Of a DNA stretch of 64,000 nt, positions 1 to 64,000 are shown piece after piece. Position 1 is the first letter of the stretch. Each line of letters opens with the position of its first letter. Source of the DNA: a virus. The translations under genes were made by a program, and so were the position numbers. The DNA is taken from positions 1 to 64,000 of the IMG/VR virus record IMGVR_UViG_3300036670_000258; one strand, written 5' to 3'. The notes below the pieces were generated by a model, which worked only from the letters and a program-made list of their open reading frames with translations, did not search any database and was not told the origin of the DNA.

Positions 1-80
1 TTGTCTTCATCAAATTCTATTCTTTGAATCTTATTTCCATATGATGCAAAGTTTTTTAGTTCAATGCTTTGTATTTTCAT
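1..80 (-). CDS. 46: gp46 recombination nuclease large subunit (SbcC/Rad50-like), N-terminal fragment
   Basis: Only the first 26 codons are in the window; the gene runs off the left edge. The fragment starts Met-Lys-Ile-Gln-Ser-Ile-Glu-Leu-Lys-Asn-Phe and continues with Ala-Ser-Tyr-Gly, the typical first beta-strand of Rad50/SbcC/gp46 ATPases just ahead of the Walker A loop. It begins 3 bases after the gp47 stop, and the 47-46 order is that of T4. gp46 and gp47 together form the exonuclease complex that resects DNA ends for recombination-dependent replication. The name rests on the short N-terminus plus the neighbour, so it is strong but not independent. Confidence 0.75.
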   Translation of the reverse strand, partial: MKIQSIELKNFASYGNKIQRIEFDED

Positions 81-83
81 AGT

Positions 84-1196
84 TTAATCTGTTTGATTAT
101 TATATGCATGAAAGTCATGAAGTTTCTTTAATCTATCCTTTATTTGTAATTTGACTGCATTATCATGTTGTAAATTATCAACATACATATTACATAAATG
201 AAGAATGTTATAATTTTTATAAAGATCTTCAATTTGCTCCATATCTAGAAGATCTTCATCAATAAAAGTATCTTGTTCATATATGTTTGGATCTATTTTT
301 CTGCTAATTTTTTGTACTTTATTAATAAGACGTGAAAGTGCAGATGTTGTTGCAACATTAGAAGGAACATATAGATCTACATAGTTGTTTCTGATGGCAT
401 CTTTAAAGGTTCCTAGAGGCATATTATACACTTGTGTTAAATAAAATTTAACAAACTTTGGTGATATAGTATTTTCAAAAAACGTTTCTTGCATGTCCTC
501 TAAATTAACCAAATCAAAACCTTTAGTATTATCCATATCCGATCTAGTTAGTTCGTATGGAGTGCCAACCATTCTAAGTTTGCCTCTTCTTTGTCTATAA
601 TGGATGTGTCCTGAAAAAACTGCAGTAAATCTATCATATGATTCAGAGTCAACACCATGTTGATTATCTACCTTTCTGTTTAGTTTAATACCTCTAACCT
701 CAGAATGACAAAATAGTATTTCGGCGGTTGGATATTCCTTAAGAGTTTCAACCTCATGTTGAGTGTCTCTTCTCCATGGCATTAAAAGAACTTCTTTACC
801 ACCCCAATTAAATGTTTTTGGTTCTTTATAAATAGAAACGTTAGGAATCCACTTTAAGATATCAATAGAACTTACTTCATTGCTTTTCTTTGCCCATATA
901 TCATGATTACCTGCAATAGCATATGTTGGCATTATTTTACCTAATCTTTCAAATAGGTCTATTACATAATGTAAAACTTTAATATTTACACTTTGTCTGT
1001 TGTCGAATATATCACCTACTTGAACTAGAATATCTCCATCTTTAAAATTTTCTAGAAGAGTAGGAATGAATTGATTATCATAAAAATCCCTTTGCATTTC
1101 TAGCCATTCTAATGAGCTTGAACGAACACCTAAATGCATATCTCCTAAAATCCAAATTCTTTTTACAGGTTTGTCTAATATTGCTTGCTCTATCAT
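84..1196 (-). CDS. 47: gp47 recombination endonuclease subunit (SbcD/Mre11-like metallophosphoesterase)
   Basis: A 370-residue protein with the full calcineurin-type metallophosphoesterase motif series: Gly-Asp-Met-His at 18-21, Val-Gly-Asp at 60-62, Gly-Asn-His-Asp at 96-99, Cys-His-Ser-Glu at 163-166 and Gly-His-Ile-His at 196-199. These residues bind the two metal ions of Mre11/SbcD nucleases. T4 gp47 is about 340 residues, so this copy appears complete with a slightly longer C-terminal cap. With gp46 it would degrade DNA ends to create 3' tails for UvsX. It lies 3 bases downstream of the gp33-like gene and 3 bases upstream of gene 46, in one tight operon. Confidence 0.93.
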   Translation of the reverse strand: MIEQAILDKPVKRIWILGDMHLGVRSSSLEWLEMQRDFYDNQFIPTLLENFKDGDILVQVGDIFDNRQSVNIKVLHYVIDLFERLGKIMPTYAIAGNHDIWAKKSNEVSSIDILKWIPNVSIYKEPKTFNWGGKEVLLMPWRRDTQHEVETLKEYPTAEILFCHSEVRGIKLNRKVDNQHGVDSESYDRFTAVFSGHIHYRQRRGKLRMVGTPYELTRSDMDNTKGFDLVNLEDMQETFFENTISPKFVKFYLTQVYNMPLGTFKDAIRNNYVDLYVPSNVATTSALSRLINKVQKISRKIDPNIYEQDTFIDEDLLDMEQIEDLYKNYNILHLCNMYVDNLQHDNAVKLQIKDRLKKLHDFHAYNNQTD

Positions 1197-1199
1197 TGT

Positions 1200-1640
1200 T
1201 TAGAATAATCTATTTATATTCTTTTTCTTTAGTACATTTGTTTTTCTATCCAGTACCTCTATTAATTCTTCTTTAAATTTATTGCCAAGTGACTGATAAA
1301 ATTTTGTTGGATTTACATTAAAATAATCACATGTTTCTGAATATATTTCAATAATTGAATGATTAGGTCTAAGCTCATCTGAAATATACTCATAAATTTC
1401 ATTTATTTCTATTTTTTTTAATTTAATAGTTTGATTAAATTCATTGATATTATTAAAATGTTTAAACCTAGAAGATTCTATTAGTTCGTGAATTTTTGCA
1501 ATAATTATTTTATTTTCTATTTTGTCTTCCTCGTCTCGGTTATCGGTATGACTAGGGGCTATATTAAATGAAAAGGTAGGATCTATTTCAAAACTACTTT
1601 CTTCAAATGTATTATCGAATATTTTATCTCTCTCTTTCAT
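1200..1640 (-). CDS. 33: gp33-like late-transcription coactivator (putative)
   Basis: A 146-residue acidic protein with no enzymatic motif. Its C-terminal third (about residues 85-146) resembles T4/cyanophage gp33: a helix of the type Tyr-x-x-x-Cys-(Asp/Glu)-x-(Phe/Asn)-(Asn/Asn)-(Val/Ile), then a Leu-Gly-x-Lys-(Phe/Leu)-Lys-Glu-(Glu/Lys)-Leu segment. That region of gp33 contacts host RNA polymerase. The protein ends Asn-Arg-Leu-Phe; T4 gp33 also ends in a hydrophobic peptide that binds the gp45 sliding clamp. The first 50 residues look disordered. It is wedged between genes 41 and 47 with 2-3 base gaps. The match is from memory of the family and is weak in sequence; a DNA-binding accessory protein of another kind remains possible. 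Confidence 0.5.
   Translation of the reverse strand: MKERDKIFDNTFEESSFEIDPTFSFNIAPSHTDNRDEEDKIENKIIIAKIHELIESSRFKHFNNINEFNQTIKLKKIEINEIYEYISDELRPNHSIIEIYSETCDYFNVNPTKFYQSLGNKFKEELIEVLDRKTNVLKKKNINRLF
1211..1218 (-). promoter_or_regulatory. T4-late-promoter-like octamer upstream of gene 47
   Basis: The minus strand reads TATAAATA, the T4 late -10 consensus, about 15 bases before the gene 47 start codon and inside the end of the gp33-like gene. An AT-rich genome of this size is expected to hold around a dozen chance copies per strand, so position is the only support. Confidence 0.2.
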
Positions 1641-1642
1641 AT

Positions 1643-2956
1643 TTATAAATTATGTATATTTGAATTTGTAACATCTTCGGTTTCAGTAAGACGCATATAT
1701 TGATAGTTTATATTTAATCTACATTTTACTCCTTTACCTTCACCATCTCTAATCTTTAAAACCTTAAGCCAGTATTCACTACTTGCACGCATCATATCAT
1801 CTTGAATAATTCCAAGCATTAAATCTGCAGTATGTGAAAGTCCTGCGGATTCTGCGACATCACCCATTCCAATATCACTAGAATTATAATTGTTTCTGTT
1901 AATCTGAGTTGCAGTTACTATTAGCCAGCCGTTCCTAACTCCCATAGCTCTTAAATCTTCTGCAATTTGCTTAATTTTTAAGTACATATTCTCAGAGTTT
2001 GGATTTCTGTAATTCGCTAAAATATTAATATAGTCAATAACTACACAGCTTAGTTTTATTTTTCTTTCTTCTTCAATTTGCTTTAAGTATGCTTCAATAT
2101 CAGGTACAGTTGCTTGCGATGTTGGAAATTGTTTAACAAATAATTGGCCAGGTGGTGTTAATCCATTTCCTACGTTTTCTAACTTTCTTTTAATTAAATC
2201 TTTATTTTGTGCTTTAATATCATATTCACTCATTGGAATGGTTAACAAATTTGCTCCTATTCTTTTAAGAACTTTATGTGCTGCCATCTCAGCTGAAACA
2301 AACGCAGTGTTAACTCCCATCTTAACAAAATTTGCGGCGTCATTTGCAAGATAAATCGACTTTCCAATATTCTGCTCTCCTACATAAACTACTAAAGATC
2401 CATCTTTATCATATCCGCCAGTGAGTAGTCTATCTAAGAAATTATATCCAGTTGAAACCTTTACTCTTCCTTCTTGATAGTGATCGTCAACATTAAAGAA
2501 ATCTAATCCAATATCCGAATTAAATACAATAGAGTTCCTGTCATTAATTAGGCTCTTTACTTTAGATATAATTTGATCTGCATTTTCAGGAGTAACTTCA
2601 GTCGTCTTGATATATTCAATGGTATCGATTAAAGTGGTATCGAACGTTCTCCATTTAATCCATGCTTCAGCAGTCGATACAAGCCACTCTTCATCATATT
2701 GAGTTAGGTCTGTCTTATATACTAATTCAATTATTGATTCTTCTACTTTACCTTTGAATTTAGGACTTTGAACTAAAATCTTCATCTGTTCAGCCTTTGG
2801 CGATTCATGGAATTTTTCGTAGAATTTAGTTGCTAAAAAATGCATAGTATCTATTTCATCTGAAGTATAGAATCCTTTATGTATTTTTTCTAAGTATTTT
2901 GGTTTTGCCAATGCCAACTGAAAGAATATTTTTTCAAAATCTTGTCCGAATTTCAT
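1643..2956 (-). CDS. 41: gp41 replicative DNA helicase (DnaB-like)
   Basis: A 437-residue DnaB-family helicase that would unwind the phage fork and recruit primase. The RecA-type core holds a Walker A loop Gly-Glu-Gln-Asn-Ile-Gly-Lys-Ser at 193-200, a Walker B strand ending Val-Val-Ile-Asp-Tyr near 310, and a later Thr-Gln-Ile-Asn-Arg segment as in DnaB motif H3. About 150 residues of N-terminal helical domain precede it, as in T4 gp41 (about 475 residues). It follows the uvsX C-half and a 103-residue gene, as in T4 (uvsX-40-41). Split inteins are known in gp41 of some marine phages, but this copy is uninterrupted. Confidence 0.93.
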   Translation of the reverse strand: MKFGQDFEKIFFQLALAKPKYLEKIHKGFYTSDEIDTMHFLATKFYEKFHESPKAEQMKILVQSPKFKGKVEESIIELVYKTDLTQYDEEWLVSTAEAWIKWRTFDTTLIDTIEYIKTTEVTPENADQIISKVKSLINDRNSIVFNSDIGLDFFNVDDHYQEGRVKVSTGYNFLDRLLTGGYDKDGSLVVYVGEQNIGKSIYLANDAANFVKMGVNTAFVSAEMAAHKVLKRIGANLLTIPMSEYDIKAQNKDLIKRKLENVGNGLTPPGQLFVKQFPTSQATVPDIEAYLKQIEEERKIKLSCVVIDYINILANYRNPNSENMYLKIKQIAEDLRAMGVRNGWLIVTATQINRNNYNSSDIGMGDVAESAGLSHTADLMLGIIQDDMMRASSEYWLKVLKIRDGEGKGVKCRLNINYQYMRLTETEDVTNSNIHNL

Positions 2957-3011
2957 TTGTTATTTGTTTTTAATTATAAGGTATTATTGGACTAAGTTTC
3001 ATTATATTTGA

Positions 3012-3032
3012 ATGTTCATTGCTAGTGAACAT
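3012..3032 (-). promoter_or_regulatory. small hairpin/operator in the gap before gene 41
   Basis: A 7-bp perfect inverted repeat (ATGTTCA / TGAACAT, 7-base loop) lies in the 99-bp gap between the 103-residue gene and gene 41. No T-tract follows on the minus strand, so it is not a convincing terminator. It could be an operator or an mRNA hairpin. Confidence 0.25.
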
Positions 3033-3055
3033 CATTAAATATTGAACACTGTGTC

Positions 3056-3367
3056 TTATTGAAATGGATTAATCAATATAGTGTATGATTCCTTTCCTTC
3101 TTCAAACTTAGTTTGCTCTATTAATCCAAGCGAGATTGCTTGAGTTAACCCTTTATCAACATTAAAAATATTTCCTTTAGCATGATATTTAATTAATGAA
3201 GGTTTAGTAAAATTATGCATTGGTCTACTTGGACGGTTTATTGTTTCAGACAAATAAATGTAAATTATATCAAAGGCATCGGGGAAGTTTTCAAGTTCCC
3301 CCTGTATGCCTAATATATATTTTATAGGTAGTTTATCTTCATTATATGACATGAGATTAGCTTCCAT
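3056..3367 (-). CDS. hypothetical protein, winged-helix-like, in the gene 40 position
   Basis: A 103-residue protein of unknown function. Residues 50-100 alternate helices and a short hairpin (a Pro-Ser-Leu-Ile-Lys-Tyr helix, a Gly-Leu-x-x-Ala-Ile-x-Leu-Gly-Leu-Ile-Glu helix, then a short strand), which looks like a winged-helix fold. The start codon is one base after the uvsX C-half stop, arguing for translational coupling; a second Met at residue 6 is an alternative start. In T4 gene 40 sits between uvsX and 41, but I see no sequence likeness to gp40. Confidence 0.6.
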   Translation of the reverse strand: MEANLMSYNEDKLPIKYILGIQGELENFPDAFDIIYIYLSETINRPSRPMHNFTKPSLIKYHAKGNIFNVDKGLTQAISLGLIEQTKFEEGKESYTILINPFQ

Positions 3368-3368
3368 C

Positions 3369-3941
3369 TTATTCGTTTGTTAAATCTTCATCAAGTAAAG
3401 CTCCGATTTCGTTATCTATATTATCACTTTCTGTGTTGTAGTTAAAAAGAGGCTTAATGTGAATATTTATTTTTTCTAAGATTTCCTTTGTAAATACCTT
3501 TTCGCTGAAAAACTCAGAGTTAGTAACTACCTCATCTAAATGTTGACAAATCCATCCACGCGCCGTTGCCTTTGGTGTCTTAACTCCTTTTTCTATAGAG
3601 CCTCTTGTAATTCCACAGATATCCCATGTTGCATATTGCTCTAAACCAACATAAGGATTCATACCTTTAGTAAAATCTAAGTGAAACTTAATAGGATGTG
3701 GTTTAGCAAATCTATTTTTGTCTGGTTTTGCAGTTACAATAATACCAACCTTTTCAGTGCCATCCTTTAATTGTGCTTTAGTTAACATAAGAACAATAGA
3801 AGCGGCATACTCCGGACCTGTATTGTGATGTATTACTCCATTTTCAGTAATATAATGTTGAACATCTCTTACTGTTAAATCATGTACTTTAGTAGATTTT
3901 AACTCGGTTACACTCTTTATTTTTAATTTGTTTAATTGCAT
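3369..3941 (-). CDS. uvsX: UvsX recombinase C-terminal half with split-intein C-fragment
   Basis: Residues 1-40 are a C-intein: a Val-His-Asp-Leu-Thr-Val block F strand, and the terminus Ile-His-His-Asn, the canonical His-Asn splice end. The C-extein starts Thr-Gly-Pro-Glu-Tyr-Ala at residue 41, so the +1 nucleophile is Thr. It continues as the C-terminal core of a RecA-type recombinase, with an acidic tail (Leu-Leu-Asp-Glu-Asp-Leu). Joined to the N-half at 4936-5892, the spliced protein would be about 372 residues (T4 UvsX is about 390), restoring the Gly-Gly-Gly-Thr-Gly loop of UvsX. Its first codons overlap the end of the endonuclease gene by 53 bases. Splicing in trans is inferred; neither half contains the whole ATPase. 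Confidence 0.92.
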   Translation of the reverse strand: MQLNKLKIKSVTELKSTKVHDLTVRDVQHYITENGVIHHNTGPEYAASIVLMLTKAQLKDGTEKVGIIVTAKPDKNRFAKPHPIKFHLDFTKGMNPYVGLEQYATWDICGITRGSIEKGVKTPKATARGWICQHLDEVVTNSEFFSEKVFTKEILEKINIHIKPLFNYNTESDNIDNEIGALLDEDLTNE

Positions 3942-4881
3942 CTTTTATTAATTTTATTGTTTTTGTATTATTCTTGTATGAATTGTCACTTACTCTAATA
4001 ATTCCAGTAATATCATTTCTAAATTCTAGACATATTCTGTCCTTTATTTCATCGTATATTTGATTGTGCCAATATAACCCATCATATTCTATAAGAATTA
4101 ATGAATCCTCGTCTTTAAAATAGCCATCATATTTTATTATACCTTGATTTAACTCTTCAGATTTCTGTATGTTAACTATAAATTCAGTATGTTTTATATT
4201 ATCAATAGATTTTACGATATTATTGAAAAATACAACTTCCTCCTTAGACACGCTTCCGAAAAAAGATGCAAATTTTTCTGGATTATTTTTTATAAAGTTA
4301 CTTTGTTTTTTAGATATTATTGCTTTAATAGTATCGTATTCACTTTCACTAGACCAGAATTCTCTGCAACCATAATTCCTTTTATGTGCCTCGTATTTTG
4401 CTTCTTCTTCAGAAAAACCTATGTTTTTCCAATATTCGATAGACCATACTGACTGTCTACTAATTTCATGTTTATCATATTTAGTATATCGCAAGTTGGA
4501 TCTTCTAGATTGTTCATTAGCTACCATTAAAGTTGCTTCAATCTGATTATACCCTTTATCCGTCCAATGTGAATTACATACATTACTGTTTTTTCTTTGT
4601 AATTCACTTATTTTTAAGGTAGCGTATTCATTATCATATCCCCTGGAATTCCAATATGATGTGCTTAATTTAGAAACTGCTTTACCATTCCTTTTCTGTT
4701 TAAAAAATTTTTGACATTCTAATTTAAATCCACATACTCCTTTTATTTCATTAGAATAAACGAAACTAAACATCTCTAAAAAATGTTCTTCGTTATTGAT
4801 ATTCATGTCATTATAATGAGTATTTAAAAGTTTCTTAAATTCATCATATGTTGGATTAATATATTTCTTAAGTACTGGCAT
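3889..4881 (-). CDS. putative homing endonuclease (Vsr-like EDxHD family) between the uvsX halves
   Basis: The open frame runs to a GTG at 4932, but the ATG at 4881 (330 residues) is the likelier start. The first half holds three or four copies of a Tyr-Trp-x-x-x-Gly-(Tyr/Phe)-x-x-x-Glu-Ala unit, probably DNA-binding helical repeats. The C-terminal 120 residues contain Lys-Tyr-Asp-Gly-Tyr-Phe, then Ile-Glu-Tyr-Asp-Gly-Leu-Tyr-Trp-His, matching the Vsr/PD-(D/E)xK-like core of the EDxHD homing endonucleases reported with fractured genes and split inteins in ocean metagenomes (Dassa et al. 2009). It lies exactly between the uvsX halves. It probably cuts intact uvsX alleles to spread the fractured arrangement. 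Confidence 0.72.
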   Translation of the reverse strand: MPVLKKYINPTYDEFKKLLNTHYNDMNINNEEHFLEMFSFVYSNEIKGVCGFKLECQKFFKQKRNGKAVSKLSTSYWNSRGYDNEYATLKISELQRKNSNVCNSHWTDKGYNQIEATLMVANEQSRRSNLRYTKYDKHEISRQSVWSIEYWKNIGFSEEEAKYEAHKRNYGCREFWSSESEYDTIKAIISKKQSNFIKNNPEKFASFFGSVSKEEVVFFNNIVKSIDNIKHTEFIVNIQKSEELNQGIIKYDGYFKDEDSLILIEYDGLYWHNQIYDEIKDRICLEFRNDITGIIRVSDNSYKNNTKTIKLIKDAIKQIKNKECNRVKIY

Positions 4882-4935
4882 TTTTAGTAGTTTCAATTTT
4901 TTGTTAGATAATAGGTGGCTGTTAACCACCACCTG

Positions 4936-5892
4936 TTATATATATCTAGACACTTCATTGTTTTTTACTAAATCTCTTGCTAATATCCAATTATTGTCAT
5001 CTAATGGATCGTCTTCAACATTACCTGTAAAAAATCTATGATCTTCAGAACATTCTATGATCGTATTATCTTCAAATTCTATTCGGTATGTTTTCTTTTC
5101 AAACGTCCATGTGTTTTCTATTTCCATACCTCCATTTAATGTAAGAACTGAATCACCTTCTACTATATCTTCTATGTTCTTTAGGGTGTTATCGAACATT
5201 CTCACTTTAGATCCTGGAACTAAACAACCTCCACCTGCAACTTGTCTTGAAATAAAGTCTTGTGTTTGGTATGTGTGGTTAGTAAACAAAAATGGAATTT
5301 TTAAATCAGCAAGTGGAGTCATTATGATTCTAAAAATAGATTTTAAAATCTTGGATCTAGTCATATCCGCCTTTTCACTTCCACTAGTTGCATCGTCAAT
5401 TTCCTTTGCAGTCGCTAGATTACCTGCAGAATCAAGAATAATCATGATTTTTTGCACGTCTCCTCCCTTTCTTTTAACCTCTTGCATTTTTTGAGTAATA
5501 GTAGTAATCGAAGTTCTGAACGCCTGTACTGTATTTACTGGCTGATAATTTACTTTACTAATATCAATACCAAACTTTTTCATTTGGTCTTTATCTACTG
5601 CAGCTTCTGAATCATAATAAATAACATAATATCCCATGTTAATTGCTTCTCGGACTGAATTTAATGTAAGAAAGGTCTTTCCTGTACCAGATGGTCCTGC
5701 AATAGAACATGATCTGTTATTAGGCCATCCGCCCCATACTGAACCAGATAGGCATGCATTTAAATGATAATTCCCGGTGTGGATCCATTCTGTTACTTCA
5801 GAAAAGTTCGATTGGTCCATCACAGAACCTAAAGGATTTAATCCTGCTAGTTCTGCGTTTAAGTCATCGAATGTAAATTTATTTTTTGCCAT
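4936..5892 (-). CDS. uvsX: UvsX recombinase N-terminal half with split-intein N-fragment
   Basis: Residues 1-222 are the N-extein of a T4 UvsX-type strand-exchange protein: Walker A Gly-Pro-Ser-Gly-Thr-Gly-Lys-Thr at 66-73, a Walker B strand Ile-Ile-Leu-Asp-Ser-Ala-Gly, and Phe-Thr-Asn-His-Thr-Tyr before the DNA-binding loop. The extein stops at Val-Ala-Gly-Gly-Gly; residue 223 is Cys, starting a 96-residue N-intein (Cys-Leu-Val-Pro-Gly block A; Ser-Glu-Asp-His block B). The stop codon follows at once, leaving no endonuclease domain. The break falls in the Gly-rich loop L2 of RecA folds, a highly conserved site typical of inteins. UvsX would form the presynaptic filament with UvsY and gp32. 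Confidence 0.93.
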   Translation of the reverse strand: MAKNKFTFDDLNAELAGLNPLGSVMDQSNFSEVTEWIHTGNYHLNACLSGSVWGGWPNNRSCSIAGPSGTGKTFLTLNSVREAINMGYYVIYYDSEAAVDKDQMKKFGIDISKVNYQPVNTVQAFRTSITTITQKMQEVKRKGGDVQKIMIILDSAGNLATAKEIDDATSGSEKADMTRSKILKSIFRIIMTPLADLKIPFLFTNHTYQTQDFISRQVAGGGCLVPGSKVRMFDNTLKNIEDIVEGDSVLTLNGGMEIENTWTFEKKTYRIEFEDNTIIECSEDHRFFTGNVEDDPLDDNNWILARDLVKNNEVSRYI

Positions 5893-5905
5893 ATATTTTA
5901 TTTTT

Positions 5906-6070
5906 TTAATATTCTGTTCTTAATTCTTCAAGCTCTTTCATGAGTGATTGTGCCTCATCTTGTATTGCCTGCATTTTAGTTTGAAGACTTTCAAGTTTTT
6001 TAGTAATGCTTTGATATTTTTTTACTATCTCGTATTGTTCTTCGGTTAAATTGTTACTGTCTATTTCCAT
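5906..6070 (-). CDS. 54-residue coiled-coil protein
   Basis: A small open frame starts 2 bases after the polymerase C-half stop and ends 13 bases before uvsX. It begins Met-Glu-Ile-Asp-Ser-Asn-Asn-Leu-Thr-Glu-Glu-Gln and is almost entirely a heptad-patterned helix rich in Glu, Lys and Gln. The Glu-Glu-Gln-Tyr-Glu-x-Val-Lys-Lys-Tyr pattern is common in small phage coiled-coil proteins. Tight packing in the operon and clean codon use support it; the function is unknown. Confidence 0.7.
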   Translation of the reverse strand: MEIDSNNLTEEQYEIVKKYQSITKKLESLQTKMQAIQDEAQSLMKELEELRTEY

Positions 6071-6072
6071 GT

Positions 6073-7269
6073 TTAAAATAATGATGTTGAATAAATTAAA
6101 TTTCTGTTTAGTGTATGTAATCCAACAGCCGAAAGAACTCGATTTAATGGATCAATTACACTTTTTTCAAATTGTAGTTCATAATCCACAGGTGGAGCAA
6201 TTTCATACGGATGAGCACCTGGCTGATACGCAAATATTTCACATGTAGTATGTTTACAATGATACAGTCTAAGCTTCTCACCATTACCAATCATTTTGTA
6301 CTTGTTCTTATATTTTGGATTGTTATTCATTAAAAAATTATAAAATCCTGCTGCCTTGACATTAGAAGGACATTTTAAGCCATATTGAAACTCAGTAGTG
6401 TCATCTAAAATATACTTATCAATATTATTTGTTCTTTTGTTAAAACATATTTCATCTATATTTGCAAGTTGAAATTCTTTTTTACATTGTTTTAAGTAAT
6501 CTACTAATCTTTTTAGGAGAGAAGCTGTTGGCTTTTCTGAAAGAATGAGTTTAAGAGCTTCAGTTAAATGCTTTCTTGCGATCGCAGGTGTTGAGCTTTG
6601 AATAGTATCGAATCCTATTGTTTTAATCTTTTTAAGAGAAGGATATCTGTCATCGGCTGATAATCGATCTTCCCATGCTATGTTTTGAAGATATTTCTTC
6701 TTAGCTAACCATATTCCGGAATACGCGATTGTTTCTAGTTCGAATACAAGAAAGTTTTCGGTATTAGTTGCCTCAGAATACTTTTCCATACACTTAAAAA
6801 TATAATCTTTAAGTCTAAAGTTATACAACTCCATAATAAACTTGTCGATTGACATTGAATCGCCATTCCACTCAATAGATTCGTACATTTCTTCAAATTG
6901 AACATATGCCGAATCGGTATCGATGTAAACAACAGATGGTCTTACTAATTTATTTTTAATGGAGATATTAAAATGAGAATGAACTTGCCTATCTTTAAGC
7001 CAAAATTCATGAAAATACTTATTAAGAATTTTTTCTGAATATAAAATAGCAGATTGACCCTGTAAAGTAATTGATTCTGCAATGTCTATGTTAAAAAAGT
7101 GAAACCATTTATTACCGAATGCACCATATATTGAGTTAAGCATTACCTTAACTGCTTGTTCATATGCCGTATATTTAGCTGACATCATTGAATAATGTTC
7201 AACCAATATTTTAATCTCCTCTTGTGTTAGATTTTCTTCTGGTTTTAGTATTAATTCATCTATTGTCAT
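6073..7269 (-). CDS. 43: gp43 DNA polymerase (family B), C-terminal half
   Basis: 398 residues covering fingers, the rest of the palm, and thumb. Motif B Lys-Val-Met-Leu-Asn-Ser-Ile-Tyr-Gly is at 41-49 and motif C Tyr-Ile-Asp-Thr-Asp-Ser near 113-118, followed by a Lys-Lys-Lys-Tyr segment. The exonuclease domain and motif A are encoded separately at 13985-15382. The combined length (about 863) fits T4 gp43 (898). Neither half carries intein sequence, so the halves must assemble non-covalently. A comparable natural split of gene 43 at the palm/fingers boundary is known in some Aeromonas T4-like phages. The C-terminus Ser-Thr-Ser-Leu-Phe is a plausible gp45-clamp-binding tail. It is followed directly by the 54-residue gene. 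Confidence 0.92.
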   Translation of the reverse strand: MTIDELILKPEENLTQEEIKILVEHYSMMSAKYTAYEQAVKVMLNSIYGAFGNKWFHFFNIDIAESITLQGQSAILYSEKILNKYFHEFWLKDRQVHSHFNISIKNKLVRPSVVYIDTDSAYVQFEEMYESIEWNGDSMSIDKFIMELYNFRLKDYIFKCMEKYSEATNTENFLVFELETIAYSGIWLAKKKYLQNIAWEDRLSADDRYPSLKKIKTIGFDTIQSSTPAIARKHLTEALKLILSEKPTASLLKRLVDYLKQCKKEFQLANIDEICFNKRTNNIDKYILDDTTEFQYGLKCPSNVKAAGFYNFLMNNNPKYKNKYKMIGNGEKLRLYHCKHTTCEIFAYQPGAHPYEIAPPVDYELQFEKSVIDPLNRVLSAVGLHTLNRNLIYSTSLF

Positions 7270-7271
7270 AT

Positions 7272-8036
7272 TTATTCAGCAGTTTGGCAAGTAGCGATTG
7301 TTAAAAGAGTTTCTGAATCCTTTGATCGGAGTACAACACGATTGTCTAATACGTTTGCAGTATAATCTTCTTTGTCTAAAAGATTTAAATACTTTTTAAA
7401 TAAAGTTACGTCCTTGGTATTGGTTCCTTTAAATTCTTCAGTTACTAAATAATTATAATTCTTACCTTTCATTCTGATACCTGCATTGCTTGTTGTAATC
7501 TTAAATGTTTCTTCTTTGTCTAATCCAAATAATGAACGTACCTTTGATGTTGCAGTGTAATCCATATCGAAAGAATATTTGGCTTCATCTATGTTAAATA
7601 TTGCTGTAATTTGAGAATCTGTAAGATCTTTATATCCAAGAGATGGCTCTGAACATGATAACGTTATTTCTAATTCATTATTAAAGATACGAAACTCAGT
7701 TGCTACAAAATCTTCTTCATTTTCAACAAATTCTATTTCTGCCTGTATGTTGCCGAATTCAAATTGCTTAAACGCATCAGTCAATCGGTTTGCATCAAAG
7801 AAAGCAATTTTTAATTCTTTAGTATTATTAACATTATTTATTGCGTCTTCTTCTAACTGAAAGACTTGACCAATAGGTAACCTATGGTGCTTTACTGCAT
7901 CTCTTTGTGGTAAATAGGCAGATGCCTGGATTACTCCATCTTTGATTTTAAAATAAATAAAGGTATCAATAACCTTTAGTCGATTAACAAAACCAATAAA
8001 ATTGTTTTGATCTACTTTTTCAATGCTAATTTTCAT
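7272..8036 (-). CDS. 45: gp45 sliding clamp (DNA polymerase processivity factor)
   Basis: A 254-residue protein (T4 gp45 is 228) with two similar halves, each of alternating strands with a helix, as in trimeric phage clamps. Visible gp45-like segments are Leu-Lys-Val-Ile-Asp in the first domain, Phe-Asp-Ala-Asn-Arg-Leu near the first helix, and Ala-Thr-Ser-Lys-Val-Arg-Ser-Leu-Phe-Gly in the second. The stop lies 2 bases before the polymerase C-half start, which supports the name. It would tether polymerase and, in T4-type late transcription, gp33/gp55. The leader carries a terminator and a TATAAATA octamer, so this gene may start its own transcription unit. Confidence 0.82.
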   Translation of the reverse strand: MKISIEKVDQNNFIGFVNRLKVIDTFIYFKIKDGVIQASAYLPQRDAVKHHRLPIGQVFQLEEDAINNVNNTKELKIAFFDANRLTDAFKQFEFGNIQAEIEFVENEEDFVATEFRIFNNELEITLSCSEPSLGYKDLTDSQITAIFNIDEAKYSFDMDYTATSKVRSLFGLDKEETFKITTSNAGIRMKGKNYNYLVTEEFKGTNTKDVTLFKKYLNLLDKEDYTANVLDNRVVLRSKDSETLLTIATCQTAE

Positions 8037-8042
8037 GTTGTC

Positions 8043-8050
8043 TATTTATA
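8043..8050 (-). promoter_or_regulatory. T4-late-promoter-like octamer upstream of gene 45
   Basis: The minus strand reads TATAAATA six bases before the gene 45 start codon, downstream of an intrinsic terminator. If it is a real late -10 element, the leader would be only a few bases long. A chance match cannot be excluded. Confidence 0.3.
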
Positions 8051-8098
8051 AGTAATATTATTTAAGTATTATAAACATAATTAGCGTTTTGTTTCACA

Positions 8099-8126
8099 TA
8101 AAAAAACCTGCTATTTCTAGCAGGTT
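8099..8126 (-). terminator. intrinsic terminator ahead of gene 45
   Basis: A perfect 9-bp stem (AACCTGCTA / TAGCAGGTT, 4-base loop) at 8105-8126 is followed on the minus strand by a run of seven T. It ends the unit holding the two MKFIKLFEQF-type proteins. The bases after the T-run (ATGTGAAAC) recur after the terminator at 15976. Confidence 0.85.
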
Positions 8127-8211
8127 AAAACTCTTTCAAGTAGGTCCTCCGATTCTATCATGAGGAGAGGAATCATTTTTAATAAAATATTTATCAGCTA
8201 AATTAGTTTCA

Positions 8212-8568
8212 CTATGATACTGATATTATTTTAAATACTACTACAAAATTACTATCTTTAGGCCATGGCCTGTAATCATCATATGAATCTATAATTTCAA
8301 TTTCAATATTTTTAGATTGCAGGCTACTTTGTAATTTTTTTGCTACAGATTCTGGCGAATTTCCATGTCGATAAAAATACCCATGACGACCTTCGATTGT
8401 ACCATTCTTTTTAAATGTTAATTTGTCGATTCCTGTTACAACTTCTTCAAAAGCAGACTTTAATGCTTTTTTTTCAGCTGGTGAAGTGATTTTATCCACA
8501 GAAACATCACCGGCCTCATTTATTTTAGTAGTTGATGTAAATTGTTCGAATAATTTAATGAATTTCAT
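8212..8568 (-). CDS. putative internal head protein with capsid-targeting-like N-terminus (118 aa)
   Basis: The function of the mature part is unknown. The N-terminus Met-Lys-Phe-Ile-Lys-Leu-Phe-Glu-Gln-Phe is identical for ten residues to the upstream neighbour (8588-9319). Residues 16-20 read Lys-Ile-Asn-Glu-Ala, fitting the T4 prohead-protease site Leu/Ile-x-Glu|Ala. T4 internal proteins begin with a similar capsid-targeting peptide that gp21 removes. After the site the protein is a small alpha/beta domain ending in hydrophobic strands (Val-Val-Val-Phe-Lys-Ile-Ile). It sits between nrdA and gene 45, away from any head genes. The packaging role is inference. Confidence 0.65.
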   Translation of the reverse strand: MKFIKLFEQFTSTTKINEAGDVSVDKITSPAEKKALKSAFEEVVTGIDKLTFKKNGTIEGRHGYFYRHGNSPESVAKKLQSSLQSKNIEIEIIDSYDDYRPWPKDSNFVVVFKIISVS

Positions 8569-8587
8569 AATTGTTTTCTTTATATAT

Positions 8588-9319
8588 TTATGACATCTCT
8601 AATTCTTGTAATCCTGCTACTATTTCACGAATAAACTCAGTTTTAGAGTAAATTCTCTGAGTGTCTAATTTACTAAAGCCATTCGGCATAGAGAATAATA
8701 CATATTTGATTGTGTTATTATCTACACCCTCGTCTGTGATTGCGTCAAATTTAAGTTCAATATTACTATCGGGTTTATCTTTGTGTTTAATCACAATGGA
8801 GGCAGTATATCCAATTGTCCATTTAGCACCGCTTCTAGACATAGCGTCTTTGCCCTCATACGTCATTGCGCGGCCGCCTTTATCAAATTTCATATCGAAA
8901 CCTGCTTTATATGCTGCTTTAGCAAAATCACCTGTAATCCAGTTACCAAAACTCTTCGCAGCAAAAATGCTAATTTTTGTAAGTATATTTTCAGGAATGT
9001 CACCTAATTTATCAAATTCTAATTTAACTTCATCATACGTTGCACCTAATGCTTTAGCTGTATAATAAAAATCTTCGAATGAACTTTTATATATATTTTT
9101 TTCTTCAGGAAAATTAACACCTGCGATTTTCAAACCAGTTACATATCGACTAATAGCTTTTTTCTTGTCCTTTATAGAGTTTGCTACCTTTTCTCCAGAT
9201 TTATCATTAAGATATAAATCTGCCATCCGTAACCAATCCTTTTCTTCCGCTTCTAGTATTAGTGATTCTGATATGATTAAATCAGTTCGGAATTGTTCAA
9301 ATAATTTAATGAATTTCAT
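8588..9319 (-). CDS. putative internal head protein with capsid-targeting-like N-terminus (243 aa)
   Basis: It starts with the same ten residues as the next gene, and the leader plus first codons are nearly identical in DNA (about 37 bp), showing a local duplication of this 5' cassette. Residues 21-24 are Ile-Leu-Glu-Ala, a good Leu-x-Glu|Ala prohead-protease site. The rest is about 220 residues of mixed alpha/beta sequence without a motif I recognise; a Gly/Lys-rich stretch near 150-165 and a beta-rich C-terminus are visible. A terminator and a TATAAATA octamer lie just upstream, so it probably begins a transcription unit with 8212-8568. Confidence 0.65.
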   Translation of the reverse strand: MKFIKLFEQFRTDLIISESLILEAEEKDWLRMADLYLNDKSGEKVANSIKDKKKAISRYVTGLKIAGVNFPEEKNIYKSSFEDFYYTAKALGATYDEVKLEFDKLGDIPENILTKISIFAAKSFGNWITGDFAKAAYKAGFDMKFDKGGRAMTYEGKDAMSRSGAKWTIGYTASIVIKHKDKPDSNIELKFDAITDEGVDNNTIKYVLFSMPNGFSKLDTQRIYSKTEFIREIVAGLQELEMS

Positions 9320-9341
9320 AATTGTTTTTGTTTTTGTTTTT

Positions 9342-9349
9342 TATTTATA
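9342..9349 (-). promoter_or_regulatory. T4-late-promoter-like octamer upstream of the 243-aa gene
   Basis: TATAAATA on the minus strand is followed by an A/C-only leader (repeats of AAAAAC) of about 22 bases before the start codon. It lies between a terminator and a gene, a sensible promoter position, but the octamer is not rare in this sequence. Confidence 0.3.
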
Positions 9350-9364
9350 TATCAATTTTTTTAC

Positions 9365-9397
9365 ATAAAAAAGCAGGGAGTAGCGAATTCCCTGCTT
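9365..9397 (-). terminator. intrinsic terminator after the nrdA C-half
   Basis: A 9-bp perfect stem (AAGCAGGGA / TCCCTGCTT, 9-base loop) is followed on the minus strand by six T. It closes the nrdB-nrdA unit about 60 bases after the nrdA stop. A second, weaker hairpin (GCAACT / AGTTGC) lies between the stop and the terminator at about 9428-9447. Confidence 0.85.
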
Positions 9398-9455
9398 TAC
9401 TTTCCGTGAACTAACCCGGTCCTAAAATGCAACTATATTTCAAGTTGCCGTTTCT

Positions 9456-10442
9456 TTACGCTTCACAACTTGCACAATCTAAAATATCTCTAGCAAATGA
9501 TTGAGCTGAACCTTGACTAAATTGGTAGTAAAGTGTTTTGATTCCCTCTTCATGTGCATATAAATACAATTTATTAATGTCCTTTGCTGGAACACTAGGA
9601 TGAATCATTAAATTTAATGATTGTGACTGATCTATAAATTTCTGTCTCTGTGCTGCTTGTAAAACTATTTCTTTTGGTGTAATTTCAACAAAAGATTTAA
9701 AAACTTCCTTTGTTGGAAAGTCTAAGTGCTGAACACTTCCATCTCTTTTAAGAATTCCTTCCCATACGTCTGGTGTATTTAAGTTATACTTGATTAATTC
9801 ATTAATAAGAAATGGATTTTTGTATATTGTTTTTGACTTTGCTAAATCTTTAATAAAATAATTAGATTTAATAGGCTCTATTCCCATTGAAACTTGACCT
9901 AAAATAAATGAACTGCTTTTTGTCGGTGCGATGGCAACTAATGTTGTATTTGCATATCCATCTCTTAACGATCTATAACCTTTTTCATCGTGTAGCCACC
10001 TTGATGCTGCATCACTTCTTTCTTTTAAAGTTGAAAAAATATCATGGTTTAATGCCTTTGATTGCAAAGAGTCAAACGCTATTAATTTTGATTGAAACAG
10101 TGAATGATAACCAAGAACACCTAAACCTAATGCCCTATGTTGTTCAGCAAATCGGTGTGCTCTTGACATACCTGGCATTTTAAATGACTTCTTAATAAAT
10201 TCATCCATAACTGCGTTTAAAAACAATACATATGTTTCGATGGCATCTGTTTTTTTAATCTCATCCCAATGTAAAAGATTAATAGAACCTAAACAACATA
10301 CAAACGAATTAAAAGAATCCGTTGGAAGCTGAATCTCGCTACAGTTATGCACTAGTATATCGTCAGCATAAAAATTATGATTGTCCTCTACTGTGATATC
10401 GAAAACTGGAATTTCTTCTTCCAGATATTGTATTTTTAACAT
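9456..10442 (-). CDS. nrdA: NrdA ribonucleotide reductase large subunit, C-terminal half with split-intein C-fragment
   Basis: Residues 1-33 are a C-intein ending Ile-Leu-Val-His-Asn, the canonical His-Asn. The C-extein begins Cys-Ser-Glu-Ile-Gln-Leu-Pro: this Cys is both the +1 splice nucleophile and the thiyl-radical Cys of class I reductases (Asn-Leu-Cys-Ser-Glu). Further catalytic marks are Phe-Val-Cys-Cys-Leu-Gly-Ser-Ile-Asn (second active-site Cys), Thr-Leu-Tyr-Tyr-Gln (radical-transfer Tyr pair) and Cys-Ala-Ser-Cys at the C-terminus (reductant-docking Cys pair). Spliced NrdA would be about 541 residues, short for the family because the N-terminal ATP-cone is missing. The ATG overlaps the end of the HNH gene (ATGTTAA), suggesting coupled translation. 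Confidence 0.94.
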   Translation of the reverse strand: MLKIQYLEEEIPVFDITVEDNHNFYADDILVHNCSEIQLPTDSFNSFVCCLGSINLLHWDEIKKTDAIETYVLFLNAVMDEFIKKSFKMPGMSRAHRFAEQHRALGLGVLGYHSLFQSKLIAFDSLQSKALNHDIFSTLKERSDAASRWLHDEKGYRSLRDGYANTTLVAIAPTKSSSFILGQVSMGIEPIKSNYFIKDLAKSKTIYKNPFLINELIKYNLNTPDVWEGILKRDGSVQHLDFPTKEVFKSFVEITPKEIVLQAAQRQKFIDQSQSLNLMIHPSVPAKDINKLYLYAHEEGIKTLYYQFSQGSAQSFARDILDCASCEA

Positions 10443-11380
10443 ATTGTTATATTTTTGTTTTTAATTTCTTTTCTTGTTTTTAGATTATTATTGTAATATA
10501 CATTAAGAACTAATCCGGTTTTCTCAGATGCTAATCTATGTAATTCTTTACTACCTAATCCATTAAATCTAAATGAGCTAAATGATTTTGGTAATTTTTC
10601 ATACTTTTTAATTTTTCTATAGTGATTCGCAACCATTCTATATGGGAATAAAAATCCTAATCCCATTTCAACTGAAAATTCAGATACAATATTAACAAGC
10701 TCATCATCAGTAAATCCACTAAATCTTGGATTATTGTCACCTTTAGCGTCACCGATATTTGCAGCGTATTCGTCATAATTATCTTTATATTCATTAACTG
10801 TTATGTATTTCTTAACACCTGTTGTTTTACATGTTACTGATATATTACCAGTGGAATGATGTCTCCATTTTCCAGATAGAACGTTTGGATGATTTACATC
10901 AACAGAACCTATCATTTCAAGCGTTTCAGAATCTATGACAGGCATTGTACCCTTCCTTGCTTCAGATATGTTCTTTACACCCTCAGGGCTATGCCATGTG
11001 TTTTGCTTTCTAAACATTGATACGTTCTGTTTGAATGATGCGACTAACTTATTCTTTAATTTAGAACCCAGTACACTAGATACTTTTTTCTTATAAACAT
11101 ATCCATTAACCATTAATCTAATTGCTAAAAAATCGTTTCTATTATTATAAGCTTTAAATCTTAATAAATGTGCCATATAATGTTCCTCAGGTAACATAAC
11201 AACTAAATTAGATTCTAAATCTTTACCTCCATCGTGTCTAGGTACTATATGATGCTTTTCAGTATAAATATAGTCTACACTAAGTCTTTCGTCGTTGGCA
11301 TTCCTATTGCTTAATCGATCTTTAACATCAGTTGTTTTGCATAATTCACATAAGTTGTTGTATATTCGTTCATAGTTCAT
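10436..11380 (-). CDS. HNH homing endonuclease between the nrdA halves
   Basis: A 314-residue free-standing endonuclease. Near residues 40-75 it holds an HNH core: Glu-Lys-His-His-Ile-Val-Pro-Arg-His, then Leu-Glu-Ser-Asn-Leu-Val, then Glu-Glu-His-Tyr-Met-Ala-His. The rest is Lys/Asn-rich, with segments such as Gly-Lys-Trp-Arg-His-His-Ser that look like DNA-binding modules of T4 Seg/Mob-type enzymes. It occupies the exact gap between the split-intein halves of nrdA and overlaps the downstream half by 7 bases. It belongs to a different nuclease family from the uvsX-associated enzyme, so the two fractures probably arose from separate invasions. Confidence 0.85.
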   Translation of the reverse strand: MNYERIYNNLCELCKTTDVKDRLSNRNANDERLSVDYIYTEKHHIVPRHDGGKDLESNLVVMLPEEHYMAHLLRFKAYNNRNDFLAIRLMVNGYVYKKKVSSVLGSKLKNKLVASFKQNVSMFRKQNTWHSPEGVKNISEARKGTMPVIDSETLEMIGSVDVNHPNVLSGKWRHHSTGNISVTCKTTGVKKYITVNEYKDNYDEYAANIGDAKGDNNPRFSGFTDDELVNIVSEFSVEMGLGFLFPYRMVANHYRKIKKYEKLPKSFSSFRFNGLGSKELHRLASEKTGLVLNVYYNNNLKTRKEIKNKNITIC

Positions 11381-11444
11381 AAGATAAAGTTATTTTTATT
11401 ATATATCTAAATAATTTTACAACTTTATCTCAGAACATAAAACT

Positions 11445-12509
11445 TTAAGAATTAATAACTAATACATCTTCTTCTTTTAGATTTTTTGCCATAACATATC
11501 CTCTATTCGAAGTATATACTTTATGATCAGGTGTACATGTTATTGATTTTCCAGTAGCTTCATCTGTTATTTTTATAACTTTAGCTTTTTTGGAAGTCAT
11601 TGCACTATCTAATACTTTCTTGTATTCAATCTCAGAAGTTTCTATATTAAATGATTTAACTTCAAGCGTTGTATATAGATTATGTTGAAATAAACAATCT
11701 AACATTATGATAGGCATTGTCTTCTCAACACCGTCAACTCTTACTTTAACATCGGTCCAAGGCGCAACACATAAATTTGATGCAGTAATGTCAAGGCCTA
11801 ATTCCTTATAAGGAGAATTGTTATTACTGTTATCCTTAAACATAATGTAAGGAAAACCAAACTCGTTACGTCTTTGAATAACCTTTGCCCATATCTTGCG
11901 CTTATCTGCGTCACCTTCTTTCATTTCTAAAATCCATGCATCTGTTACTGTAACTCCATATTGTAGGTTTTGAATAGGATTTCCATCAGTTCCAATATCT
12001 AAAAATTCTAAAATATCTTTATGTTCGATTGGTAACCATACTGCACATGCACCTCTTCTTGCCTCTGATTGTTTACATACATCGACAGTTGTATCATACA
12101 TTCTAGCATAATGCACAGGTCCGTCTGCTGTTCCTCCTGTGGAAATTGGAGCTCCTCTTTCTCTAATGTTTCCTAAAAAAGCTGAAGTTCCTCCTCCATA
12201 TTTTGACATCATTCCTATTTCTCTACTTGCATTTAATATACTATCTAAGTTATCGTCTACATTACTTCCATAACAACTAACTGGAAGACCTTTGTCTTTA
12301 CCAAAATTAATCCAAACTGGAGTTGATAGGCTATAAAACCCTAAGTTCATATACTCTTCAAACTTTTTTGCAAATCCATCAATTTTTAGTATCTTTTCTG
12401 CATTATTAGATATATCCTTAATTCGTTGTTCGGGCGTTTCCTTAATATAGCCGCGCGAGAGGAACGTTCGACTATCTTCATTAAGCCAATAATTCTTTTC
12501 GTAATTCAT
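11445..12509 (-). CDS. nrdA: NrdA ribonucleotide reductase large subunit, N-terminal half with split-intein N-fragment
   Basis: Residues 1-246 are the N-extein of a class I reductase: Pro-Val-Ser-Cys-Tyr-Gly near 77-81 (first active-site Cys), Ser-Lys-Tyr-Gly-Gly-Gly-Thr-Ser, Arg-Arg-Gly-Ala-Cys-Ala and the terminal Ile-Thr-Ala-Ser-Asn-Leu. Residue 247, Cys, opens a 108-residue N-intein (Cys-Val-Ala-Pro block A; Cys-Thr-Pro-Asp-His block B) ending in a stop. The break falls just before the radical Cys, the most conserved point of the protein. Without trans-splicing neither half could work, so splicing is very likely required for dNTP supply. It lies downstream of nrdB and one small gene. Confidence 0.94.
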   Translation of the reverse strand: MNYEKNYWLNEDSRTFLSRGYIKETPEQRIKDISNNAEKILKIDGFAKKFEEYMNLGFYSLSTPVWINFGKDKGLPVSCYGSNVDDNLDSILNASREIGMMSKYGGGTSAFLGNIRERGAPISTGGTADGPVHYARMYDTTVDVCKQSEARRGACAVWLPIEHKDILEFLDIGTDGNPIQNLQYGVTVTDAWILEMKEGDADKRKIWAKVIQRRNEFGFPYIMFKDNSNNNSPYKELGLDITASNLCVAPWTDVKVRVDGVEKTMPIIMLDCLFQHNLYTTLEVKSFNIETSEIEYKKVLDSAMTSKKAKVIKITDEATGKSITCTPDHKVYTSNRGYVMAKNLKEEDVLVINS

Positions 12510-12521
12510 ATTGTTTTGTTT

Positions 12522-12938
12522 TTAATTTTGAGTTATTATTACACTTGCTACTAGATTTTCTGAATCATATACAACAGAGCCTTGCCATGTATTGGTTGTG
12601 ATTTTAGGATTATTTAATTTATAAGTAAATATTAAATTTACATTATTTTCTTTATTAAATTCTTTAATTGCTTGTTCTAATAATTTAATTTTTTTATCAA
12701 CTTCCTTTTTATCATTCTTTAAATCATCTTCTACTTCTGTTCTAGAATATTTCCCTAAACCACCATTATCATTTATGTTTCCAGAAAGTTTATCTCCTTT
12801 TAGTGTACTATTCGTAAATATCCAGTAATAACCTTTTTTTTCATCAGTAAGAGTAGTTTCTAGAAATTTACGTAAATTTTTGTAACTGTCTTTATTTGAT
12901 TCATTTAAAAAAGCGTCAAATGTTTTTAAGTTTTTCAT
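12522..12938 (-). CDS. putative internal head protein with capsid-targeting-like N-terminus (138 aa)
   Basis: It begins Met-Lys-Asn-Leu-Lys-Thr-Phe-Asp-Ala-Phe-Leu-Asn-Glu-Ser, one of the clearest copies of the capsid-targeting-like motif in this window, with Leu-Asn-Glu|Ser as a possible prohead-protease site at residue 13. The body is Lys/Asn/Asp-rich, with a helix around 80-105 and beta-strands at the end, like the 118-residue protein at 8212. It lies between nrdB and the nrdA N-half, interrupting an otherwise metabolic operon. No known domain is recognised and the packaging role is inferred. Confidence 0.65.
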   Translation of the reverse strand: MKNLKTFDAFLNESNKDSYKNLRKFLETTLTDEKKGYYWIFTNSTLKGDKLSGNINDNGGLGKYSRTEVEDDLKNDKKEVDKKIKLLEQAIKEFNKENNVNLIFTYKLNNPKITTNTWQGSVVYDSENLVASVIITQN

Positions 12939-12955
12939 TGTAATTTTTTTCTTTT

Positions 12956-13936
12956 TTAAAACAAATCATCTTCAGTAATTGACTTTGATTTTTTGTTATA
13001 ATCGACACTTTTTTTGTAAAAGAAGTCTCCCTCCTTTGTTGATAGAATTTCAATGTCAAACCATAATGTTTTTTCTATTTCATTAAAATCTACATCAAAT
13101 ACTGGCTTCATTCCAATTCTTCCTAATGAATTGTTAAATCTGTTTTGAATAAATTGTTTAATTGTATCTTTAGATAAAAAATCTAATTCTCCTTTTTCAA
13201 AAATCCAATCAAGTATTTTAACCTCAGATGCATACGCCTTTTTACATGCTGAATCTATTAGTTCTTCGAATTCTGCATCAAACCATTCTGGATTTTCTTT
13301 CTTAATAATGTTAATTAATTCTGAACCGAAATTTCCGTGGATTTCTTCCTCCTTGCTTGTCGCTTCAACTACATTTGAAATACCTTTGAAGAGGTTTTTC
13401 TCCTTGTTAAACGACATCATAATTAAAAATTGACTAAATAAACTAACATGCTCTATGAATAGTGAAAATAAAAGTACGGATTTAGTATACATTTTATTAT
13501 CCTTGCTTCTGGTACCATCTAAGTATTTTGATAGATACGCAATTCTATCTTTAATTGCAGGAATTTCAACTACATTTTTAAATTCCTCTTCTAATCCTAA
13601 AATTCTAAGTAATTGTGCATAAGCGTCTTTATGTCTTACTTCTGATTCCGCAAACGTCATTCCTACATCTCCAATTTCAGTAATTGGCATTCTTTTGTAA
13701 AGGTCAGCCCAAAATGTTTTTACATTTACTTCAATTTGCGCTATGGCCAACATAGACCTTTTTATAACTTCTCTTTCCTCTTCTGTTATTTTACTCTTAA
13801 AATCATCAATGTCTGTTGTAAAATTAAATTCAGTGTGAATCCAGTATGAGTGTCTAATTGCATCTTTATATGCAAGTAACATTGGATATTCGTAAGGTAA
13901 AATATTTACTCTTTTTTCAAAGATATTATTGTTCAT
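12956..13936 (-). CDS. nrdB: NrdB ribonucleotide reductase small subunit (class I)
   Basis: A 326-residue R2 protein that carries the di-iron/tyrosyl radical for NrdA. The iron-binding helix Glu-Ser-Glu-Val-Arg-His-Lys-Asp-Ala-Tyr at 97-106 supplies Glu99, His102 and the radical Tyr106 (E. coli Glu115, His118, Tyr122). A later Glu-Glu-Glu-Ile-His-Gly near 200 supplies the second Glu-x-x-His. Unlike nrdA it is not interrupted. It ends Asp-Asp-Leu-Phe; in R2 proteins the C-terminal peptide binds NrdA, so this resemblance to the clamp-tail motif in other proteins here may be coincidental. Confidence 0.94.
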   Translation of the reverse strand: MNNNIFEKRVNILPYEYPMLLAYKDAIRHSYWIHTEFNFTTDIDDFKSKITEEEREVIKRSMLAIAQIEVNVKTFWADLYKRMPITEIGDVGMTFAESEVRHKDAYAQLLRILGLEEEFKNVVEIPAIKDRIAYLSKYLDGTRSKDNKMYTKSVLLFSLFIEHVSLFSQFLIMMSFNKEKNLFKGISNVVEATSKEEEIHGNFGSELINIIKKENPEWFDAEFEELIDSACKKAYASEVKILDWIFEKGELDFLSKDTIKQFIQNRFNNSLGRIGMKPVFDVDFNEIEKTLWFDIEILSTKEGDFFYKKSVDYNKKSKSITEDDLF

Positions 13937-13984
13937 ATTAATTTTTTATTTTGTTTGGTTTTTTGTTTTGTTTTTAATGCTTAA

Positions 13985-15382
13985 TTATTTAAGTCTTTTC
14001 TTTAATTTATCTGCGAGTGTAAAATATGTATATGATGTTTTTTTGTAATCCTTACGTTGATTATATAGATCACTTAATATTTTTCTAAGAATAGAGTCTT
14101 CGGTTTTGTAAACAACTCCATTGTCACATACAATAACACCTTTATCCTTTCTTCTTTCTTCTATTTCACTCTTGTAAATTTTTTCAATATATGCATCTGG
14201 TGAAATATTAAACTGACGCATTATTGAAGGATATAGTGAAGCAAAATCGAATGCACTTACTCCTTCGTAATATCCTAAAATAGGTTCCTTAACATAAGCT
14301 CCTGCGTATTGAGTATCTTTACTACTATCTGTTTTTTCTTCACTACCGATTCGCATTCCTTGTTCTGCTAGCTTTCTAGCCATAATTGCTTCAGTAACTG
14401 CCACTGGAGAACTTGCCTTATACAATGGCATATTTGTAATATTTGCAAGAGTTAAAAGAACTTCCATTGACTTTAGTTTTTGATCGATATAGTATACTAA
14501 TACTGAATCGACTACATTATAATATATGTATTTAACAAAGTTGTCACGGTACAGGTCTTGCAATGATCCTGTGAACTTGATTTTATTAACATTAAGGACT
14601 TGACTAGAAACATAATCAAGAGAATTGGATTCCTTTACTTTTACACTTCTATCATACTTGTCATATAATTGCATATAATCTAAAATTCCAAGGTGTAAAG
14701 GTCTTGAATCTCTGTTATCTACTGATTTTGTCCTTCCAATATCTTTAATATCTATCTGTAATCTTTTACATCTGTTTGTAATATATTGCCAGTCATAATT
14801 AATAAAATTCCAACCAGTCATCATCGGAAATTTAGGTAAAAACTTAAACAAGAATGTATATACCATATCATATTCGGAATTGAACTTATGATATTTGAAT
14901 TCCCAATCCATGTCAAAATCCTTAAAATACTCATTGGTATCATCTTGAATCTTTTGAATTTTATCAGATGCCATGTCTTCTAATCCAAGAACTATTGCCT
15001 TGCGATCCGGTGTAATTATTGAAAATGATAATATTCTACTTTTAGCCTCTTCTGCCTTTGGAAAGCCATCAACTATCTCGGTTTCAATATCCACGAAATA
15101 TGTTTTTGGCATATTATACGCAGTAAGATCTGCCTTATCTTTTTCAGATAGACTATCCAGAAAATAAAGAATGGAAAACTTGTTAAATTGTCTTCCATTT
15201 CCTAGTTTAACTGATCTACCATCCCAATTTTTAAATTGAGTACTAGCTGCCTTATCTTTGTCTTCACATACATACCAATTCTGAAAATTACTTACAGGAT
15301 ATTGTTTAAACGCTACTTCTCCTTCTGTATTATAATATGATATAATAACGTCTTTATCCCTTTGCTCAATGTCAAGAATCAT
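13985..15382 (-). CDS. 43: gp43 DNA polymerase (family B), N-terminal half with 3'-5' exonuclease
   Basis: 465 residues with the N-terminal domain, the proofreading exonuclease (Exo I Val-Asp-Ile-Glu at 97-100; Exo II Trp-Asn-Phe-Ile-Asn-Tyr-Asp; Exo III Tyr-Tyr-Asn-Val-Val-Asp) and palm motif A (Phe-Asp-Phe-Ala-Ser-Leu-Tyr-Pro-Ser-Ile near 380-390). It stops at Leu-Lys-Lys-Arg-Leu-Lys, just before the fingers and motif B. The missing part is encoded 6.7 kb downstream at 6073-7269. There is no intein half and no endonuclease gene adjoining the break, so this seems an older fracture followed by gene insertion or rearrangement. Both parts must be co-expressed to give active polymerase. Confidence 0.93.
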   Translation of the reverse strand: MILDIEQRDKDVIISYYNTEGEVAFKQYPVSNFQNWYVCEDKDKAASTQFKNWDGRSVKLGNGRQFNKFSILYFLDSLSEKDKADLTAYNMPKTYFVDIETEIVDGFPKAEEAKSRILSFSIITPDRKAIVLGLEDMASDKIQKIQDDTNEYFKDFDMDWEFKYHKFNSEYDMVYTFLFKFLPKFPMMTGWNFINYDWQYITNRCKRLQIDIKDIGRTKSVDNRDSRPLHLGILDYMQLYDKYDRSVKVKESNSLDYVSSQVLNVNKIKFTGSLQDLYRDNFVKYIYYNVVDSVLVYYIDQKLKSMEVLLTLANITNMPLYKASSPVAVTEAIMARKLAEQGMRIGSEEKTDSSKDTQYAGAYVKEPILGYYEGVSAFDFASLYPSIMRQFNISPDAYIEKIYKSEIEERRKDKGVIVCDNGVVYKTEDSILRKILSDLYNQRKDYKKTSYTYFTLADKLKKRLK

Positions 15383-15448
15383 CTATTTAATTTTAGTAAG
15401 TTATTATTGTGGATTTTATATATCTATTTATTTCGACTATTTTGTTCT

Positions 15449-15916
15449 TTAATAGCCATCCTTTTGCCTCTGTACATTTTCTGCCGCTTTAGCAAAATAG
15501 TAGTTAAATGTAGTCTTTGCATCTAATCCAATTGAGGATGCATAGTTAAACATAAAATGAATTATATCTACAAATTCCATGTATAATTCCTTTTTATCTC
15601 CTTCAGATAAATCTGAAACTTTCATAGTTTCATACTTACTAAAATCTTTTTTCCAGTACTTCCATACTGCATTGCCGCTACCGTCTTTAATACCTCCGAG
15701 TGCATCTGTCATTTCATGAACTTCGTCAATAAGTGCATGAGTGTTAACATGCCAAAAATCCATTACCTCTCTAATAGACATGTCTTCGAAATTAAAACCA
15801 TAAGTTTGCTCTTGCATTTTCTTTTGGTTTTCCATAATGTCAGCTAAGTGTGTTGTTGAATTTGAATAGAAGTCATTCACTTCTAAATCTTTGCATTCAT
15901 TGTCAATATTTGCCAT
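15449..15916 (-). CDS. 56: gp56-like dCTP/dUTP pyrophosphatase
   Basis: A 155-residue all-alpha NTP pyrophosphatase. The first half has His-Ala-Leu-Ile-Asp-Glu-Val-His-Glu-Met, the Glu-x-x-Glu metal site; then come Leu-Gly-Gly and Ala-Val-Trp-Lys-Tyr-Trp-Lys-Lys, Phe-Val-Asp-Ile-Ile-His-Phe, and Ala-Glu-Asn-Val-Gln-Arg-Gln-Lys-Asp-Gly-Tyr at the C-terminus. The Trp-Lys-x-Trp-Lys-Lys and C-terminal Ala-Glu-Asn blocks closely match T4 gp56 (172 residues). gp56 removes dCTP and dUTP from the pool. In T4 this keeps unmodified cytosine out of phage DNA; here it could serve only as dUTPase, unless cytosine is replaced. It lies upstream of polymerase and downstream of a putative glycosyltransferase. 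Confidence 0.9.
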   Translation of the reverse strand: MANIDNECKDLEVNDFYSNSTTHLADIMENQKKMQEQTYGFNFEDMSIREVMDFWHVNTHALIDEVHEMTDALGGIKDGSGNAVWKYWKKDFSKYETMKVSDLSEGDKKELYMEFVDIIHFMFNYASSIGLDAKTTFNYYFAKAAENVQRQKDGY

Positions 15917-15973
15917 AATTAATTTTTTATATGTTTATAGTAGTTTTATTAAAATATGCCTGTTTGTTTCACA

Positions 15974-16000
15974 TAAAAAAACCCCGTATACAGGGTTTTT
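15974..16000 (-). terminator. intrinsic terminator after the glycosyltransferase-like gene
   Basis: A stem AAAAACCC / GGGTTTTT with an 8-base loop is followed on the minus strand by a T-run and then ATGTGAAAC, the same trailing bases as at 8099. It separates the glycosyltransferase-like gene from gene 56. Confidence 0.8.
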
Positions 16001-16013
16001 AGTTTAATTTATT

Positions 16014-17111
16014 TTAAAATAAAGAGTTTTGTTTAATAATAGGAGGCGTGTAATTTTGTTTATTTTTTGTTAGACAATTGCTTCCAACATCACTTACTAC
16101 TAAATCTATCCTATTATCAAAATCATCTTTACTCCACATATATGATAATATAGTGTCAGACTGGGTTTGCGCGTATTCTTCTAATTGAATATCACTTAAC
16201 GTTTCTATGTTCATCTGAGGTAATCCAAGTGCCTCTAGATCCTTCGGTGATGATATTAGGATTGATCGTTGAATTGCAGCATAAATCCATCTTATACGAA
16301 ACCACCCTGAACCAGCATGAGGATATTCAGGACAAAGAATTCCCCAGTACTTTCCGCATGTTTCAAATACATCTGTTTCAGTGTCAAGCAACTGTGCTGT
16401 TTTAATACTCTTTGCTCCAAAATAATCTACTGGCCATTTTAATTTATTTCGGCGAACCCATGGACTATGATCGACAATAGAAGCTAGCATATGCTTTCTT
16501 TCCTTTGCTTGAAGAGGATTGTTAATACTTATATTCCAATTCTCAAGGACATATGGTGTTAAATCTAGATTGTAGATATTTTTTGCCTTAATAATATCTC
16601 TAATCTTTTCTTTATCTCCCCAATCGAATGCGGGTATTAATGCATTTTCGAATTTACCATCAACAATATCTCTAATAACTTCAACTGCTTCGATTGGATT
16701 AAACAAAGGATTATCTACTCCTCCGTAAAAATAGCTTCCATTACTCCATTTCTTTGATATTGATTTATCAAAGACTGCTTGATCTAACATTTTTTCCCAA
16801 GATTTCATAGTTCCGTCTATTTTCCAATCCTCATGAAATACTATGACATTTTTTACAGTCTTAAGAGCATACATTACGTTAAAGATTTCTCCTGAATAAT
16901 TGTTTGAGCCAAATTGACCTATTCCAATAATAGCTAAGCCATATTCAGAAAGATCATCACCCCATTTCACCTTACGTCTATCTACTAAATATCCTTGTTT
17001 CCTTAGAGAGTTACATATAATAGAACTGTCATCAATTCTTTTTACCCTTGCTCTTTTCCATGCATTATCGTCGGTTTGCTTTGCAGTACATCCTGTGAAT
17101 AGTATTTTCAT
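16014..17111 (-). CDS. putative GT-B glycosyltransferase, possibly DNA-modifying
   Basis: A 365-residue protein with two Rossmann-like halves. The first starts Met-Lys-Ile-Leu-Phe-Thr-Gly-Cys. The second has Gln-Ala-Lys-Glu-Arg-Lys-His-Met-Leu, then a Val-Asp-Tyr-Phe-Gly-Ala strand and Gly-Ser-Gly-Trp-Phe-Arg-Ile-Arg-Trp. This layout resembles T4 beta-glucosyltransferase (about 351 residues), whose second half has Gly-Gln-Arg-Glu-Ser-Lys-Met, Phe-Phe-Gly and Thr-Leu-Arg-Val-Trp-Glu. The Glu of the last motif is not conserved here. It ends Lys-Gln-Asn-Ser-Leu-Phe, a possible clamp-binding tail. T4 alpha-glucosyltransferase is reported to bind gp45. It lies two genes from gp56. Substrate and sugar are unknown, and I see no hydroxymethylase gene in the window. 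Confidence 0.55.
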   Translation of the reverse strand: MKILFTGCTAKQTDDNAWKRARVKRIDDSSIICNSLRKQGYLVDRRKVKWGDDLSEYGLAIIGIGQFGSNNYSGEIFNVMYALKTVKNVIVFHEDWKIDGTMKSWEKMLDQAVFDKSISKKWSNGSYFYGGVDNPLFNPIEAVEVIRDIVDGKFENALIPAFDWGDKEKIRDIIKAKNIYNLDLTPYVLENWNISINNPLQAKERKHMLASIVDHSPWVRRNKLKWPVDYFGAKSIKTAQLLDTETDVFETCGKYWGILCPEYPHAGSGWFRIRWIYAAIQRSILISSPKDLEALGLPQMNIETLSDIQLEEYAQTQSDTILSYMWSKDDFDNRIDLVVSDVGSNCLTKNKQNYTPPIIKQNSLF

Positions 17112-17112
17112 A

Positions 17113-17382
17113 TTAATCTATTTTTTCATTAATATAATTATCTAATCCTTGAATGTATGCAACTGCATCTAATAAATTATCACGCTTGTGATTGTATGAT
17201 TCTCTTGAAAATTTCAGAGCGACTAATGCCTTAAACATATGTTCACCTGTTACTTCAATACCTGTCATGCCTTGAAAAATCAAGGCAGCCCTATCCATTC
17301 CTTCTGAAAAAGGACCGTAGTTTCTGTCTGCTTCTTCACTGCGGTTATTTACTATACCACTTGCTTCATCTAATATGTTCAT
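17113..17382 (-). CDS. small DUF6378-like protein
   Basis: An 89-residue helical protein. It carries Leu-Asp-Glu-Ala-Ser near the N-terminus, Asn-Tyr-Gly-Pro-Phe, a central Ala-Leu-Val-Ala-Leu-Lys-Phe-Ser-Arg helix and the end Asn-Leu-Leu-Asp-Ala-Val-Ala-Tyr-Ile-Gln. This order (Glu-Ala, Asp-Tyr-Gly, Lys-Leu-x-Arg, Asp-Ala-x-Gly-Tyr) is that of the DUF6378 proteins found in many phages, which look like reduced MazG/NTP-pyrophosphatase-type helical bundles; the activity is unknown. It stops one base before the glycosyltransferase start, so the two are co-translated. Confidence 0.65.
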   Translation of the reverse strand: MNILDEASGIVNNRSEEADRNYGPFSEGMDRAALIFQGMTGIEVTGEHMFKALVALKFSRESYNHKRDNLLDAVAYIQGLDNYINEKID

Positions 17383-17432
17383 AAAATTACTATGTTTTAA
17401 TGTTATATTTTAATTTTGTTTTTTGTTTAATA

Positions 17433-17663
17433 TTATGTCATATAAGTATTCAGCGCCTTGTCCAGGTATGCATTTTTTAAAATATCGAAACAGCTGATTC
17501 CATTTATGTATTGCCATCCCCCTACATCATATTTATTCCAAATATATGTATTGAGCATATCGATCTGACATTCACATTCTTCAACAAATATCTGATGTGC
17601 TATGGCAGATGTTAATGTGTTTAAAACATTGAAAGTAGTTTGAATTGCGTTTTCTCTAGTCAT
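17433..17663 (-). CDS. hypothetical protein (76 aa)
   Basis: Unrecognised. It has two helices, the first hydrophobic (Thr-Leu-Thr-Ser-Ala-Ile-Ala-His), three Cys (Glu-Cys-Glu-Cys and Ser-Cys-Phe), and aromatic residues around 40-55. It is first in the unit after a terminator and is followed by the DUF6378-like gene. Coding is supported by the clean start, spacing and operon position. Confidence 0.55.
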   Translation of the reverse strand: MTRENAIQTTFNVLNTLTSAIAHQIFVEECECQIDMLNTYIWNKYDVGGWQYINGISCFDILKNAYLDKALNTYMT

Positions 17664-17713
17664 TTTATTTAAGTTTATACTAATTTCTATATGTAAATAT
17701 AATCAAAGAAATT

Positions 17714-17762
17714 GACATAAAAAAACCCTGAATAAAAAGTTATTAACAGTTTTTCAGGGTTT
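17714..17762 (-). terminator. intrinsic terminator downstream of the VWA gene region
   Basis: A 10-bp stem (AAACCCTGAA / TTCAGGGTTT) with a 20-base AT loop is followed on the minus strand by seven T. It ends the unit that contains the TROVE-like gene. Confidence 0.8.
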
Positions 17763-17771
17763 ATCTTAATA

Positions 17772-18060
17772 TTACGGGATGGCTTTTCGTATTTTTTCTT
17801 CTTCGGCAAGAATATCCCTCTTTATGGTCTTCGTTAATCGAAATATAAGTCTACTAGATTCAACATATTTTCGAATACTTAATTAGAGAAGTATGACCTT
17901 GTACCATTTTTTCTAGTGGTCGGCCTTTAAAGATTTCCACAGATTAATTAAGTTAATAATTAACCATCATATCTGTTGTGTTTATTGTTTGCTGTAGCCA
18001 TCCACCAGATTCCTGTCCATTTGCTTAATCGTTTTGCTTTTTTATTGTTTGCTGTATGGA
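17772..18060 (-). pseudogene. broken short reading frame(s) in the 415-bp gap below the VWA gene
   Basis: The only long gene-free stretch (17664-18077). On the minus strand three consecutive pieces read like protein but are split by stops and frame changes. The first runs from about 18058 to a stop at 17960 without an upstream ATG and includes Met-Ala-Thr-Ala-Asn-Asn-Lys-His-Asn-Arg. The second is Val-Glu-Ile-Phe-Lys-Gly-Arg-Pro-Leu-Glu-Lys-Met. The third is Lys-Arg-Asp-Ile-Leu-Ala-Glu-Glu-Glu-Lys-Ile-Arg-Lys, ending at 17772. Together they would give about 100 residues with two breaks. It could be a decayed gene, sequencing indels, or a structured RNA whose sequence merely looks coding. Confidence 0.3.
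17981..18056. repeat. 16-bp direct repeat spaced by 60 bp
   Basis: TTTATTGTTTGCTGTA occurs at 17981-17996 and again at 18041-18056. The 60-bp spacing is a multiple of three, so in the broken frame the peptide Thr-Ala-Asn-Asn-Lys appears twice. Confidence 0.85.
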
Positions 18061-18077
18061 ATCTTAATTTTTTTTAT

Positions 18078-19502
18078 TTATTTTATTTGTTCATATCTTT
18101 CTTTCATTATAGTTTTGTCCATTATTTGATACGGTGATTCAATTTTTCCGCCTAATATACTTGTCATTATAGCTGGAGAGAATCCAGATATAAGTGCAGT
18201 TCCATCTTCTTTAAATGAAACTGGAATTCCTCCATTCCTTGATTGAATATTCCAATATACTATTTGTGGCATATCATATCCAGCGTCATTATACATTTCA
18301 CCGATCAGTGCATTTACACTGGGATTCCATCCTTTTTCATTTTGCCGCCATGAATTTACAGCTTGATCAAATTCCATATCAGATAATATTAATATCTTAG
18401 ATGGCATTTCTTCTTTTTCTAATTTATTTTCAACAGAATGCTTTAAAATCATCCTGAATGTAGCTTGAATATCAGTTGACATTCCCCACTTCGATGAATT
18501 CATTTGAGAATATCTATTATACAGTGATCCTTTTAGTACTTGAAGCGTAGGGTTAGATGAGAATGTAATAAATGCATCCTTAAAGGAACCTTCATTTCTT
18601 TCTGAAATATAAAGTCCTAATGATATTGCAACATCCATACATGATACACTCTTGCTTCCTCCAGCTGATGCACTCATAGAACCTGATACATCTACTATTG
18701 GTAGTATATTTTCAGTAGTACCTTCCATATAATTTGGCAACGATTTCCATTGTTCGTTGGCTACTATTGAACTACCATGTTCCAGTGTCTTTGTAATATC
18801 GTAAGGGTATACTGCTCCTGCGTTAATTTTAGATTCTCCTTTTGTTAAAGATTCAATGTATGTAGAATAAGTCTCATATGCATTTTTTCCAAATGCCTTT
18901 TGATATCTTGCACTCGCAACTGAGGGTATTTTTCCAAAGGCAATGGAATCCCAATCATTAGCACACATTTGTGTTTCAACTACGTTTGTCAAATTAACTA
19001 GTAATTTTCGATATTGCCTTGGCGTCAAATTTAAAAATGACCTGATTCGGGCAGCGTTAATCCCCTTCCTAGGCATCCATTTTGCACATAGTGCATTATC
19101 AGCATCAAGAGCTTCTTTAATCATTGATAACACATCTTTTTCTAAATAAGTTCCAAATAATGGTAATAAATCATCCCATCTGCCATACTCTGGAATAAAT
19201 TTTAAGTTAGGTTTAAGTGAAAGATCATGATCTGCTGAAAGGTATACTAATATATCCTTGAATATTTGACGTTCACCTGCACCTCCTCTAATATCTCTAG
19301 CCCAAAATAATATTTTCATAGCGCGGATAGGATCTTCAATATATGCCTTTGAAAAAGTAGAAATTAATCTAGATTTATCTTGACCTCGCATCGCTCCTAT
19401 ATTAAAAAATAAATCAACACATGCATTTAATGACGTTGAATTAGTCGGCATGCCATTCTCAGTAAAAATGTCTTTAGTTCTTAATGCGTCTATGAAATTC
19501 AT
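18078..19502 (-). CDS. TROVE/Ro60-like protein with VWA domain (DUF2828-like)
   Basis: A 474-residue protein. The N-terminal 260 residues are helical, with Phe-Trp-Ala-Arg-Asp-Ile-Arg-Gly-Gly-Ala-Gly-Glu-Arg and Tyr-Gly-Arg-Trp-Asp-Asp-Leu, the hallmarks of TROVE/DUF2828 HEAT-like repeats. The C-terminal half is a von Willebrand A domain with an intact MIDAS Asp-Val-Ser-Gly-Ser-Met-Ser at about 270-276 and a later Leu-Ser-Asp-Met-Glu-Phe-Asp. Ro60 homologues bind misfolded or Y-type RNAs and, in bacteria, work with RNases in RNA decay. Phage members are common but their role is unproven. It probably stands alone between two terminators with the 82-residue gene. Confidence 0.85.
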   Translation of the reverse strand: MNFIDALRTKDIFTENGMPTNSTSLNACVDLFFNIGAMRGQDKSRLISTFSKAYIEDPIRAMKILFWARDIRGGAGERQIFKDILVYLSADHDLSLKPNLKFIPEYGRWDDLLPLFGTYLEKDVLSMIKEALDADNALCAKWMPRKGINAARIRSFLNLTPRQYRKLLVNLTNVVETQMCANDWDSIAFGKIPSVASARYQKAFGKNAYETYSTYIESLTKGESKINAGAVYPYDITKTLEHGSSIVANEQWKSLPNYMEGTTENILPIVDVSGSMSASAGGSKSVSCMDVAISLGLYISERNEGSFKDAFITFSSNPTLQVLKGSLYNRYSQMNSSKWGMSTDIQATFRMILKHSVENKLEKEEMPSKILILSDMEFDQAVNSWRQNEKGWNPSVNALIGEMYNDAGYDMPQIVYWNIQSRNGGIPVSFKEDGTALISGFSPAIMTSILGGKIESPYQIMDKTIMKERYEQIK

Positions 19503-19537
19503 TTTGTTTATTTTTAAATTCTTATATTATACTTGCT

Positions 19538-19786
19538 TTATTTGTTTTGTTTCAAAATAAATATTTTTTTTAAATTTATTTTAAACCAAAATAATAATAC
19601 AATAGATTCTAGATCCTTGTCTGCTATATTATCTTCAAGACTGGTAATTATAATAAAGTAATCAATTAACGTCTTAGATTCATCTAATTGTTCTAGGGTG
19701 ATGCTATTGTTAATACTGGATTCTATTTTTAATATGTGTAATTTTGACCAATGTATGTAATTGGCAGGTCGAAATATATATTGCAT
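19538..19786 (-). CDS. hypothetical protein (82 aa)
   Basis: Unrecognised small protein beginning Met-Gln-Tyr-Ile-Phe-Arg-Pro-Ala-Asn-Tyr. It is largely helical and hydrophobic, with Tyr-Phe-Ile-Ile-Ile near the middle and Phe-Trp-Phe-Lys-Ile-Asn near the C-terminus, then a basic end. It lies downstream of a hairpin and upstream of the TROVE-like gene. Coding is likely but less certain than for its neighbours. Confidence 0.5.
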   Translation of the reverse strand: MQYIFRPANYIHWSKLHILKIESSINNSITLEQLDESKTLIDYFIIITSLEDNIADKDLESIVLLFWFKINLKKIFILKQNK

Positions 19787-19806
19787 ACTTATACTTGTTA
19801 AATATT

Positions 19807-19833
19807 AAAGCTCTGTATATTATACAGAGCTTT
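19807..19833 (-). terminator. hairpin terminator between two hypothetical genes
   Basis: An inverted repeat AAAGCTCTGT / ACAGAGCTTT (extendable to 13 bp per arm) lies between the 228-residue gene and the 82-residue gene. Only TTTAATATTT follows on the minus strand, so it is a weaker terminator than the others, and it could act on both strands. Confidence 0.6.
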
Positions 19834-19874
19834 AACTTAAAGTTTCATTTTCCTTTCTAGAGATTAATTTTACA

Positions 19875-20561
19875 TTATTTTTTCATCCAACCATAATCAT
19901 CAATAGAACCGTCATTTCTAAGTTCTTGATAGCGAGTTCCTACATCAAACAGTGTTCCAAAATGATGTCTCTTATCGTTAAAGAAATAAATATTATCTCC
20001 ATCTTCTTTGAAATCATATCGGTCTTTCATATCTCTTAACAGATTTGTTTTTAATCCAACTAAAATTTTGGCTTTAGCATTTGAATAATCAATTATCTTT
20101 TCAGAACTTTCGTATAAACTTTTTGATTCCTTAGAGCCTATTTTAACAATAGGCATGTGTTTTAACTTATTATATTGACTGTTTGAGACTATACGATTAT
20201 CCATATAACTTTGTAATGAATTCATAGAGTCGAAGCGATGACCACCAAAATCTATATCATATCCTCTGTAATATAGAAAGTATAAAGTGGATTTTTTATT
20301 AGATAATTCTTTTTGTTTTTGAAAAACAATCCCATCGGAATTTGTGATTTCATCTGGGAGTTTATCAATATTCTCATTAATAAATTGTTCAAATGTTTTT
20401 AATCCTTTCTTAAATTCTTTGCGTTTCTTCTCATATTCATCATCAGCATCTCCACTTTTTGATAAAATATCCCCTGAGCCATCTGTAGTTGCAGTAGGAA
20501 GTAAAAGAGGTCCCATACCACCTATATTTGATAGTTCTATATTTTCATTTGATTCTTTCAT
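19875..20561 (-). CDS. putative internal/virion protein with internal capsid-targeting-like motif (228 aa)
   Basis: Residues 1-35 contain Asn-Ile-Gly-Gly-Met-Gly-Pro-Leu-Leu-Leu-Pro and Gly-Ser-Gly-Asp-Ile-Leu, followed by a charged stretch. At about residues 54-64 lies Leu-Lys-Thr-Phe-Glu-Gln-Phe-Ile-Asn-Glu-Asn, the same motif that begins other small proteins here; its DNA (GAACAATTTATTAATGA) is identical to that in the 20564 gene. The rest is an alpha/beta region with many Tyr, Asp and Lys. The motif is internal, so either the N-terminal 50 residues were added later or the motif works away from the N-terminus. The function is unknown. Confidence 0.6.
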   Translation of the reverse strand: MKESNENIELSNIGGMGPLLLPTATTDGSGDILSKSGDADDEYEKKRKEFKKGLKTFEQFINENIDKLPDEITNSDGIVFQKQKELSNKKSTLYFLYYRGYDIDFGGHRFDSMNSLQSYMDNRIVSNSQYNKLKHMPIVKIGSKESKSLYESSEKIIDYSNAKAKILVGLKTNLLRDMKDRYDFKEDGDNIYFFNDKRHHFGTLFDVGTRYQELRNDGSIDDYGWMKK

Positions 20562-20563
20562 TT

Positions 20564-21886
20564 TTATTCTAATCCTAATTCTTGTTCAAGATCTTCCCAG
20601 TTAAAGTCTGAAATAACCTCGTTTGCTGTCATTTTATTATCTCCCGCCCAATCAATTATATAATCAAACATTTCGTCTGCAGTATAATCATCCTCATCTA
20701 TGTTTGATTTTTTGCTATCGAATTTTTTCTCATACGCATCGTAGATTTCGTCTGCAACTTTTTCTGCAAATTGTTTTAATTTTTTAATGTCAGATGCACT
20801 GAATTTTTCATTAATAAATTGTTCGAATAATTGAATATGTTTCATTGTTTCATTGTTTTCTTTTAAATCAATTGACCATGCATATTCAACGTAAGAGATT
20901 GCGTCATTTTCTTCAACTTCCCAGTTTTTGGCGGCTTTGTATACTATATCCTTTGTGATTTTAGAATTTGGATATTTAGATATTTCTTTGTCAAATCCAC
21001 CCGGAACCCATATTTCTGGATTTTTTGTTGTCTTTTCAGTTAATATGCCCTTTAGAACAGTACTTCCTGTTTTTGATAATGTAATTCCATCCTCAGAAAC
21101 GTTAAAATAATGAGAATTTCTTTTTATCCATCGAGTAGAGTCAGATGTCATTTCCTTTAGTATTGTATCGAATTCTTCTTGTGTAATTTGCCCGTCCTTT
21201 AATGCTTCTATTACTTTGTTTCTGATTTTAGCATGATGACCTACGGTAATGGCTGGATTGCCATCAGTGTATTGTCTTTTAAGGGTGATAGTTCTTTCAT
21301 TAAGGGATTCTTTAATAAAAAGCTTAATGTCCTCTACACTTTGTGCTTCTATTTCTCTATCTTGAGCAAGCATGTCTAATGCTTCTTGATATTTTCTTTT
21401 TGACCATAATTTATCAAACTCTTCAATATCATCATCTTCACCAAAAAATAAATACCCTGGGTTTCCACTGGTTTCATCATTTAATAATTTAACTGCTTTA
21501 TTTACGTCTTTAGCCATAAAAGCACTAGCCTCACTTAGTGATTCTTCAATTGCACTATCATATATCGACTGAAGCCAATCTTCTAGATCTTTATTATCTC
21601 CCTTTGTAAATTGAGGATATTCTTTTTTTGCCTGCTTTACAAAATCTTTAAAATTCTTAGAATCCTTTGCAATTAAATCTAAATCTGACATTGATTCATA
21701 TATCTCTAAAGATTCATCTACACCTAATCCTAGTTTTTCTATTGTTGATTTAATAAAAAATACAGCATCAGCCTCTGAATAGCCATATTCCTTTGCGGTT
21801 TTAGTGACAAAGGCCGCAACCTTTTTTTCACCAGCAGAAACTGCCTCATTTAAAAAATCATTAAAATCTGTTTTTATAAATCCCAT
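20564..21886 (-). CDS. fused internal-head-protein-like polypeptide (440 aa)
   Basis: The N-terminus Met-Gly-Phe-Ile-Lys-Thr-Asp-Phe-Asn-Asp-Phe-Leu-Asn-Glu-Ala has an ideal Leu-Asn-Glu|Ala prohead-protease site at residue 14. A second possible site, Ser-Leu-Ser-Glu-Ala, lies near 118-122. At about residue 345 a full second N-terminus appears in frame: Met-Lys-His-Ile-Gln-Leu-Phe-Glu-Gln-Phe-Ile-Asn-Glu. It is preceded by DNA like the A-rich leader (AAAGAAAACAAT) of the 8212 gene. This reads as two genes joined by loss of a stop, or a polyprotein. The C-terminal part is acidic and helical. No known enzyme domain is recognised. Confidence 0.65.
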   Translation of the reverse strand: MGFIKTDFNDFLNEAVSAGEKKVAAFVTKTAKEYGYSEADAVFFIKSTIEKLGLGVDESLEIYESMSDLDLIAKDSKNFKDFVKQAKKEYPQFTKGDNKDLEDWLQSIYDSAIEESLSEASAFMAKDVNKAVKLLNDETSGNPGYLFFGEDDDIEEFDKLWSKRKYQEALDMLAQDREIEAQSVEDIKLFIKESLNERTITLKRQYTDGNPAITVGHHAKIRNKVIEALKDGQITQEEFDTILKEMTSDSTRWIKRNSHYFNVSEDGITLSKTGSTVLKGILTEKTTKNPEIWVPGGFDKEISKYPNSKITKDIVYKAAKNWEVEENDAISYVEYAWSIDLKENNETMKHIQLFEQFINEKFSASDIKKLKQFAEKVADEIYDAYEKKFDSKKSNIDEDDYTADEMFDYIIDWAGDNKMTANEVISDFNWEDLEQELGLE

Positions 21887-21908
21887 TACTTATTTTATTT
21901 TGTTTTTA

Positions 21909-23786
21909 TTATTTATTATGATTAATAAATTGATCGAATGTCATTGTTTCTTTAGAATTATTTTCTGCAACTATTCCCATTGAATCTTCTAATTTTGATT
22001 TAAGTTCAAAATACATAGAATGAATAGATTTTGGAGTCATATTCTTAAATACAGTTTCGTTGCCTTCGATCATTGCATTTCTTACTGCAGTAGCTGAAAT
22101 ATCATCATCGTTTCTTGGTATTTCAAAAAGTCCAAAATCAGATCTTGCGTTTAATTGATCTCGATATGAATCATTATTGACTTGATAACCATAACTTATC
22201 ATTCTATCGCTACCGGTTCCCCATAGGACAGGTTCATATTTTGGTCTCATTTCATTAAACATTACATCAATACCTCCAGTGGGAACGATATAAATTTCCT
22301 TCAGAAAAGGATATTGTTTTTTAACGTTTTTAAACATTTCTATTTGAGTTTTCTCATCATATGGCCTACTAAATTCATCACCCTTTTTCTTAGACTTTGC
22401 TTTAACTAGAAATACAACAACCGGATATCCGTTTTCTTTATGTATTCTTTCTAATACTTTAGCATGTCCTATTGTAAATGGTTGAAATCTACCAACAAAC
22501 ATATTTACAGGTTGTTTTCCTTGCTCATTGTATTTTACATTGAGGGCTTCGTTTAAATCAACTGAAGATCTAATTCTATTATTTAATATAAAGTTTTGAT
22601 AATCATAGATTGAGTTTTCATCTGTTTTTTCTGCAAATACTTTTTCTGATATCTTATCAATTATATTATTCATCCCGTTCATTGTATCATTATCGATTAA
22701 ATCTGATGTCTTATTTCTTTTCTTTCTAAATGAACTTAAAATCATTTTAAATAATTCTGCTAAAATTTCATTTGAAGCATATTTTAATGTCTTTTCGTTT
22801 TTAATATATTTAGTATTTAATTTAAATGAATTAGCTGATGCGAATTCTGCGCTTTCAAAATTAACTCCAATATATTTTGTTGAATTTTTACCTATATAGT
22901 CATTAAATATAACTGACATTATTGCAATATATCTATAATCTGCATTTTCTTCTTCTAGTTGAATTTCATCTAAATTGTATTGCGTTATAAATTCTAAAAA
23001 ATCAGTAACTGCTATTTGATAAGTATGACTTGATTCCTTATTGTCTTCAATATTATATGTCCTGTTAAAGTCTTCTATTTTAAAAGAGCTCATTGTTCTA
23101 CCGTCAATAAAATTAAGAATAAGGCCATCAATCTCAGACTCTAAATCAGAATTTAGAGCAGAAGCGCTAATACTTGGATTAAATATCTTAAAAATGGTGG
23201 ATGTAAAACTTGTTTTATCATTAGTTTCGCCAAAGTATTCAAATTTATCAGAAAACTCTCTATTATTCATAGTTAGTATTGAAAGTAATTCATTTCTCTG
23301 TTGTTGTGATAGATATCCGTCAAAAATGACAGTAGATGATTGCACTTGTAATTTATTAGACCATTTCTTTAAGATTTCAGGATCGTTAATTGTTTTTTTA
23401 ACCTTTCCGTTTTCACCTATTTGTTGAATATGATTTAATATTAAATTGTTTGTAGGGGTGTTTTGGTATTTAATTTTAGATGCATCTACTTCCGGTAAAT
23501 ATTCAAATCCAAATCTCCAATCAGTTGGCATTTCATTTTTAATATCAGTGGATAAACTCTGTATATAATTAATGGCAACCTCATATAGGGATATAATTGT
23601 TCTATCAACTAGGTTTAATTTGTCAGAGCTTGAAGATTTGTAATATTCAAATCCATCTTCGCGTCTTCTGACAAGAAATACTGGAGCTGCAACTTTTTCA
23701 GTTACTAACACCCTATTCTTTAACATATCAATAAATTCTTCTCTATTGGTATCATTAAAATATTCTCTTAGTTTTTGTAAAGCCAT
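21909..23786 (-). CDS. ligase-like domain fused to NMN-type nucleotidyltransferase
   Basis: 625 residues. The C-terminal third has the HxGH-superfamily signature Gly-Arg-Phe-Gln-Pro-Phe-Thr-Ile-Gly-His at about 431-440 and Ile-Ser-Ala-Thr-Ala-Val-Arg near 562-568, as in NMN adenylyltransferases. The N-terminal region shows the motif order of covalent nucleotidyltransferases (RNA/DNA ligases): Glu-Lys-Val-Ala-Ala at 30-34 in place of motif I Lys-x-Asp-Gly, Phe-Glu-Tyr-Leu at 94-97 (motif III), Glu-Ile-Asp-Gly-Leu-Ile-Leu near 218 (motif IV) and Phe-Lys-Ile-Glu-Asp near 234 (motif V). Motif I keeps Lys but loses Asp-Gly. It ends with Thr-Phe-Asp-Gln-Phe-Ile-Asn, like the capsid-targeting motif. 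It could make or use NAD, or cap/repair RNA ends; the substrate is unknown. Confidence 0.7.
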   Translation of the reverse strand: MALQKLREYFNDTNREEFIDMLKNRVLVTEKVAAPVFLVRRREDGFEYYKSSSSDKLNLVDRTIISLYEVAINYIQSLSTDIKNEMPTDWRFGFEYLPEVDASKIKYQNTPTNNLILNHIQQIGENGKVKKTINDPEILKKWSNKLQVQSSTVIFDGYLSQQQRNELLSILTMNNREFSDKFEYFGETNDKTSFTSTIFKIFNPSISASALNSDLESEIDGLILNFIDGRTMSSFKIEDFNRTYNIEDNKESSHTYQIAVTDFLEFITQYNLDEIQLEEENADYRYIAIMSVIFNDYIGKNSTKYIGVNFESAEFASANSFKLNTKYIKNEKTLKYASNEILAELFKMILSSFRKKRNKTSDLIDNDTMNGMNNIIDKISEKVFAEKTDENSIYDYQNFILNNRIRSSVDLNEALNVKYNEQGKQPVNMFVGRFQPFTIGHAKVLERIHKENGYPVVVFLVKAKSKKKGDEFSRPYDEKTQIEMFKNVKKQYPFLKEIYIVPTGGIDVMFNEMRPKYEPVLWGTGSDRMISYGYQVNNDSYRDQLNARSDFGLFEIPRNDDDISATAVRNAMIEGNETVFKNMTPKSIHSMYFELKSKLEDSMGIVAENNSKETMTFDQFINHNK

Positions 23787-23828
23787 TGTCTTCTTTATTT
23801 TATAATTCTGTAATTTATTGTTTTGATT

Positions 23829-25118
23829 TTATCTTCCGTATTTGATAATTCCCATGAGTTGATTAATTGCAGCGAATGTTCCAGTAAGCTTATACATCTT
23901 TCCTTTATACGAAAATACAACTCCTTCTGTTGGAATAATCGATTCGATTCCTCCAATTCGTTGTAATCTTTCTAATTCACTTGCAACTTTTTCGATTTGA
24001 GAAAGGTCTCCATTTAATTTTATTTTATCGGCAGAAGTTCTAATTTCAGTATGCAGTCTTTGCATTTCCTTGTCAGGGGAAGCTGCTACAAAATTACTAG
24101 CATTCTTTAAAATAACACTACCTAATTCAAGAAATAAATCTTCGAATGGTCTAATATTTTCTTTAAATTTAGACTTAAAGTCTTCTTTATCAAATTTCTT
24201 AATTGCAGCACTTTGCTCCTTTGTTAATACTTTGTCAAGAGATCTTAAATTAAGTGTTTTTTTATCATCATATGCCCATCTTAATAATAATCCTTCTTTA
24301 ATATCTTGTGGATATTCACTAAACAGATTTTCAATTTGTTCTCTCCACCACATTTCATGATATCTAGCAACCTCGTCTGCATCTGTTAAATTATATCTGT
24401 CCTTTAACACATTTAATTTACCTAAAAATTTAGATCTATTTGCTTCAAAATCAACATCCTTTTGTAATTTAATAATTTGAGGAGGAATAATAGTAAAGAC
24501 TTTACCTACATTGGCATTTAGTGATTTAAGAACACCTGCAATACCCTTGGCGGCACTATTATCATCTCCTATTATGTTTCCATCTCCGTCTGTTTTTTTA
24601 ACACCATGAAACTGTATTACATCCACATCATAATGAATTACATTTGGATTTTGTGAATATATTAACTCCATATTCATGAAATTAAGGCCATTTTGAAACG
24701 TTTCATCCTGTATTTTGCTTGGTAATTTAATTAATAATGTAGCTAAATCGGATGCTGCAAATTGAAAGGTATCTTGAACTAATTTACTAGGATGTCCTTC
24801 AAATTTGTTTTGAAATTCTCCAAGTGACATTGGATTTTTAAGTTCTGTCTTATTTCTTGCAAATTTAACTTCTCCTGATTGTATTGTTGCAAATACATTT
24901 TGTCCATCTGTTTTTTCAGTAGGTTCTGATTCAAAGTTTAATTCTCCTTGAAGTCCGCCGATAATCATATTTTTAAAATCGCCAAATGTTAAATCATTAT
25001 TATCAAATGGATGACTCATATGTCCTGCAGCTCCTCCTTCTAATAATAAAGATTCATATAGTTTAACTTCATACTTTTCTGTTAAAAACTGATTAAAATT
25101 AAGAATTTTTGTTTTCAT
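23829..25118 (-). CDS. DUF6267-like protein with ligase-type motifs and capsid-targeting-like N-terminus
   Basis: 429 residues. Residues 1-27 end Ser-Leu-Leu-Leu-Glu, followed by Gly-Gly-Ala-Ala-Gly-His-Met, so Leu-Leu-Glu|Gly fits the prohead-protease rule, and residues 8-14 (Phe-Asn-Gln-Phe-Leu-Thr-Glu) fit the targeting motif. The mature part starts Gly-Gly-Ala-Ala-Gly-His-Met-Ser-His-Pro-Phe-Asp, typical of DUF6267 phage proteins. I see ligase-like motifs: Glu-Lys-Thr-Asp-Gly-Gln-Asn at 68-74 (motif I), Met-Asn-Met-Glu-Leu near 148 (III), Glu-Gly-Val-Val-Phe near 398 (IV) and Tyr-Lys-Leu-Thr-Gly (V). An enzyme forming a lysyl-nucleotide intermediate is plausible. It lies directly downstream of the other ligase-like gene, pointing to a joint pathway. 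Confidence 0.65.
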   Translation of the reverse strand: MKTKILNFNQFLTEKYEVKLYESLLLEGGAAGHMSHPFDNNDLTFGDFKNMIIGGLQGELNFESEPTEKTDGQNVFATIQSGEVKFARNKTELKNPMSLGEFQNKFEGHPSKLVQDTFQFAASDLATLLIKLPSKIQDETFQNGLNFMNMELIYSQNPNVIHYDVDVIQFHGVKKTDGDGNIIGDDNSAAKGIAGVLKSLNANVGKVFTIIPPQIIKLQKDVDFEANRSKFLGKLNVLKDRYNLTDADEVARYHEMWWREQIENLFSEYPQDIKEGLLLRWAYDDKKTLNLRSLDKVLTKEQSAAIKKFDKEDFKSKFKENIRPFEDLFLELGSVILKNASNFVAASPDKEMQRLHTEIRTSADKIKLNGDLSQIEKVASELERLQRIGGIESIIPTEGVVFSYKGKMYKLTGTFAAINQLMGIIKYGR

Positions 25119-25133
25119 AGTTTATATACTAAA

Positions 25134-25162
25134 AATACCTGGTATTAAATCTACCAGGTATT
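25134..25162 (-). terminator. intrinsic terminator before the DUF6267-like gene
   Basis: An 11-bp perfect stem (AATACCTGGTA / TACCAGGTATT, 7-base loop) is followed on the minus strand by TTTTTAG. It ends transcription after the repeat-protein gene, 16 bases before the DUF6267-like start codon. Confidence 0.8.
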
Positions 25163-25179
25163 ATTTATTTAAATTATTT

Positions 25180-26919
25180 TTAACCTAACGAGCTTGTTAG
25201 CATTCCAACTGCTGCACCATAATCTCCGTCTGATTTCTGTAAGATACCATCAATTACTTCTTGTGATTTGTCTTCATCAAATTCATCTCCAAATGCCTTC
25301 TTTAAAAGATTAACAGCGTAATCTTTAAATTCATCGTCAGATTTAATATCGGCCTCATTTACTAGAGATTCATAAACAGTGCCGAGTAAATCTTCTTTTT
25401 TGTCAAATTTCTTTGCAGATTTCCTAACATCTTGTAACATTGAAATAATATTATCCAGTGCCTTAATATCTAGATCAGAACCATTGTTTACCGCAGAAGT
25501 TAGTTGTTGCATACGATTATCTAGAACGTATAGGTCGTTACTTATTACTTTTTTTGGTAGTCTGTAAAAGGATTCTTTGATAGACTCTTCAACCTTAAAT
25601 GTTTTACCTTCAAAATCGAATTCATCATCGCCTGCCTCTTTAGCCTTACGTACCGCATCTCCAAATGCGTTACCTTCTTTTAATTCTTCTAACTTAAATT
25701 TCTTTGGATTTTCTTTAATCTTCTCAGTAGCAATCGCAATTAATTTATCCATTGAATAGTCATTAGACCCTATAACTTCACCATTAAGAGTATATTGCAC
25801 ATAACCTCCTGATTTCTTTTTTTGACCAAGCTTAACATCGGATTGTTTAAGATCATATCCGTTGGCCTTTAATGCAGTTTGGATTGCGGATTTTTCAAAA
25901 CCTTCGTTGGCAATAGACTCTTCAATAAATCCTATCAAGTAATCATCACCCCAAAGATCCGAAATCATTTTTTCAAGATCTTTACGCTTTCCCGTGTATT
26001 CATATTCACCAAAATCTCCACCTACACCAGTGTCTTTCATTTTGATGTTATTCTTTTTAATAAATTTTTGAAGTGTTTTATCGTCAGGATCCGTAGTATC
26101 AAGTAATACTGTGGATTCTGATAATGCAGTTTGGATTGCGGATTTTTCAAAACCTTCGTTGGCAATAGACTCTTCAATAAATCCTATCAAGTAATCATCA
26201 CCCCAAAGATCCGAAATCATTTTTTCAAGATCTTTACGCTTTCCCGTGTATTCATATTCACCAAAATCTCCACCTACACCAGTGTCTTTCATTTTGATGT
26301 TATTCTTTTTAATAAATTTTTGAAGTGTTTTATCGTCAGGATCCGTAGTATCAAGTAATACTGTGGATTCTGATAATGCATTACGGTCGAAGTTAAAAAT
26401 AACTGATTTTACATTTACATCATATTCCTTTATTAATTCACCAACCTTATTATACATATTATTTAATGCAGTAGATTTTAATTGCGTATATCCGTTTTTA
26501 AGAGTAATTTCTGTTGTATTATATTTCGCAGTGTAGTCATCCTTTAATGCTTCATTAAAAATAGATTCTTCTACTTTATATGTTTTTCCATCAAATTCGA
26601 ATTCAGTTTCTCCGGCCTCTTTAGCCTTACGTACCGCATCTCCAAATGCGTTACCTTCTTTTAATTTTTCTCTAGGTGGAGTTGGAGGATCTACTTTTTC
26701 TAGAGAACCACTCGCAAACATTTTATCTATAATTCCATTACGCTGTACTTCTTCTAATCCTTCTAATGAGGTTAATCCCATCTCGTCAAGAATAGATGCC
26801 AATTTGTTTACTGTTTCTTGTCTTTTTGTATTGTTTGCTTCTCTTAATTTTACAGTAGATTCCTGTGATTTAACCTCAGAAAAACTCTTAAATGAAGAAA
26901 TTTTGTTAATGTTAGCCAT
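25180..26919 (-). CDS. modular repeat protein, putative internal head protein (579 aa)
   Basis: The N-terminus has Phe-Lys-Ser-Phe-Ser-Glu and then Leu-Arg-Glu-Ala at about 25-29, fitting a targeting motif plus prohead-protease site. Two diverged 35-residue modules (near 85-120 and 413-448) begin Leu-Lys-Glu-Gly-Asn-Ala-Phe-Gly-Asp-Ala, each with a Leu-Lys-Glu|Gly site at its start, and continue Lys-Ala-Lys-Glu-Ala-Gly, Gly-Lys-Thr, Lys-Val-Glu-Glu-Ser. Between them, an 84-residue segment is present twice without change. Like the scaffold-associated or internal proteins of T4-like phages it is acidic, Lys/Glu-rich and without enzymatic motifs. The exact function is unknown. Confidence 0.7.
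   Translation of the reverse strand: MANINKISSFKSFSEVKSQESTVKLREANNTKRQETVNKLASILDEMGLTSLEGLEEVQRNGIIDKMFASGSLEKVDPPTPPREKLKEGNAFGDAVRKAKEAGETEFEFDGKTYKVEESIFNEALKDDYTAKYNTTEITLKNGYTQLKSTALNNMYNKVGELIKEYDVNVKSVIFNFDRNALSESTVLLDTTDPDDKTLQKFIKKNNIKMKDTGVGGDFGEYEYTGKRKDLEKMISDLWGDDYLIGFIEESIANEGFEKSAIQTALSESTVLLDTTDPDDKTLQKFIKKNNIKMKDTGVGGDFGEYEYTGKRKDLEKMISDLWGDDYLIGFIEESIANEGFEKSAIQTALKANGYDLKQSDVKLGQKKKSGGYVQYTLNGEVIGSNDYSMDKLIAIATEKIKENPKKFKLEELKEGNAFGDAVRKAKEAGDDEFDFEGKTFKVEESIKESFYRLPKKVISNDLYVLDNRMQQLTSAVNNGSDLDIKALDNIISMLQDVRKSAKKFDKKEDLLGTVYESLVNEADIKSDDEFKDYAVNLLKKAFGDEFDEDKSQEVIDGILQKSDGDYGAAVGMLTSSLG
25870..26380. repeat. exact 252-bp tandem duplication flanked by 7-bp microhomology
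   Basis: 25870-26121 and 26122-26373 appear identical, with the 7-base TAATGCA at the start of each copy and once more at 26374-26380. The unit is 84 codons, so the frame is kept. The lack of any difference I can see indicates a very recent event, or an assembly artefact. Confidence 0.9.
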
Positions 26920-26953
26920 TTTTTTATGTATTTTTTATTATATTATTGATAGG

Positions 26954-27889
26954 TTATATATCTCCATCAAATTCAACACTCTTAACTGTAAATGGAAACT
27001 TTTCTTGTGTATAAATAGCCTGTCTTGCCTTTCCATGTTTATATAAATAGTTATCCCATTCTATAGATCTGATATTATCTACAAAATCTATAATTAAAAC
27101 CTTTTCCTTTGATGCATGTTGTCTTAATCCTCTTCCGATTGATTGTCGTATAATAACTTCAGATTTAAATGATTCTGTAAAAAATATGTTATGTATTTTT
27201 TTTATAGAAATTCCTGTTGAAAAGGTTCCAAACGAAGCTACTATTACAATTTCTTCTCCTGCCTCCATTTTCTTTTTATACTCTTCTCGTATATCAGATG
27301 AAGTTCCACCATCCACATAGAATACTCTTTTATTACTTTCTTGTCTAAGTTTTTCATAAAGTCGTTGGCCATGCTCAATTCTGTGAAAAAGAACTAAACT
27401 ATTTCTTGGAACCTTAGCAATAACAGTAGATATAAAGTTAAGTCTGGCATTGCTAGTAATTACGAAATTTTGTTCTAAAGAAAAAACATCTTTATTTTCA
27501 TATTTATTCTGAGCCAATTCCATAAATGCAGTTCTTTGCTTAGGAGTTGCATAATTCATTTCAATAACCTTTACAATACATTTTGCGATATAACCTTCCT
27601 TTTGTAAAAAGCTAGCTTTAACCTCAGTAATTAGAGGTCCAGTTTGGCTCATAAGTGTAAGTCGATCTAATGTATCTGCTTTTGGAATTGTACCTGAAAG
27701 TCCGAATTTGTAATTTGCATTTACACATTTTGAAAGAATTTCCTTTATCGATGCTCCTTTGGCTTTATGGCAATTTGAAACGTTTAACCCATTTGCAAAA
27801 TAATTGTGGTTTAAACCGTCTTCTGATTTTATTCTAAGATTATAAACAGTATCGCTATATTCTATTTTTTTAATATTATTAATCTTCAT
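26954..27889 (-). CDS. uvsW: UvsW helicase C-terminal half with split-intein C-fragment
   Basis: Residues 1-39 are a C-intein (Thr-Val-Tyr-Asn-Leu-Arg block F; Asn-His-Asn-Tyr-Phe-Ala; end Val-Ser-Asn). The penultimate residue is Ser rather than the usual His. The C-extein starts Cys-His-Lys-Ala-Lys-Gly, completing helicase motif II (Asp-Glu-Cys-His) with the N-half at 32164. Motif III Leu-Ser-Gly-Thr and motif VI Gln-Ser-Ile-Gly-Arg-Gly-Leu-Arg-Gln follow. The spliced protein would be about 503 residues, the size of T4 UvsW. UvsW is a superfamily 2 helicase that regresses forks, migrates Holliday junctions and removes R-loops. Unlike uvsX and nrdA, the partner half is 4.3 kb upstream. Confidence 0.92.
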   Translation of the reverse strand: MKINNIKKIEYSDTVYNLRIKSEDGLNHNYFANGLNVSNCHKAKGASIKEILSKCVNANYKFGLSGTIPKADTLDRLTLMSQTGPLITEVKASFLQKEGYIAKCIVKVIEMNYATPKQRTAFMELAQNKYENKDVFSLEQNFVITSNARLNFISTVIAKVPRNSLVLFHRIEHGQRLYEKLRQESNKRVFYVDGGTSSDIREEYKKKMEAGEEIVIVASFGTFSTGISIKKIHNIFFTESFKSEVIIRQSIGRGLRQHASKEKVLIIDFVDNIRSIEWDNYLYKHGKARQAIYTQEKFPFTVKSVEFDGDI

Positions 27890-27945
27890 ATAAAATGTTT
27901 TAGTAATCTTTTTAATTTTAAAAAATAAAAGACTCGTAGATATAA

Positions 27946-28587
27946 TTATTTTATGACATTAACCTTAACATTAACATTAGACATGGGAATACCTACTTTG
28001 GCATTTTCATCTAAGTTTACAGTTACCTTTTTAGATAATTTTATTTTAAAAGTGTCAGACCATGGAATAAATAGATTTCCGTCTGCAACAACTTCGAGCT
28101 TAATATTTCCAGTATCTCCTTCATTAAGAATTCCTAGTTTTTTTATAGGAACAATGCATTTGTTATTTACAATATTTCCTGGAAATACAAGAGACCATTC
28201 TGTTGTCTCAATAATAATTCTAGCGTAAGCTTCTTCAATGGATGCACCTTCGATTGATATATCACATATGAATTCCTCATTTATATCCTTATACAGGGTG
28301 TAATTTGTGTCATCTTCTATAATTTCAAGAGTTATTTCCTCTGAAATTTTATCTTTTATGTATTCTATTATATCCTCTTGGACAACTATATCATCATGTG
28401 TTGCTATATCCTCTTGGACAACTATATCATCATGTGTTGCTATATCCTCTTGGACAACTATATCTTTTTCTTTTTCAATAGTATCATCAATTAGTATTGA
28501 CTCGTTGTTAGGTAAAATCTGAATAGAATTATCGATTTCATTATTATTCATAAAGTCGATAAAACTAAAAACATCAAGTTTTTTCAT
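27946..28587 (-). CDS. conserved beta-sandwich-like phage protein with N-terminal 12-residue repeats (213 aa)
   Basis: It begins Met-Lys-Lys-Leu-Asp-Val-Phe-Ser-Phe-Ile-Asp-Phe-Met-Asn, vaguely like the targeting motif seen in other genes. Residues 42-73 hold an acidic 12-residue repeat, Asp-Ile-Val-Val-Gln-Glu-Asp-Ile-Ala-Thr-His-Asp, present twice and then partly a third time. The C-terminal 120 residues are beta-rich, with Glu-Ala-Tyr-Ala-Arg-Ile-Ile-Ile-Glu, Trp-Ser-Leu-Val-Phe-Pro-Gly and Ile-Pro-Trp-Ser-Asp, a domain I associate with T4-like phage proteins of unknown role. It is the first gene upstream of the uvsW C-half. Confidence 0.65.
   Translation of the reverse strand: MKKLDVFSFIDFMNNNEIDNSIQILPNNESILIDDTIEKEKDIVVQEDIATHDDIVVQEDIATHDDIVVQEDIIEYIKDKISEEITLEIIEDDTNYTLYKDINEEFICDISIEGASIEEAYARIIIETTEWSLVFPGNIVNNKCIVPIKKLGILNEGDTGNIKLEVVADGNLFIPWSDTFKIKLSKKVTVNLDENAKVGIPMSNVNVKVNVIK
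28369..28464. repeat. 36-bp tandem repeat in the 213-aa gene
   Basis: A unit starting TATATCCTCTTGGACAACTA occurs at 28369, 28405 and 28441, the third copy being 24 bases long. The two full units look identical and encode 12 residues each, so copy number can vary without a frameshift. Confidence 0.9.
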
Positions 28588-28634
28588 GATTTAAATTATT
28601 TTTTATTTAATATATATATTAATATTAAAATTTG

Positions 28635-28991
28635 TTATTTTCGTATGTTATTAGAAAAGCCTATATTTATTTTAATTCCTTCCTTTATTCCTTGTTTAAT
28701 GAATATTTCAAAATCAGATCCTAGAACTTTAATATTTTCATTGATTTCTCTTTTTTCTTGATACTCGATACCTTTAAATTTACAATAAAGTTCTAGAAAT
28801 CGTTTTGTCTTGGTGTCACCTATATCTTTTTGTAGTCTCTGGCCTGGATTACCATATGCAACATATCCTCCCGATCCGGCTACAATATTGTTAACTTCAA
28901 TTAAAACAGAAACATCTGACCATTTCTGACCGGATGTTTCATTCCATTTTTTAATAAGTTCTTTCCATTTAAAATATCGCTTTTGTGGCAT
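28635..28991 (-). CDS. hypothetical protein (118 aa)
   Basis: Unrecognised. It begins Met-Pro-Gln-Lys-Arg-Tyr-Phe-Lys-Trp-Lys-Glu-Leu and holds a Gly-rich loop Ala-Gly-Ser-Gly-Gly-Tyr-Val-Ala-Tyr-Gly-Asn-Pro-Gly near 38-50, then Lys-Arg-Phe-Leu-Glu-Leu-Tyr-Cys. The mixture of a basic N-terminus and Gly-rich loop does not identify a family. It is located 15 bases downstream of the 693-residue tail-like gene. Confidence 0.55.
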   Translation of the reverse strand: MPQKRYFKWKELIKKWNETSGQKWSDVSVLIEVNNIVAGSGGYVAYGNPGQRLQKDIGDTKTKRFLELYCKFKGIEYQEKREINENIKVLGSDFEIFIKQGIKEGIKINIGFSNNIRK

Positions 28992-29006
28992 AAAACGTTT
29001 TAATTA

Positions 29007-31088
29007 TTAAGTCATATTTATGTAACCGATACCTGAACCAGTAATAGCACTAATAGCGGTTGTGTTAAACTCTAGGTTACTATAAGCTCCGATATGAGTT
29101 CTACCAATCTGGTCTCCGATTGCAGCTGTACCTACCATACTTAATTGAGGACCCTCTGGTAAACGGAATCTAATTGGGGTTTCAATAGCTCCAATACCTT
29201 GTTGTCTGTATGTTACCATAAGTATTTTCGCAGGTAAACCTGTACCAAATGATACCCAAACATTTGCAAGTGGTGCTGTTGATGATAGTAACAATGTCTG
29301 AATAGATTTTAAATATGCAACTGCTGATGCTGATGTGGCTAATGCTGCAACTGTTACAGTTGAAGTAAATATTGCTGCTTTTGCTACACTTGATGCAAAT
29401 AACTTTCCTAGTATTGTGTTATTTGCAACATAACTTGCCATTGCTGGAGCTGAATTTACTATTAATCCAATTGCAACTGCGTTTCCAATTGCCACATCAA
29501 TGTTAGAATTACCACCAAGTGCTGTTAAAGCCCCTGTATTAGCAACAAATCCTGTCATAATAAGACTATTTCCCGCCACTATACTAAAGTTTGCACTTGT
29601 AGCAAGGGTAAGCATTGCATCTGAATTAGTTGCTAGTACTTCTGATGCTCCTGCGTTTGCATTTACTAGTGTTAAGGCTGATGCTTTAGCTATGATTTGA
29701 GTAAAAGTTGACATTATTAAAGTTATTCCTGCTAAGTTATACGTTATTGCAAAAGCATTATCTTCGTAGTAAGGGCTATCTTTAAACTGACTCCATCTTG
29801 TAATATTTGCATTTATAGCATTTATTGAAGTTGGTCTATTAGACACCGCTGTCATTGCATTTTCGGAATTAAAAATAATATCTCTTATTCCTACTGTAGA
29901 GGTTGCGCCAACTAAAATTCCAACTGATATTGAATTAGATGCTAGTATAGGCATTCCTATAGGGTCATTAATGGCAAGAGTTAAATTAGTGTGAGTAGAT
30001 AAAGCCGTTACTCCTGCTGAATTACCAGCAAGTGCCGTCATTATTACTGAATTACCTTTTACAAGTGCAAAGTTTGTGCTTGTAGCTATATTAACCATTG
30101 CAGTATTATTACTCGCTAAGGCTGCCATAATAACTGTATTACCTGTTACGATAGAAAGATTAGTGCTTGCACCTAATGTTAACATTGCAGCACTGCTTGA
30201 AGCTAATGCTTCTGATGCTCCTTCATTTGAGTTTACTGTGGCTAGCGCAACTGCATTATTTATAATATCATCGATTGTCGCAAATGATGTAGGGTTAACT
30301 CCTGCAAGATTTGCAATTGTGTTTTTTAAATTTGCTACAAAGAATGTGCTTGCTTTGTAAGAAGCTCTTGCAACACTATTGGCATATATCGTATCTACTG
30401 CTATTTTACTATTAGAAATAGCAGCTACAGACAATGACTTTGAAGATAATTCATACATAGCTATAGCACTGTCTGCACAAGCACTCATACATCTTTGAGA
30501 ATTTGTTATATAACTTAAAGCATTTTGGTTAGAAGATATTAACTCCATTCCAATACTATTAGTAGATGTTCTTAAAACCAAATCATCGTCTTCAATAACA
30601 GCTCTAATCGCATTAGTACTAGCTATAATCCGTGACATTGCTACAGGATCTGCAAATACAAAGTTTCTATCAGGGTAAAGTACTAAATCTAATCCTGCAA
30701 AAACAGCGGCAGCATAACCAAGATTATCTACAGCATAGGGACTTTGTAAGTATATGTCCCACGCCACCTGATTGTTTATAATTTTAGTTAAGGTTGGTAA
30801 GTTAAGCGATACATTAAGCATTGCTAAAGGGCTTAAAGCCATTGCATGTGCAGCTGTTGAATTATTTATACTAGCTGCTCCAAATACAGAGTCTGTTGCT
30901 ATCGGGCTTGCTATGATTGCAGAAATTGCTAATTGGTTTGCTGCTAAACTTCTCGTTTCACTCCTCATTGACAGCGCTTCTTCAAACCCTACTCGTGTGG
31001 CAGGGTTTGTTAGTCTTGTTTGAAATTCTGATCCAAGTACTGTTCCAGATTTTACTGCTGTTAACAGTCTTCTTGTTGATAATTGCAT
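29007..31088 (-). CDS. Ala/Asn-rich repetitive tail-fibre-like protein (693 aa)
   Basis: The N-terminus Met-Gln-Leu-Ser-Thr-Arg-Arg-Leu-Leu-Thr-Ala-Val-Lys-Ser-Gly-Thr-Val-Leu-Gly-Ser looks like an attachment domain. Residues about 50-600 are degenerate repeats of the form Ala-Leu-Ala-Ser-Asn-Ser-x-Ala-Met-x-x-Leu-Ala-Thr-Ser, probably a regular helical or solenoid shaft. The last 90 residues (Gly-Thr-Gly-Leu-Pro, Phe-Arg-Leu-Pro-Glu-Gly-Pro) resemble a compact tip domain. The gene is clearly less AT-rich than its surroundings because of Ala codons. It lies with other fibre-like genes between the two uvsW halves. Tail fibre or fibril function is inferred. Confidence 0.65.
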   Translation of the reverse strand: MQLSTRRLLTAVKSGTVLGSEFQTRLTNPATRVGFEEALSMRSETRSLAANQLAISAIIASPIATDSVFGAASINNSTAAHAMALSPLAMLNVSLNLPTLTKIINNQVAWDIYLQSPYAVDNLGYAAAVFAGLDLVLYPDRNFVFADPVAMSRIIASTNAIRAVIEDDDLVLRTSTNSIGMELISSNQNALSYITNSQRCMSACADSAIAMYELSSKSLSVAAISNSKIAVDTIYANSVARASYKASTFFVANLKNTIANLAGVNPTSFATIDDIINNAVALATVNSNEGASEALASSSAAMLTLGASTNLSIVTGNTVIMAALASNNTAMVNIATSTNFALVKGNSVIMTALAGNSAGVTALSTHTNLTLAINDPIGMPILASNSISVGILVGATSTVGIRDIIFNSENAMTAVSNRPTSINAINANITRWSQFKDSPYYEDNAFAITYNLAGITLIMSTFTQIIAKASALTLVNANAGASEVLATNSDAMLTLATSANFSIVAGNSLIMTGFVANTGALTALGGNSNIDVAIGNAVAIGLIVNSAPAMASYVANNTILGKLFASSVAKAAIFTSTVTVAALATSASAVAYLKSIQTLLLSSTAPLANVWVSFGTGLPAKILMVTYRQQGIGAIETPIRFRLPEGPQLSMVGTAAIGDQIGRTHIGAYSNLEFNTTAISAITGSGIGYINMT

Positions 31089-31105
31089 AATTTTTTATTT
31101 TGGTT

Positions 31106-31714
31106 TTACTTTGTTACAAAAAAAGATGTTAATCTAGTTGTTTCATCTTCATCAAGTTCATCTCTAAGGTTTCTATCATCTGTTGACCATGCTGATATTA
31201 GATCAGGGGCTGCTATATTTAAAAGCCATTGTCCTATCGGTAAAAGGCTTATAGGATCAACTGCCGTGAATGATGTTTCGTCATCATCAGGCTCGGTGAA
31301 TGAATCTACAAAAATTAAGAGACCAATTCCTTCAATTACTGCTGAATCATCAGCCATAGGTAAAGGTTGTATTGGATATCTTAATATGCCTCGGTTTTCA
31401 TATGTTAAAGTTTCTAATTCGGTTTTACTTCTTGCGATAACAAGTGCCTCGCCTCCAATAATGGATTTACCATTTATAGTAACTAAATCTGTTATAAACA
31501 CCTTTTTATTTAATTCTTCAAGTGTTAGATCACTTATCGGTTTTTCAGCGTCAGATGTATTATTAACCCTGTCGAGTTCGTTATTTACTCTTGATATAAT
31601 ATCATTAAATAGTGCTTTGGATTCATCTATTGAAAGTTTTTGAATTACTACCTGATTAATCAAGTCAGTTGTGGCAGAGGTTAGTGCTGCAATTAATTGT
31701 TCAGTTGTTGCCAT
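31106..31714 (-). CDS. tail-fibre-associated structural protein (202 aa)
   Basis: A helical N-terminal half with Asn-Thr-Ser-Asp-Ala-Glu-Lys-Pro-Ile-Ser, then Thr-Ile-Asn-Gly-Lys-Ser-Ile-Ile-Gly-Gly near residue 100. This Asn-Thr-Ser-Asp-Ala-x-Lys-Pro plus Ile-Asn-Gly-Lys-Ser-Ile order is common in tail-fibre and tail-needle proteins of many phages. The C-terminus is acidic, ending Thr-Arg-Leu-Thr-Ser-Phe-Phe-Val-Thr-Lys. It is followed by the 693-residue protein and preceded, with no gap, by the 69-residue gene; the set is probably one fibre module. Confidence 0.6.
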   Translation of the reverse strand: MATTEQLIAALTSATTDLINQVVIQKLSIDESKALFNDIISRVNNELDRVNNTSDAEKPISDLTLEELNKKVFITDLVTINGKSIIGGEALVIARSKTELETLTYENRGILRYPIQPLPMADDSAVIEGIGLLIFVDSFTEPDDDETSFTAVDPISLLPIGQWLLNIAAPDLISAWSTDDRNLRDELDEDETTRLTSFFVTK

Positions 31715-31924
31715 TTATCTATTCAATATTGTTATTAATAACGTTTGTGTATTAATTAAGTTTGTGCTTACTATAAATAAAGGTTCTATCGCCCTATTTT
31801 CAGATAAAGCAATAGCATTAGATATAAGAGAATTGACATTACCCTTAAGGGCAGTACATGTTTCCAATAAGCTAGTAGTCTGTGATGTTAAATTATCTAT
31901 TGCTTCTTCAATTGTCGCTGCCAT
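31715..31924 (-). CDS. small helical structural protein (69 aa)
   Basis: A single amphipathic helical protein, Met-Ala-Ala-Thr-Ile-Glu-Glu-Ala, with many Leu, Thr, Ser and Asn and no charged clusters. Its start overlaps the end of the upstream gene by 17 bases, and its stop adjoins the next start, showing tight coupling with the fibre-like genes. It may be a short trimerisation or chaperone segment. The function is unknown. Confidence 0.55.
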   Translation of the reverse strand: MAATIEEAIDNLTSQTTSLLETCTALKGNVNSLISNAIALSENRAIEPLFIVSTNLINTQTLLITILNR

Positions 31925-32126
31925 ATGATTCTAAAATATATTTTGCTAGTATCTTTTGTGTTTGTATTAAATTTGATGCCTGATTAACTTGATAATATAA
32001 TGGCGTACCTATTGGCAGGCTATTACCTTTTCCATCAAAATATGATCCATTTCCATCAGTTTGCACTAATCGTTGAAATGTAAGAGATACTTCAGATTCT
32101 GTTAAATCGAATTCAGGGTTTTGCAT
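31908..32126 (-). CDS. tail-fibre N-terminal-like small protein (72 aa)
   Basis: The frame is open up to an ATG at 32183, but that start lies inside the uvsW N-half. The ATG at 32126, preceded by an A-rich leader, is more likely. The protein has Phe-Gln-Arg-Leu-Val-Gln-Thr-Asp-Gly-Asn-Gly-Ser-Tyr-Phe-Asp-Gly, a pattern typical of the first residues of phage tail-fibre proteins, and ends in a helix. It begins the fibre-like cluster that sits between the uvsW halves. Confidence 0.6.
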   Translation of the reverse strand: MQNPEFDLTESEVSLTFQRLVQTDGNGSYFDGKGNSLPIGTPLYYQVNQASNLIQTQKILAKYILESYGSDN

Positions 32127-32163
32127 TTTATTATTTATGTTATTAATATTATATATCCTATTT

Positions 32164-33147
32164 TTATATACAAAATATATCATCGGTATATGATAATTGA
32201 TCCACTCTCTTATATACCCCTGATGTTAATTTAACTCTATGATTTCCTGTTATTTTAATAATAGATCCATCTTCCATTTCTAACTCGAACATTTGATTTC
32301 CTTTCGATAAATCATGATATACAAATTCAACTTCTCTATCTTCAATTTCTAAAGTTTTATCATTAGTTGTTTTAACATATTCTCCTGCCTTTATTTCATT
32401 TACCTTTTTATAGGAGCCATTGCTCATTTTTATTAGAGTATCGGGATGTATACACTCGTCAACTATTACTGCATCAAATTCTGAAAAGTATGCAGCATCC
32501 TTTTTAATTAAAGATTGATAAGTACCTATAATTATATTTTTATTAGGTTTAATATCTTGACCAGCAAATATTTGTTGAATTCTTAGATCTATTTTGTTTT
32601 TGTAATTGTAATCGTGAAAATCTTCATGAGCCTGTACTACTAATGAAACGTTAGGAACTATAAATAGTATTTTAGTTGCCTTGTTATGTTCTAGTATATA
32701 TGCTACTGTTAAAAAACTTATTAGTGTTTTACCAGCTGAAGTTGCAAGTTCAGCTAAACATTTTCTAAACTTTAAAATATTAAAAGCAGCCTCAATCTGG
32801 TAATCACGTGGTGTAAATTTTTCAGAGTCTTTAAAGAATTCTAAAGACCATTTTTCAAATACTTCTGGATTAATATTAGGGTCTATTAATCTTTTTATTC
32901 CTTCAATTTTAAGTTCAAATCTATACTCCTTGCAAATTGACATGACATATTGCCAGAGTCCGGCAGGAATCCATTTATCATCTTTAATGTATGATACATA
33001 TCCATCCCATATTCCACGCTTTACTAAAGGGTGAAACCTCCAGCTGTCAATTCTTTTTGTTAGAGATATTTTAATCTGCTCTAACTCTAGTTCAGTAGCA
33101 TCGTCAATTCTTAAAAATTGATTATCTTCAGTTAATGTTAAAATCAA
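32164..33147 (-). CDS. uvsW: UvsW helicase N-terminal half with split-intein N-fragment
   Basis: Residues 1-231 are the N-extein: an N-terminal UvsW accessory domain, then the Q-motif-like Phe-Thr-Pro-Arg-Asp-Tyr-Gln, motif I Ala-Thr-Ser-Ala-Gly-Lys-Thr at about 132-138, Ile-Val-Pro-Asn motif Ia and Gly-Thr-Tyr-Gln-Ser-Leu motif Ic. It stops at Val-Ile-Val-Asp-Glu, halfway through motif II. Residue 232, Cys, starts a 96-residue N-intein (Cys-Ile-His-Pro-Asp-Thr-Leu; Thr-Gly-Asn-His block B). The C-half lies 4.3 kb downstream on the same strand, so both are minus-strand genes but far apart. It follows uvsY closely, as in T4 where uvsY and uvsW are neighbours. Confidence 0.92.
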   Translation of the reverse strand: MILTLTEDNQFLRIDDATELELEQIKISLTKRIDSWRFHPLVKRGIWDGYVSYIKDDKWIPAGLWQYVMSICKEYRFELKIEGIKRLIDPNINPEVFEKWSLEFFKDSEKFTPRDYQIEAAFNILKFRKCLAELATSAGKTLISFLTVAYILEHNKATKILFIVPNVSLVVQAHEDFHDYNYKNKIDLRIQQIFAGQDIKPNKNIIIGTYQSLIKKDAAYFSEFDAVIVDECIHPDTLIKMSNGSYKKVNEIKAGEYVKTTNDKTLEIEDREVEFVYHDLSKGNQMFELEMEDGSIIKITGNHRVKLTSGVYKRVDQLSYTDDIFCI

Positions 33148-33163
33148 ATCTATTTAATCTTTT

Positions 33164-33592
33164 TTATAGACGACTAATATCGAGGCGATTCTTTATTGCA
33201 AAGCCCATATTATCTAGAGTTTTAATAGATCCTTCAAAGAAACTCTTTTGGATAGTTAATAACTCTAGAATTGTCGTATCGTCAGAAATATCTGCTTCGA
33301 TAAATCTTTCTTTCATTTTATCGGTAAGTTTGTAATCATACGTAAAGTACTCTATCCATTTTTCTTTGTACCGTTTGTCGACTACTGCCTTTTGGGATTT
33401 AATTCTATTTCCCATAACAGCTAAGTGTTCTACCATTATTTGGCGGTAGCTTAATGTATATGCGCTTACATCCTGTAGATTGTTACCTAATTTTAAATCT
33501 TCAGTTAATTCTTTGATTTTTAAAGTCCAATCTTCTCGCTGTTTGTTTAAATATTCATCTAACTGCTGAATTTTATCTTTAGCCTCTATCAT
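33164..33592 (-). CDS. uvsY: UvsY recombination mediator
   Basis: A 142-residue helical protein close to the length of T4 UvsY (137). The end of the protein matches best: a run of helix, then Ile-Lys-Thr-Leu-Asp-Asn-Met-Gly-Phe-Ala-Ile-Lys-Asn-Arg, against Ala-Ile-Lys-Ser-Arg-Gly-Phe-Ala-Ile-Lys-His in T4. The Tyr-Lys-Glu-Lys-Trp-Ile-Glu-Tyr-Phe segment occupies the place of the T4 basic region. UvsY helps UvsX displace gp32 from single-stranded DNA. Its position beside uvsW agrees with T4 order. Confidence 0.8.
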   Translation of the reverse strand: MIEAKDKIQQLDEYLNKQREDWTLKIKELTEDLKLGNNLQDVSAYTLSYRQIMVEHLAVMGNRIKSQKAVVDKRYKEKWIEYFTYDYKLTDKMKERFIEADISDDTTILELLTIQKSFFEGSIKTLDNMGFAIKNRLDISRL

Positions 33593-33603
33593 TGTGTTTT
33601 ATT

Positions 33604-33822
33604 TTAAAAAAGTGAGTTTCCTTTGTTGTTTTTCTTAATATAGACAGAACTAGTAAACTTTGCTTTAAGCTTTGGCTTTGTCATTGTAAATTCCTTAGAG
33701 GAATGAATAACATTATTAGAATTAAAATCGATAATCATTTTAATATTCTTTCTTTTGTTTTTTTCATTTTCGAATTCTTCGAATTCTTCGTCAATCATTT
33801 GTAAAAATTCTTTTTTTATCAT
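33604..33822 (-). CDS. small protein with clamp-binding-like C-terminus (72 aa)
   Basis: An acidic N-terminal helix (Phe-Glu-Glu-Phe-Glu-Asn-Glu) is followed by a basic, beta-prone region and the end Asn-Lys-Gly-Asn-Ser-Leu-Phe. The Ser-Leu-Phe end is shared with polymerase (6073) and the glycosyltransferase-like protein (16014). It starts inside the primase stop codon (ATGA overlap), so it is co-translated with primase, next to uvsY. A small replisome or transcription accessory factor is plausible; no family is recognised. Confidence 0.6.
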   Translation of the reverse strand: MIKKEFLQMIDEEFEEFENEKNKRKNIKMIIDFNSNNVIHSSKEFTMTKPKLKAKFTSSVYIKKNNKGNSLF

Positions 33823-34943
33823 AGGTAATATGCATCAAGTTTAGAATCTGAAAAATATTTATCTAAGTTAGACAAGCATTTGTTTTGTGTTAACCATGCT
33901 GCAATGACTAAATCATTTAAATCACCTATTTGTTTAGGATATTTATCTCTTTCATTTTTATCAGTATTTTTAAGGAATTTTTCTAGGTGTAAATCTATTT
34001 TTGTTTCTTTAAGGAATTTTTCCCATGTAAATATTTTTTTACCTCTTTTTAACTTTTCCATCATTTTACGTTTACCTGTACTATCATTATCGAACATATA
34101 TCTAATAGTTGGTATTTCATCAAATTCCGTTGTTGATCTTCCAGCAGTTGCAAGTCCTATAGAATTTGAAATAAACATAGCATCGATAGGTCCTTCGAAC
34201 ATTGTTACTTCTCTTTGAAAATCAACAAGCATTACTCCGAATAGTGTTGATAATTTCTTAACACTAACAAGTTCTTCTTCACTCAGGATCATCTCACGTT
34301 TAGTCTCTTGATATATCTTTTCTAAATCGTATGTTAAATACCTTGAGTTAGATTGTTTATTAAGTGACCTTGTTTGAAATCCAATAACCTTATCCTTAGG
34401 TGCTAAATTTAATACTACAATTCTTTTATCCTTAGGAGAATACATAAATCTGTCGAGGCGATGTGAAAGCAATCTATTTTTTAAATAAAAGTACGCTGAA
34501 TCTCCTGGTACTATTTCTTTAAAACCAAACATTTGTGATAATTCAATGCGTGTAGGGGATAAATCATATGTTAATTTAAAAATATCATGTTCTAATACTT
34601 CAATATCATTGACTTCCATCTTATGTTCTTGGATATAGTCTATGATTTGAATAGAGTCATCTGTATTTTTAAATTTAACATGATGGTCTTTAAGTAATTG
34701 ATATGCATTTGAGTGAATGCCGCAATTAAAACAGTGATATTGTAATGTGTCCCAATATAAATTACCTCTCTTCTTTTTAAGATCTGTAGTAGAGTCACCA
34801 CAATATGGGCATGCGATCGTTATTCGACCTGGCATTTCCTTAATCATTTGTTTACTAGAGTCATGATGCGCCTTTAACACTACTTGCTTAAATAGGCTTC
34901 TGATTTTAGACTTTAGTTCTTCTGTTATTTTTTGACCTTTCAT
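33819..34943 (-). CDS. 61: gp61 DNA primase (DnaG-like)
   Basis: About 374 residues from the ATG at 34943. An ATG at 34970 would place the extra residues inside a terminator hairpin, so I reject it. The zinc ribbon is Cys-Pro-Tyr-Cys-Gly, then Tyr-His-Cys-Phe-Asn-Cys-Gly, near 45-74. The TOPRIM domain has Phe-Glu-Gly-Pro-Ile-Asp-Ala-Met and later Phe-Asp-Asn-Asp-Ser-Thr-Gly. Primase makes RNA primers for the lagging strand together with gp41. T4 gp61 is about 342 residues. It stands between gene 32 (upstream) and the 72-residue gene. Confidence 0.93.
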   Translation of the reverse strand: MKGQKITEELKSKIRSLFKQVVLKAHHDSSKQMIKEMPGRITIACPYCGDSTTDLKKKRGNLYWDTLQYHCFNCGIHSNAYQLLKDHHVKFKNTDDSIQIIDYIQEHKMEVNDIEVLEHDIFKLTYDLSPTRIELSQMFGFKEIVPGDSAYFYLKNRLLSHRLDRFMYSPKDKRIVVLNLAPKDKVIGFQTRSLNKQSNSRYLTYDLEKIYQETKREMILSEEELVSVKKLSTLFGVMLVDFQREVTMFEGPIDAMFISNSIGLATAGRSTTEFDEIPTIRYMFDNDSTGKRKMMEKLKRGKKIFTWEKFLKETKIDLHLEKFLKNTDKNERDKYPKQIGDLNDLVIAAWLTQNKCLSNLDKYFSDSKLDAYYL

Positions 34944-34957
34944 ATGTATTATATACG

Positions 34958-34989
34958 AAAAAAAGGCCAAGTTTTAAAACTTGGCCTTT
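34958..34989 (-). terminator. intrinsic terminator after gene 32
   Basis: A 28-base perfect palindrome (AAAGGCCAAGTTTT and its complement) is followed on the minus strand by seven T. It lies 21 bases after the gene 32 stop. A TATAAT-like sequence follows before the primase start, so primase may have its own promoter. Confidence 0.9.
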
Positions 34990-35010
34990 AATTTTATTAA
35001 TTATTTAATA

Positions 35011-35919
35011 CTATAGTTCAAGATCATTCAAGAATGAGTCTAAGTCATCTGAAGAATCTACATTGCTTGGAGTTCCTACCATTTCTTTTGGAAATTCAAA
35101 ATCTACTGCTTGTTCTGATTTTGCTGGTACTTTTTTAGCAGCTTGTTTTGAAGTAACGGAGTTCATAGAATCGCCAGGGTTTAAATAGCTTCTAAGAATA
35201 CCGTTTACAAAATCAAGCATTTCTCCATCCCATGGCTTATATTCATAAGGTGTTAAACTAGGTGCAGTATCTAATTCTGCCTTAATAGCAGTCATTGTAT
35301 CTGCGTCTCGCTTAGCTGGAGTACCTTTCATATCAATTGAACTAGTACTTGAAGAAAACTTTGACTTATCATAGTTATTGAATTCTCCTTGTCTTGTTAT
35401 AATTAGTTCAAAGTTTTTCCCTTCGAATAAATCAAAAACTTGAGTTGGCTCTCCAAACGCTGGTTTTAATTCTTCATCAATTTTTTCTTTGATTTTATAA
35501 CCAAACTTAAATACCTTATATTGTCCTTCTAATTCTGGACTTTGAGGGTCTTTAATAATTTTTACTAATGCAAAATATTGCTCGCGTCTTTTTAGTTTTT
35601 CGCTCATTTTACGATCAACTGCTGAATCACTTTTACGTAATTTGAAAAATACATCGGCGATTGGGCATTTTTCTCCAATAGTGGATGGTGAATCTACCAT
35701 CTTGCCATCTCCACTTGCATTAGTTAGCCAGTGTACGTATTTTTTTACCAGTGAGTTCCTAGGGTTAGTTGGGTTCGGTACAAAGCGAATCATTGCTTTA
35801 TATGTTCCATCTTTTCCATCATCTGCTGTCGGTTTAAATAAATCACTTCCGGTTGAAGCTTGTGTTTCATGTGTTTCAACGTCAGATACTCCTAAGTTAA
35901 AAATGTCAAAATTTTCCAT
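35011..35919 (-). CDS. 32: gp32 single-stranded DNA-binding protein
   Basis: 302 residues, equal to T4 gp32 (301). The core OB-fold is marked by Met-Ile-Arg-Phe-Val-Pro-Asn-Pro, Val-His-Trp-Leu, Cys-Pro-Ile-Ala and the later Gly-Tyr-Lys-Ile and Phe-Asp-Leu-Phe-Glu-Gly-Lys-Asn-Phe. The C-terminus is acidic (Ser-Asp-Asp-Leu-Asp-Ser-Phe-Leu), as needed for contacts with replication proteins. Of the T4 zinc ligands only His63 and one Cys (85) appear to remain; the other two Cys are absent, so zinc binding is probably lost. It lies between a repeat-bearing leader and a strong terminator. Confidence 0.9.
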   Translation of the reverse strand: MENFDIFNLGVSDVETHETQASTGSDLFKPTADDGKDGTYKAMIRFVPNPTNPRNSLVKKYVHWLTNASGDGKMVDSPSTIGEKCPIADVFFKLRKSDSAVDRKMSEKLKRREQYFALVKIIKDPQSPELEGQYKVFKFGYKIKEKIDEELKPAFGEPTQVFDLFEGKNFELIITRQGEFNNYDKSKFSSSTSSIDMKGTPAKRDADTMTAIKAELDTAPSLTPYEYKPWDGEMLDFVNGILRSYLNPGDSMNSVTSKQAAKKVPAKSEQAVDFEFPKEMVGTPSNVDSSDDLDSFLNDLEL

Positions 35920-35922
35920 GTC

Positions 35923-35967
35923 TTTAATGTTTGTTAATTTCTTTAATGTTTGTTAATTTCTTTAATT
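35923..35967 (-). promoter_or_regulatory. repeat-bearing leader of gene 32, possible autogenous operator
   Basis: On the minus strand a 19-base A/T-rich unit occurs twice in tandem (35923-35941 and 35942-35960) with a partial third. Each contains ATTAAAGA, and the last lies just before the start codon. T4 gene 32 mRNA has an unstructured leader with UUAAA-type repeats that gp32 coats to repress its own translation. The resemblance in place and composition is clear; binding is inferred. Confidence 0.5.
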
Positions 35968-36004
35968 GCTTTGATTTACTAAGCTGTTAATTATATAATA
36001 ATAT

Positions 36005-36196
36005 TTAATAATGTTTCAGTTTTTTCATATTTAATTGTGAACCTGTTTCGTCTAGATATATGTGGTCTTTAACTAAATGAAGACCCGCTTTAGACAATAG
36101 AATTTCCATATCCTCTTTGGATAGTTTTTCTAAAGTAACTAATTTACTTAGCAAAGTATGTAAGTTGAAATGTTCAGTTGTTGTAAATATACTCAT
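36005..36196 (-). CDS. hypothetical protein (63 aa)
   Basis: A small helical protein beginning Met-Ser-Ile-Phe-Thr-Thr-Thr-Glu-His-Phe-Asn-Leu, with a central Leu-Ser-Lys-Glu-Asp-Met-Glu-Ile-Leu-Leu helix and a short beta hairpin at the end. It lies upstream of the gene 32 leader. The 261 bases before it contain no gene I can support, only AT-rich sequence with an imperfect 11-base repeat near 36371 and 36404. Confidence 0.5.
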   Translation of the reverse strand: MSIFTTTEHFNLHTLLSKLVTLEKLSKEDMEILLSKAGLHLVKDHIYLDETGSQLNMKKLKHY

Positions 36197-36457
36197 TTTC
36201 TACATTTTAAATATTAATATACTTATTATATATCTCTTTCAATTTAGTTTCATTAATTACTTCTTTATTTGTTTATTAAGGTACATTAAAACTATTTACA
36301 AATATTTTATCAGATTGCTGAAACATTCCAGTCAACTGTCAATATAACTAAAGTATTTAAGCCTTTGGGTAAGATTAGGTTGCAAGCTTAAAGATATCAA
36401 AGATAAGATTTGGTTAACATTAATAAAAATAAGTTCACCTTATAACAAAAAAGAAAG

Positions 36458-37111
36458 TTACTTATTGTAATACAAAAATCTTGATAAATGATTTAGAAAG
36501 TATGCATCTACAAGATCGTCCATTGGCTTTGGCACCTTTGAAACTATTCCAATTGAAGATTTACAGAATGAGAGCAAAGACGAGTCATTTAGATATTCAT
36601 CTTCTAGGTAATTTTCAAGGAATTTAACCCAAAGTTCATCTTTCTTAAGGCGACCTGAACCTGCGTGTTTTTTAATTGATGAAGGAGCAACTGTTAACAT
36701 ATTTATAACATTAAGTCTAGACATCATTTCCATCTTTAGTATTGCGGCTCCTGCTGCCATGTCAATTATATTATTAGTTCCGGAAGATGATCCAAATGAT
36801 GTACCTTCAAATGCAATTATAAAGGAATCATCATTACCTGTAATTTCTATAATAATGTCAATAATGTCTTTAGCAGTTTGAGTGTGTCTTTGTATTTTAA
36901 TCATCTCACTCCTAGAATAATCCTCGTTATTCGTCCAATCTGGTTGCTGAAGAATTTGTGTGTCTTCAAGTATATTAAGTTCTTCTTGTAGTTTTTGTTC
37001 CTTCTTTGTGCCTGTCTTTGGTTTTAAGTATCCAACGAAACTATATTTATTATCTTTAAATATACAAATTCCTGGTGAATTTAAAGAAAAGTCAATTGTT
37101 ACAAAATTCAT
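36458..37111 (-). CDS. RuvC-like crossover junction endonuclease
   Basis: A 217-residue RNase H-fold nuclease. Acidic residues are in the expected places: Thr-Ile-Asp-Phe-Ser-Leu-Asn-Ser-Pro-Gly near residue 7, Ile-Ala-Phe-Glu-Gly-Thr-Ser-Phe-Gly near 100 and Met-Asp-Asp-Leu-Val-Asp-Ala-Tyr near 200. The Ser-Leu-Asn-Ser-Pro-Gly loop and the final Asp-Asp-x-x-Asp-Ala pattern are typical of phage RuvC-type Holliday junction resolvases. T4 uses gp49 (a different fold) for this job; no gp49 is seen here. It would resolve branched DNA before packaging. Confidence 0.75.
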   Translation of the reverse strand: MNFVTIDFSLNSPGICIFKDNKYSFVGYLKPKTGTKKEQKLQEELNILEDTQILQQPDWTNNEDYSRSEMIKIQRHTQTAKDIIDIIIEITGNDDSFIIAFEGTSFGSSSGTNNIIDMAAGAAILKMEMMSRLNVINMLTVAPSSIKKHAGSGRLKKDELWVKFLENYLEDEYLNDSSLLSFCKSSIGIVSKVPKPMDDLVDAYFLNHLSRFLYYNK

Positions 37112-37121
37112 TTATAGTGAT

Positions 37122-37490
37122 TTATAGTGATTTACCAAGAGAAGCTCCTAAAGCAGCCCCTACGAGCCTACTCGTTAACATATCATACATTACGCCTGAC
37201 TGGATTCCTAATATTTTAGCAACTGTTTTTCCTATTGTTTTTCCAAGTGCAAAACCAGTAAGTCCACCAAAAATACTTCCTAGAATTCCCTCGTTAGTAA
37301 GTTCATTATTGAATTGATGAACATCATATGTTCCATCTTCTTTTAAATAGGTACTAGCAAATTGTTCTAATGCTGAATCTACTTTAAATTCTAAATCAGA
37401 AGTCCATTCCGATTGTAAAGATTCATTTAAAGTTAAAAGATCTGATTCAGAAGTATTTTGTTCTTTCATGTAATCTACGAATGTTTTCAT
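37122..37490 (-). CDS. small glycine-zipper protein with capsid-targeting-like N-terminus (122 aa)
   Basis: The N-terminus Met-Lys-Thr-Phe-Val-Asp-Tyr-Met-Lys-Glu is followed by Leu-Leu-Thr-Leu-Asn-Glu-Ser, a possible prohead-protease site near residue 24. The C-terminal 55 residues are two hydrophobic glycine-zipper helices: Ile-Phe-Gly-Gly-Leu-Thr-Gly-Phe-Ala-Leu-Gly, and Val-Gly-Ala-Ala-Leu-Gly-Ala-Ser-Leu-Gly. Such helices insert into membranes. A packaged protein able to enter the host membrane during DNA ejection is an attractive guess; a plain membrane protein is the alternative. Confidence 0.6.
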   Translation of the reverse strand: MKTFVDYMKEQNTSESDLLTLNESLQSEWTSDLEFKVDSALEQFASTYLKEDGTYDVHQFNNELTNEGILGSIFGGLTGFALGKTIGKTVAKILGIQSGVMYDMLTSRLVGAALGASLGKSL

Positions 37491-37508
37491 ATTTTATATA
37501 TACGTTTT

Positions 37509-38060
37509 TTAATCTATTTCTAATACTAAATTGAACTTATTATAAAAAAAGTTCAATTCAAATGTTGTAAATTCTGCAATATTAGAACTCATATTTAAAT
37601 CTAACTCAGAAATTTCATGAAGTATTGGCTTTTCAAACACAATACTAATTACATGAATTCCCTGTGCATCCATTATTTGTAATTTAATATCATTTAAAAA
37701 TGGGTTTTTAACACCCTTTGAATAATAATACAATAAAGTGTCTTGCATTATCCAATAGTTTATATAACCATCTAACAGCTGCATTGTAATCGAAAATTGA
37801 CGCTGTATTGTATTTTGTATTGGAATAGAACCTCTATGATATGTTATCGTTCCATCATTTTGCGATGTTGATATTGGATCAAAACTAATTCCAGGAATAG
37901 CACATCCTTGTATAGAATAATTAATAAAATCAATAGGCTCTGTTATTAAGTTGCCTGGAATTCTATTTAAATATTTTTTATACTTATCAGCGACCTCCTT
38001 TGGAATAAAAGTCCTTGGAAATCTTATATTAAATAAATTATTTCTACTGTTTATTATCAT
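37509..38060 (-). CDS. tail-tube/baseplate-junction-like protein (183 aa)
   Basis: A beta-rich protein with Ser-Ile-Gln-Gly-Cys-Ala-Ile-Pro-Gly-Ile-Ser-Phe, then Arg-Gln-Phe-Ser-Ile-Thr-Met-Gln-Leu-Leu-Asp-Gly-Tyr-Ile-Asn-Tyr, and Phe-Thr-Thr-Phe-Glu-Leu-Asn-Phe near the end. The order (Ile-Pro-Gly loop, long strand hairpin, helix, final strands ending in Phe-Glu-Leu) is that of T4 gp19/gp54-type tube folds. Its length fits gp19 (163). It overlaps the upstream structural gene by one base. I cannot tell whether it is tube, tube initiator or sheath-associated. Confidence 0.5.
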   Translation of the reverse strand: MIINSRNNLFNIRFPRTFIPKEVADKYKKYLNRIPGNLITEPIDFINYSIQGCAIPGISFDPISTSQNDGTITYHRGSIPIQNTIQRQFSITMQLLDGYINYWIMQDTLLYYYSKGVKNPFLNDIKLQIMDAQGIHVISIVFEKPILHEISELDLNMSSNIAEFTTFELNFFYNKFNLVLEID

Positions 38061-40117
38061 TATATTATGTTAACGTTTCCGAAATATAGAAGTGATTCCG
38101 TATTTCCATTTTTAATATTTATATAAAACATATCTTTGTTTTGATTTGTATCAGTCTGATCAAATCTAACAGCTATTGCCTTTGAAACTTTAAAAAATAT
38201 CTCGCCGGCTCCCATGTCTATTCCCGGAAAAGAAGGATCATGTGATATTCTTTCTTCAATTTTCCCACTCTTAATAATTAAAATCATATCTTCAGCATTA
38301 ACTAAACTTATTGATTTGTAATTATCTCCATCAGGCTGTACTACTTTAAATTTTATAAAGTTATCAGATACTTTTGATATATTTATTATTGCAACTCCTT
38401 CTGGTTCATATATAAAATTAGATGTTGAGTTTACAATAGCACCGTCAACTGTTACCTTGGTATTTGCTCCTAATATTCCATATGTGTCTAATGCAACTGG
38501 AACATATTTAGTTTCACCTATAGCAGGTCTAATTGAGTTAATAAATTGATTTAATTCCCTATTGACTGATGTATTTGGTAACTTATTATATACTATTGTT
38601 GGAGAAAAACTAGAGTTTAAATTTAACTTTAATAGTTTTTTTCCATATTTTTTAGGCTGATTATATATTAACGATGCTACTTTAACTATTTGTGTATTAT
38701 CAGTTTCATTATAAACCCGCATATTAACCGTAATTAAAAAATTGCTTGATATAGAAGAGTTCATAATAACAGGTCTAAATATAATAGGCTCATCAAACTG
38801 ACTTGTTTGTGTAAATGTATTGTTAAATGTGTTAATATAATTAAGTCCTAATTGTTCGCTCACTTGTACCTCATAAAAAACAAGTATGTCATCACTTGAA
38901 TTTCTAATTCTTCCATTAATATATCCTTCGAATCCAGTAAGTGATCCATCTTTCGTTCCATATATTTTAAAGTAGTCTCCGTCTGTTGCATGCTCTATAT
39001 TGACAGAAAGATCTATAAATTCATCTTCCTGTGAAAGAACTATGGATTTTCCAGTATCTAGGTTAATGTATTGATATCCATTATCTTCAAATAGTGAGTT
39101 AATTAGTTTAAAATCAAATTCATAATTAATAGAGTTATTGATGGCATTAATAGTTCCTGTTGCTCCAAAAAAACTTTCTTGAAAATCAAGGTTTAAGGAA
39201 TACATATCGACTAAGGAAGGAACTTTAATTTCGATATACTTAGAGTATGATGATTCTCCTAAAATAAATGGATTTGGATTTTGTATTTCAAAATTTGAAA
39301 AATTTAAATAAACAGTTGAATTAAAATAGTTATAGATTCCCGAGCTTCTTTTAATCTTTGTTTGAAATAAAAATCCATCATATCCTCTTGCACTAAATGA
39401 ATAACCTGTTCTTAAATGTAACTTAATAGTATCGTATATTACGGATTCAACATCGCCAACAGGTACTACAATTAAATCAGAAGAAGATGTTCCATTCCAT
39501 TCAGGTGAATCTAAATAATTAAGCGAATTAGTTAAAAGTGCTAATGTATTTTCAACACCGGTTGGAACTGCATAATATCTTCCTACCTCACCTGGCGCTG
39601 TTTTAATATCGTTTCCGGTTTGTGCTTCCGGTACTGAAAAAAGAGAATTAGCATTGTTAGAAACTTCTATATTTCCACCAATTGATGCCGTATTTGATAA
39701 ATCAACATAAGTGTACTTGTATTTTCCATTAGTAGTTGGAGTGTATATATATGTAAATCCTATAAGGTATCCGTTTCCGTTTGGAATATTAAATCCCTGT
39801 ATATTATTTATTGATGCATCACTTAAATTGAATTTATATGTTTTTCCATTTCTTAAAAGAAGTTGACGTGATGCAAAATTATTAATAACCACATAACCGC
39901 TTGCGATTTTAACATCAAATTCAACAACGTCTGCGCCTAATTCATGAATTAAAAATCTAGAAGCATTTCCATCACCGTCAACTGTATCTAAATACTTTAA
40001 TTGACTTCCGTTGTTGTCATTTTCTATCCTAGCCAATACTGGATTTGATTGATCGTGATATATAAATTCCAGTAAAATGTCTTCGTCTATTTTAAGGAAT
40101 CTTGATGATTTTGCCAT
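38060..40117 (-). CDS. large virion structural protein (685 aa)
   Basis: No family recognised. It is beta-rich throughout, with Asn/Ser/Thr/Tyr-rich strands such as Gly-Tyr-Val-Val-Ile-Asn-Asn-Phe-Ala and Gly-Tyr-Ile-Asn-Gly-Arg-Ile-Arg, few Cys and no catalytic motif: the profile of tail appendage proteins. It is placed between the membrane-anchored protein and the tube-like protein in the tail operon. It is probably a baseplate or fibre component. Confidence 0.6.
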   Translation of the reverse strand: MAKSSRFLKIDEDILLEFIYHDQSNPVLARIENDNNGSQLKYLDTVDGDGNASRFLIHELGADVVEFDVKIASGYVVINNFASRQLLLRNGKTYKFNLSDASINNIQGFNIPNGNGYLIGFTYIYTPTTNGKYKYTYVDLSNTASIGGNIEVSNNANSLFSVPEAQTGNDIKTAPGEVGRYYAVPTGVENTLALLTNSLNYLDSPEWNGTSSSDLIVVPVGDVESVIYDTIKLHLRTGYSFSARGYDGFLFQTKIKRSSGIYNYFNSTVYLNFSNFEIQNPNPFILGESSYSKYIEIKVPSLVDMYSLNLDFQESFFGATGTINAINNSINYEFDFKLINSLFEDNGYQYINLDTGKSIVLSQEDEFIDLSVNIEHATDGDYFKIYGTKDGSLTGFEGYINGRIRNSSDDILVFYEVQVSEQLGLNYINTFNNTFTQTSQFDEPIIFRPVIMNSSISSNFLITVNMRVYNETDNTQIVKVASLIYNQPKKYGKKLLKLNLNSSFSPTIVYNKLPNTSVNRELNQFINSIRPAIGETKYVPVALDTYGILGANTKVTVDGAIVNSTSNFIYEPEGVAIINISKVSDNFIKFKVVQPDGDNYKSISLVNAEDMILIIKSGKIEERISHDPSFPGIDMGAGEIFFKVSKAIAVRFDQTDTNQNKDMFYINIKNGNTESLLYFGNVNII

Positions 40118-40132
40118 TTCTTTATAATTTTA

Positions 40133-40945
40133 TTAAAATCTAAGCCATTTCGGAGACCACTGTATACCTATATTAATAGAAGGACCTACTGTTATTATTT
40201 GATCTGTATTTAAATTTAATCCATATCCGATACCTACCCCTAGTGACCAATGTTTTACTCTTTCTTTGTTATTAAGTTTATCGTTTACTAAATTAATATT
40301 TTCTATATTTGTAAACTCTAATCCAGGATAAGGTGTTGTTATTTTTAATGAATTAACACCCTTTTCATTAACTATTGCTGCTTTTAATTCTATTCCTTGA
40401 CTAAAATTAAACCTACTAGAAGTTAATGAAATTTCATTTATAGATTTATTTCTTAAAAGATTTACAGTTCCATCAAAACGTCTCCAATTGTATTTATCCC
40501 AGTTTTTTTCGTCGACAAATGTTATAACATATGTTGAATCGCTTATACTCACAATATCACCACCGGAATTAATGATAGAATCCTTAATCCTGATTTCAGC
40601 TCTTAATAGAGAATTAATATTTCTAATATCTTTAGTTAAATTAAGAGCACGTTGATAATCTGCAACCTCCCTTTTCGTCATGTTAGATAGAGAATTAACG
40701 TCATACTCATATGAAAGTTTAGAAGATACTAATTCTCCTTTTTTGTTTCTTTCGTTTTTTATAGTATCTTGACTTGCTTTATAATTATTTAGGGCCCTAT
40801 CTGCAACAACTTTCGTTAATTCTAATTCATTTTTAAGATCAGATGTTGTGTTACATTGTCTTAAAAACAATAAAGTAAATAAAATAACTCCAATGAACAC
40901 TAAGGTATTTTTATTTGTAGGTATGTATTTTTTATAATCTATCAT
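40133..40945 (-). CDS. membrane-anchored coiled-coil protein with beta-rich C-terminus, spanin-like
   Basis: 270 residues. Positions 14-30 form one hydrophobic helix ending Leu-Leu-Phe-Leu-Arg-Gln-Cys. About residues 36-120 are a charged coiled coil. The C-terminal 45 residues alternate like outer-membrane strands: Trp-Ser-Leu-Gly-Val-Gly-Ile-Gly-Tyr-Gly and Val-Gly-Pro-Ser-Ile-Asn-Ile-Gly-Ile-Gln-Trp, ending Trp-Leu-Arg-Phe. Proteins of this build (sometimes DUF6808) occur in Bacteroidetes phages. An inner-membrane anchor, periplasmic helix and outer-membrane end suggest a spanin-type lysis role, but no holin or endolysin is adjacent. Confidence 0.55.
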   Translation of the reverse strand: MIDYKKYIPTNKNTLVFIGVILFTLLFLRQCNTTSDLKNELELTKVVADRALNNYKASQDTIKNERNKKGELVSSKLSYEYDVNSLSNMTKREVADYQRALNLTKDIRNINSLLRAEIRIKDSIINSGGDIVSISDSTYVITFVDEKNWDKYNWRRFDGTVNLLRNKSINEISLTSSRFNFSQGIELKAAIVNEKGVNSLKITTPYPGLEFTNIENINLVNDKLNNKERVKHWSLGVGIGYGLNLNTDQIITVGPSINIGIQWSPKWLRF

Positions 40946-40974
40946 GTTTTATATATTTAAATTATTTTTAATGA

Positions 40975-43275
40975 TTAACTGCATATCATGTAATCTGGAG
41001 GATTAATTGATGTAATTGCAATATACTCTCTGTATTGTAGTTCACATTGTCCCTGTCCACAATCAACGTAGTCTGATGATAGGTTACTATATTGTACTGA
41101 CGTGCTTCCTGCAGGAATAGTTAACACAACATAATCGGTACTCGGCGTTGAACAACCGGCTTCAGATATTTCAATCGTAATATCTACATCTTCATTAGTG
41201 ATGGCTGACAATTGTAACGTTAAAGTACTATATGATGCATTTGTTGAATTTCCAAGACATTCTCCTATGAAATTCGTTGTATCTAAACTTGCAGTAACAC
41301 ATGGGATTGCAATAGGGCCTCCTATGACATTATATTCGAATTGGCTTCCAATAGGTGTGCCGTTTGGAACTGTTATTGTTATATTTTTAGTAAGTCTTGT
41401 GTTTGAATTAGATAATGATTGACTATTCACTGTAAATGTAGAACCCTGTGGAACATTTGATCCTGACGTATCAACATTACTAACATCATTAAATTTATAT
41501 CCACTAATAGCATCTATCACTATGTTAAACGTATATCCTGCAGTATAGTCATATATTATATTTTCATCCTGTACTGGAGTTAATGTTGAATTAATTGGAT
41601 TAGAATTTCTATGCAATATTAAATTATTCTGGAGAGAAGGTGACATTGCATCAGATGTATCAACGCTTAATGGAATAATAGTATTATTGGCAGGTTGAGA
41701 GCTAACATATATTGCTAAGTTTAACACACTAGGATACGCACCGCTACCTAAAGTTCCAACGACATCTGAAATATAAGAAGGAAACCCTATTACAGGTACA
41801 GATACCCAGTAATATCCAGAAGGTGCATTAACAATAGAGTTGACTTGATATGATGAACCCTGTGGGTTGTTCGTAGACACTATATCCTGTGGATTAGGGC
41901 TTATGCTATCTGGCGATGAATTAGTATCTGTTAATCTAAACGTTGTGTTAGAAATAGAAGCCTGTCCATCACCAGCTGACATCCAGTATAAATCAACCTC
42001 ATCTAAATATATAATCTGAGGAAGTCTTTTTATTTTATATATAGTACCACCCTGTATTATTCCTACTAAATCATCATTAGTACTAATAACTGAATTGACA
42101 TCGTAAATTCCATTATTTGAATCACTAGCCACCATTGTAGTATCTGCACCTCCTATTAAATTCACAAAGGTGTTTGTACTAAATGAATATCCTTGACCGC
42201 TCGGTTCATTCGATATTGAATTATCTTCTATACTGTAACTGAATGAATTTAAATTTGGAACAATATGACTTTCAGTATCTCCAATCCATTGTTGTCCATT
42301 ACATAAATACCATCCTTTATATCTACCAACACCTGAACCTACTCTGATTCGAATTGGAAGATCAGGAAACTGTGTGGTATCTATTACTTCATTATTTATA
42401 AATTTAGTACTATCACTAAAAATAGAAGGAAGTACTGAAATAATAGTACCAAATGGAACGGTTCCTCCTAGTTCTTTAACACTTTTATATATTACTGTTC
42501 CTTCTGAATCAGCAGATACTGCTACTTTATCGGTCGATGCCGGATACTCTGTTGTTCCTTTTATAATTAATATGTTGTTAAATGTTACCTTTGAATTAAA
42601 TATAGTATCTGTATTATATTCAGTAATACTTTGTCCTATTTTAAGTAAAATAGCACTATTTATATTAGATTTAAATATATGGTCTTCTGCATATAATATA
42701 AATGAAGTATTTTCTATATTTGCATCTTGAGATTTAAACTCCATAGTAAATTCATTCACAGAATTTAAACTATTAAGTTTCATTGTGAAATCAACCCAAT
42801 GATCCGGAACATCATCACTTGTGAATCTTAAATTAGAGGAAAATTGATTTTTTCTGTTTATAATCCACTGATATGGAAGATTTCCATTTAAAAAATTAGG
42901 TGTTGAATCATATTGAACATCTCCTGGTAAAAAACCAACACTTATTATTGGTGGATATGTATTTTCAGGTGAATTATTAGGTCCATTATATATCGGAACT
43001 AAAGTGTCAGTAGTTGGCACGGTAGGATCTCCTTGTATATTTTTCCAAAATACTTCATTATTATCACCTGAAGGCCCTTGGGTTCCTTGAAATCCTCTAT
43101 CTCCTTGAAATCCTCTTTTGCCAGTGACACCTTGTGGGCCCAGTTCACCCTTAATTCCCCTTGGACCCTGTGGACCTCCTCCGTTTGCAACTAGTTGATC
43201 AAAATTATAATTAATTTTGTCTAGTTTAATATTGTCAGCGTCCGCATTACTTACTTGCTTTAGATTTATTATCAT
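40975..43275 (-). CDS. collagen-like tail fibre with collar-type domain (766 aa)
   Basis: Residues 1-30 end in Lys-Ile-Asn-Tyr-Asn-Phe-Asp-Gln-Leu, an attachment segment shared with the next fibre. Residues 34-72 are Gly-x-Y collagen repeats (Gly-Pro-Gln-Gly-Pro-Arg-Gly and Gly-Phe-Gln-Gly). Near residue 320 Gly-Trp-Tyr-Leu-Cys-Asn-Gly resembles the tail-collar motif (Gly-Trp-Leu-x-Cys-Asp-Gly). The second half is beta-rich, with Ser/Thr/Asn-rich Ig-like strands ending Asp-Tyr-Met-Ile-Cys-Ser. It is probably a trimeric receptor-contacting fibre. It is paralogous to 43314-45581 in its head and collar regions but different at the tip. Confidence 0.8.
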   Translation of the reverse strand: MIINLKQVSNADADNIKLDKINYNFDQLVANGGGPQGPRGIKGELGPQGVTGKRGFQGDRGFQGTQGPSGDNNEVFWKNIQGDPTVPTTDTLVPIYNGPNNSPENTYPPIISVGFLPGDVQYDSTPNFLNGNLPYQWIINRKNQFSSNLRFTSDDVPDHWVDFTMKLNSLNSVNEFTMEFKSQDANIENTSFILYAEDHIFKSNINSAILLKIGQSITEYNTDTIFNSKVTFNNILIIKGTTEYPASTDKVAVSADSEGTVIYKSVKELGGTVPFGTIISVLPSIFSDSTKFINNEVIDTTQFPDLPIRIRVGSGVGRYKGWYLCNGQQWIGDTESHIVPNLNSFSYSIEDNSISNEPSGQGYSFSTNTFVNLIGGADTTMVASDSNNGIYDVNSVISTNDDLVGIIQGGTIYKIKRLPQIIYLDEVDLYWMSAGDGQASISNTTFRLTDTNSSPDSISPNPQDIVSTNNPQGSSYQVNSIVNAPSGYYWVSVPVIGFPSYISDVVGTLGSGAYPSVLNLAIYVSSQPANNTIIPLSVDTSDAMSPSLQNNLILHRNSNPINSTLTPVQDENIIYDYTAGYTFNIVIDAISGYKFNDVSNVDTSGSNVPQGSTFTVNSQSLSNSNTRLTKNITITVPNGTPIGSQFEYNVIGGPIAIPCVTASLDTTNFIGECLGNSTNASYSTLTLQLSAITNEDVDITIEISEAGCSTPSTDYVVLTIPAGSTSVQYSNLSSDYVDCGQGQCELQYREYIAITSINPPDYMICS

Positions 43276-43287
43276 TTACATGTACTA

Positions 43288-43295
43288 TATTTATA
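43288..43295 (-). promoter_or_regulatory. T4-late-promoter-like octamer before the collagen-like fibre gene
   Basis: TATAAATA on the minus strand ends 12 bases before the start codon, in the 38-bp gap between the two collagen-like fibre genes. It is placed where a late promoter would make sense; a chance match is possible. Confidence 0.3.
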
Positions 43296-43313
43296 TTCTA
43301 TATATTACTATTA

Positions 43314-45581
43314 TTAACGTGTGCTTTCTTGATTAGGTACACACTCATTAGGAAAATTAATAGTACCATTGAATGCGTTAATTAATGCATTCTTATTTTC
43401 TAAATCACTATTAATCATTTCATTTAAATAAATTCTTTTAAATGGATAACTGCTTCCAGGTGCCGGTTGACTAATTACGCTAACTAGTCCAGGTGTTTCA
43501 TTTAATATCCTGGCATAATTTATAGGAACATATACTAATAATGAGTTATCATGTACAAATACAAGATCAGCTATTATACTAGTATCATACTCTACAAATG
43601 ATTCTCTAGACAATATAGAAGCACCACATGCTGACGGGGTATTAGTAACATTATTAAATCCAGTTACTCCATTTCCCACTGATATTGAAATAATAAAATT
43701 TTTAGTAAAAATAACACCTTCGAATTGACTTCCGTTCCAATATCTTCTTTTTCCAGTAGAAGTGCTACGATACCATCCCCTGTCCGCATTTAATAAAGAA
43801 TCATTATTATCACGCAAAACTGTGGCGTTTTCAAATAAAACAGTATCTATAGAATAATTTAATCCAGGAAGAAAAGAATAATTACCATTAATTCCATCAA
43901 CTCTCATTGAATATCCTAAAGAAGTAGTTTCATATTGTTCAAAGGCACAATATACTTCACCTGAAAATGTAAGACTTCTAGGATTCCAAAATCGCACGGA
44001 GTTATCTGTTAAATCTATATAGTATCCGAGGGGTGCAAGATTTGTTGTTCCTGCATTATATAGATATGTTTCTTCTAATGTTTCGCGAAACGTACTCCAT
44101 GTACCTGGTTCTCCGTTCCATGTGTATTCAATAGATGAGCTTACTTTACATATTTCACCCGAATCATTATTAAAACTATATCCTAATGATATACTATTAG
44201 TAACAGGTGGCTCCGATACATTATCTGACACTGACCATATTAAATTATCATTTTCTAAATAAACAATATGAATCATTTTACTAACGTATGCATTTACGTT
44301 TGTACTTCCATCTTGAAGTCCAAACGTAAAGGTGTCATTTGCTGAAATAGCATCATCATTACTCTGAAACACATTATCAAAAGAAACATTATATACTCCA
44401 TTGGATTCAACTGCTGCTAATGATATATCATACCCTGCCATAATAATAGAAGTACCGTCTCCGCCTAATACAATCTCGTTTTGATCTCCTTCATTAGAAG
44501 ATATAGTATATTGAAAAGAATTTAGATTTGGTGTTGAATATGAGTTAACACCATTTTCTATTTCCCATGATAATCCATTGCACAAATACCATCCAGCGTA
44601 TTGTGTATTAGGAATTCCTCTTCCATACCTATTACGCAATACCGGTAATGGATTCCCACTCTGTGATATTACTTCATTAAGATAAAAATTAGATGAGTTA
44701 AACTCATTTTCTCTAATTGAAATAATAGATCCTATTGGAAAACTACCAAACAGAGAGTTTTTATCTTTCCATGTAACGGTACCATTTGCATCGCCTGAAA
44801 CTAATACATCTCCTTCAGTTGCGTTTACATTAAACTGAAACTCAGCGTTTGCCCTTGACAATTTATCAGGAAATCTACTTAATTCAGCAAAACTTTCACG
44901 AATAGTATTACCGATTACTATATTTAAATCACATATACTATGACTTAATGCGTTTAGAATATCAAGAGTATCTCCTACTGATTTAATTATAGTACTATTA
45001 GATATTATAATCTGCTTAAATCCGGCGTCTGCTGTTACTATTTTTCCAATATGTAGCGTTTGACGTTCAATGTTGTCTATTACTTGAACATCCAGTTTAA
45101 AGTCAGAAACTTTAGTTTCGCTCTGTAATCTTAAATTAATTTTTGAAGGACTTGAAGATGCCACATTACCAATTACAACATATTCTCTAGAAGATGTTGC
45201 GGTATTATATTCTGCATTGTTTATATCAAATCCAATCTTAAGTGTTACCGGACTTATGTTTTGAATACTGTTTACATTATATTTAGGTATTAAATAAGAA
45301 ATTCCACTATTTGCCTCTAATCTATATGTCCATACATCCTCTGTTGAATATCCTTTAACCCCTTGATATCCATCAACACCTTGATATCCTTTAACCCCTT
45401 GCATTCCTAAAGGTCCGGGATTACCGTCATATCCTAATATACCCCGGGGTCCTGCAACCCCTCCACCTGTCATTTGACTAAAATTATAATTAATCTTACT
45501 AATTTTATCAATTGACCACCACGTGGCCTCATTTGGATTCAAGTCACTTGCAAATAATTCTTTAATATTAATAGTAGCCAT
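43314..45581 (-). CDS. collagen-like tail fibre with collar-type domain, paralogue (755 aa)
   Basis: It has the same plan as the downstream gene: Lys-Ile-Asn-Tyr-Asn-Phe-Ser-Gln-Met, Gly-Gly-Gly-Val-Ala-Gly-Pro-Arg-Gly, about 14 Gly-x-Y triplets (including Gly-Tyr-Gln-Gly-Val), and Gly-Trp-Tyr-Leu-Cys-Asn-Gly near residue 330, followed by Pro-Asn-Leu-Asn-Ser-Phe. The distal part diverges: it has Gly-Trp-Tyr-Arg-Ser and Trp-Asn-Gly-Ser-Gln-Phe modules found in appendage tips. Two paralogous fibres with different tips suggest two receptors or a fibre made of two chains. Confidence 0.8.
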   Translation of the reverse strand: MATINIKELFASDLNPNEATWWSIDKISKINYNFSQMTGGGVAGPRGILGYDGNPGPLGMQGVKGYQGVDGYQGVKGYSTEDVWTYRLEANSGISYLIPKYNVNSIQNISPVTLKIGFDINNAEYNTATSSREYVVIGNVASSSPSKINLRLQSETKVSDFKLDVQVIDNIERQTLHIGKIVTADAGFKQIIISNSTIIKSVGDTLDILNALSHSICDLNIVIGNTIRESFAELSRFPDKLSRANAEFQFNVNATEGDVLVSGDANGTVTWKDKNSLFGSFPIGSIISIRENEFNSSNFYLNEVISQSGNPLPVLRNRYGRGIPNTQYAGWYLCNGLSWEIENGVNSYSTPNLNSFQYTISSNEGDQNEIVLGGDGTSIIMAGYDISLAAVESNGVYNVSFDNVFQSNDDAISANDTFTFGLQDGSTNVNAYVSKMIHIVYLENDNLIWSVSDNVSEPPVTNSISLGYSFNNDSGEICKVSSSIEYTWNGEPGTWSTFRETLEETYLYNAGTTNLAPLGYYIDLTDNSVRFWNPRSLTFSGEVYCAFEQYETTSLGYSMRVDGINGNYSFLPGLNYSIDTVLFENATVLRDNNDSLLNADRGWYRSTSTGKRRYWNGSQFEGVIFTKNFIISISVGNGVTGFNNVTNTPSACGASILSRESFVEYDTSIIADLVFVHDNSLLVYVPINYARILNETPGLVSVISQPAPGSSYPFKRIYLNEMINSDLENKNALINAFNGTINFPNECVPNQESTR

Positions 45582-45584
45582 TAA

Positions 45585-48500
45585 TTATGATTGTATTTTA
45601 ACATGGATTTTAAAATTATATGAATATCCAATTATTTTATTATATATTAATCTAAAACTTAAACCGTCCTTTTGATAACTTAAAATGTTAAAATTAGTAA
45701 GTTTAACAAATCCGTTTTTATTTAAATCATCAACATTATCGACCGATACGAATGATGTTGATAAATCCTTTCCCTTAGTTCCATAAATATCTATTAAATC
45801 TATGATGAAACGTGGAATTATGTTTCCATCGGTATATACCTTTAAATCGTCATCTATGGTAGTTTCATTACCATATGATAATGAAGGCACGACATACTTT
45901 CCAAAACTCTCTTGAATTCCATCTTCTATTAATTCCTGCAAAATAGCAAAAGGCAAATAAACGTCCATTAACACTTGCGCATTATCCTCATACCAATGAA
46001 TTGAATTTGTATTTAGACTATTTAATCTAATGTTATCAAGTATCTCAATTGTATTTTCCTTTTTATTAGTATATCGAGTAATATCATATGATTCTTTAAC
46101 TTTCATAATAGTTGAAGCCATAAAGTTCTTTTTTTCTATTGGACTTAGAGTTCCGCTTACTAATTTTATAAATCCACCCGGCAACGCCTTCGTAAAAAAA
46201 TTGCTTGAATACTTAGATTTAAAAAGGTTAAGCTTCTTTTTATCAATTGCTATTTCTCCAATTAAAGGATATATTGGCAACTTATCAGAAGTACGTGACA
46301 ATTTTAATATGTTTTTAGAATTTTCATCATTCACTTTGTGATAAAAATAGTTATTTATAAATCCATAATCTTCTCTATTGTTTTTATATGAATCAAATGC
46401 TATTCCAAGATCATTGAATTTTTTATACATTAATATATTTCTTTCGGTTGAATTAATATTAACTTTATTAAAAGAATATCCATCCCCGAATGTAATTACA
46501 CTATTAAATAAAGGATCATATTCACCGTTCATTCTTCGCAATATGGTAAGATATCCTCCATCCTTTCTATTTGATATTATGCTTCCAATTTCACCTGAGA
46601 ATAATTGATACGCCCTTGGTTTGTCAGGGTCGCTTGTGGCGGTAACTATTGACGGTTTAATTATGTTAACACCTGATTCTATTGACAATGAGTATGCGTT
46701 GTTAATTATATTACCTTTTTCTTCTATCGTAATATACTCTATGTTTTCAAATTTATTAAACTTGTTAGCAAATTTATAAGCATTAATTTCATTTAATAGA
46801 ACATTAAATCCATTTTTTCCTCCTTTATAATATTTAAAATTAGTAAGAGGAATTAGTTGAATATCTTCTACATTCATTCTAATACCTTCAGCCTGTCCTG
46901 TTTGTGTATTAAATTTCCATGGAATACCAGCTATCGTTATTTGGGTATCATCAATTACATTTATCACCTTTACTGCATAGGTATCCCCTTCGGCTTTGAA
47001 ATAAATCCAAGAAAAATCTCCATTTTCGTCAACAGTTATGTATTTTGTAAATTCAGCAGGAAATGGTGTAATTTCAGAAGATCTAATAACAGTAGGTTGG
47101 TTAGGATAACTATTACTAAATTCAGCATGATTTAGTGAAAAATCAATCCAAAATGGAATTTCGTTGTCTATAATTTCTTCTTCTAACTTAATATCATTTA
47201 ATGTATATAATAAATGTCTATCAATATCCGATACGTCATTATCTACTACATTTACTGTTATATAAATACATATAAACTCAAACTTTTCATTTTTAATAGA
47301 CTTAATGTTTACAGAATTATTAGTGATAAGGTTGTCATCGACATCTCTGTCTTTATAATATGATAACACAACTCCAAACTTATAATTATTAATATTTGAA
47401 TCATTTATGAACTCTGTTGGAAATTCACTTACATTTTCTTTTCTTTTTAAATATTCATATCTAAGCCCTCTAAACACAGTAGAAGAATTCTTTTCTAAAT
47501 TTCCTATATTAAATTTGCTCCATAAAACCTTCATGGCATTGTCATGCCATATTTGATCAGCTGAGTTGTAATATCCGTTCCAATTAAAATGACTTTTAAA
47601 ATAATCAAAATCTGTACTTTTTAATTTTTCAATAGTCAATCCTCCATCATCAGCAAAGTCAACATAATTATTAAAATCAAACCCATTTTCTACTAGATTA
47701 TTTCGCAGACTACTAGGTATTTTATTAATTAAAAAATGCTCCATATTCATGAATTCAACATTTCTATTTGAATCTATTTCAATATTAGGCGATAAATTGT
47801 CTTCACCAAACGCTTCATATGCGTTTAATATATATGGCAAGTTTCTTGCGTTTAATGCGTCTTTTAATTTAAACTTATTAATAGTTGGAACTATTCTACT
47901 TCTTAAAGAAGTCTCTTTCAAACTATTTTCTCGTAGTCTGTCATATTCATTATTTACATAATTTTCTAAAATAGTTTCATCCGTGATTAATTCATTTCCT
48001 AGAACAGAGTTTAGTCCAGCATACGTTGTTTGTTTTTCATTAGGATGCGAATAAACATCTAAAGATAAATCACCTAGATCTGAATTACGTGTAGAATAAA
48101 AATCAAAATCAAAGTCTTTAAAGTCATACGCAGCAAATCTTCCATGTGAAGTTTTATAGACATCATATATTTCAAAAACGTTATCATTTGAAACAGAAAC
48201 TACCGAATTTAAAATAATTCTATAAAAGTCTTTAATGATAGGATCTTTTTCAATTTCAATAATCTGTATATAATTATCCTTATTTTTTTGCTTTACCCAT
48301 TCTCCGACATTTACGTTTCCGATTTCACTTGATTTCACTAGGATGGATTGACCTTCCCTGGAACCACCTACCATTGAGTATATATCCCATTCACTAAATA
48401 TAGTATCTTGAAAAGAAGAAGAGTCGGTAGCAAAAACCCTATACATATACTCACCATACACTTGACGGTATATATTATCTCCAATAATTACTAATGTAGA

Positions 48501-51089
48501 ATTAGGAACCGTATTAGCAAAAAATACAGTACCGTCTCTATTTAGTACTATGGTTCTATATGACATTATCCCATTATATTCACTATATATTCCAGTAACT
48601 AGTAATTTATCATCGAATACAATTGACATCGCATATACATTACCGTTAAATCCAGTTCCTGTATTAAACGACATGTCAACATCTCCATTATCTTGTAATT
48701 TTATAGCTCTATTATGGATAACATCATTATATGTTGTAAAATATCCAAATGCATAGAAAGAAGATTCTCCTTTTATTCTATCTATAAGAATAGGTTTTAT
48801 ATTACCTACATTAAAACCAGTTCCTCCATTAAAAGATAAATCTATTTCACCATTATCCAGTAGTTTTGTTATTCCAGTAGGAACTGTTATCCCCTTGTAC
48901 TTTGTAAAATATCCTGTTACAAACATACTGTTGTCAGGATTGCTAAGGACATCGATGGTAAACTTATCAAATCCATCACCTACATTAAATGTTGGATCAA
49001 ACGCACCATTAGGCGTTAACCTTATTAACTTATTAGAATAATTTCCATTATATGTACTAAACGTACCTGTAACTATTATTCTGCCTACACTATCTATTTC
49101 TGATTTTGTTGTATAGCTATTAAACCCACTACCCTGTATAAACGAATTATCTATCGATCCATCTGTATTAATTCTTACTATATTTTTCACTGTATTTCCA
49201 CCGAAAGATGAAAACAATCCACACACTATTATTTTTTTATCAAGTTGCTCTGTTATAGAAAATGTACTATATACCGTTGCAACTATACCACTTCCAATAT
49301 TAAAACTACTATCTATTGATAGATCCTTATTAACTTTAATTAAGTTACTACTGTCAAATGAATTAGTACTATCACTATATCCATTAAATCCTCCATAAAA
49401 ATAAGAATAAGAAGAATTGCCAATGGTGTCTGTGAAATAAAAACTATTTAGAGGCAAAAATCCATAATCAGTTGGTAATATATCGTCTTGGGATGGAACT
49501 ATTGAATCTATTAACCCAATATTATTTAGTTCACCTGCCGTAACTTCAATAAAATCAACTAAATTAGAATTATATACACCCAATGCATTTTGCATTCTAT
49601 CATTACCCGCTGCATAATCCTCTATTGTAATAGAATTACCTGAAACATAAACATTATATGTTATAATTTCTCCGTTCTTAATTGCCTGTGCCATGGCAAT
49701 TGCAATTTGCTGAAAACTCCCTACACTAGAGAATTTATTTTTAATGGCTCTCCCTGCTGGAATTGCCGAACTAGCTATTATTAAATAATCACCTAAATTA
49801 TAATCAGATATTTTTATTTCGTTTTTATCTCCTATAAAAATCTTATCATTATCGCTAGGTGTATCTGTGATTGTTATCTTGTAAAATCCTCTTGGATTTG
49901 GAATAATAGATTCAGATATAATTTTTTTGCCGTTTCTAGAAAATCCATTAAACAGTGATTCTTTACTTTTATTTAATTCGACTAGCATTCTATAATTCGG
50001 AATTGATTTACTTCCATTTAAGTTATAATACTGACCTTCTTTATCCTTAATGTATCTTAAAAAAGGTATATTGAAATCATTTCCAGAAGGTATCATATCG
50101 AATGGAACTAATGATGTGTCATTTAAATTATATGTAGTTTCATAACTATTATCTTTAATAAATACTTCTCCTCTATTTGTTATACTGTCTATTTTGAATG
50201 TTCCTTCATCTATATCGTCTACATATATTCCAAAATATCTGTATATCTTATAATCATCGGCAACATTATCGTCAAACAAGAACTCCAGATTTATTATATT
50301 GGCAGAAATCAAACCGTTTCTTTCAAACCCATTTGTTATAATTTCATTACTAAAAATTTCAGGATAATCTACTTGTGTGTAATATTTATCAAGTTGTTCA
50401 TTTTTAGTAGCAAATCCTCCATTAACAATGTCTATTCCATTAAAAGAAGACATCGAACCTTCACCGAAATTAATACTAATTGAAGATCTAGGAAAGAGTT
50501 TTTCGTTAACATGATTATTTAAATACTCTCCTATTTTTGAAGAATTTCCTAAATCAAATGTTTTAACAATTGATGCCTTTTTTAAAAGTTCCAAAATTCT
50601 AGAATTTTGACCTACTGTATTTTCTTCGTAGTTTGAATTATAATCAACATCTTCTACTCGGTATATTACGAACTTACTAGGCACTTTTTTCTCTAACCAT
50701 ATTGGAGCAAATATTTTGTATTGTTCGTCATATAGTTTAGTAGAATTAAAAGCAGCGCCATAATTATATTGATCCTCATACTGAAATTCATAGCTTGAAT
50801 AAACAGCATTGTCGTCAAATAATCTAAGAGTTTGGTATATTGAAGTAGTGGCTAAGTCTCTAAAGAATTTAGAGATATCATATGAATATTTACCAAATGA
50901 AGAAACTTCGAACTTTTGATACTCTATGCTTGAAAGTTCCTTGTTCGCTTTAAATGCACTCAAGTACAAATCACCAATAGAGTTAACAAGTAGCTTTACA
51001 TTACTTGTTAACTTTGGATTAGTTCTTAATATAGCAAAGGATTTGCTATCTACTGAATTGTTTTCAATATTTGTATTTATAGTAGACAT
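45585..51089 (-). CDS. giant tail/baseplate protein with delta-60 repeats (1834 aa)
   Basis: The N-terminal 550 residues and C-terminal 950 are beta-rich structural sequence without recognised family. Residues about 575-865 hold five or six delta-60-type repeats with the pattern Asp-Gly-x-Ile-Asp-x-Ser-Phe-Asn-x-Gly-x-Gly-Phe, then a hydrophobic strand and Gly-x-Phe-x-x-Tyr-Asn-Gly, for example Asn-Gly-Ala-Phe-Asp-Pro-Thr-Phe-Asn-Val-Gly. These form a beta-propeller in bacterial surface proteins. The start codon is 68 bases downstream of the 1223-residue gene. It may be a long side fibre or distal baseplate arm. Confidence 0.7.
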   Translation of the reverse strand: MSTINTNIENNSVDSKSFAILRTNPKLTSNVKLLVNSIGDLYLSAFKANKELSSIEYQKFEVSSFGKYSYDISKFFRDLATTSIYQTLRLFDDNAVYSSYEFQYEDQYNYGAAFNSTKLYDEQYKIFAPIWLEKKVPSKFVIYRVEDVDYNSNYEENTVGQNSRILELLKKASIVKTFDLGNSSKIGEYLNNHVNEKLFPRSSISINFGEGSMSSFNGIDIVNGGFATKNEQLDKYYTQVDYPEIFSNEIITNGFERNGLISANIINLEFLFDDNVADDYKIYRYFGIYVDDIDEGTFKIDSITNRGEVFIKDNSYETTYNLNDTSLVPFDMIPSGNDFNIPFLRYIKDKEGQYYNLNGSKSIPNYRMLVELNKSKESLFNGFSRNGKKIISESIIPNPRGFYKITITDTPSDNDKIFIGDKNEIKISDYNLGDYLIIASSAIPAGRAIKNKFSSVGSFQQIAIAMAQAIKNGEIITYNVYVSGNSITIEDYAAGNDRMQNALGVYNSNLVDFIEVTAGELNNIGLIDSIVPSQDDILPTDYGFLPLNSFYFTDTIGNSSYSYFYGGFNGYSDSTNSFDSSNLIKVNKDLSIDSSFNIGSGIVATVYSTFSITEQLDKKIIVCGLFSSFGGNTVKNIVRINTDGSIDNSFIQGSGFNSYTTKSEIDSVGRIIVTGTFSTYNGNYSNKLIRLTPNGAFDPTFNVGDGFDKFTIDVLSNPDNSMFVTGYFTKYKGITVPTGITKLLDNGEIDLSFNGGTGFNVGNIKPILIDRIKGESSFYAFGYFTTYNDVIHNRAIKLQDNGDVDMSFNTGTGFNGNVYAMSIVFDDKLLVTGIYSEYNGIMSYRTIVLNRDGTVFFANTVPNSTLVIIGDNIYRQVYGEYMYRVFATDSSSFQDTIFSEWDIYSMVGGSREGQSILVKSSEIGNVNVGEWVKQKNKDNYIQIIEIEKDPIIKDFYRIILNSVVSVSNDNVFEIYDVYKTSHGRFAAYDFKDFDFDFYSTRNSDLGDLSLDVYSHPNEKQTTYAGLNSVLGNELITDETILENYVNNEYDRLRENSLKETSLRSRIVPTINKFKLKDALNARNLPYILNAYEAFGEDNLSPNIEIDSNRNVEFMNMEHFLINKIPSSLRNNLVENGFDFNNYVDFADDGGLTIEKLKSTDFDYFKSHFNWNGYYNSADQIWHDNAMKVLWSKFNIGNLEKNSSTVFRGLRYEYLKRKENVSEFPTEFINDSNINNYKFGVVLSYYKDRDVDDNLITNNSVNIKSIKNEKFEFICIYITVNVVDNDVSDIDRHLLYTLNDIKLEEEIIDNEIPFWIDFSLNHAEFSNSYPNQPTVIRSSEITPFPAEFTKYITVDENGDFSWIYFKAEGDTYAVKVINVIDDTQITIAGIPWKFNTQTGQAEGIRMNVEDIQLIPLTNFKYYKGGKNGFNVLLNEINAYKFANKFNKFENIEYITIEEKGNIINNAYSLSIESGVNIIKPSIVTATSDPDKPRAYQLFSGEIGSIISNRKDGGYLTILRRMNGEYDPLFNSVITFGDGYSFNKVNINSTERNILMYKKFNDLGIAFDSYKNNREDYGFINNYFYHKVNDENSKNILKLSRTSDKLPIYPLIGEIAIDKKKLNLFKSKYSSNFFTKALPGGFIKLVSGTLSPIEKKNFMASTIMKVKESYDITRYTNKKENTIEILDNIRLNSLNTNSIHWYEDNAQVLMDVYLPFAILQELIEDGIQESFGKYVVPSLSYGNETTIDDDLKVYTDGNIIPRFIIDLIDIYGTKGKDLSTSFVSVDNVDDLNKNGFVKLTNFNILSYQKDGLSFRLIYNKIIGYSYNFKIHVKIQS

Positions 51090-51157
51090 GTATGATATTC
51101 TTTTGTTTAGATTATATATCCTAATTATAAGAATATCTAATCAAAAAATATCTTATA

Positions 51158-54100
51158 CTATTGTATTTCCGGATATGCGAAATTTGTAGTATTATCGGTC
51201 AAGTACTTTCTTCTTCCTGAATTAGTAGAAGACGAACTATTATCAAAATTTGTATTATAATTAGATAACATAGAACTCGTTATATTGTTTATATTTTTAC
51301 CCTGTGTTGTATATTTAGAATAAACTTCAATATCAAATTGAAAGCTATTTCCTCCGAAATCTAAGATATCTATACCTATTTTTTTAGAGTATGTTAGATT
51401 TGTAAAAATAGAAGATATAACTCCAGCAATTCTACCAGTTCCATTATCTCCGGCTCCATAATAATCTGTCATTCTGTATTGAAAAATCAAATCAACAACA
51501 ACAGAATTAGCCTTTCCACCTGGTATTATTTTTTTACCTCTCTTATTATCCGCATCAACTATTAGTGAATCTACATTAAGAGGAGAAACATATAGAAAAG
51601 ATCCACATGACTTTCCACCTAATAGATATTGATCATCTGGCGAAAATCCAGTAATAGCAGTCGATCTAAGTCCTAATGTATTTAAATTATTCTTTGTCTC
51701 TATTATTCTTAATGGTGTTTGTTTTTTACCATTAGCATCTGTTGATTTTAGAGGAGCTGTTTTTGGCATTCCTACCATTCCATTGCTAATAATACTAATA
51801 GCAGATATGTTACCATTTAATAATAATGGATGATTAATATGCATAAATATACCGTTACTATATATCGCATTAGTTACATTAAAAACCGAAGTTCTTTTTG
51901 CTAATTGATTTCCATCAAAATCTCCAGTCCATATAAAATCATCAGGACTTACTGTACTTGGCCATGGTGTAATAGTTGAGCTGTTAAAATTAGTAATTTT
52001 AGAAACTCCACTGATTGTTGGAACCGTATTATAATTAAATGAAAGTCCATACTCGTACGAATCATATCCATATCCATATCCTTCGCCAGAAGAATCCGGA
52101 TTAATGTCTCCATTATCACCTTCGTTGATTACATATAGGTTTTCATCATTTGCTAGGTTTTTAAATCTAGAATAAATAAATTGTCCCTTTAATTGGGTAG
52201 ATTGGCTTGGCCCAATATTAAAATATGTTTTATCATAAGCGGACCCTGCTATATTTGGAACGTTCTGATACATTACCGGAACTAAATCGTATTTAGCTTC
52301 TCCAGTATAATATGAATCGTTACTATATGATTCTTCAGGAGTTCCGTCCCCTAGTCCAAATATCACATTACTAGAAGATACTGGCAATGCTTTAGAAGTA
52401 TCTCCAATTATTCTAGCAATTAATTCAAGATTAGTTGCCTTTGTATTTGAAAGTTCTATTTTAAAATTCTTTGAGACAATAAATCCCTTTCCACCTGTTG
52501 TAGGAATTTCATTTACATAATATCCAGCAAACAATTGAACCGTCGTGTTATTCGTAACCTGTGTTACATTACCTGATTCGTCAATAATTCTTACTAATAA
52601 TTCCCCCAGTGTTCCCTCTATCACTGCACGTAAACTCAGCACTTCGTTTTGAAGTTCAAGTAGTTTTTCGTATACTGATATAGGATTTTGTTGAGATGTT
52701 AAAAAACCAGATGCAAGTGAGTTAGCACTATGTGCATATGTTTTCTCATCTACTTTAAATGATTCAGCAACGTGTGAATATACTCCTATGGAATCTAAGT
52801 CTTGTTGAATTTGAACCCGCAGTGCATCCATTTCGTTAGTCTTAATAACTGAAGCCATTTCGTCAGTGTTAACTTCTCCTTGTGGAAATTCAAATTTATA
52901 AATTTCTGACCAAGATGATTCAATTGGATTTGCAGGAAATCCTGCCTCAGAAACCGACTTAATCATAAATTCAACAACTTCTCCTGGATTAATTGAAACA
53001 TCAATCGAGTTAAAGTTTACTGCGTCAGCATCCTCTTCACTTTCTATAATCCAGGAATAAATTCCCAAACTATTTAATTTTCTTTTTCTAACTGGACCTA
53101 ATACTTCTACCCAATTCGAAAAGGCAGCTGTTTTTTCAGTAGAATTAGTTTCATCTTTAAATTTAATCTGATCGATTATTGCAGTCTTACCCGAAGTAGA
53201 TGCATATCTATATCTAATTCTAAATTGTACAACTTCTTGTGAAACTTCATTTCCTATTTTCTTAGGCTCAGGTATTGACCAGAAACCCCTCATTCTATAT
53301 TTAGGTGATACTGTTTGCAAGTCAGAAGATTCTGCTGAAGATTTAATTTCAGTAATTATAGATGAAAATAACTTAGATTCAGTTTCCTTTTGTAATACTA
53401 AAGAGCTAAGCTCGTTCATGTTAACATCCTTTTCCGCAGATGAATTAAACTTCTTTGTGTTAATTAAAGATTTTTTTTGTTTAATAGATTCATCTAATCT
53501 TTTTAAAGATTGCTCTGTTGAAATTTTATCAGATTTCAACTGCTTAATTTTATCAGTAGTTGAGTTATCAGTAAGGTGTTTATTAACCTGAACTACTTTA
53601 AAATTTGAAGTAGTAATAACAGGTGAATTCGGTACTATTCCGACAGATGAAGGTGGAATGTAATCTACCTTTAATGATTTAATAAATTGACCAAAATCAG
53701 AAACTTCATTTTTATAGTATGCAGCGAGTGTCATACTATTTCCTGTAGAATTTACTATCTCTAATTCATTTGAATAGAAAGAAACACCAGGTGAAAAGTA
53801 TTCTGCCGGAATTTTTGAAGTAGGATCGATTGGCTTAACAAAAATTATTTGTCTTTCATTAAATCCTACCTTTATTTCTATATTAAGATTTGTATCTACG
53901 TCCTTATAGATTCCTAACTGATTAGCTCCTAATTTAATAGATTCAAAACCTTCTAATAATAAAAGTTCTAATTGTGAAGTTGCACTGTCAATAGAAACAA
54001 CTTGATATCTTGTTCTGTATTTTCCAGAATTAACAATTAATGAATCATTTATCTTTAGTGTCTCTGTGTCCTTTAGCACCTTATTGGTATCTGTATATGA

Positions 54101-54829
54101 TAATTTGTTAACTGTAAATAATTTAACAGTTTTTGTTGAAGTTACACCATTAACGATAAAGTTCTTTTCAATATTTTCTACCCTAATAACATCAAACAAT
54201 CCTGCGTATTGAATCATTCTCATTGGCATGTTTAATACCTCAGAATCTATAGTGTATACATATGCATTGTCTATTAATTGAGTTTTAAAAAGTGAGTAAT
54301 CTATTTCACTCTCTCCTTTATATATTTCATCGAAATCTGTAACAGTTCTTAAATCACTTTCATTAAAAATATATCTTTCAACATATACTTTTTCGGTTTC
54401 AACTGGAATTTGTCCAGTAACATCTAAGTTAATTACAAGCAAAGGATTTAAAAAATCTTCGAAAAAAGCGTTTAACTTTGTATTAAATGTAGTCGGAGAG
54501 TCAAGTGATGTTATAGAAGGAGATGGTCCTTTTAATCTAGAGGTATGGACGGCTCTAATTGAACCATCTTTAAGTCTAATATTAGCATTAGATCCCTCTA
54601 ATCCACTTAGTGAATTAAGATTAATATTTAAACGTTCAATTTCTCTCTTTAAATATCCAAAAGCGGGTATTTGAATAGTTTGTGTTTTATTAGTGCTAGG
54701 ATTAAACAAGTCAATAACCACGGTTTCTTTGTCTGTGGTTATTGCTTCATTAATTCTATTGAAAGTTTCTAGTGAATTTGTATTCAGTTCTAGAAATTGT
54801 TCAAGTAACTGTGATATTGAATTGCTCAT
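51158..54829 (-). CDS. very large virion structural protein with coiled coil (1223 aa)
   Basis: It begins Met-Ser-Asn-Ser-Ile-Ser-Gln-Leu-Leu-Glu-Gln-Phe-Leu-Glu-Leu. Residues about 426-500 are a strong coiled coil (Lys-Gln-Leu-Lys-Ser-Asp-Lys-Ile and Leu-Lys-Arg-Leu-Asp-Glu-Ser-Ile). The 180 residues after it look like a fibronectin type III-like unit, with Phe-Arg-Ile-Arg-Tyr-Arg-Tyr and Trp-Ser-Glu-Ile-Tyr-Lys-Phe. The C-terminal third is Tyr/Asn/Gly-rich, with a Gly-Tyr-Gly-Tyr-Gly-Tyr-Asp stretch. It overlaps nothing and stands in the baseplate region. No T4 counterpart could be named; gp10- or gp12-like roles are only guesses. Confidence 0.6.
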   Translation of the reverse strand: MSNSISQLLEQFLELNTNSLETFNRINEAITTDKETVVIDLFNPSTNKTQTIQIPAFGYLKREIERLNINLNSLSGLEGSNANIRLKDGSIRAVHTSRLKGPSPSITSLDSPTTFNTKLNAFFEDFLNPLLVINLDVTGQIPVETEKVYVERYIFNESDLRTVTDFDEIYKGESEIDYSLFKTQLIDNAYVYTIDSEVLNMPMRMIQYAGLFDVIRVENIEKNFIVNGVTSTKTVKLFTVNKLSYTDTNKVLKDTETLKINDSLIVNSGKYRTRYQVVSIDSATSQLELLLLEGFESIKLGANQLGIYKDVDTNLNIEIKVGFNERQIIFVKPIDPTSKIPAEYFSPGVSFYSNELEIVNSTGNSMTLAAYYKNEVSDFGQFIKSLKVDYIPPSSVGIVPNSPVITTSNFKVVQVNKHLTDNSTTDKIKQLKSDKISTEQSLKRLDESIKQKKSLINTKKFNSSAEKDVNMNELSSLVLQKETESKLFSSIITEIKSSAESSDLQTVSPKYRMRGFWSIPEPKKIGNEVSQEVVQFRIRYRYASTSGKTAIIDQIKFKDETNSTEKTAAFSNWVEVLGPVRKRKLNSLGIYSWIIESEEDADAVNFNSIDVSINPGEVVEFMIKSVSEAGFPANPIESSWSEIYKFEFPQGEVNTDEMASVIKTNEMDALRVQIQQDLDSIGVYSHVAESFKVDEKTYAHSANSLASGFLTSQQNPISVYEKLLELQNEVLSLRAVIEGTLGELLVRIIDESGNVTQVTNNTTVQLFAGYYVNEIPTTGGKGFIVSKNFKIELSNTKATNLELIARIIGDTSKALPVSSSNVIFGLGDGTPEESYSNDSYYTGEAKYDLVPVMYQNVPNIAGSAYDKTYFNIGPSQSTQLKGQFIYSRFKNLANDENLYVINEGDNGDINPDSSGEGYGYGYDSYEYGLSFNYNTVPTISGVSKITNFNSSTITPWPSTVSPDDFIWTGDFDGNQLAKRTSVFNVTNAIYSNGIFMHINHPLLLNGNISAISIISNGMVGMPKTAPLKSTDANGKKQTPLRIIETKNNLNTLGLRSTAITGFSPDDQYLLGGKSCGSFLYVSPLNVDSLIVDADNKRGKKIIPGGKANSVVVDLIFQYRMTDYYGAGDNGTGRIAGVISSIFTNLTYSKKIGIDILDFGGNSFQFDIEVYSKYTTQGKNINNITSSMLSNYNTNFDNSSSSTNSGRRKYLTDNTTNFAYPEIQ

Positions 54830-54830
54830 A

Positions 54831-56762
54831 TTATCTTATAATTTCAAGTTCAAACGTCTTGTTTATTTCATCAACACATATTAGTTCAATGTATGGTGAT
54901 ATGCTTAATAGATTAGATGTACCTATTACTGCCTTTAATTTCCATCCATCATTCCGGTCTGTGTAGAAATTTATTTTATTATTTCCTATATTTAATAATG
55001 CATCTTTAAATGAAATTTTAATGGTTTGTCCCTTTTTCCATTGATTAATGCTATCATCCAAATATATATTTAAATCTCCAGAGGGTATACCACCATCAGT
55101 GTGAATTCTCAATAAGTTATCAAATGGTCTAATTCTAGTAATTATTCCATTAGCAGCTGCCAATGTCATATTAAACTTATTTGTTAAGTTGATTATGGTT
55201 CCTGTTGTCATTGAAATAAAATCAAATTCAAATAAATCGTTTAGATTATATCCATTATTATTATTTACTATTTTTATTTTAGATGGATTAGTTTTATCAA
55301 TTAAAATTCCATTTCCAGGGGATAGTACATCCGTATTATATTGAATCTCACTTGGGATTACACCACTAATTACTTGATTTAATCTATTATTAATAGAAGA
55401 TATCATGTCGACAATAGAGCTTGAATTTGAATAGTTTAATATTGCATTTTCGAGCATAATTTCTATTTCATTAAGTCTAGATTTAACGCCATTTGATTCA
55501 TTTGTTGTTAATAAAAGATCTTCAACTGCAACGAGTCTATCAAAAATAGATGTAAATCTACTGTTAGCTTCTATCATTAATTTAGCAGCATTTTCCAAGG
55601 CAGTCGTCGTGTCTAGAAAAATGTCCATCGAAAACGTAGTGTAATCGTTTATATTAGATTCAACACCTACATTATCAAGTGAAGAGTTAAATTTAACATT
55701 TAACTTTAATGCAAATGCATTACCATTTAATCCTGTAACTTCATTTGGCTTATACTTAGTTAATTCAGGTATATATGATCCAGTCGAAGCTGCATCATTT
55801 TTAAAATTATCAAGTATTATAACACCATACAGATTCGTAGATCTATTAACACTATTTGACTTTGAATATAAATCATAATAAACAAGTATTGCATTAAACC
55901 TAAAGTCTCCACCTCTCTTAGAATAATCTAATAAATTATTTAATAAAGGATCATTTATTATTCTAGCGTACGATGAAGCATCAAAATCTATTCCATAATT
56001 ATATGAGTCAACCGGATTAAGGCTAATTGCACCATCAGATTTCCTGTCACCTAATGATCCTAATGTTAAATTTGCGTCAGGATGGGTTTGACCCTGTCTA
56101 CCATTAATAAAATCAGTAGGCAAATATGATGTTGCTGTTGTATTATAATTAGATGACTTAAATAAAACATCAGGTGTAAATCCAACCGAAGATGGAACGT
56201 TTATGAATATTTCATTGTAAGTGTTTCCTTGATAGTTCTTATCATTGGAAACATCAATATTTCCAATATATTTTACTAATCTATTATAATTACTTCCTGT
56301 TTCTGCAATTTCTTCAAGTTCTATTGCTCTAGAAATACCACCAGCAGCGTATTGAGATGACGCATTTTTTAAATCAAGAGCGCCAATGTGATTCATCCAT
56401 TTAAAAAAGATCTTTTCAGAATCCGCTAAAAATAAAGAAGGATCAAAATCATCGTCACTTAATATAAAGTTTTCTAGATTTAATGCATAGTTTTGAAATG
56501 TTTCTGCAAATTCAATATTAGCATCTCCACTTGGAATATAAGGTGTATCCTGTGCACCTCCTTCAAAAAGATTTTCAAATTGAATATAGTTTTCACTATT
56601 ACCTGGAGTTGCAACGGCCGGAATATCTATTAACGCAAATTTAGAATACTCAAAATTAATGTCTGGATTATTATATGCTCTTGTCAAATCTCTAGCAGCA
56701 CTTGAAAACGCATACATGGTTCCTCCTTGTTCTTGTGGTATTCTTATTAATGGTGTAGCCAT
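54831..56762 (-). CDS. virion structural protein, baseplate-associated (643 aa)
   Basis: It begins Met-Ala-Thr-Pro-Leu-Ile-Arg-Ile-Pro-Gln-Glu-Gln-Gly-Gly-Thr-Met-Tyr-Ala-Phe-Ser-Ser-Ala-Ala-Arg-Asp. This start (Ile-Pro-x-x-x-Gly-Gly-Thr-Met-Tyr-Ala-Phe) is a recurring N-terminus in large phage structural genes. Residues about 400-470 are helical (Ser-Arg-Leu-Asn-Glu-Ile-Glu-Ile-Met-Leu-Glu). The C-terminal part has a Gly-Asn-Gly-Ile-Leu-Ile and a final beta domain. It stops one base before the 1223-residue gene begins, so the two are probably made together. Confidence 0.6.
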   Translation of the reverse strand: MATPLIRIPQEQGGTMYAFSSAARDLTRAYNNPDINFEYSKFALIDIPAVATPGNSENYIQFENLFEGGAQDTPYIPSGDANIEFAETFQNYALNLENFILSDDDFDPSLFLADSEKIFFKWMNHIGALDLKNASSQYAAGGISRAIELEEIAETGSNYNRLVKYIGNIDVSNDKNYQGNTYNEIFINVPSSVGFTPDVLFKSSNYNTTATSYLPTDFINGRQGQTHPDANLTLGSLGDRKSDGAISLNPVDSYNYGIDFDASSYARIINDPLLNNLLDYSKRGGDFRFNAILVYYDLYSKSNSVNRSTNLYGVIILDNFKNDAASTGSYIPELTKYKPNEVTGLNGNAFALKLNVKFNSSLDNVGVESNINDYTTFSMDIFLDTTTALENAAKLMIEANSRFTSIFDRLVAVEDLLLTTNESNGVKSRLNEIEIMLENAILNYSNSSSIVDMISSINNRLNQVISGVIPSEIQYNTDVLSPGNGILIDKTNPSKIKIVNNNNGYNLNDLFEFDFISMTTGTIINLTNKFNMTLAAANGIITRIRPFDNLLRIHTDGGIPSGDLNIYLDDSINQWKKGQTIKISFKDALLNIGNNKINFYTDRNDGWKLKAVIGTSNLLSISPYIELICVDEINKTFELEIIR

Positions 56763-56778
56763 TTATGCTTTTTTATTT

Positions 56779-57345
56779 TTATGAATATACTATAGTAGTA
56801 TTTGATGTATTTGATACAATATAGAACGCTCCTCCTACCATAGTAAGCGTAATAGAACCTGCGACAGGCACAGTTACTGAAGATACTCCATTTATATTTG
56901 TAGTATTAAATGTAACTTCTTCTTCATCAACAATAAATGTTAATGTTTGGCCTTCAATTGCATCAGTGAGCAATATAGGATTAGGAAACAATTGACCTCT
57001 TAACACATAGGTTGCACTCTGATATGAATTGGCGGCAGGTAAAGATGATACATCTGCTTCAATATTACATATTAGCGCATTGTTTAATGTAACACTTTCA
57101 TTTGCTACTATTGGTAAATTAGCAACAATATCTGCATTATTTACTAGTAATGTATCGATAGTTCCATTATTAATACGCAATAGTGATGCTGTAATTCTGC
57201 CAGAAAGTATAAGTGTTTGTTGTTCTGTGTTAAATAGAGCAGCAATAGCCGCTAATTCTTCATTTAGCGATGTAAAATTGTTGTTAATTACAAGTCTAGA
57301 AGATGAAACACTATCGGTTCCCTGTATTAATGTTATATTTGCCAT
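56779..57345 (-). CDS. tail-fibre-like structural protein (188 aa)
   Basis: It begins Met-Ala-Asn-Ile-Thr-Leu-Ile-Gln-Gly-Thr-Asp-Ser, then Ser-Arg-Leu-Val-Ile-Asn-Asn-Asn-Phe-Thr-Ser-Leu-Asn-Glu-Glu-Leu, the common phage pattern for the N-terminal helix of short fibre proteins. After a repetitive Asn-Ala/Leu-rich middle it ends in a beta domain. It lies between the wedge protein and the 643-residue structural protein. Confidence 0.6.
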   Translation of the reverse strand: MANITLIQGTDSVSSSRLVINNNFTSLNEELAAIAALFNTEQQTLILSGRITASLLRINNGTIDTLLVNNADIVANLPIVANESVTLNNALICNIEADVSSLPAANSYQSATYVLRGQLFPNPILLTDAIEGQTLTFIVDEEEVTFNTTNINGVSSVTVPVAGSITLTMVGGAFYIVSNTSNTTIVYS

Positions 57346-57346
57346 T

Positions 57347-60103
57347 TTATATAATTTTTAATATATTTTTGTTTATTTTGTTTTTATTTCCATTAGAGTC
57401 TGTTAATTCTAGTTCCAAACTATAGTCTCCTTTGTGTTTAAATAAATATGTAAGCCATTGATTATTATAATATATATCATCTACATTTTTGCTATTGTTT
57501 TTTAAAGTCCATTTTTGCAAAATAATGCCTGGCATTCTTGTATTATCATATGAGAATGTAACATGGTTTAACATATTAACATTTACGTGTGTGTCTATTA
57601 CATATAAATTATTAAAATTAGGATTATAACTTTCAAAGTGAACTTCGGAATTTATAATTATATTACCACCTAATATGTTAGAAAAACCTACTTCCGAATA
57701 GTCATGTGTTCTCGACGGTATTTCTGCGACAATTAACATAAAGTTACATTGGTCTAATGCTCCATTTCCATTACTATCAGTTATAATAGGATTATAATTA
57801 AACTTTGAAAATAATGGATGTTCATTTGGATCTAAGTTTGAAAGTTCAGTAGCAATATTATTCCATGCCGTTATATCTGATCTATTTATTGGATATGTAC
57901 TTAGTATTTTATATTCGTCTAATACCTCGATATTAGTTAATGTATCTATTTGCTTGATAAAAAATGTATGTCCGTTTGTTTTTTGATTAAGGTTTATTTT
58001 AAATGATGAATTAATATCGGCTCCAATTCTCATCATTTCCCAATTAATGGTAACTCCATCATTCCAAGTGTGTTCTCTTAATTCTTTCCATTGATAAGGT
58101 CCTGCTGTTTCGCTAAATCCAGTTGGACTACTATTATTGACATATCTACTGACTGTTGAAAATTCGATTCCATCGTCACCATCATGCACATAATTTGCCC
58201 TATCTAGTGTTAAGTAGTACGTTGCAATAATACTATCTAAATCTGCAACGTTTTCCCTAGACCAATTCCAGTCACTTCCTGCTACGTCCCAATTATATTT
58301 ATATTTGCTCCAGTCTAATTCAGGAACCATCTTTTGATAAATTCCATATATCTCAACATTTTTATTTTTAACGTTAATAAAATCTTTTTTTCGACATACA
58401 CTACGGACATTATATAGATCATAAAGTGCTAGCTCTACTTGATAGTTTCCCTCATATGGCAATACTATTGGAAATTCCTGATACTCTGGTTTAAAATCAT
58501 CATTATTATCCCAATATCCAACAAGACCGCGATATGTTTTTTCATAATTATTTGGACCCTTTACATTCCATTCTATTTCATAAACGCCATGATTCCACCA
58601 TGTATTCCATGTCAACATATGATCTCCGGTGTCTTCTGCATCCATATATGAAAAATCAGCAGAATCCCATGATGTCATGAATGAATCTGATTTCAATATA
58701 ACGGGGCATCCGATTGGAATTCCACTAAGAGTATTGTAGGTTGACATGTCAGCTGTGTAATATCCATCATAAAATCCTGTAATAGACTCACATATTTCAA
58801 TTCTGTCGTCACTTGACAACATGTTAAGATCTTGATTAATTCCAGTTAATCTGTAATCCACCTTTCTAAGATCTTCTATAAATAATTGACGAGTCTCTGG
58901 AAATTTAATAAATTCAACGTTTACACCTGCTTGTTGGTATTTAATAAGATGTTGATTATTCCAAACATTTAAATTAAATTGTGAAAAGTAATCCCCTTCC
59001 CCTGTAATATCTACTATTTTTGCATGTAATGGTAAAAAATCACTTTGTAATTTATTTTTTAAGCCATACAATTTAATTAAGACTTCTTCTGGAGAATAAT
59101 CAAAGGCCTCTTTAACGGTTGGGATATCCCACTCGTCAATTCCACCATCTACATCATTTAATCGATATACTAAAGAAAATCTGCTTGTCTTTTTTAAATT
59201 AGAGCTAGGAAGTACGATCTCTTTATCTTTATTTGCTAAAAATCCAACGACATCTTGACCTGGAACAGGAACTGCCTTTAATTTACCAAAATTTTCAGAC
59301 TGATCATTAATATACAACCAATATTCCTTTAAAGTTAACTTATCATAACCGAAAAAATCAATAGCGTTTAATATTGCCTTGTATGTTCCAATAAAGGGTT
59401 TGATTTTGCTTGCTTCTAATAATAATTCCTTTCTTTTTTGATTCATTAGAATCCAATCAGGAGACAATTCATTTATGTTAGAATCCTTAAGTATAATAAA
59501 TTCACTAGGTGATAATGTCATTCCAATATTTGAAAGTAATACACCTAATCTCTCATCTTCTTCTTCTGTTTCTCCGTAAATTCTAATAGTTGCGATTAAA
59601 GTCTCAACTCCATTATTAATTTCAGTAATATCAAGAAGTCTTGTATGATAATTGTCGATCATACTCATTAACGCAACATTACACTTAATAGGCTCAAACG
59701 GTAATGTTGATTCTATTATCTTTAATCCTGTTGATTCTTCTATTGAATTACTATTATTCGAATCAAGTAAATTAAATATTTGAAATTCATCTTTTTGAAT
59801 TTCTAAATCTCCATTAACATTAGAGGCACTGTACATAAATATATCTTCACTAAATTCATATCCACTAAAGAATTTAAATTTAAAAGTAGAGTTGCCTGCA
59901 TTCTCGGAAATAGGAGTAATATATTTAGTATTTCCTAATATTCCCTTTACCTCTTCAAGTATGTAAATTGTAAGTGTTTCATATAAACCTACAGATACTT
60001 TAGGCAAATAGCAAACACCTTCCCATATATTTGTATCGGAATTATATATAAGGTTTATGTCATTCGATTCACTATCAAAAAATCTTAAATTTTTATATGC
60101 CAT
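57347..60103 (-). CDS. gp7/P2-gpI-like baseplate wedge protein with PKD-like domains (918 aa)
   Basis: It lies right after gp25, gp6 and a small gene, the place of gp7 in T4 and of gpI in P2. Residues about 215-265 have a segment like tail protein I: Phe-Ile-Gly-Thr-Tyr-Lys-Ala-Ile-Leu-Asn-Ala-Ile-Asp-Phe-Phe-Gly-Tyr-Asp, followed by Lys-Glu-Tyr-Trp. The C-terminal half contains Ig/PKD-like stretches with paired Trp (Tyr-Glu-Ile-Glu-Trp-Asn-Val; Gly-Asn-Tyr-Gln-Val-Glu-Leu). Such domains let the wedge touch peripheral baseplate proteins. The name rests more on position than on sequence. Confidence 0.6.
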   Translation of the reverse strand: MAYKNLRFFDSESNDINLIYNSDTNIWEGVCYLPKVSVGLYETLTIYILEEVKGILGNTKYITPISENAGNSTFKFKFFSGYEFSEDIFMYSASNVNGDLEIQKDEFQIFNLLDSNNSNSIEESTGLKIIESTLPFEPIKCNVALMSMIDNYHTRLLDITEINNGVETLIATIRIYGETEEEDERLGVLLSNIGMTLSPSEFIILKDSNINELSPDWILMNQKRKELLLEASKIKPFIGTYKAILNAIDFFGYDKLTLKEYWLYINDQSENFGKLKAVPVPGQDVVGFLANKDKEIVLPSSNLKKTSRFSLVYRLNDVDGGIDEWDIPTVKEAFDYSPEEVLIKLYGLKNKLQSDFLPLHAKIVDITGEGDYFSQFNLNVWNNQHLIKYQQAGVNVEFIKFPETRQLFIEDLRKVDYRLTGINQDLNMLSSDDRIEICESITGFYDGYYTADMSTYNTLSGIPIGCPVILKSDSFMTSWDSADFSYMDAEDTGDHMLTWNTWWNHGVYEIEWNVKGPNNYEKTYRGLVGYWDNNDDFKPEYQEFPIVLPYEGNYQVELALYDLYNVRSVCRKKDFINVKNKNVEIYGIYQKMVPELDWSKYKYNWDVAGSDWNWSRENVADLDSIIATYYLTLDRANYVHDGDDGIEFSTVSRYVNNSSPTGFSETAGPYQWKELREHTWNDGVTINWEMMRIGADINSSFKINLNQKTNGHTFFIKQIDTLTNIEVLDEYKILSTYPINRSDITAWNNIATELSNLDPNEHPLFSKFNYNPIITDSNGNGALDQCNFMLIVAEIPSRTHDYSEVGFSNILGGNIIINSEVHFESYNPNFNNLYVIDTHVNVNMLNHVTFSYDNTRMPGIILQKWTLKNNSKNVDDIYYNNQWLTYLFKHKGDYSLELELTDSNGNKNKINKNILKII

Positions 60104-60104
60104 T

Positions 60105-60374
60105 TTATTTAACTTTTTTATCGTCCTTTTTGATTGTAAAAGATTTATATGCCTTTAAGTATGATACTGAATCAACGAAATCTGCAACAACATGCTGAAT
60201 CATGATTACAAAATCATTCATAGTATCGTTTCTTTGAATATACTTTGATAATGAATTAACTAATATGTTATTTCTATAGTCATTTCCTACATGTAATCTT
60301 TTGTCCATTATCGACAAACGAGAACTGTATCCTTTTACTTTACGTACTTTAAATAAATTACTAAATAAATCCAT
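60105..60374 (-). CDS. small baseplate-operon protein (89 aa)
   Basis: A mostly helical, basic protein with a central Asn-Ile-Leu-Val-Asn-Ser-Leu-Ser-Lys-Tyr-Ile-Gln-Arg-Asn-Asp segment and a Lys-rich end. Its ATG shares a base with the stop of the gp6-like gene, and its stop is one base before the wedge gene, so all three are translationally linked. No known family; it may be an assembly factor or a small wedge subunit. Confidence 0.6.
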   Translation of the reverse strand: MDLFSNLFKVRKVKGYSSRLSIMDKRLHVGNDYRNNILVNSLSKYIQRNDTMNDFVIMIQHVVADFVDSVSYLKAYKSFTIKKDDKKVK

Positions 60375-62194
60375 TATAATGTTCTTCTATTTTGTGATTG
60401 TATTCTAGAAAAAACCGTGTTTTTAACAGCTGGCTCGTCAAAATAAATAGAAAGTGCTGCCATTTCTCCCATTTTCACATCATCTAATACTACAATTCCA
60501 TCTCTATCCATCCACCCACCTCTAAAAAGTGCAACCTCTTCTTTATCTAATAAGATATCTCCAAATGAATCAAGATTGATTACATTCTCAGGCAATGCTG
60601 CACCTTTTTCAAAGGTAATGTTAGTAGAATTTACTGTTCTTTTAAAGAAAACATATTTTTGTTTTCCGTTTCCAATATCCTCAAGTAATGGAATACTCGG
60701 TGTTACTGTAATTGTTTCACTAGCATAATATCCAAGTCTTCTTGCATTTTCTTCAGTCTCTGAAACAAATCTAACATTTACTGAATCGATTCCATCAACA
60801 CCCTCTAGTAATGCAATAATATCAGATTTAGGTAATCTATCTCTACGTGTAATATTAATTAAATAATTAGATATTTTTGAACGAATTACATTACTTAAAT
60901 TTGTCTTATCAAATCCTTCAAAATATCTAACCTTAATATCCATTCTAAAATATTGAACTTTAGGTTCAACTATTTTAACTTCAGTTGTTAACATCTGTTG
61001 CCCGGATTCTTCGAGAACTCGTAAAATTCCATTTTTTTCATTTTCAGAAAAGAAAAACTCTTCTAAATTTAAATTAAAATAGTCATTATTTTTTGTAAGT
61101 TTTCTTAAAACATCAGGTAACATAAATAAATAAATAACATTATCGTCGTCTAAATATCCATCATCTGTTGTGTTGTATGCTTCTAAATACGAGAACATAC
61201 CATATTTAGATAAAAATGCTTCGTAATTCTTTGGAGTTGCTAAAACAAATGAATGACTCTGTAGGGGTGCTATTAACTTGGTAAGTTCAATTGGCTCTGG
61301 ATCTGCTCCCATTACAGGTGCTACTGTGAATGAAGCCTCTAATAATTTATTTAAATCATAAAAATTTCCTAATGAATCAAATCCTTCTGTTTTAAACTTA
61401 AAATTAAGATCGTTAGAACCTGATAAATTACCAATGGAACCGGAAGTAATAATATAGTCAATTCCAATAGTAGCTCCTTCTGTTGGAATATTTCCAAATG
61501 ATCCATTTCCGAAATAAATATCTAATCCCCCTGAAATTCCAGTCTTTACAATATATCCTTTAGTACCAACTTTCATATCATATAAAGAATCATACTTAGT
61601 CCATAGTTCACTATTAACAGTAACTCTTACTGAATCATGATCTGTATTCTTTTTAATAATTATGTTGAATGATTGAAGTTTTTCACCAGTACCTGTTACT
61701 TCCTGGCTCTCTACCTTTCCCTGTATTATTGGTATATAAATATAGTCTGCGTTGTTTTTATCAATTCTAAATTGATCAGCACTTGTTCTTAATACATACT
61801 CGAGTCCATTTTTAGTTGAAGTTATAATCGAGTTAGAAGATATATTAATAGCATCACCTCCTATTTCATTAAACGCACTTGTATTTAATCTTACTTTAAT
61901 TTCACCAATAGATGAAGAACCCCTAAACGCATCATGTCCAGCTAACCTGGCCAAACCATATATAGATTCTTTATGTTGAGCAGTTAATATGTTTTGTTCA
62001 ACCGTTGCATCTTCGATATAAAAAAAAATTAGGTTTGAAATCTCAGCTAATACTTGTAATATTTGAGAAAAAGGAGAAGCTGTTGTAAATAGCTCTCCAC
62101 CTCTTCCATATAATCTACTGATATATGTTCGAGTGTCTGCTATCATCTCGGTAGCCTTTATTCTTGTTTTTGATAAAAATTTAAGTTCTTCCAT
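60374..62194 (-). CDS. 6: gp6 baseplate wedge protein (baseplate J-like)
   Basis: 606 residues (T4 gp6 is 660; P2 gpJ is shorter). The N-terminal helical block, with Ser-Pro-Phe-Ser-Gln-Ile-Leu-Gln-Val-Leu-Ala-Glu-Ile-Ser and Ile-Phe-Phe-Tyr-Ile-Glu-Asp-Ala, and the following Leu-Ala-Arg-Leu-Ala-Gly-His match baseplate-J proteins. Then comes a beta domain and, near 420-480, a helical segment with Leu-Pro-Lys-Ser-Asp-Ile-Ile-Ala-Leu-Leu-Glu-Gly-Val-Asp-Gly-Ile, also typical. gp6 makes the inner ring of the baseplate. It sits 12 bases after the gp25-like gene. Confidence 0.88.
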   Translation of the reverse strand: MEELKFLSKTRIKATEMIADTRTYISRLYGRGGELFTTASPFSQILQVLAEISNLIFFYIEDATVEQNILTAQHKESIYGLARLAGHDAFRGSSSIGEIKVRLNTSAFNEIGGDAINISSNSIITSTKNGLEYVLRTSADQFRIDKNNADYIYIPIIQGKVESQEVTGTGEKLQSFNIIIKKNTDHDSVRVTVNSELWTKYDSLYDMKVGTKGYIVKTGISGGLDIYFGNGSFGNIPTEGATIGIDYIITSGSIGNLSGSNDLNFKFKTEGFDSLGNFYDLNKLLEASFTVAPVMGADPEPIELTKLIAPLQSHSFVLATPKNYEAFLSKYGMFSYLEAYNTTDDGYLDDDNVIYLFMLPDVLRKLTKNNDYFNLNLEEFFFSENEKNGILRVLEESGQQMLTTEVKIVEPKVQYFRMDIKVRYFEGFDKTNLSNVIRSKISNYLINITRRDRLPKSDIIALLEGVDGIDSVNVRFVSETEENARRLGYYASETITVTPSIPLLEDIGNGKQKYVFFKRTVNSTNITFEKGAALPENVINLDSFGDILLDKEEVALFRGGWMDRDGIVVLDDVKMGEMAALSIYFDEPAVKNTVFSRIQSQNRRTL

Positions 62195-62206
62195 TTTTAT
62201 TATATT

Positions 62207-62560
62207 TTATAGTGAAATTTGAATTCCGAAAGTGTTGTCAATCACGATATCAACAAATACCAAATTTCTTTCTGTTTCTGTTGCAAATTCAACATTAACA
62301 TTAACATTGTATTTTGATGCTAGCGGAATATATGTTGATATGCTTTTTTCAATATATCCCTTTAGCATATTATCATTATAACTAAATGAATATACATAGT
62401 CTTCGAGATTTAATCCAAAATCAGCATCACCTAATACATCACCTCTTTTTGTAAAAATAAGATTTTCTATTTGGGTTAACAACATTTGAACCTCTGAGCC
62501 TACTTCTAATTGATTTGTAGTGTAATTAGGGTCCTCGATTGTTTTTATATATATTTCCAT
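62207..62560 (-). CDS. 25: gp25-like baseplate wedge protein
   Basis: A 117-residue protein of GPW/gp25 type: Ile-Glu-Asn-Leu-Ile-Phe-Thr-Lys-Arg-Gly-Asp-Val, then Asp-Phe-Gly-Leu-Asn-Leu-Glu-Asp-Tyr, and the C-terminal Asn-Leu-Val-Phe-Val-Asp-Ile-Val-Ile strand. The Arg-Gly-(Glu/Asp) followed by Phe-Gly is the family signature. T4 gp25 (132 residues) connects the wedge to the sheath. It is directly upstream of gp6, the usual order. Confidence 0.88.
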   Translation of the reverse strand: MEIYIKTIEDPNYTTNQLEVGSEVQMLLTQIENLIFTKRGDVLGDADFGLNLEDYVYSFSYNDNMLKGYIEKSISTYIPLASKYNVNVNVEFATETERNLVFVDIVIDNTFGIQISL

Positions 62561-62576
62561 TATTGTATATATTTGT

Positions 62577-63407
62577 TTAAGAATGCATCATCCAATCGGT
62601 TCCTTCGTCACTTTTAATCTCTTCAATGATTGCTTCTAATTCCTCTGTACCTAGATCTTTAATTAAATCTGGATTTATTTGAATATTTCCTGGAAGAGCA
62701 AATCCAAATATTCCTAGCTTTTGACCTAAGGATATTTTAATCTTGGCTGCACAATATCTGAAAAAAGCTTCGTCCTGGAAGAGAGCACATTCTGGAATAG
62801 TTTCATATATTTCTAATATAACATCCCTTCTAGGGGTCTCTCCCATTATTCTAAGTTCATGTGTAAGCTGATTATAATGAAAAGATATTGGATTTTGAAT
62901 AATCTGTCGAGCTAAATCAAAAAAACTTTCATTAATAACATATGCTTGTAAATTTTCAGCAGCTGCTCCGGTACCAGATCCACCATACATTCCACCCATT
63001 AACATTCTTTCAACTGCAAAATCGCCTTGTATAAAGTTAACATCAGTAGTACCTCCCCAATTAGAACCTACTTCAAATAAACCATATACTGAATATACTT
63101 CATTTCCTCCAGTAGTTATATTCATTCCTGGTAAAAGAAAACTTCTTGTCTTTTTAAAATGCTCACTTTTAAATAATGCGTATGGCAATACCATAAAGCC
63201 TTCCCTAACAGAGTATTCATAATTCTTGTAGAACCATTTCTTTGCACGTTTTACTATATTTTGAACTTCTTTTTTTGGAAGATTCATAGGAATCATACAT
63301 GAACCTGTAACCTCATCTGCCAATTCATCTACAAAGTTATTAAAACATGCAGTATCCCATTCCGGATTTTGTAGTGAATCATCATTTCCTACTATCGTTT
63401 CGCTCAT
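62577..63407 (-). CDS. virion structural protein upstream of gp25 (276 aa)
   Basis: It is helical at the start (Asn-Phe-Val-Asp-Glu-Leu-Ala-Asp-Glu-Val; Ile-Val-Lys-Arg-Ala-Lys-Lys-Trp-Phe), then beta-rich with a Gly/Met-rich loop Met-Leu-Met-Gly-Gly-Met-Tyr-Gly-Gly-Ser-Gly-Thr-Gly near 135-150. It ends in a helix with Ala-Lys-Ile-Lys-Ile-Ser-Leu-Gly-Gln-Lys-Leu and Leu-Pro-Gly-Asn-Ile-Gln-Ile-Asn, resembling connector or tail-completion proteins, but I cannot place it in a family. The location at the head of the baseplate operon supports a structural role. Confidence 0.6.
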   Translation of the reverse strand: MSETIVGNDDSLQNPEWDTACFNNFVDELADEVTGSCMIPMNLPKKEVQNIVKRAKKWFYKNYEYSVREGFMVLPYALFKSEHFKKTRSFLLPGMNITTGGNEVYSVYGLFEVGSNWGGTTDVNFIQGDFAVERMLMGGMYGGSGTGAAAENLQAYVINESFFDLARQIIQNPISFHYNQLTHELRIMGETPRRDVILEIYETIPECALFQDEAFFRYCAAKIKISLGQKLGIFGFALPGNIQINPDLIKDLGTEELEAIIEEIKSDEGTDWMMHS

Positions 63408-63424
63408 AATGTTTATTTATTTTT

Positions 63425-64000
63425 TTATATTGTTTTTGATTTAATAATTTCAACATCATTAAATTTTGCTAGTTTTTTATCGTAGGTTCCTTCTCTGAAT
63501 ATTCCTCCATTCATTGTTCCTTTAAATGTTCCTTTACCATACACATAACAATCCTTAGCGACACATGACCCATGAACATATGATCCGTCAATTTTAGAAT
63601 CATTAATCTGAGTACCTGAATAAAAATTGCAATAATGGATATCCGACCCATTTACATCAGAACCATATATATCACATTCTGTAAATTCTCCTCTAAGAAA
63701 ACAATTAACAAATTCATAGTTTCTAATATCTACACAATATTCGAGTCTTCCGTTTGCAATTTGAATTCTTCCACTATCTGAATCATAATTAATATGTCCC
63801 TTTGATAGGTCACCGTGTGTAAATAATCGCATTACTCTGTCCTTTACAACAGGCCAATATATATCTACTATTTTTGGATTTTCGTTTAAATCAACTGTAA
63901 ATTTAACATCTTTCCAGTTTTCCTTAATGGTTTTCCAATCCTTTCTAGCATCAATAATCCTTTGATTACTAGCAACTATACGCCTAAGCTCTAATGCATT
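63425..64000 (-). CDS. pentapeptide-like beta-helix protein, N-terminus outside the window
   Basis: The frame is open from the right edge, with 191 residues visible; a Met at 63832 is internal, since clear coding sequence continues upstream of it (Asn-Gln-Arg-Ile-Ile-Asp-Ala-Arg-Lys-Asp-Trp-Lys and Val-Asp-Ile-Tyr-Trp-Pro-Val-Val-Lys-Asp-Arg). From there Asp/Gly/Cys/Tyr strands of about 20 residues repeat (Phe-Val-Asn-Cys-Phe, Phe-Thr-Glu-Cys-Asp, Ile-His-Tyr-Cys-Asn-Phe, Tyr-Val-His-Gly-Ser-Cys), like a pentapeptide-repeat or bactofilin-type right-handed solenoid. The function is unknown. It precedes the 276-residue structural gene. Confidence 0.7.
   Translation of the reverse strand, partial: NALELRRIVASNQRIIDARKDWKTIKENWKDVKFTVDLNENPKIVDIYWPVVKDRVMRLFTHGDLSKGHINYDSDSGRIQIANGRLEYCVDIRNYEFVNCFLRGEFTECDIYGSDVNGSDIHYCNFYSGTQINDSKIDGSYVHGSCVAKDCYVYGKGTFKGTMNGGIFREGTYDKKLAKFNDVEIIKSKTI

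What the first reader, a model, noticed from the sequence alone, without database searches (positions are those of the whole stretch)
26954..33147. uvsW halves with split intein separated by a 4.3-kb tail-gene island
The break is inside helicase motif II, between Asp-Glu and Cys-His. The intein halves remain at the ends, but between them lie six genes: fibre-like proteins, two unknowns, and a repeat protein, and no endonuclease. Either an endonuclease was replaced by tail genes, or tail genes were inserted at the old site. The C-intein ends Ser-Asn instead of His-Asn, which may give unusual splice kinetics.
Basis: partly seen in the sequence, partly recalled or inferred. Interest (0 to 1): 0.75.

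Follow-up and report, generated by a model that had tools for sequence, protein, structure and literature searches.

The report
Split-intein uvsW holding tail-fibre operon
In this phage the DNA-repair helicase gene uvsW is cut in two by a split intein, and the gap that in relatives holds a selfish DNA-cutting gene holds a set of host-recognition tail genes instead; the insert looks to have spread recently between related phages, which suggests a new use for a known kind of mobile element.

Summary
uvsW is split between Asp-Glu and Cys-His by a split intein (96 + 39 aa), with six tail-type genes and no endonuclease between the halves. The same arrangement occurs in near kin and in a distant phage (L023, exteins ~57% identical). 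Among 46 distinct forms of this intein at this site, nearly all hold one PD-(D/E)XK-type endonuclease, as do cultured phages S16 and PM2; trees make the endonuclease the common, probably older, content. A 2.3-kb fibre segment inside the cassette is 85-90% identical at DNA level in unrelated phage types. Among near kin the insert is less diverged than the surrounding exteins (0.8 and 2.1% against 5%; P=1e-14 and 9e-7), with a sharp break at the C-intein/extein junction, as at uvsX, which keeps its endonuclease-type ORF. So the insert moves or is exchanged as a unit; an endonuclease acting in trans is possible but unproven. Ser-Asn is typical of this intein family, not peculiar. One relative has intact uvsW with a homologous operon directly downstream, so relocation of the C half remains a rival. 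Trans-splicing is inferred, not shown.

The parts
32455..33147 (-). uvsW N-extein (231 aa, helicase motifs I to II, ends Val-Asp-Glu)
32164..32454 (-). N-intein, 96 aa plus stop: Cys1, block B T-G-N-H
32150..32157 (-). GATATATA promoter-like motif just before the p72 start; a like motif precedes the first gene of the insert in L006, L023 and (endonuclease) L004
   Evidence: modest enrichment; not tested functionally
31908..32126 (-). p72, small tail-type protein (ORF open back to 32183)
31715..31924 (-). p69, small tail-type protein
31106..31714 (-). p202, tail-fibre-associated protein; its C-terminal part belongs to the exchanged fibre segment
29007..31088 (-). p693, repeat-rich helical solenoid; PHROG tail fibre, weakly similar to PhiCh1/phiH repeat fibre proteins and, by fold, to a phage receptor-binding protein (7qlr)
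28635..28991 (-). p118, tail-operon protein of unknown fold (model not usable, pLDDT 39)
27946..28587 (-). p213, variable acidic repeat N-terminus plus conserved structural-type domain
27773..27889 (-). C-intein, 39 aa, ends Ser-Asn before Cys+1
26954..27772 (-). uvsW C-extein (272 aa, helicase C domain)
29030..31350 (.). 2.3-kb fibre segment shared at mostly 75-90% DNA identity with unrelated phage types (boundaries approximate)
27773..28991 (.). right block (p118, p213, C-intein): 98.7-100% identical among kin outside the p213 repeat, breaking off at the C-intein/C-extein junction

Best explanation
This is a fractured gene. A split intein sits at the DE|CH motif of uvsW; the two half-proteins are made separately and most likely joined by protein trans-splicing, so the gap between the halves is neutral for UvsW. 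The homing endonuclease that usually fills the gap has been replaced by a host-recognition (tail-fibre) operon with its own promoter-like element. The intein plus operon has been passed between related phages as a unit. The fibre segment inside is swapped further with unrelated phages that probably share hosts. How the unit moves without its own endonuclease is inferred: either an endonuclease from a co-infecting phage cuts intact uvsW (trans or collaborative homing), or ordinary phage recombination moves it, helped by selection on the fibre. Shown: architecture, family, common endonuclease content, fibre exchange, insert younger than flanks. Inferred: splicing, replacement event, route of movement.
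For: All catalytic positions (Cys1, T-G-N-H, Asn39, Cys+1) are kept in both cassette lineages; intein dN/dS between window and L023 is about 0.32 (N) and 0.22 (C), i.e. purifying. Among 46 distinct forms the gap is 831-1291 bp with one endonuclease, or short without one, and is a 4.3-kb operon only in the window clade and L023. Extein tree: L023 is sister to L181 (endonuclease); window and L004 (endonuclease) nest among intact forms. The +1 residue is Cys in 46 of 47 split forms but Thr in 139 of 143 intact loci, so Cys+1 goes with the intein. Insert against exteins: W-L003 13/1732 vs 77/1512, P=1e-14; W-L006 42/1970 vs 79/1512, P=9e-7; gap plus C-intein 0/173 against 18-20/200 in the first 200 nt of the C-extein. 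Same sign at uvsX with its endonuclease-type ORF: 0-5/1374 vs 80-84/1141. No uvsW-type endonuclease elsewhere in the 161-kb record, with working positive controls.
Against: No splicing was tested. The intein tree does not group window with L023 and does not exclude it (AU p 0.21), so one capture or two stays open. L111 carries a homologous operon just after an intact uvsW, which allows relocation of the C half instead of capture. The left half of the insert is only slightly younger than its flank (N-intein vs N-extein P=0.03-0.05). The kin contigs have neighbouring accession numbers and may come from one place.
Confidence: 0.6

Rival explanations
1. The tail operon was already the neighbour of uvsW (order uvsW-operon-p579) and the C half, free because of the fracture, was relocated past it while the endonuclease was lost. 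No capture by the intein took place.
For: L111 has intact uvsW, then an operon with the same core gene order, then p579 and p429. The window has N half, operon, C half, p579.
Against: In the other sampled intact clusters with enough downstream sequence, p579 or its neighbours follow uvsW with no operon. L111 operon proteins are only 53-59% identical to the window's although the uvsW exteins are 81-84%, so the L111 operon is not the window's direct vertical counterpart. The L111 gap between p213 and p579 is 74 nt with no recognisable C-half remnant.
Confidence: 0.22
2. The low divergence of the insert reflects ordinary recombination under selection for new fibres, using p118, p213 and the C-intein as shared flank; there is no homing-type movement at all. 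(Not exclusive of the best explanation, which leaves the route open.)
For: Fibre segments are exchanged among unrelated phages. The most homogeneous block is the right flank of the fibre. No endonuclease is present.
Against: The break falls at the C-intein/C-extein junction, as it does at uvsX, where an endonuclease-type ORF is present.
Confidence: 0.35
3. The split is a dead relic: the halves do not splice and UvsW is lost or works as two non-covalent parts.
For: No splicing data for this intein family were found in the papers searched.
Against: Catalytic residues are intact and under purifying selection in two diverged endonuclease-free lineages, and both exteins are nearly free of amino-acid change among kin.
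Confidence: 0.05
4. Chimeric metagenome assembly.
For: The window is a single IMG/VR record.
Against: Independent contigs L003, L006, L002 and the diverged L023 show the same junctions.
Confidence: 0.01

Closest known systems
Fractured genes: split inteins with a free-standing endonuclease between the halves (Dassa et al. 2009, seen here only as a citation; e.g. PolB of phage MIJ3, PMC6892783)
   Same: Host gene split at a conserved motif, intein halves at the ends, canonical split position; the same intein family in this very site carries an endonuclease in many phages
   Different: The endonuclease is absent and a six-gene tail operon takes its place
uvsW split intein of Salmonella phage S16 (gp114/114.1/115) and Proteus phage PM2
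   Same: Same gene, same site, homologous intein (N part 38-44%, C part 44-51% identical)
   Different: They hold the PD-(D/E)XK-type endonuclease (annotated 'hypothetical protein') and end Ala-His-Asn
HEG-islands (Barth et al. 2023, PMC10448857)
   Same: Phage structural genes as cargo of a homing locus, conserved beyond the genome average
   Different: There, endonuclease genes bracket the cargo; here none does, and the intein halves do the bracketing
Invertible repeat-fibre modules of PhiCh1, phiH1 and ChaoS9 (PMC6471424)
   Same: p693 shows weak sequence similarity and similar predicted structure
   Different: No integrase and no inverted second copy seen here

Membership tests
Fractured gene with split intein | Host gene in two ORFs, each with one intein half at the same point | tested here: met
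Fractured gene with split intein | Intein catalytic residues: Cys/Ser 1, TxxH block B, C-terminal Asn, Cys/Ser/Thr +1 | tested here: met
   Cys1, T-G-N-H, Asn39, Cys+1
Fractured gene with split intein | Free-standing homing endonuclease between the halves | tested here: not met
   Six tail-type ORFs, none endonuclease; no such endonuclease in the held 161-kb record
Fractured gene with split intein | Protein trans-splicing | not testable with these tools
   needs an assay
Intein (Pfam PF14890 / PF01079) | Score above the curated cut-off | tested here: inconclusive
   24.0 of 35.8 bits and 27.2 of 29.7 bits for the N half; membership rests on motifs and the family alignment
UvsW helicase | Full-length similarity of the joined product to T4 UvsW | tested here: met
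   2OCA E 9e-65, residues 12-498
HEG-island | Endonuclease genes flank the cargo | tested here: not met
   No endonuclease gene borders this cassette
Invertible repeat tail-fibre module | Repeat-containing fibre related to PhiCh1/phiH | tested here: met
   tblastn 25% identity E 4e-6; Foldseek E 2e-9 on a model of modest confidence
Invertible repeat tail-fibre module | Integrase and inverted second fibre copy | tested here: not met
   Not among the cassette genes; only one p693 match in the record

The most novel reading that the evidence does not exclude
A split intein has become a carrier for host-recognition genes: a mobile unit without endonuclease that places a fibre operon inside a core gene at no cost, is kept harmless by trans-splicing, and is driven into intact uvsW by endonucleases of co-infecting phages.
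Probability: 0.3. Interest if true: 0.82.

Novelty: new variant of a known kind. Interest (0 to 1): 0.62.

Why it matters
It would be the first case I could find in which a fractured gene carries useful phage genes instead of its endonuclease, and it links homing sites with the spread of host-range genes. It also gives a large comparative set at one site: intact gene, cis mini-intein, split with endonuclease, split with operon. With that set the gain, loss and reuse of inteins can be tested directly. The claim of novelty rests on an open-access library only.

Tried and rejected
Ser-Asn as an oddity: rejected, family norm (the scan patterns favour it, so 40/47 is an upper estimate). p118 as a hidden endonuclease: homologues sit at the end of tail operons in other phages and the fold model was unusable. 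A co-conversion tract of foreign extein around the site: not seen; the window is closest to the intact L084 group on both sides. Common origin of the two cassette inteins by tree: unresolved. Host through prophages: p693 not found in the genome collection. Isolate with the fibre: only PhiCh1, distant. Group I intron at the second break of L004: no Rfam match. Reading the Dassa paper: not held.

Full report
OBSERVATION. The window lies in a 161,411-base IMG/VR record. On the minus strand uvsW is in two ORFs. The N half (32164-33147) ends in a 96-residue N-intein starting at Cys after ...VIVDE, and the C half (26954-27889) starts with a 39-residue C-intein ending in Asn before CHKAKG. Joined, the exteins match T4 UvsW (2OCA, E 9e-65). 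Between them are p72, p69, p202, p693, p118 and p213, all on the same strand, and no endonuclease.

THE SAME SITE ELSEWHERE. Scans for both halves returned mostly intact uvsW: 143 of the 236 loci classed, duplicates included. Four contigs share the window's arrangement: L006; L003 (p69, p202 and most of p693 deleted, the last 39 residues of p693 left); L002 (cut by the contig end); and the distant L023, whose exteins are 56-58% identical but whose six genes have the same order. Scans with the intein halves found many more split forms. In 46 distinct forms the gap almost always holds one endonuclease ORF (gap 831-1291 bp). A few are cis mini-inteins (L177, L261, L266) or short gaps without endonuclease. 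Only the window clade and L023 hold the tail operon. The endonuclease has the conserved core RS[ST]WxA...E..R.PY...YI.DF...EI[KR]P, matches PHROG 15427 'endonuclease' and weakly the TnsA-like N domain; it is best called PD-(D/E)XK-type. Cultured phages have it: in Salmonella phage S16 and Proteus phage PM2 the 'hypothetical protein' between two 'DNA helicase' genes is this endonuclease, and the helicase halves carry the intein halves. A Prevotella Lak phage gives the same intein and endonuclease signals.

HISTORY. In the extein tree the window sits with intact L084 and L009 (100/98), L004 (endonuclease) and L175 (endonuclease) sit separately among intact forms, and L023 (operon) is sister to L181 (endonuclease). 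The L023 intein is also sister to the L181 intein. Endonuclease content is therefore the common and probably ancestral state, and the operon is derived. Whether there was one capture or two is open: the inteins of window and L023 do not group, but their grouping is not rejected (AU p 0.21); the shared gene order argues for one. Intact loci in this search have Thr at the +1 position in 139 of 143 cases, split forms Cys in 46 of 47, so Cys+1 goes with the intein.

THE CASSETTE. Between window and L023 most cassette genes are as diverged as the exteins (54-69% identity), but the end of p202 and all of p693 rise to mostly 75-90% DNA identity (85% protein), with sharp edges near 31,350 and 29,030. 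The same 2.3-kb segment is shared with L156/L158/L163, L159 and the siphovirus-like L161; no uvsW was found in the records of the first four, nor in the L161 locus. p693 is a PHROG tail fibre, modelled as a helical solenoid (pLDDT 69), with weak similarity to repeat-containing tail-fibre proteins of PhiCh1 and phiH and, by fold, to a phage receptor-binding protein. It is best read as a receptor-binding fibre; that is inference. p72 is preceded by a GATATATA-like motif in window, L006 and L023, as is the endonuclease in L004, which suggests separate transcription of the insert.

RECENT MOVEMENT. Against L003, the insert differs at 13 of 1732 aligned positions and the exteins at 77 of 1512 (P 1e-14). 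Against L006, leaving out p202 and p693, it is 42 of 1970 against 79 of 1512 (P 9e-7). The gap plus C-intein has 0 of 173 differences in both, and the next 200 nt of C-extein have 18 and 20. The window's two other fractured genes give a control. At uvsX, which keeps an endonuclease-type ORF, the insert differs at 0-5 of 1374 and the exteins at 80-84 of 1141. At nrdA with its HNH gene, the insert is nearly identical in L006 (4 of 1349 against 111 of 1702), while L003 has another allele. So the endonuclease-free uvsW insert bears the mark seen at homing loci. No uvsW-type endonuclease is encoded elsewhere in the held record (positive controls). Trans homing, known for T4 mobE and the nrdB intron, and collaborative homing (reviewed in PMC2988022) are precedents; HEG-islands (PMC10448857) are a precedent for structural cargo. 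Fibre-driven recombination could give part of the same signal.

THE MAIN RIVAL. L111 has an intact uvsW (DETH), directly followed by an operon with the same core order (p72-like, two further ORFs, p69-like, p202, two p693-like, p118, p213), then p579 and p429. Other sampled intact relatives have p579 or its neighbours after uvsW. The L111 operon proteins are only 53-59% identical to the window's although its uvsW is 81-84% identical, so it is not simply the ancestral version. Still, relocation of the C half past a neighbouring operon cannot be excluded.

LIMITS. Everything is computed from metagenome contigs. Scans use short exact peptide patterns and return at most 80 loci, so counts are not population frequencies, and the C-intein pattern favours Ser-Asn. 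Trans-splicing, promoters and fibre function were not tested. Insert totals were summed by feature, and uvsX/nrdA boundaries were approximate to within about 80 nt (exact positions).

Noticed in passing
3369-5892: uvsX is fractured too: N half with N-intein (from 5226), an endonuclease-type ORF (3889-4932, no Pfam match) and C half starting with a C-intein ending His-Asn before Thr+1. The insert is almost identical in kin (0-5/1374) while exteins differ by 7%.
   Followed up: partly
9456-12509: nrdA is fractured by a split intein with an HNH endonuclease (10436-11380) between the halves; kin L003 carries a clearly different allele of the insert (about 82-93%).
   Followed up: partly
6073-7269 and 13985-15382: What look like the two parts of a family B DNA polymerase (gp43) lie 6.7 kb apart with a sliding-clamp-like ORF, nrdA and an nrdB-like ORF between; no intein motif is evident.
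   Followed up: no
25180-26919: The 579-aa ORF holds a near-exact internal repeat of about 250 bp and changes length strongly among kin (334 to 661 aa).
   Followed up: no
L004 11100-12350; also L196, L214, L220: A second interruption lies in the uvsW C-extein near residue 182, with an HNH-type ORF; the joining mechanism is unclear and Rfam finds no intron.
   Followed up: partly
L284 (S16) 2192-4918 and L285 (PM2) 2189-4921: In cultured phages S16 and PM2 the two 'DNA helicase' genes are a split-intein uvsW with an endonuclease between; the annotation does not say so.
   Followed up: yes
L177, L178, L261, L266: The same intein exists as a continuous mini-intein in frame, so cis and trans forms occur at one site.
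   Followed up: partly
L029, L030: Intact uvsW with DECH instead of the usual DETH; could be a scar of intein loss or the older state.
   Followed up: no
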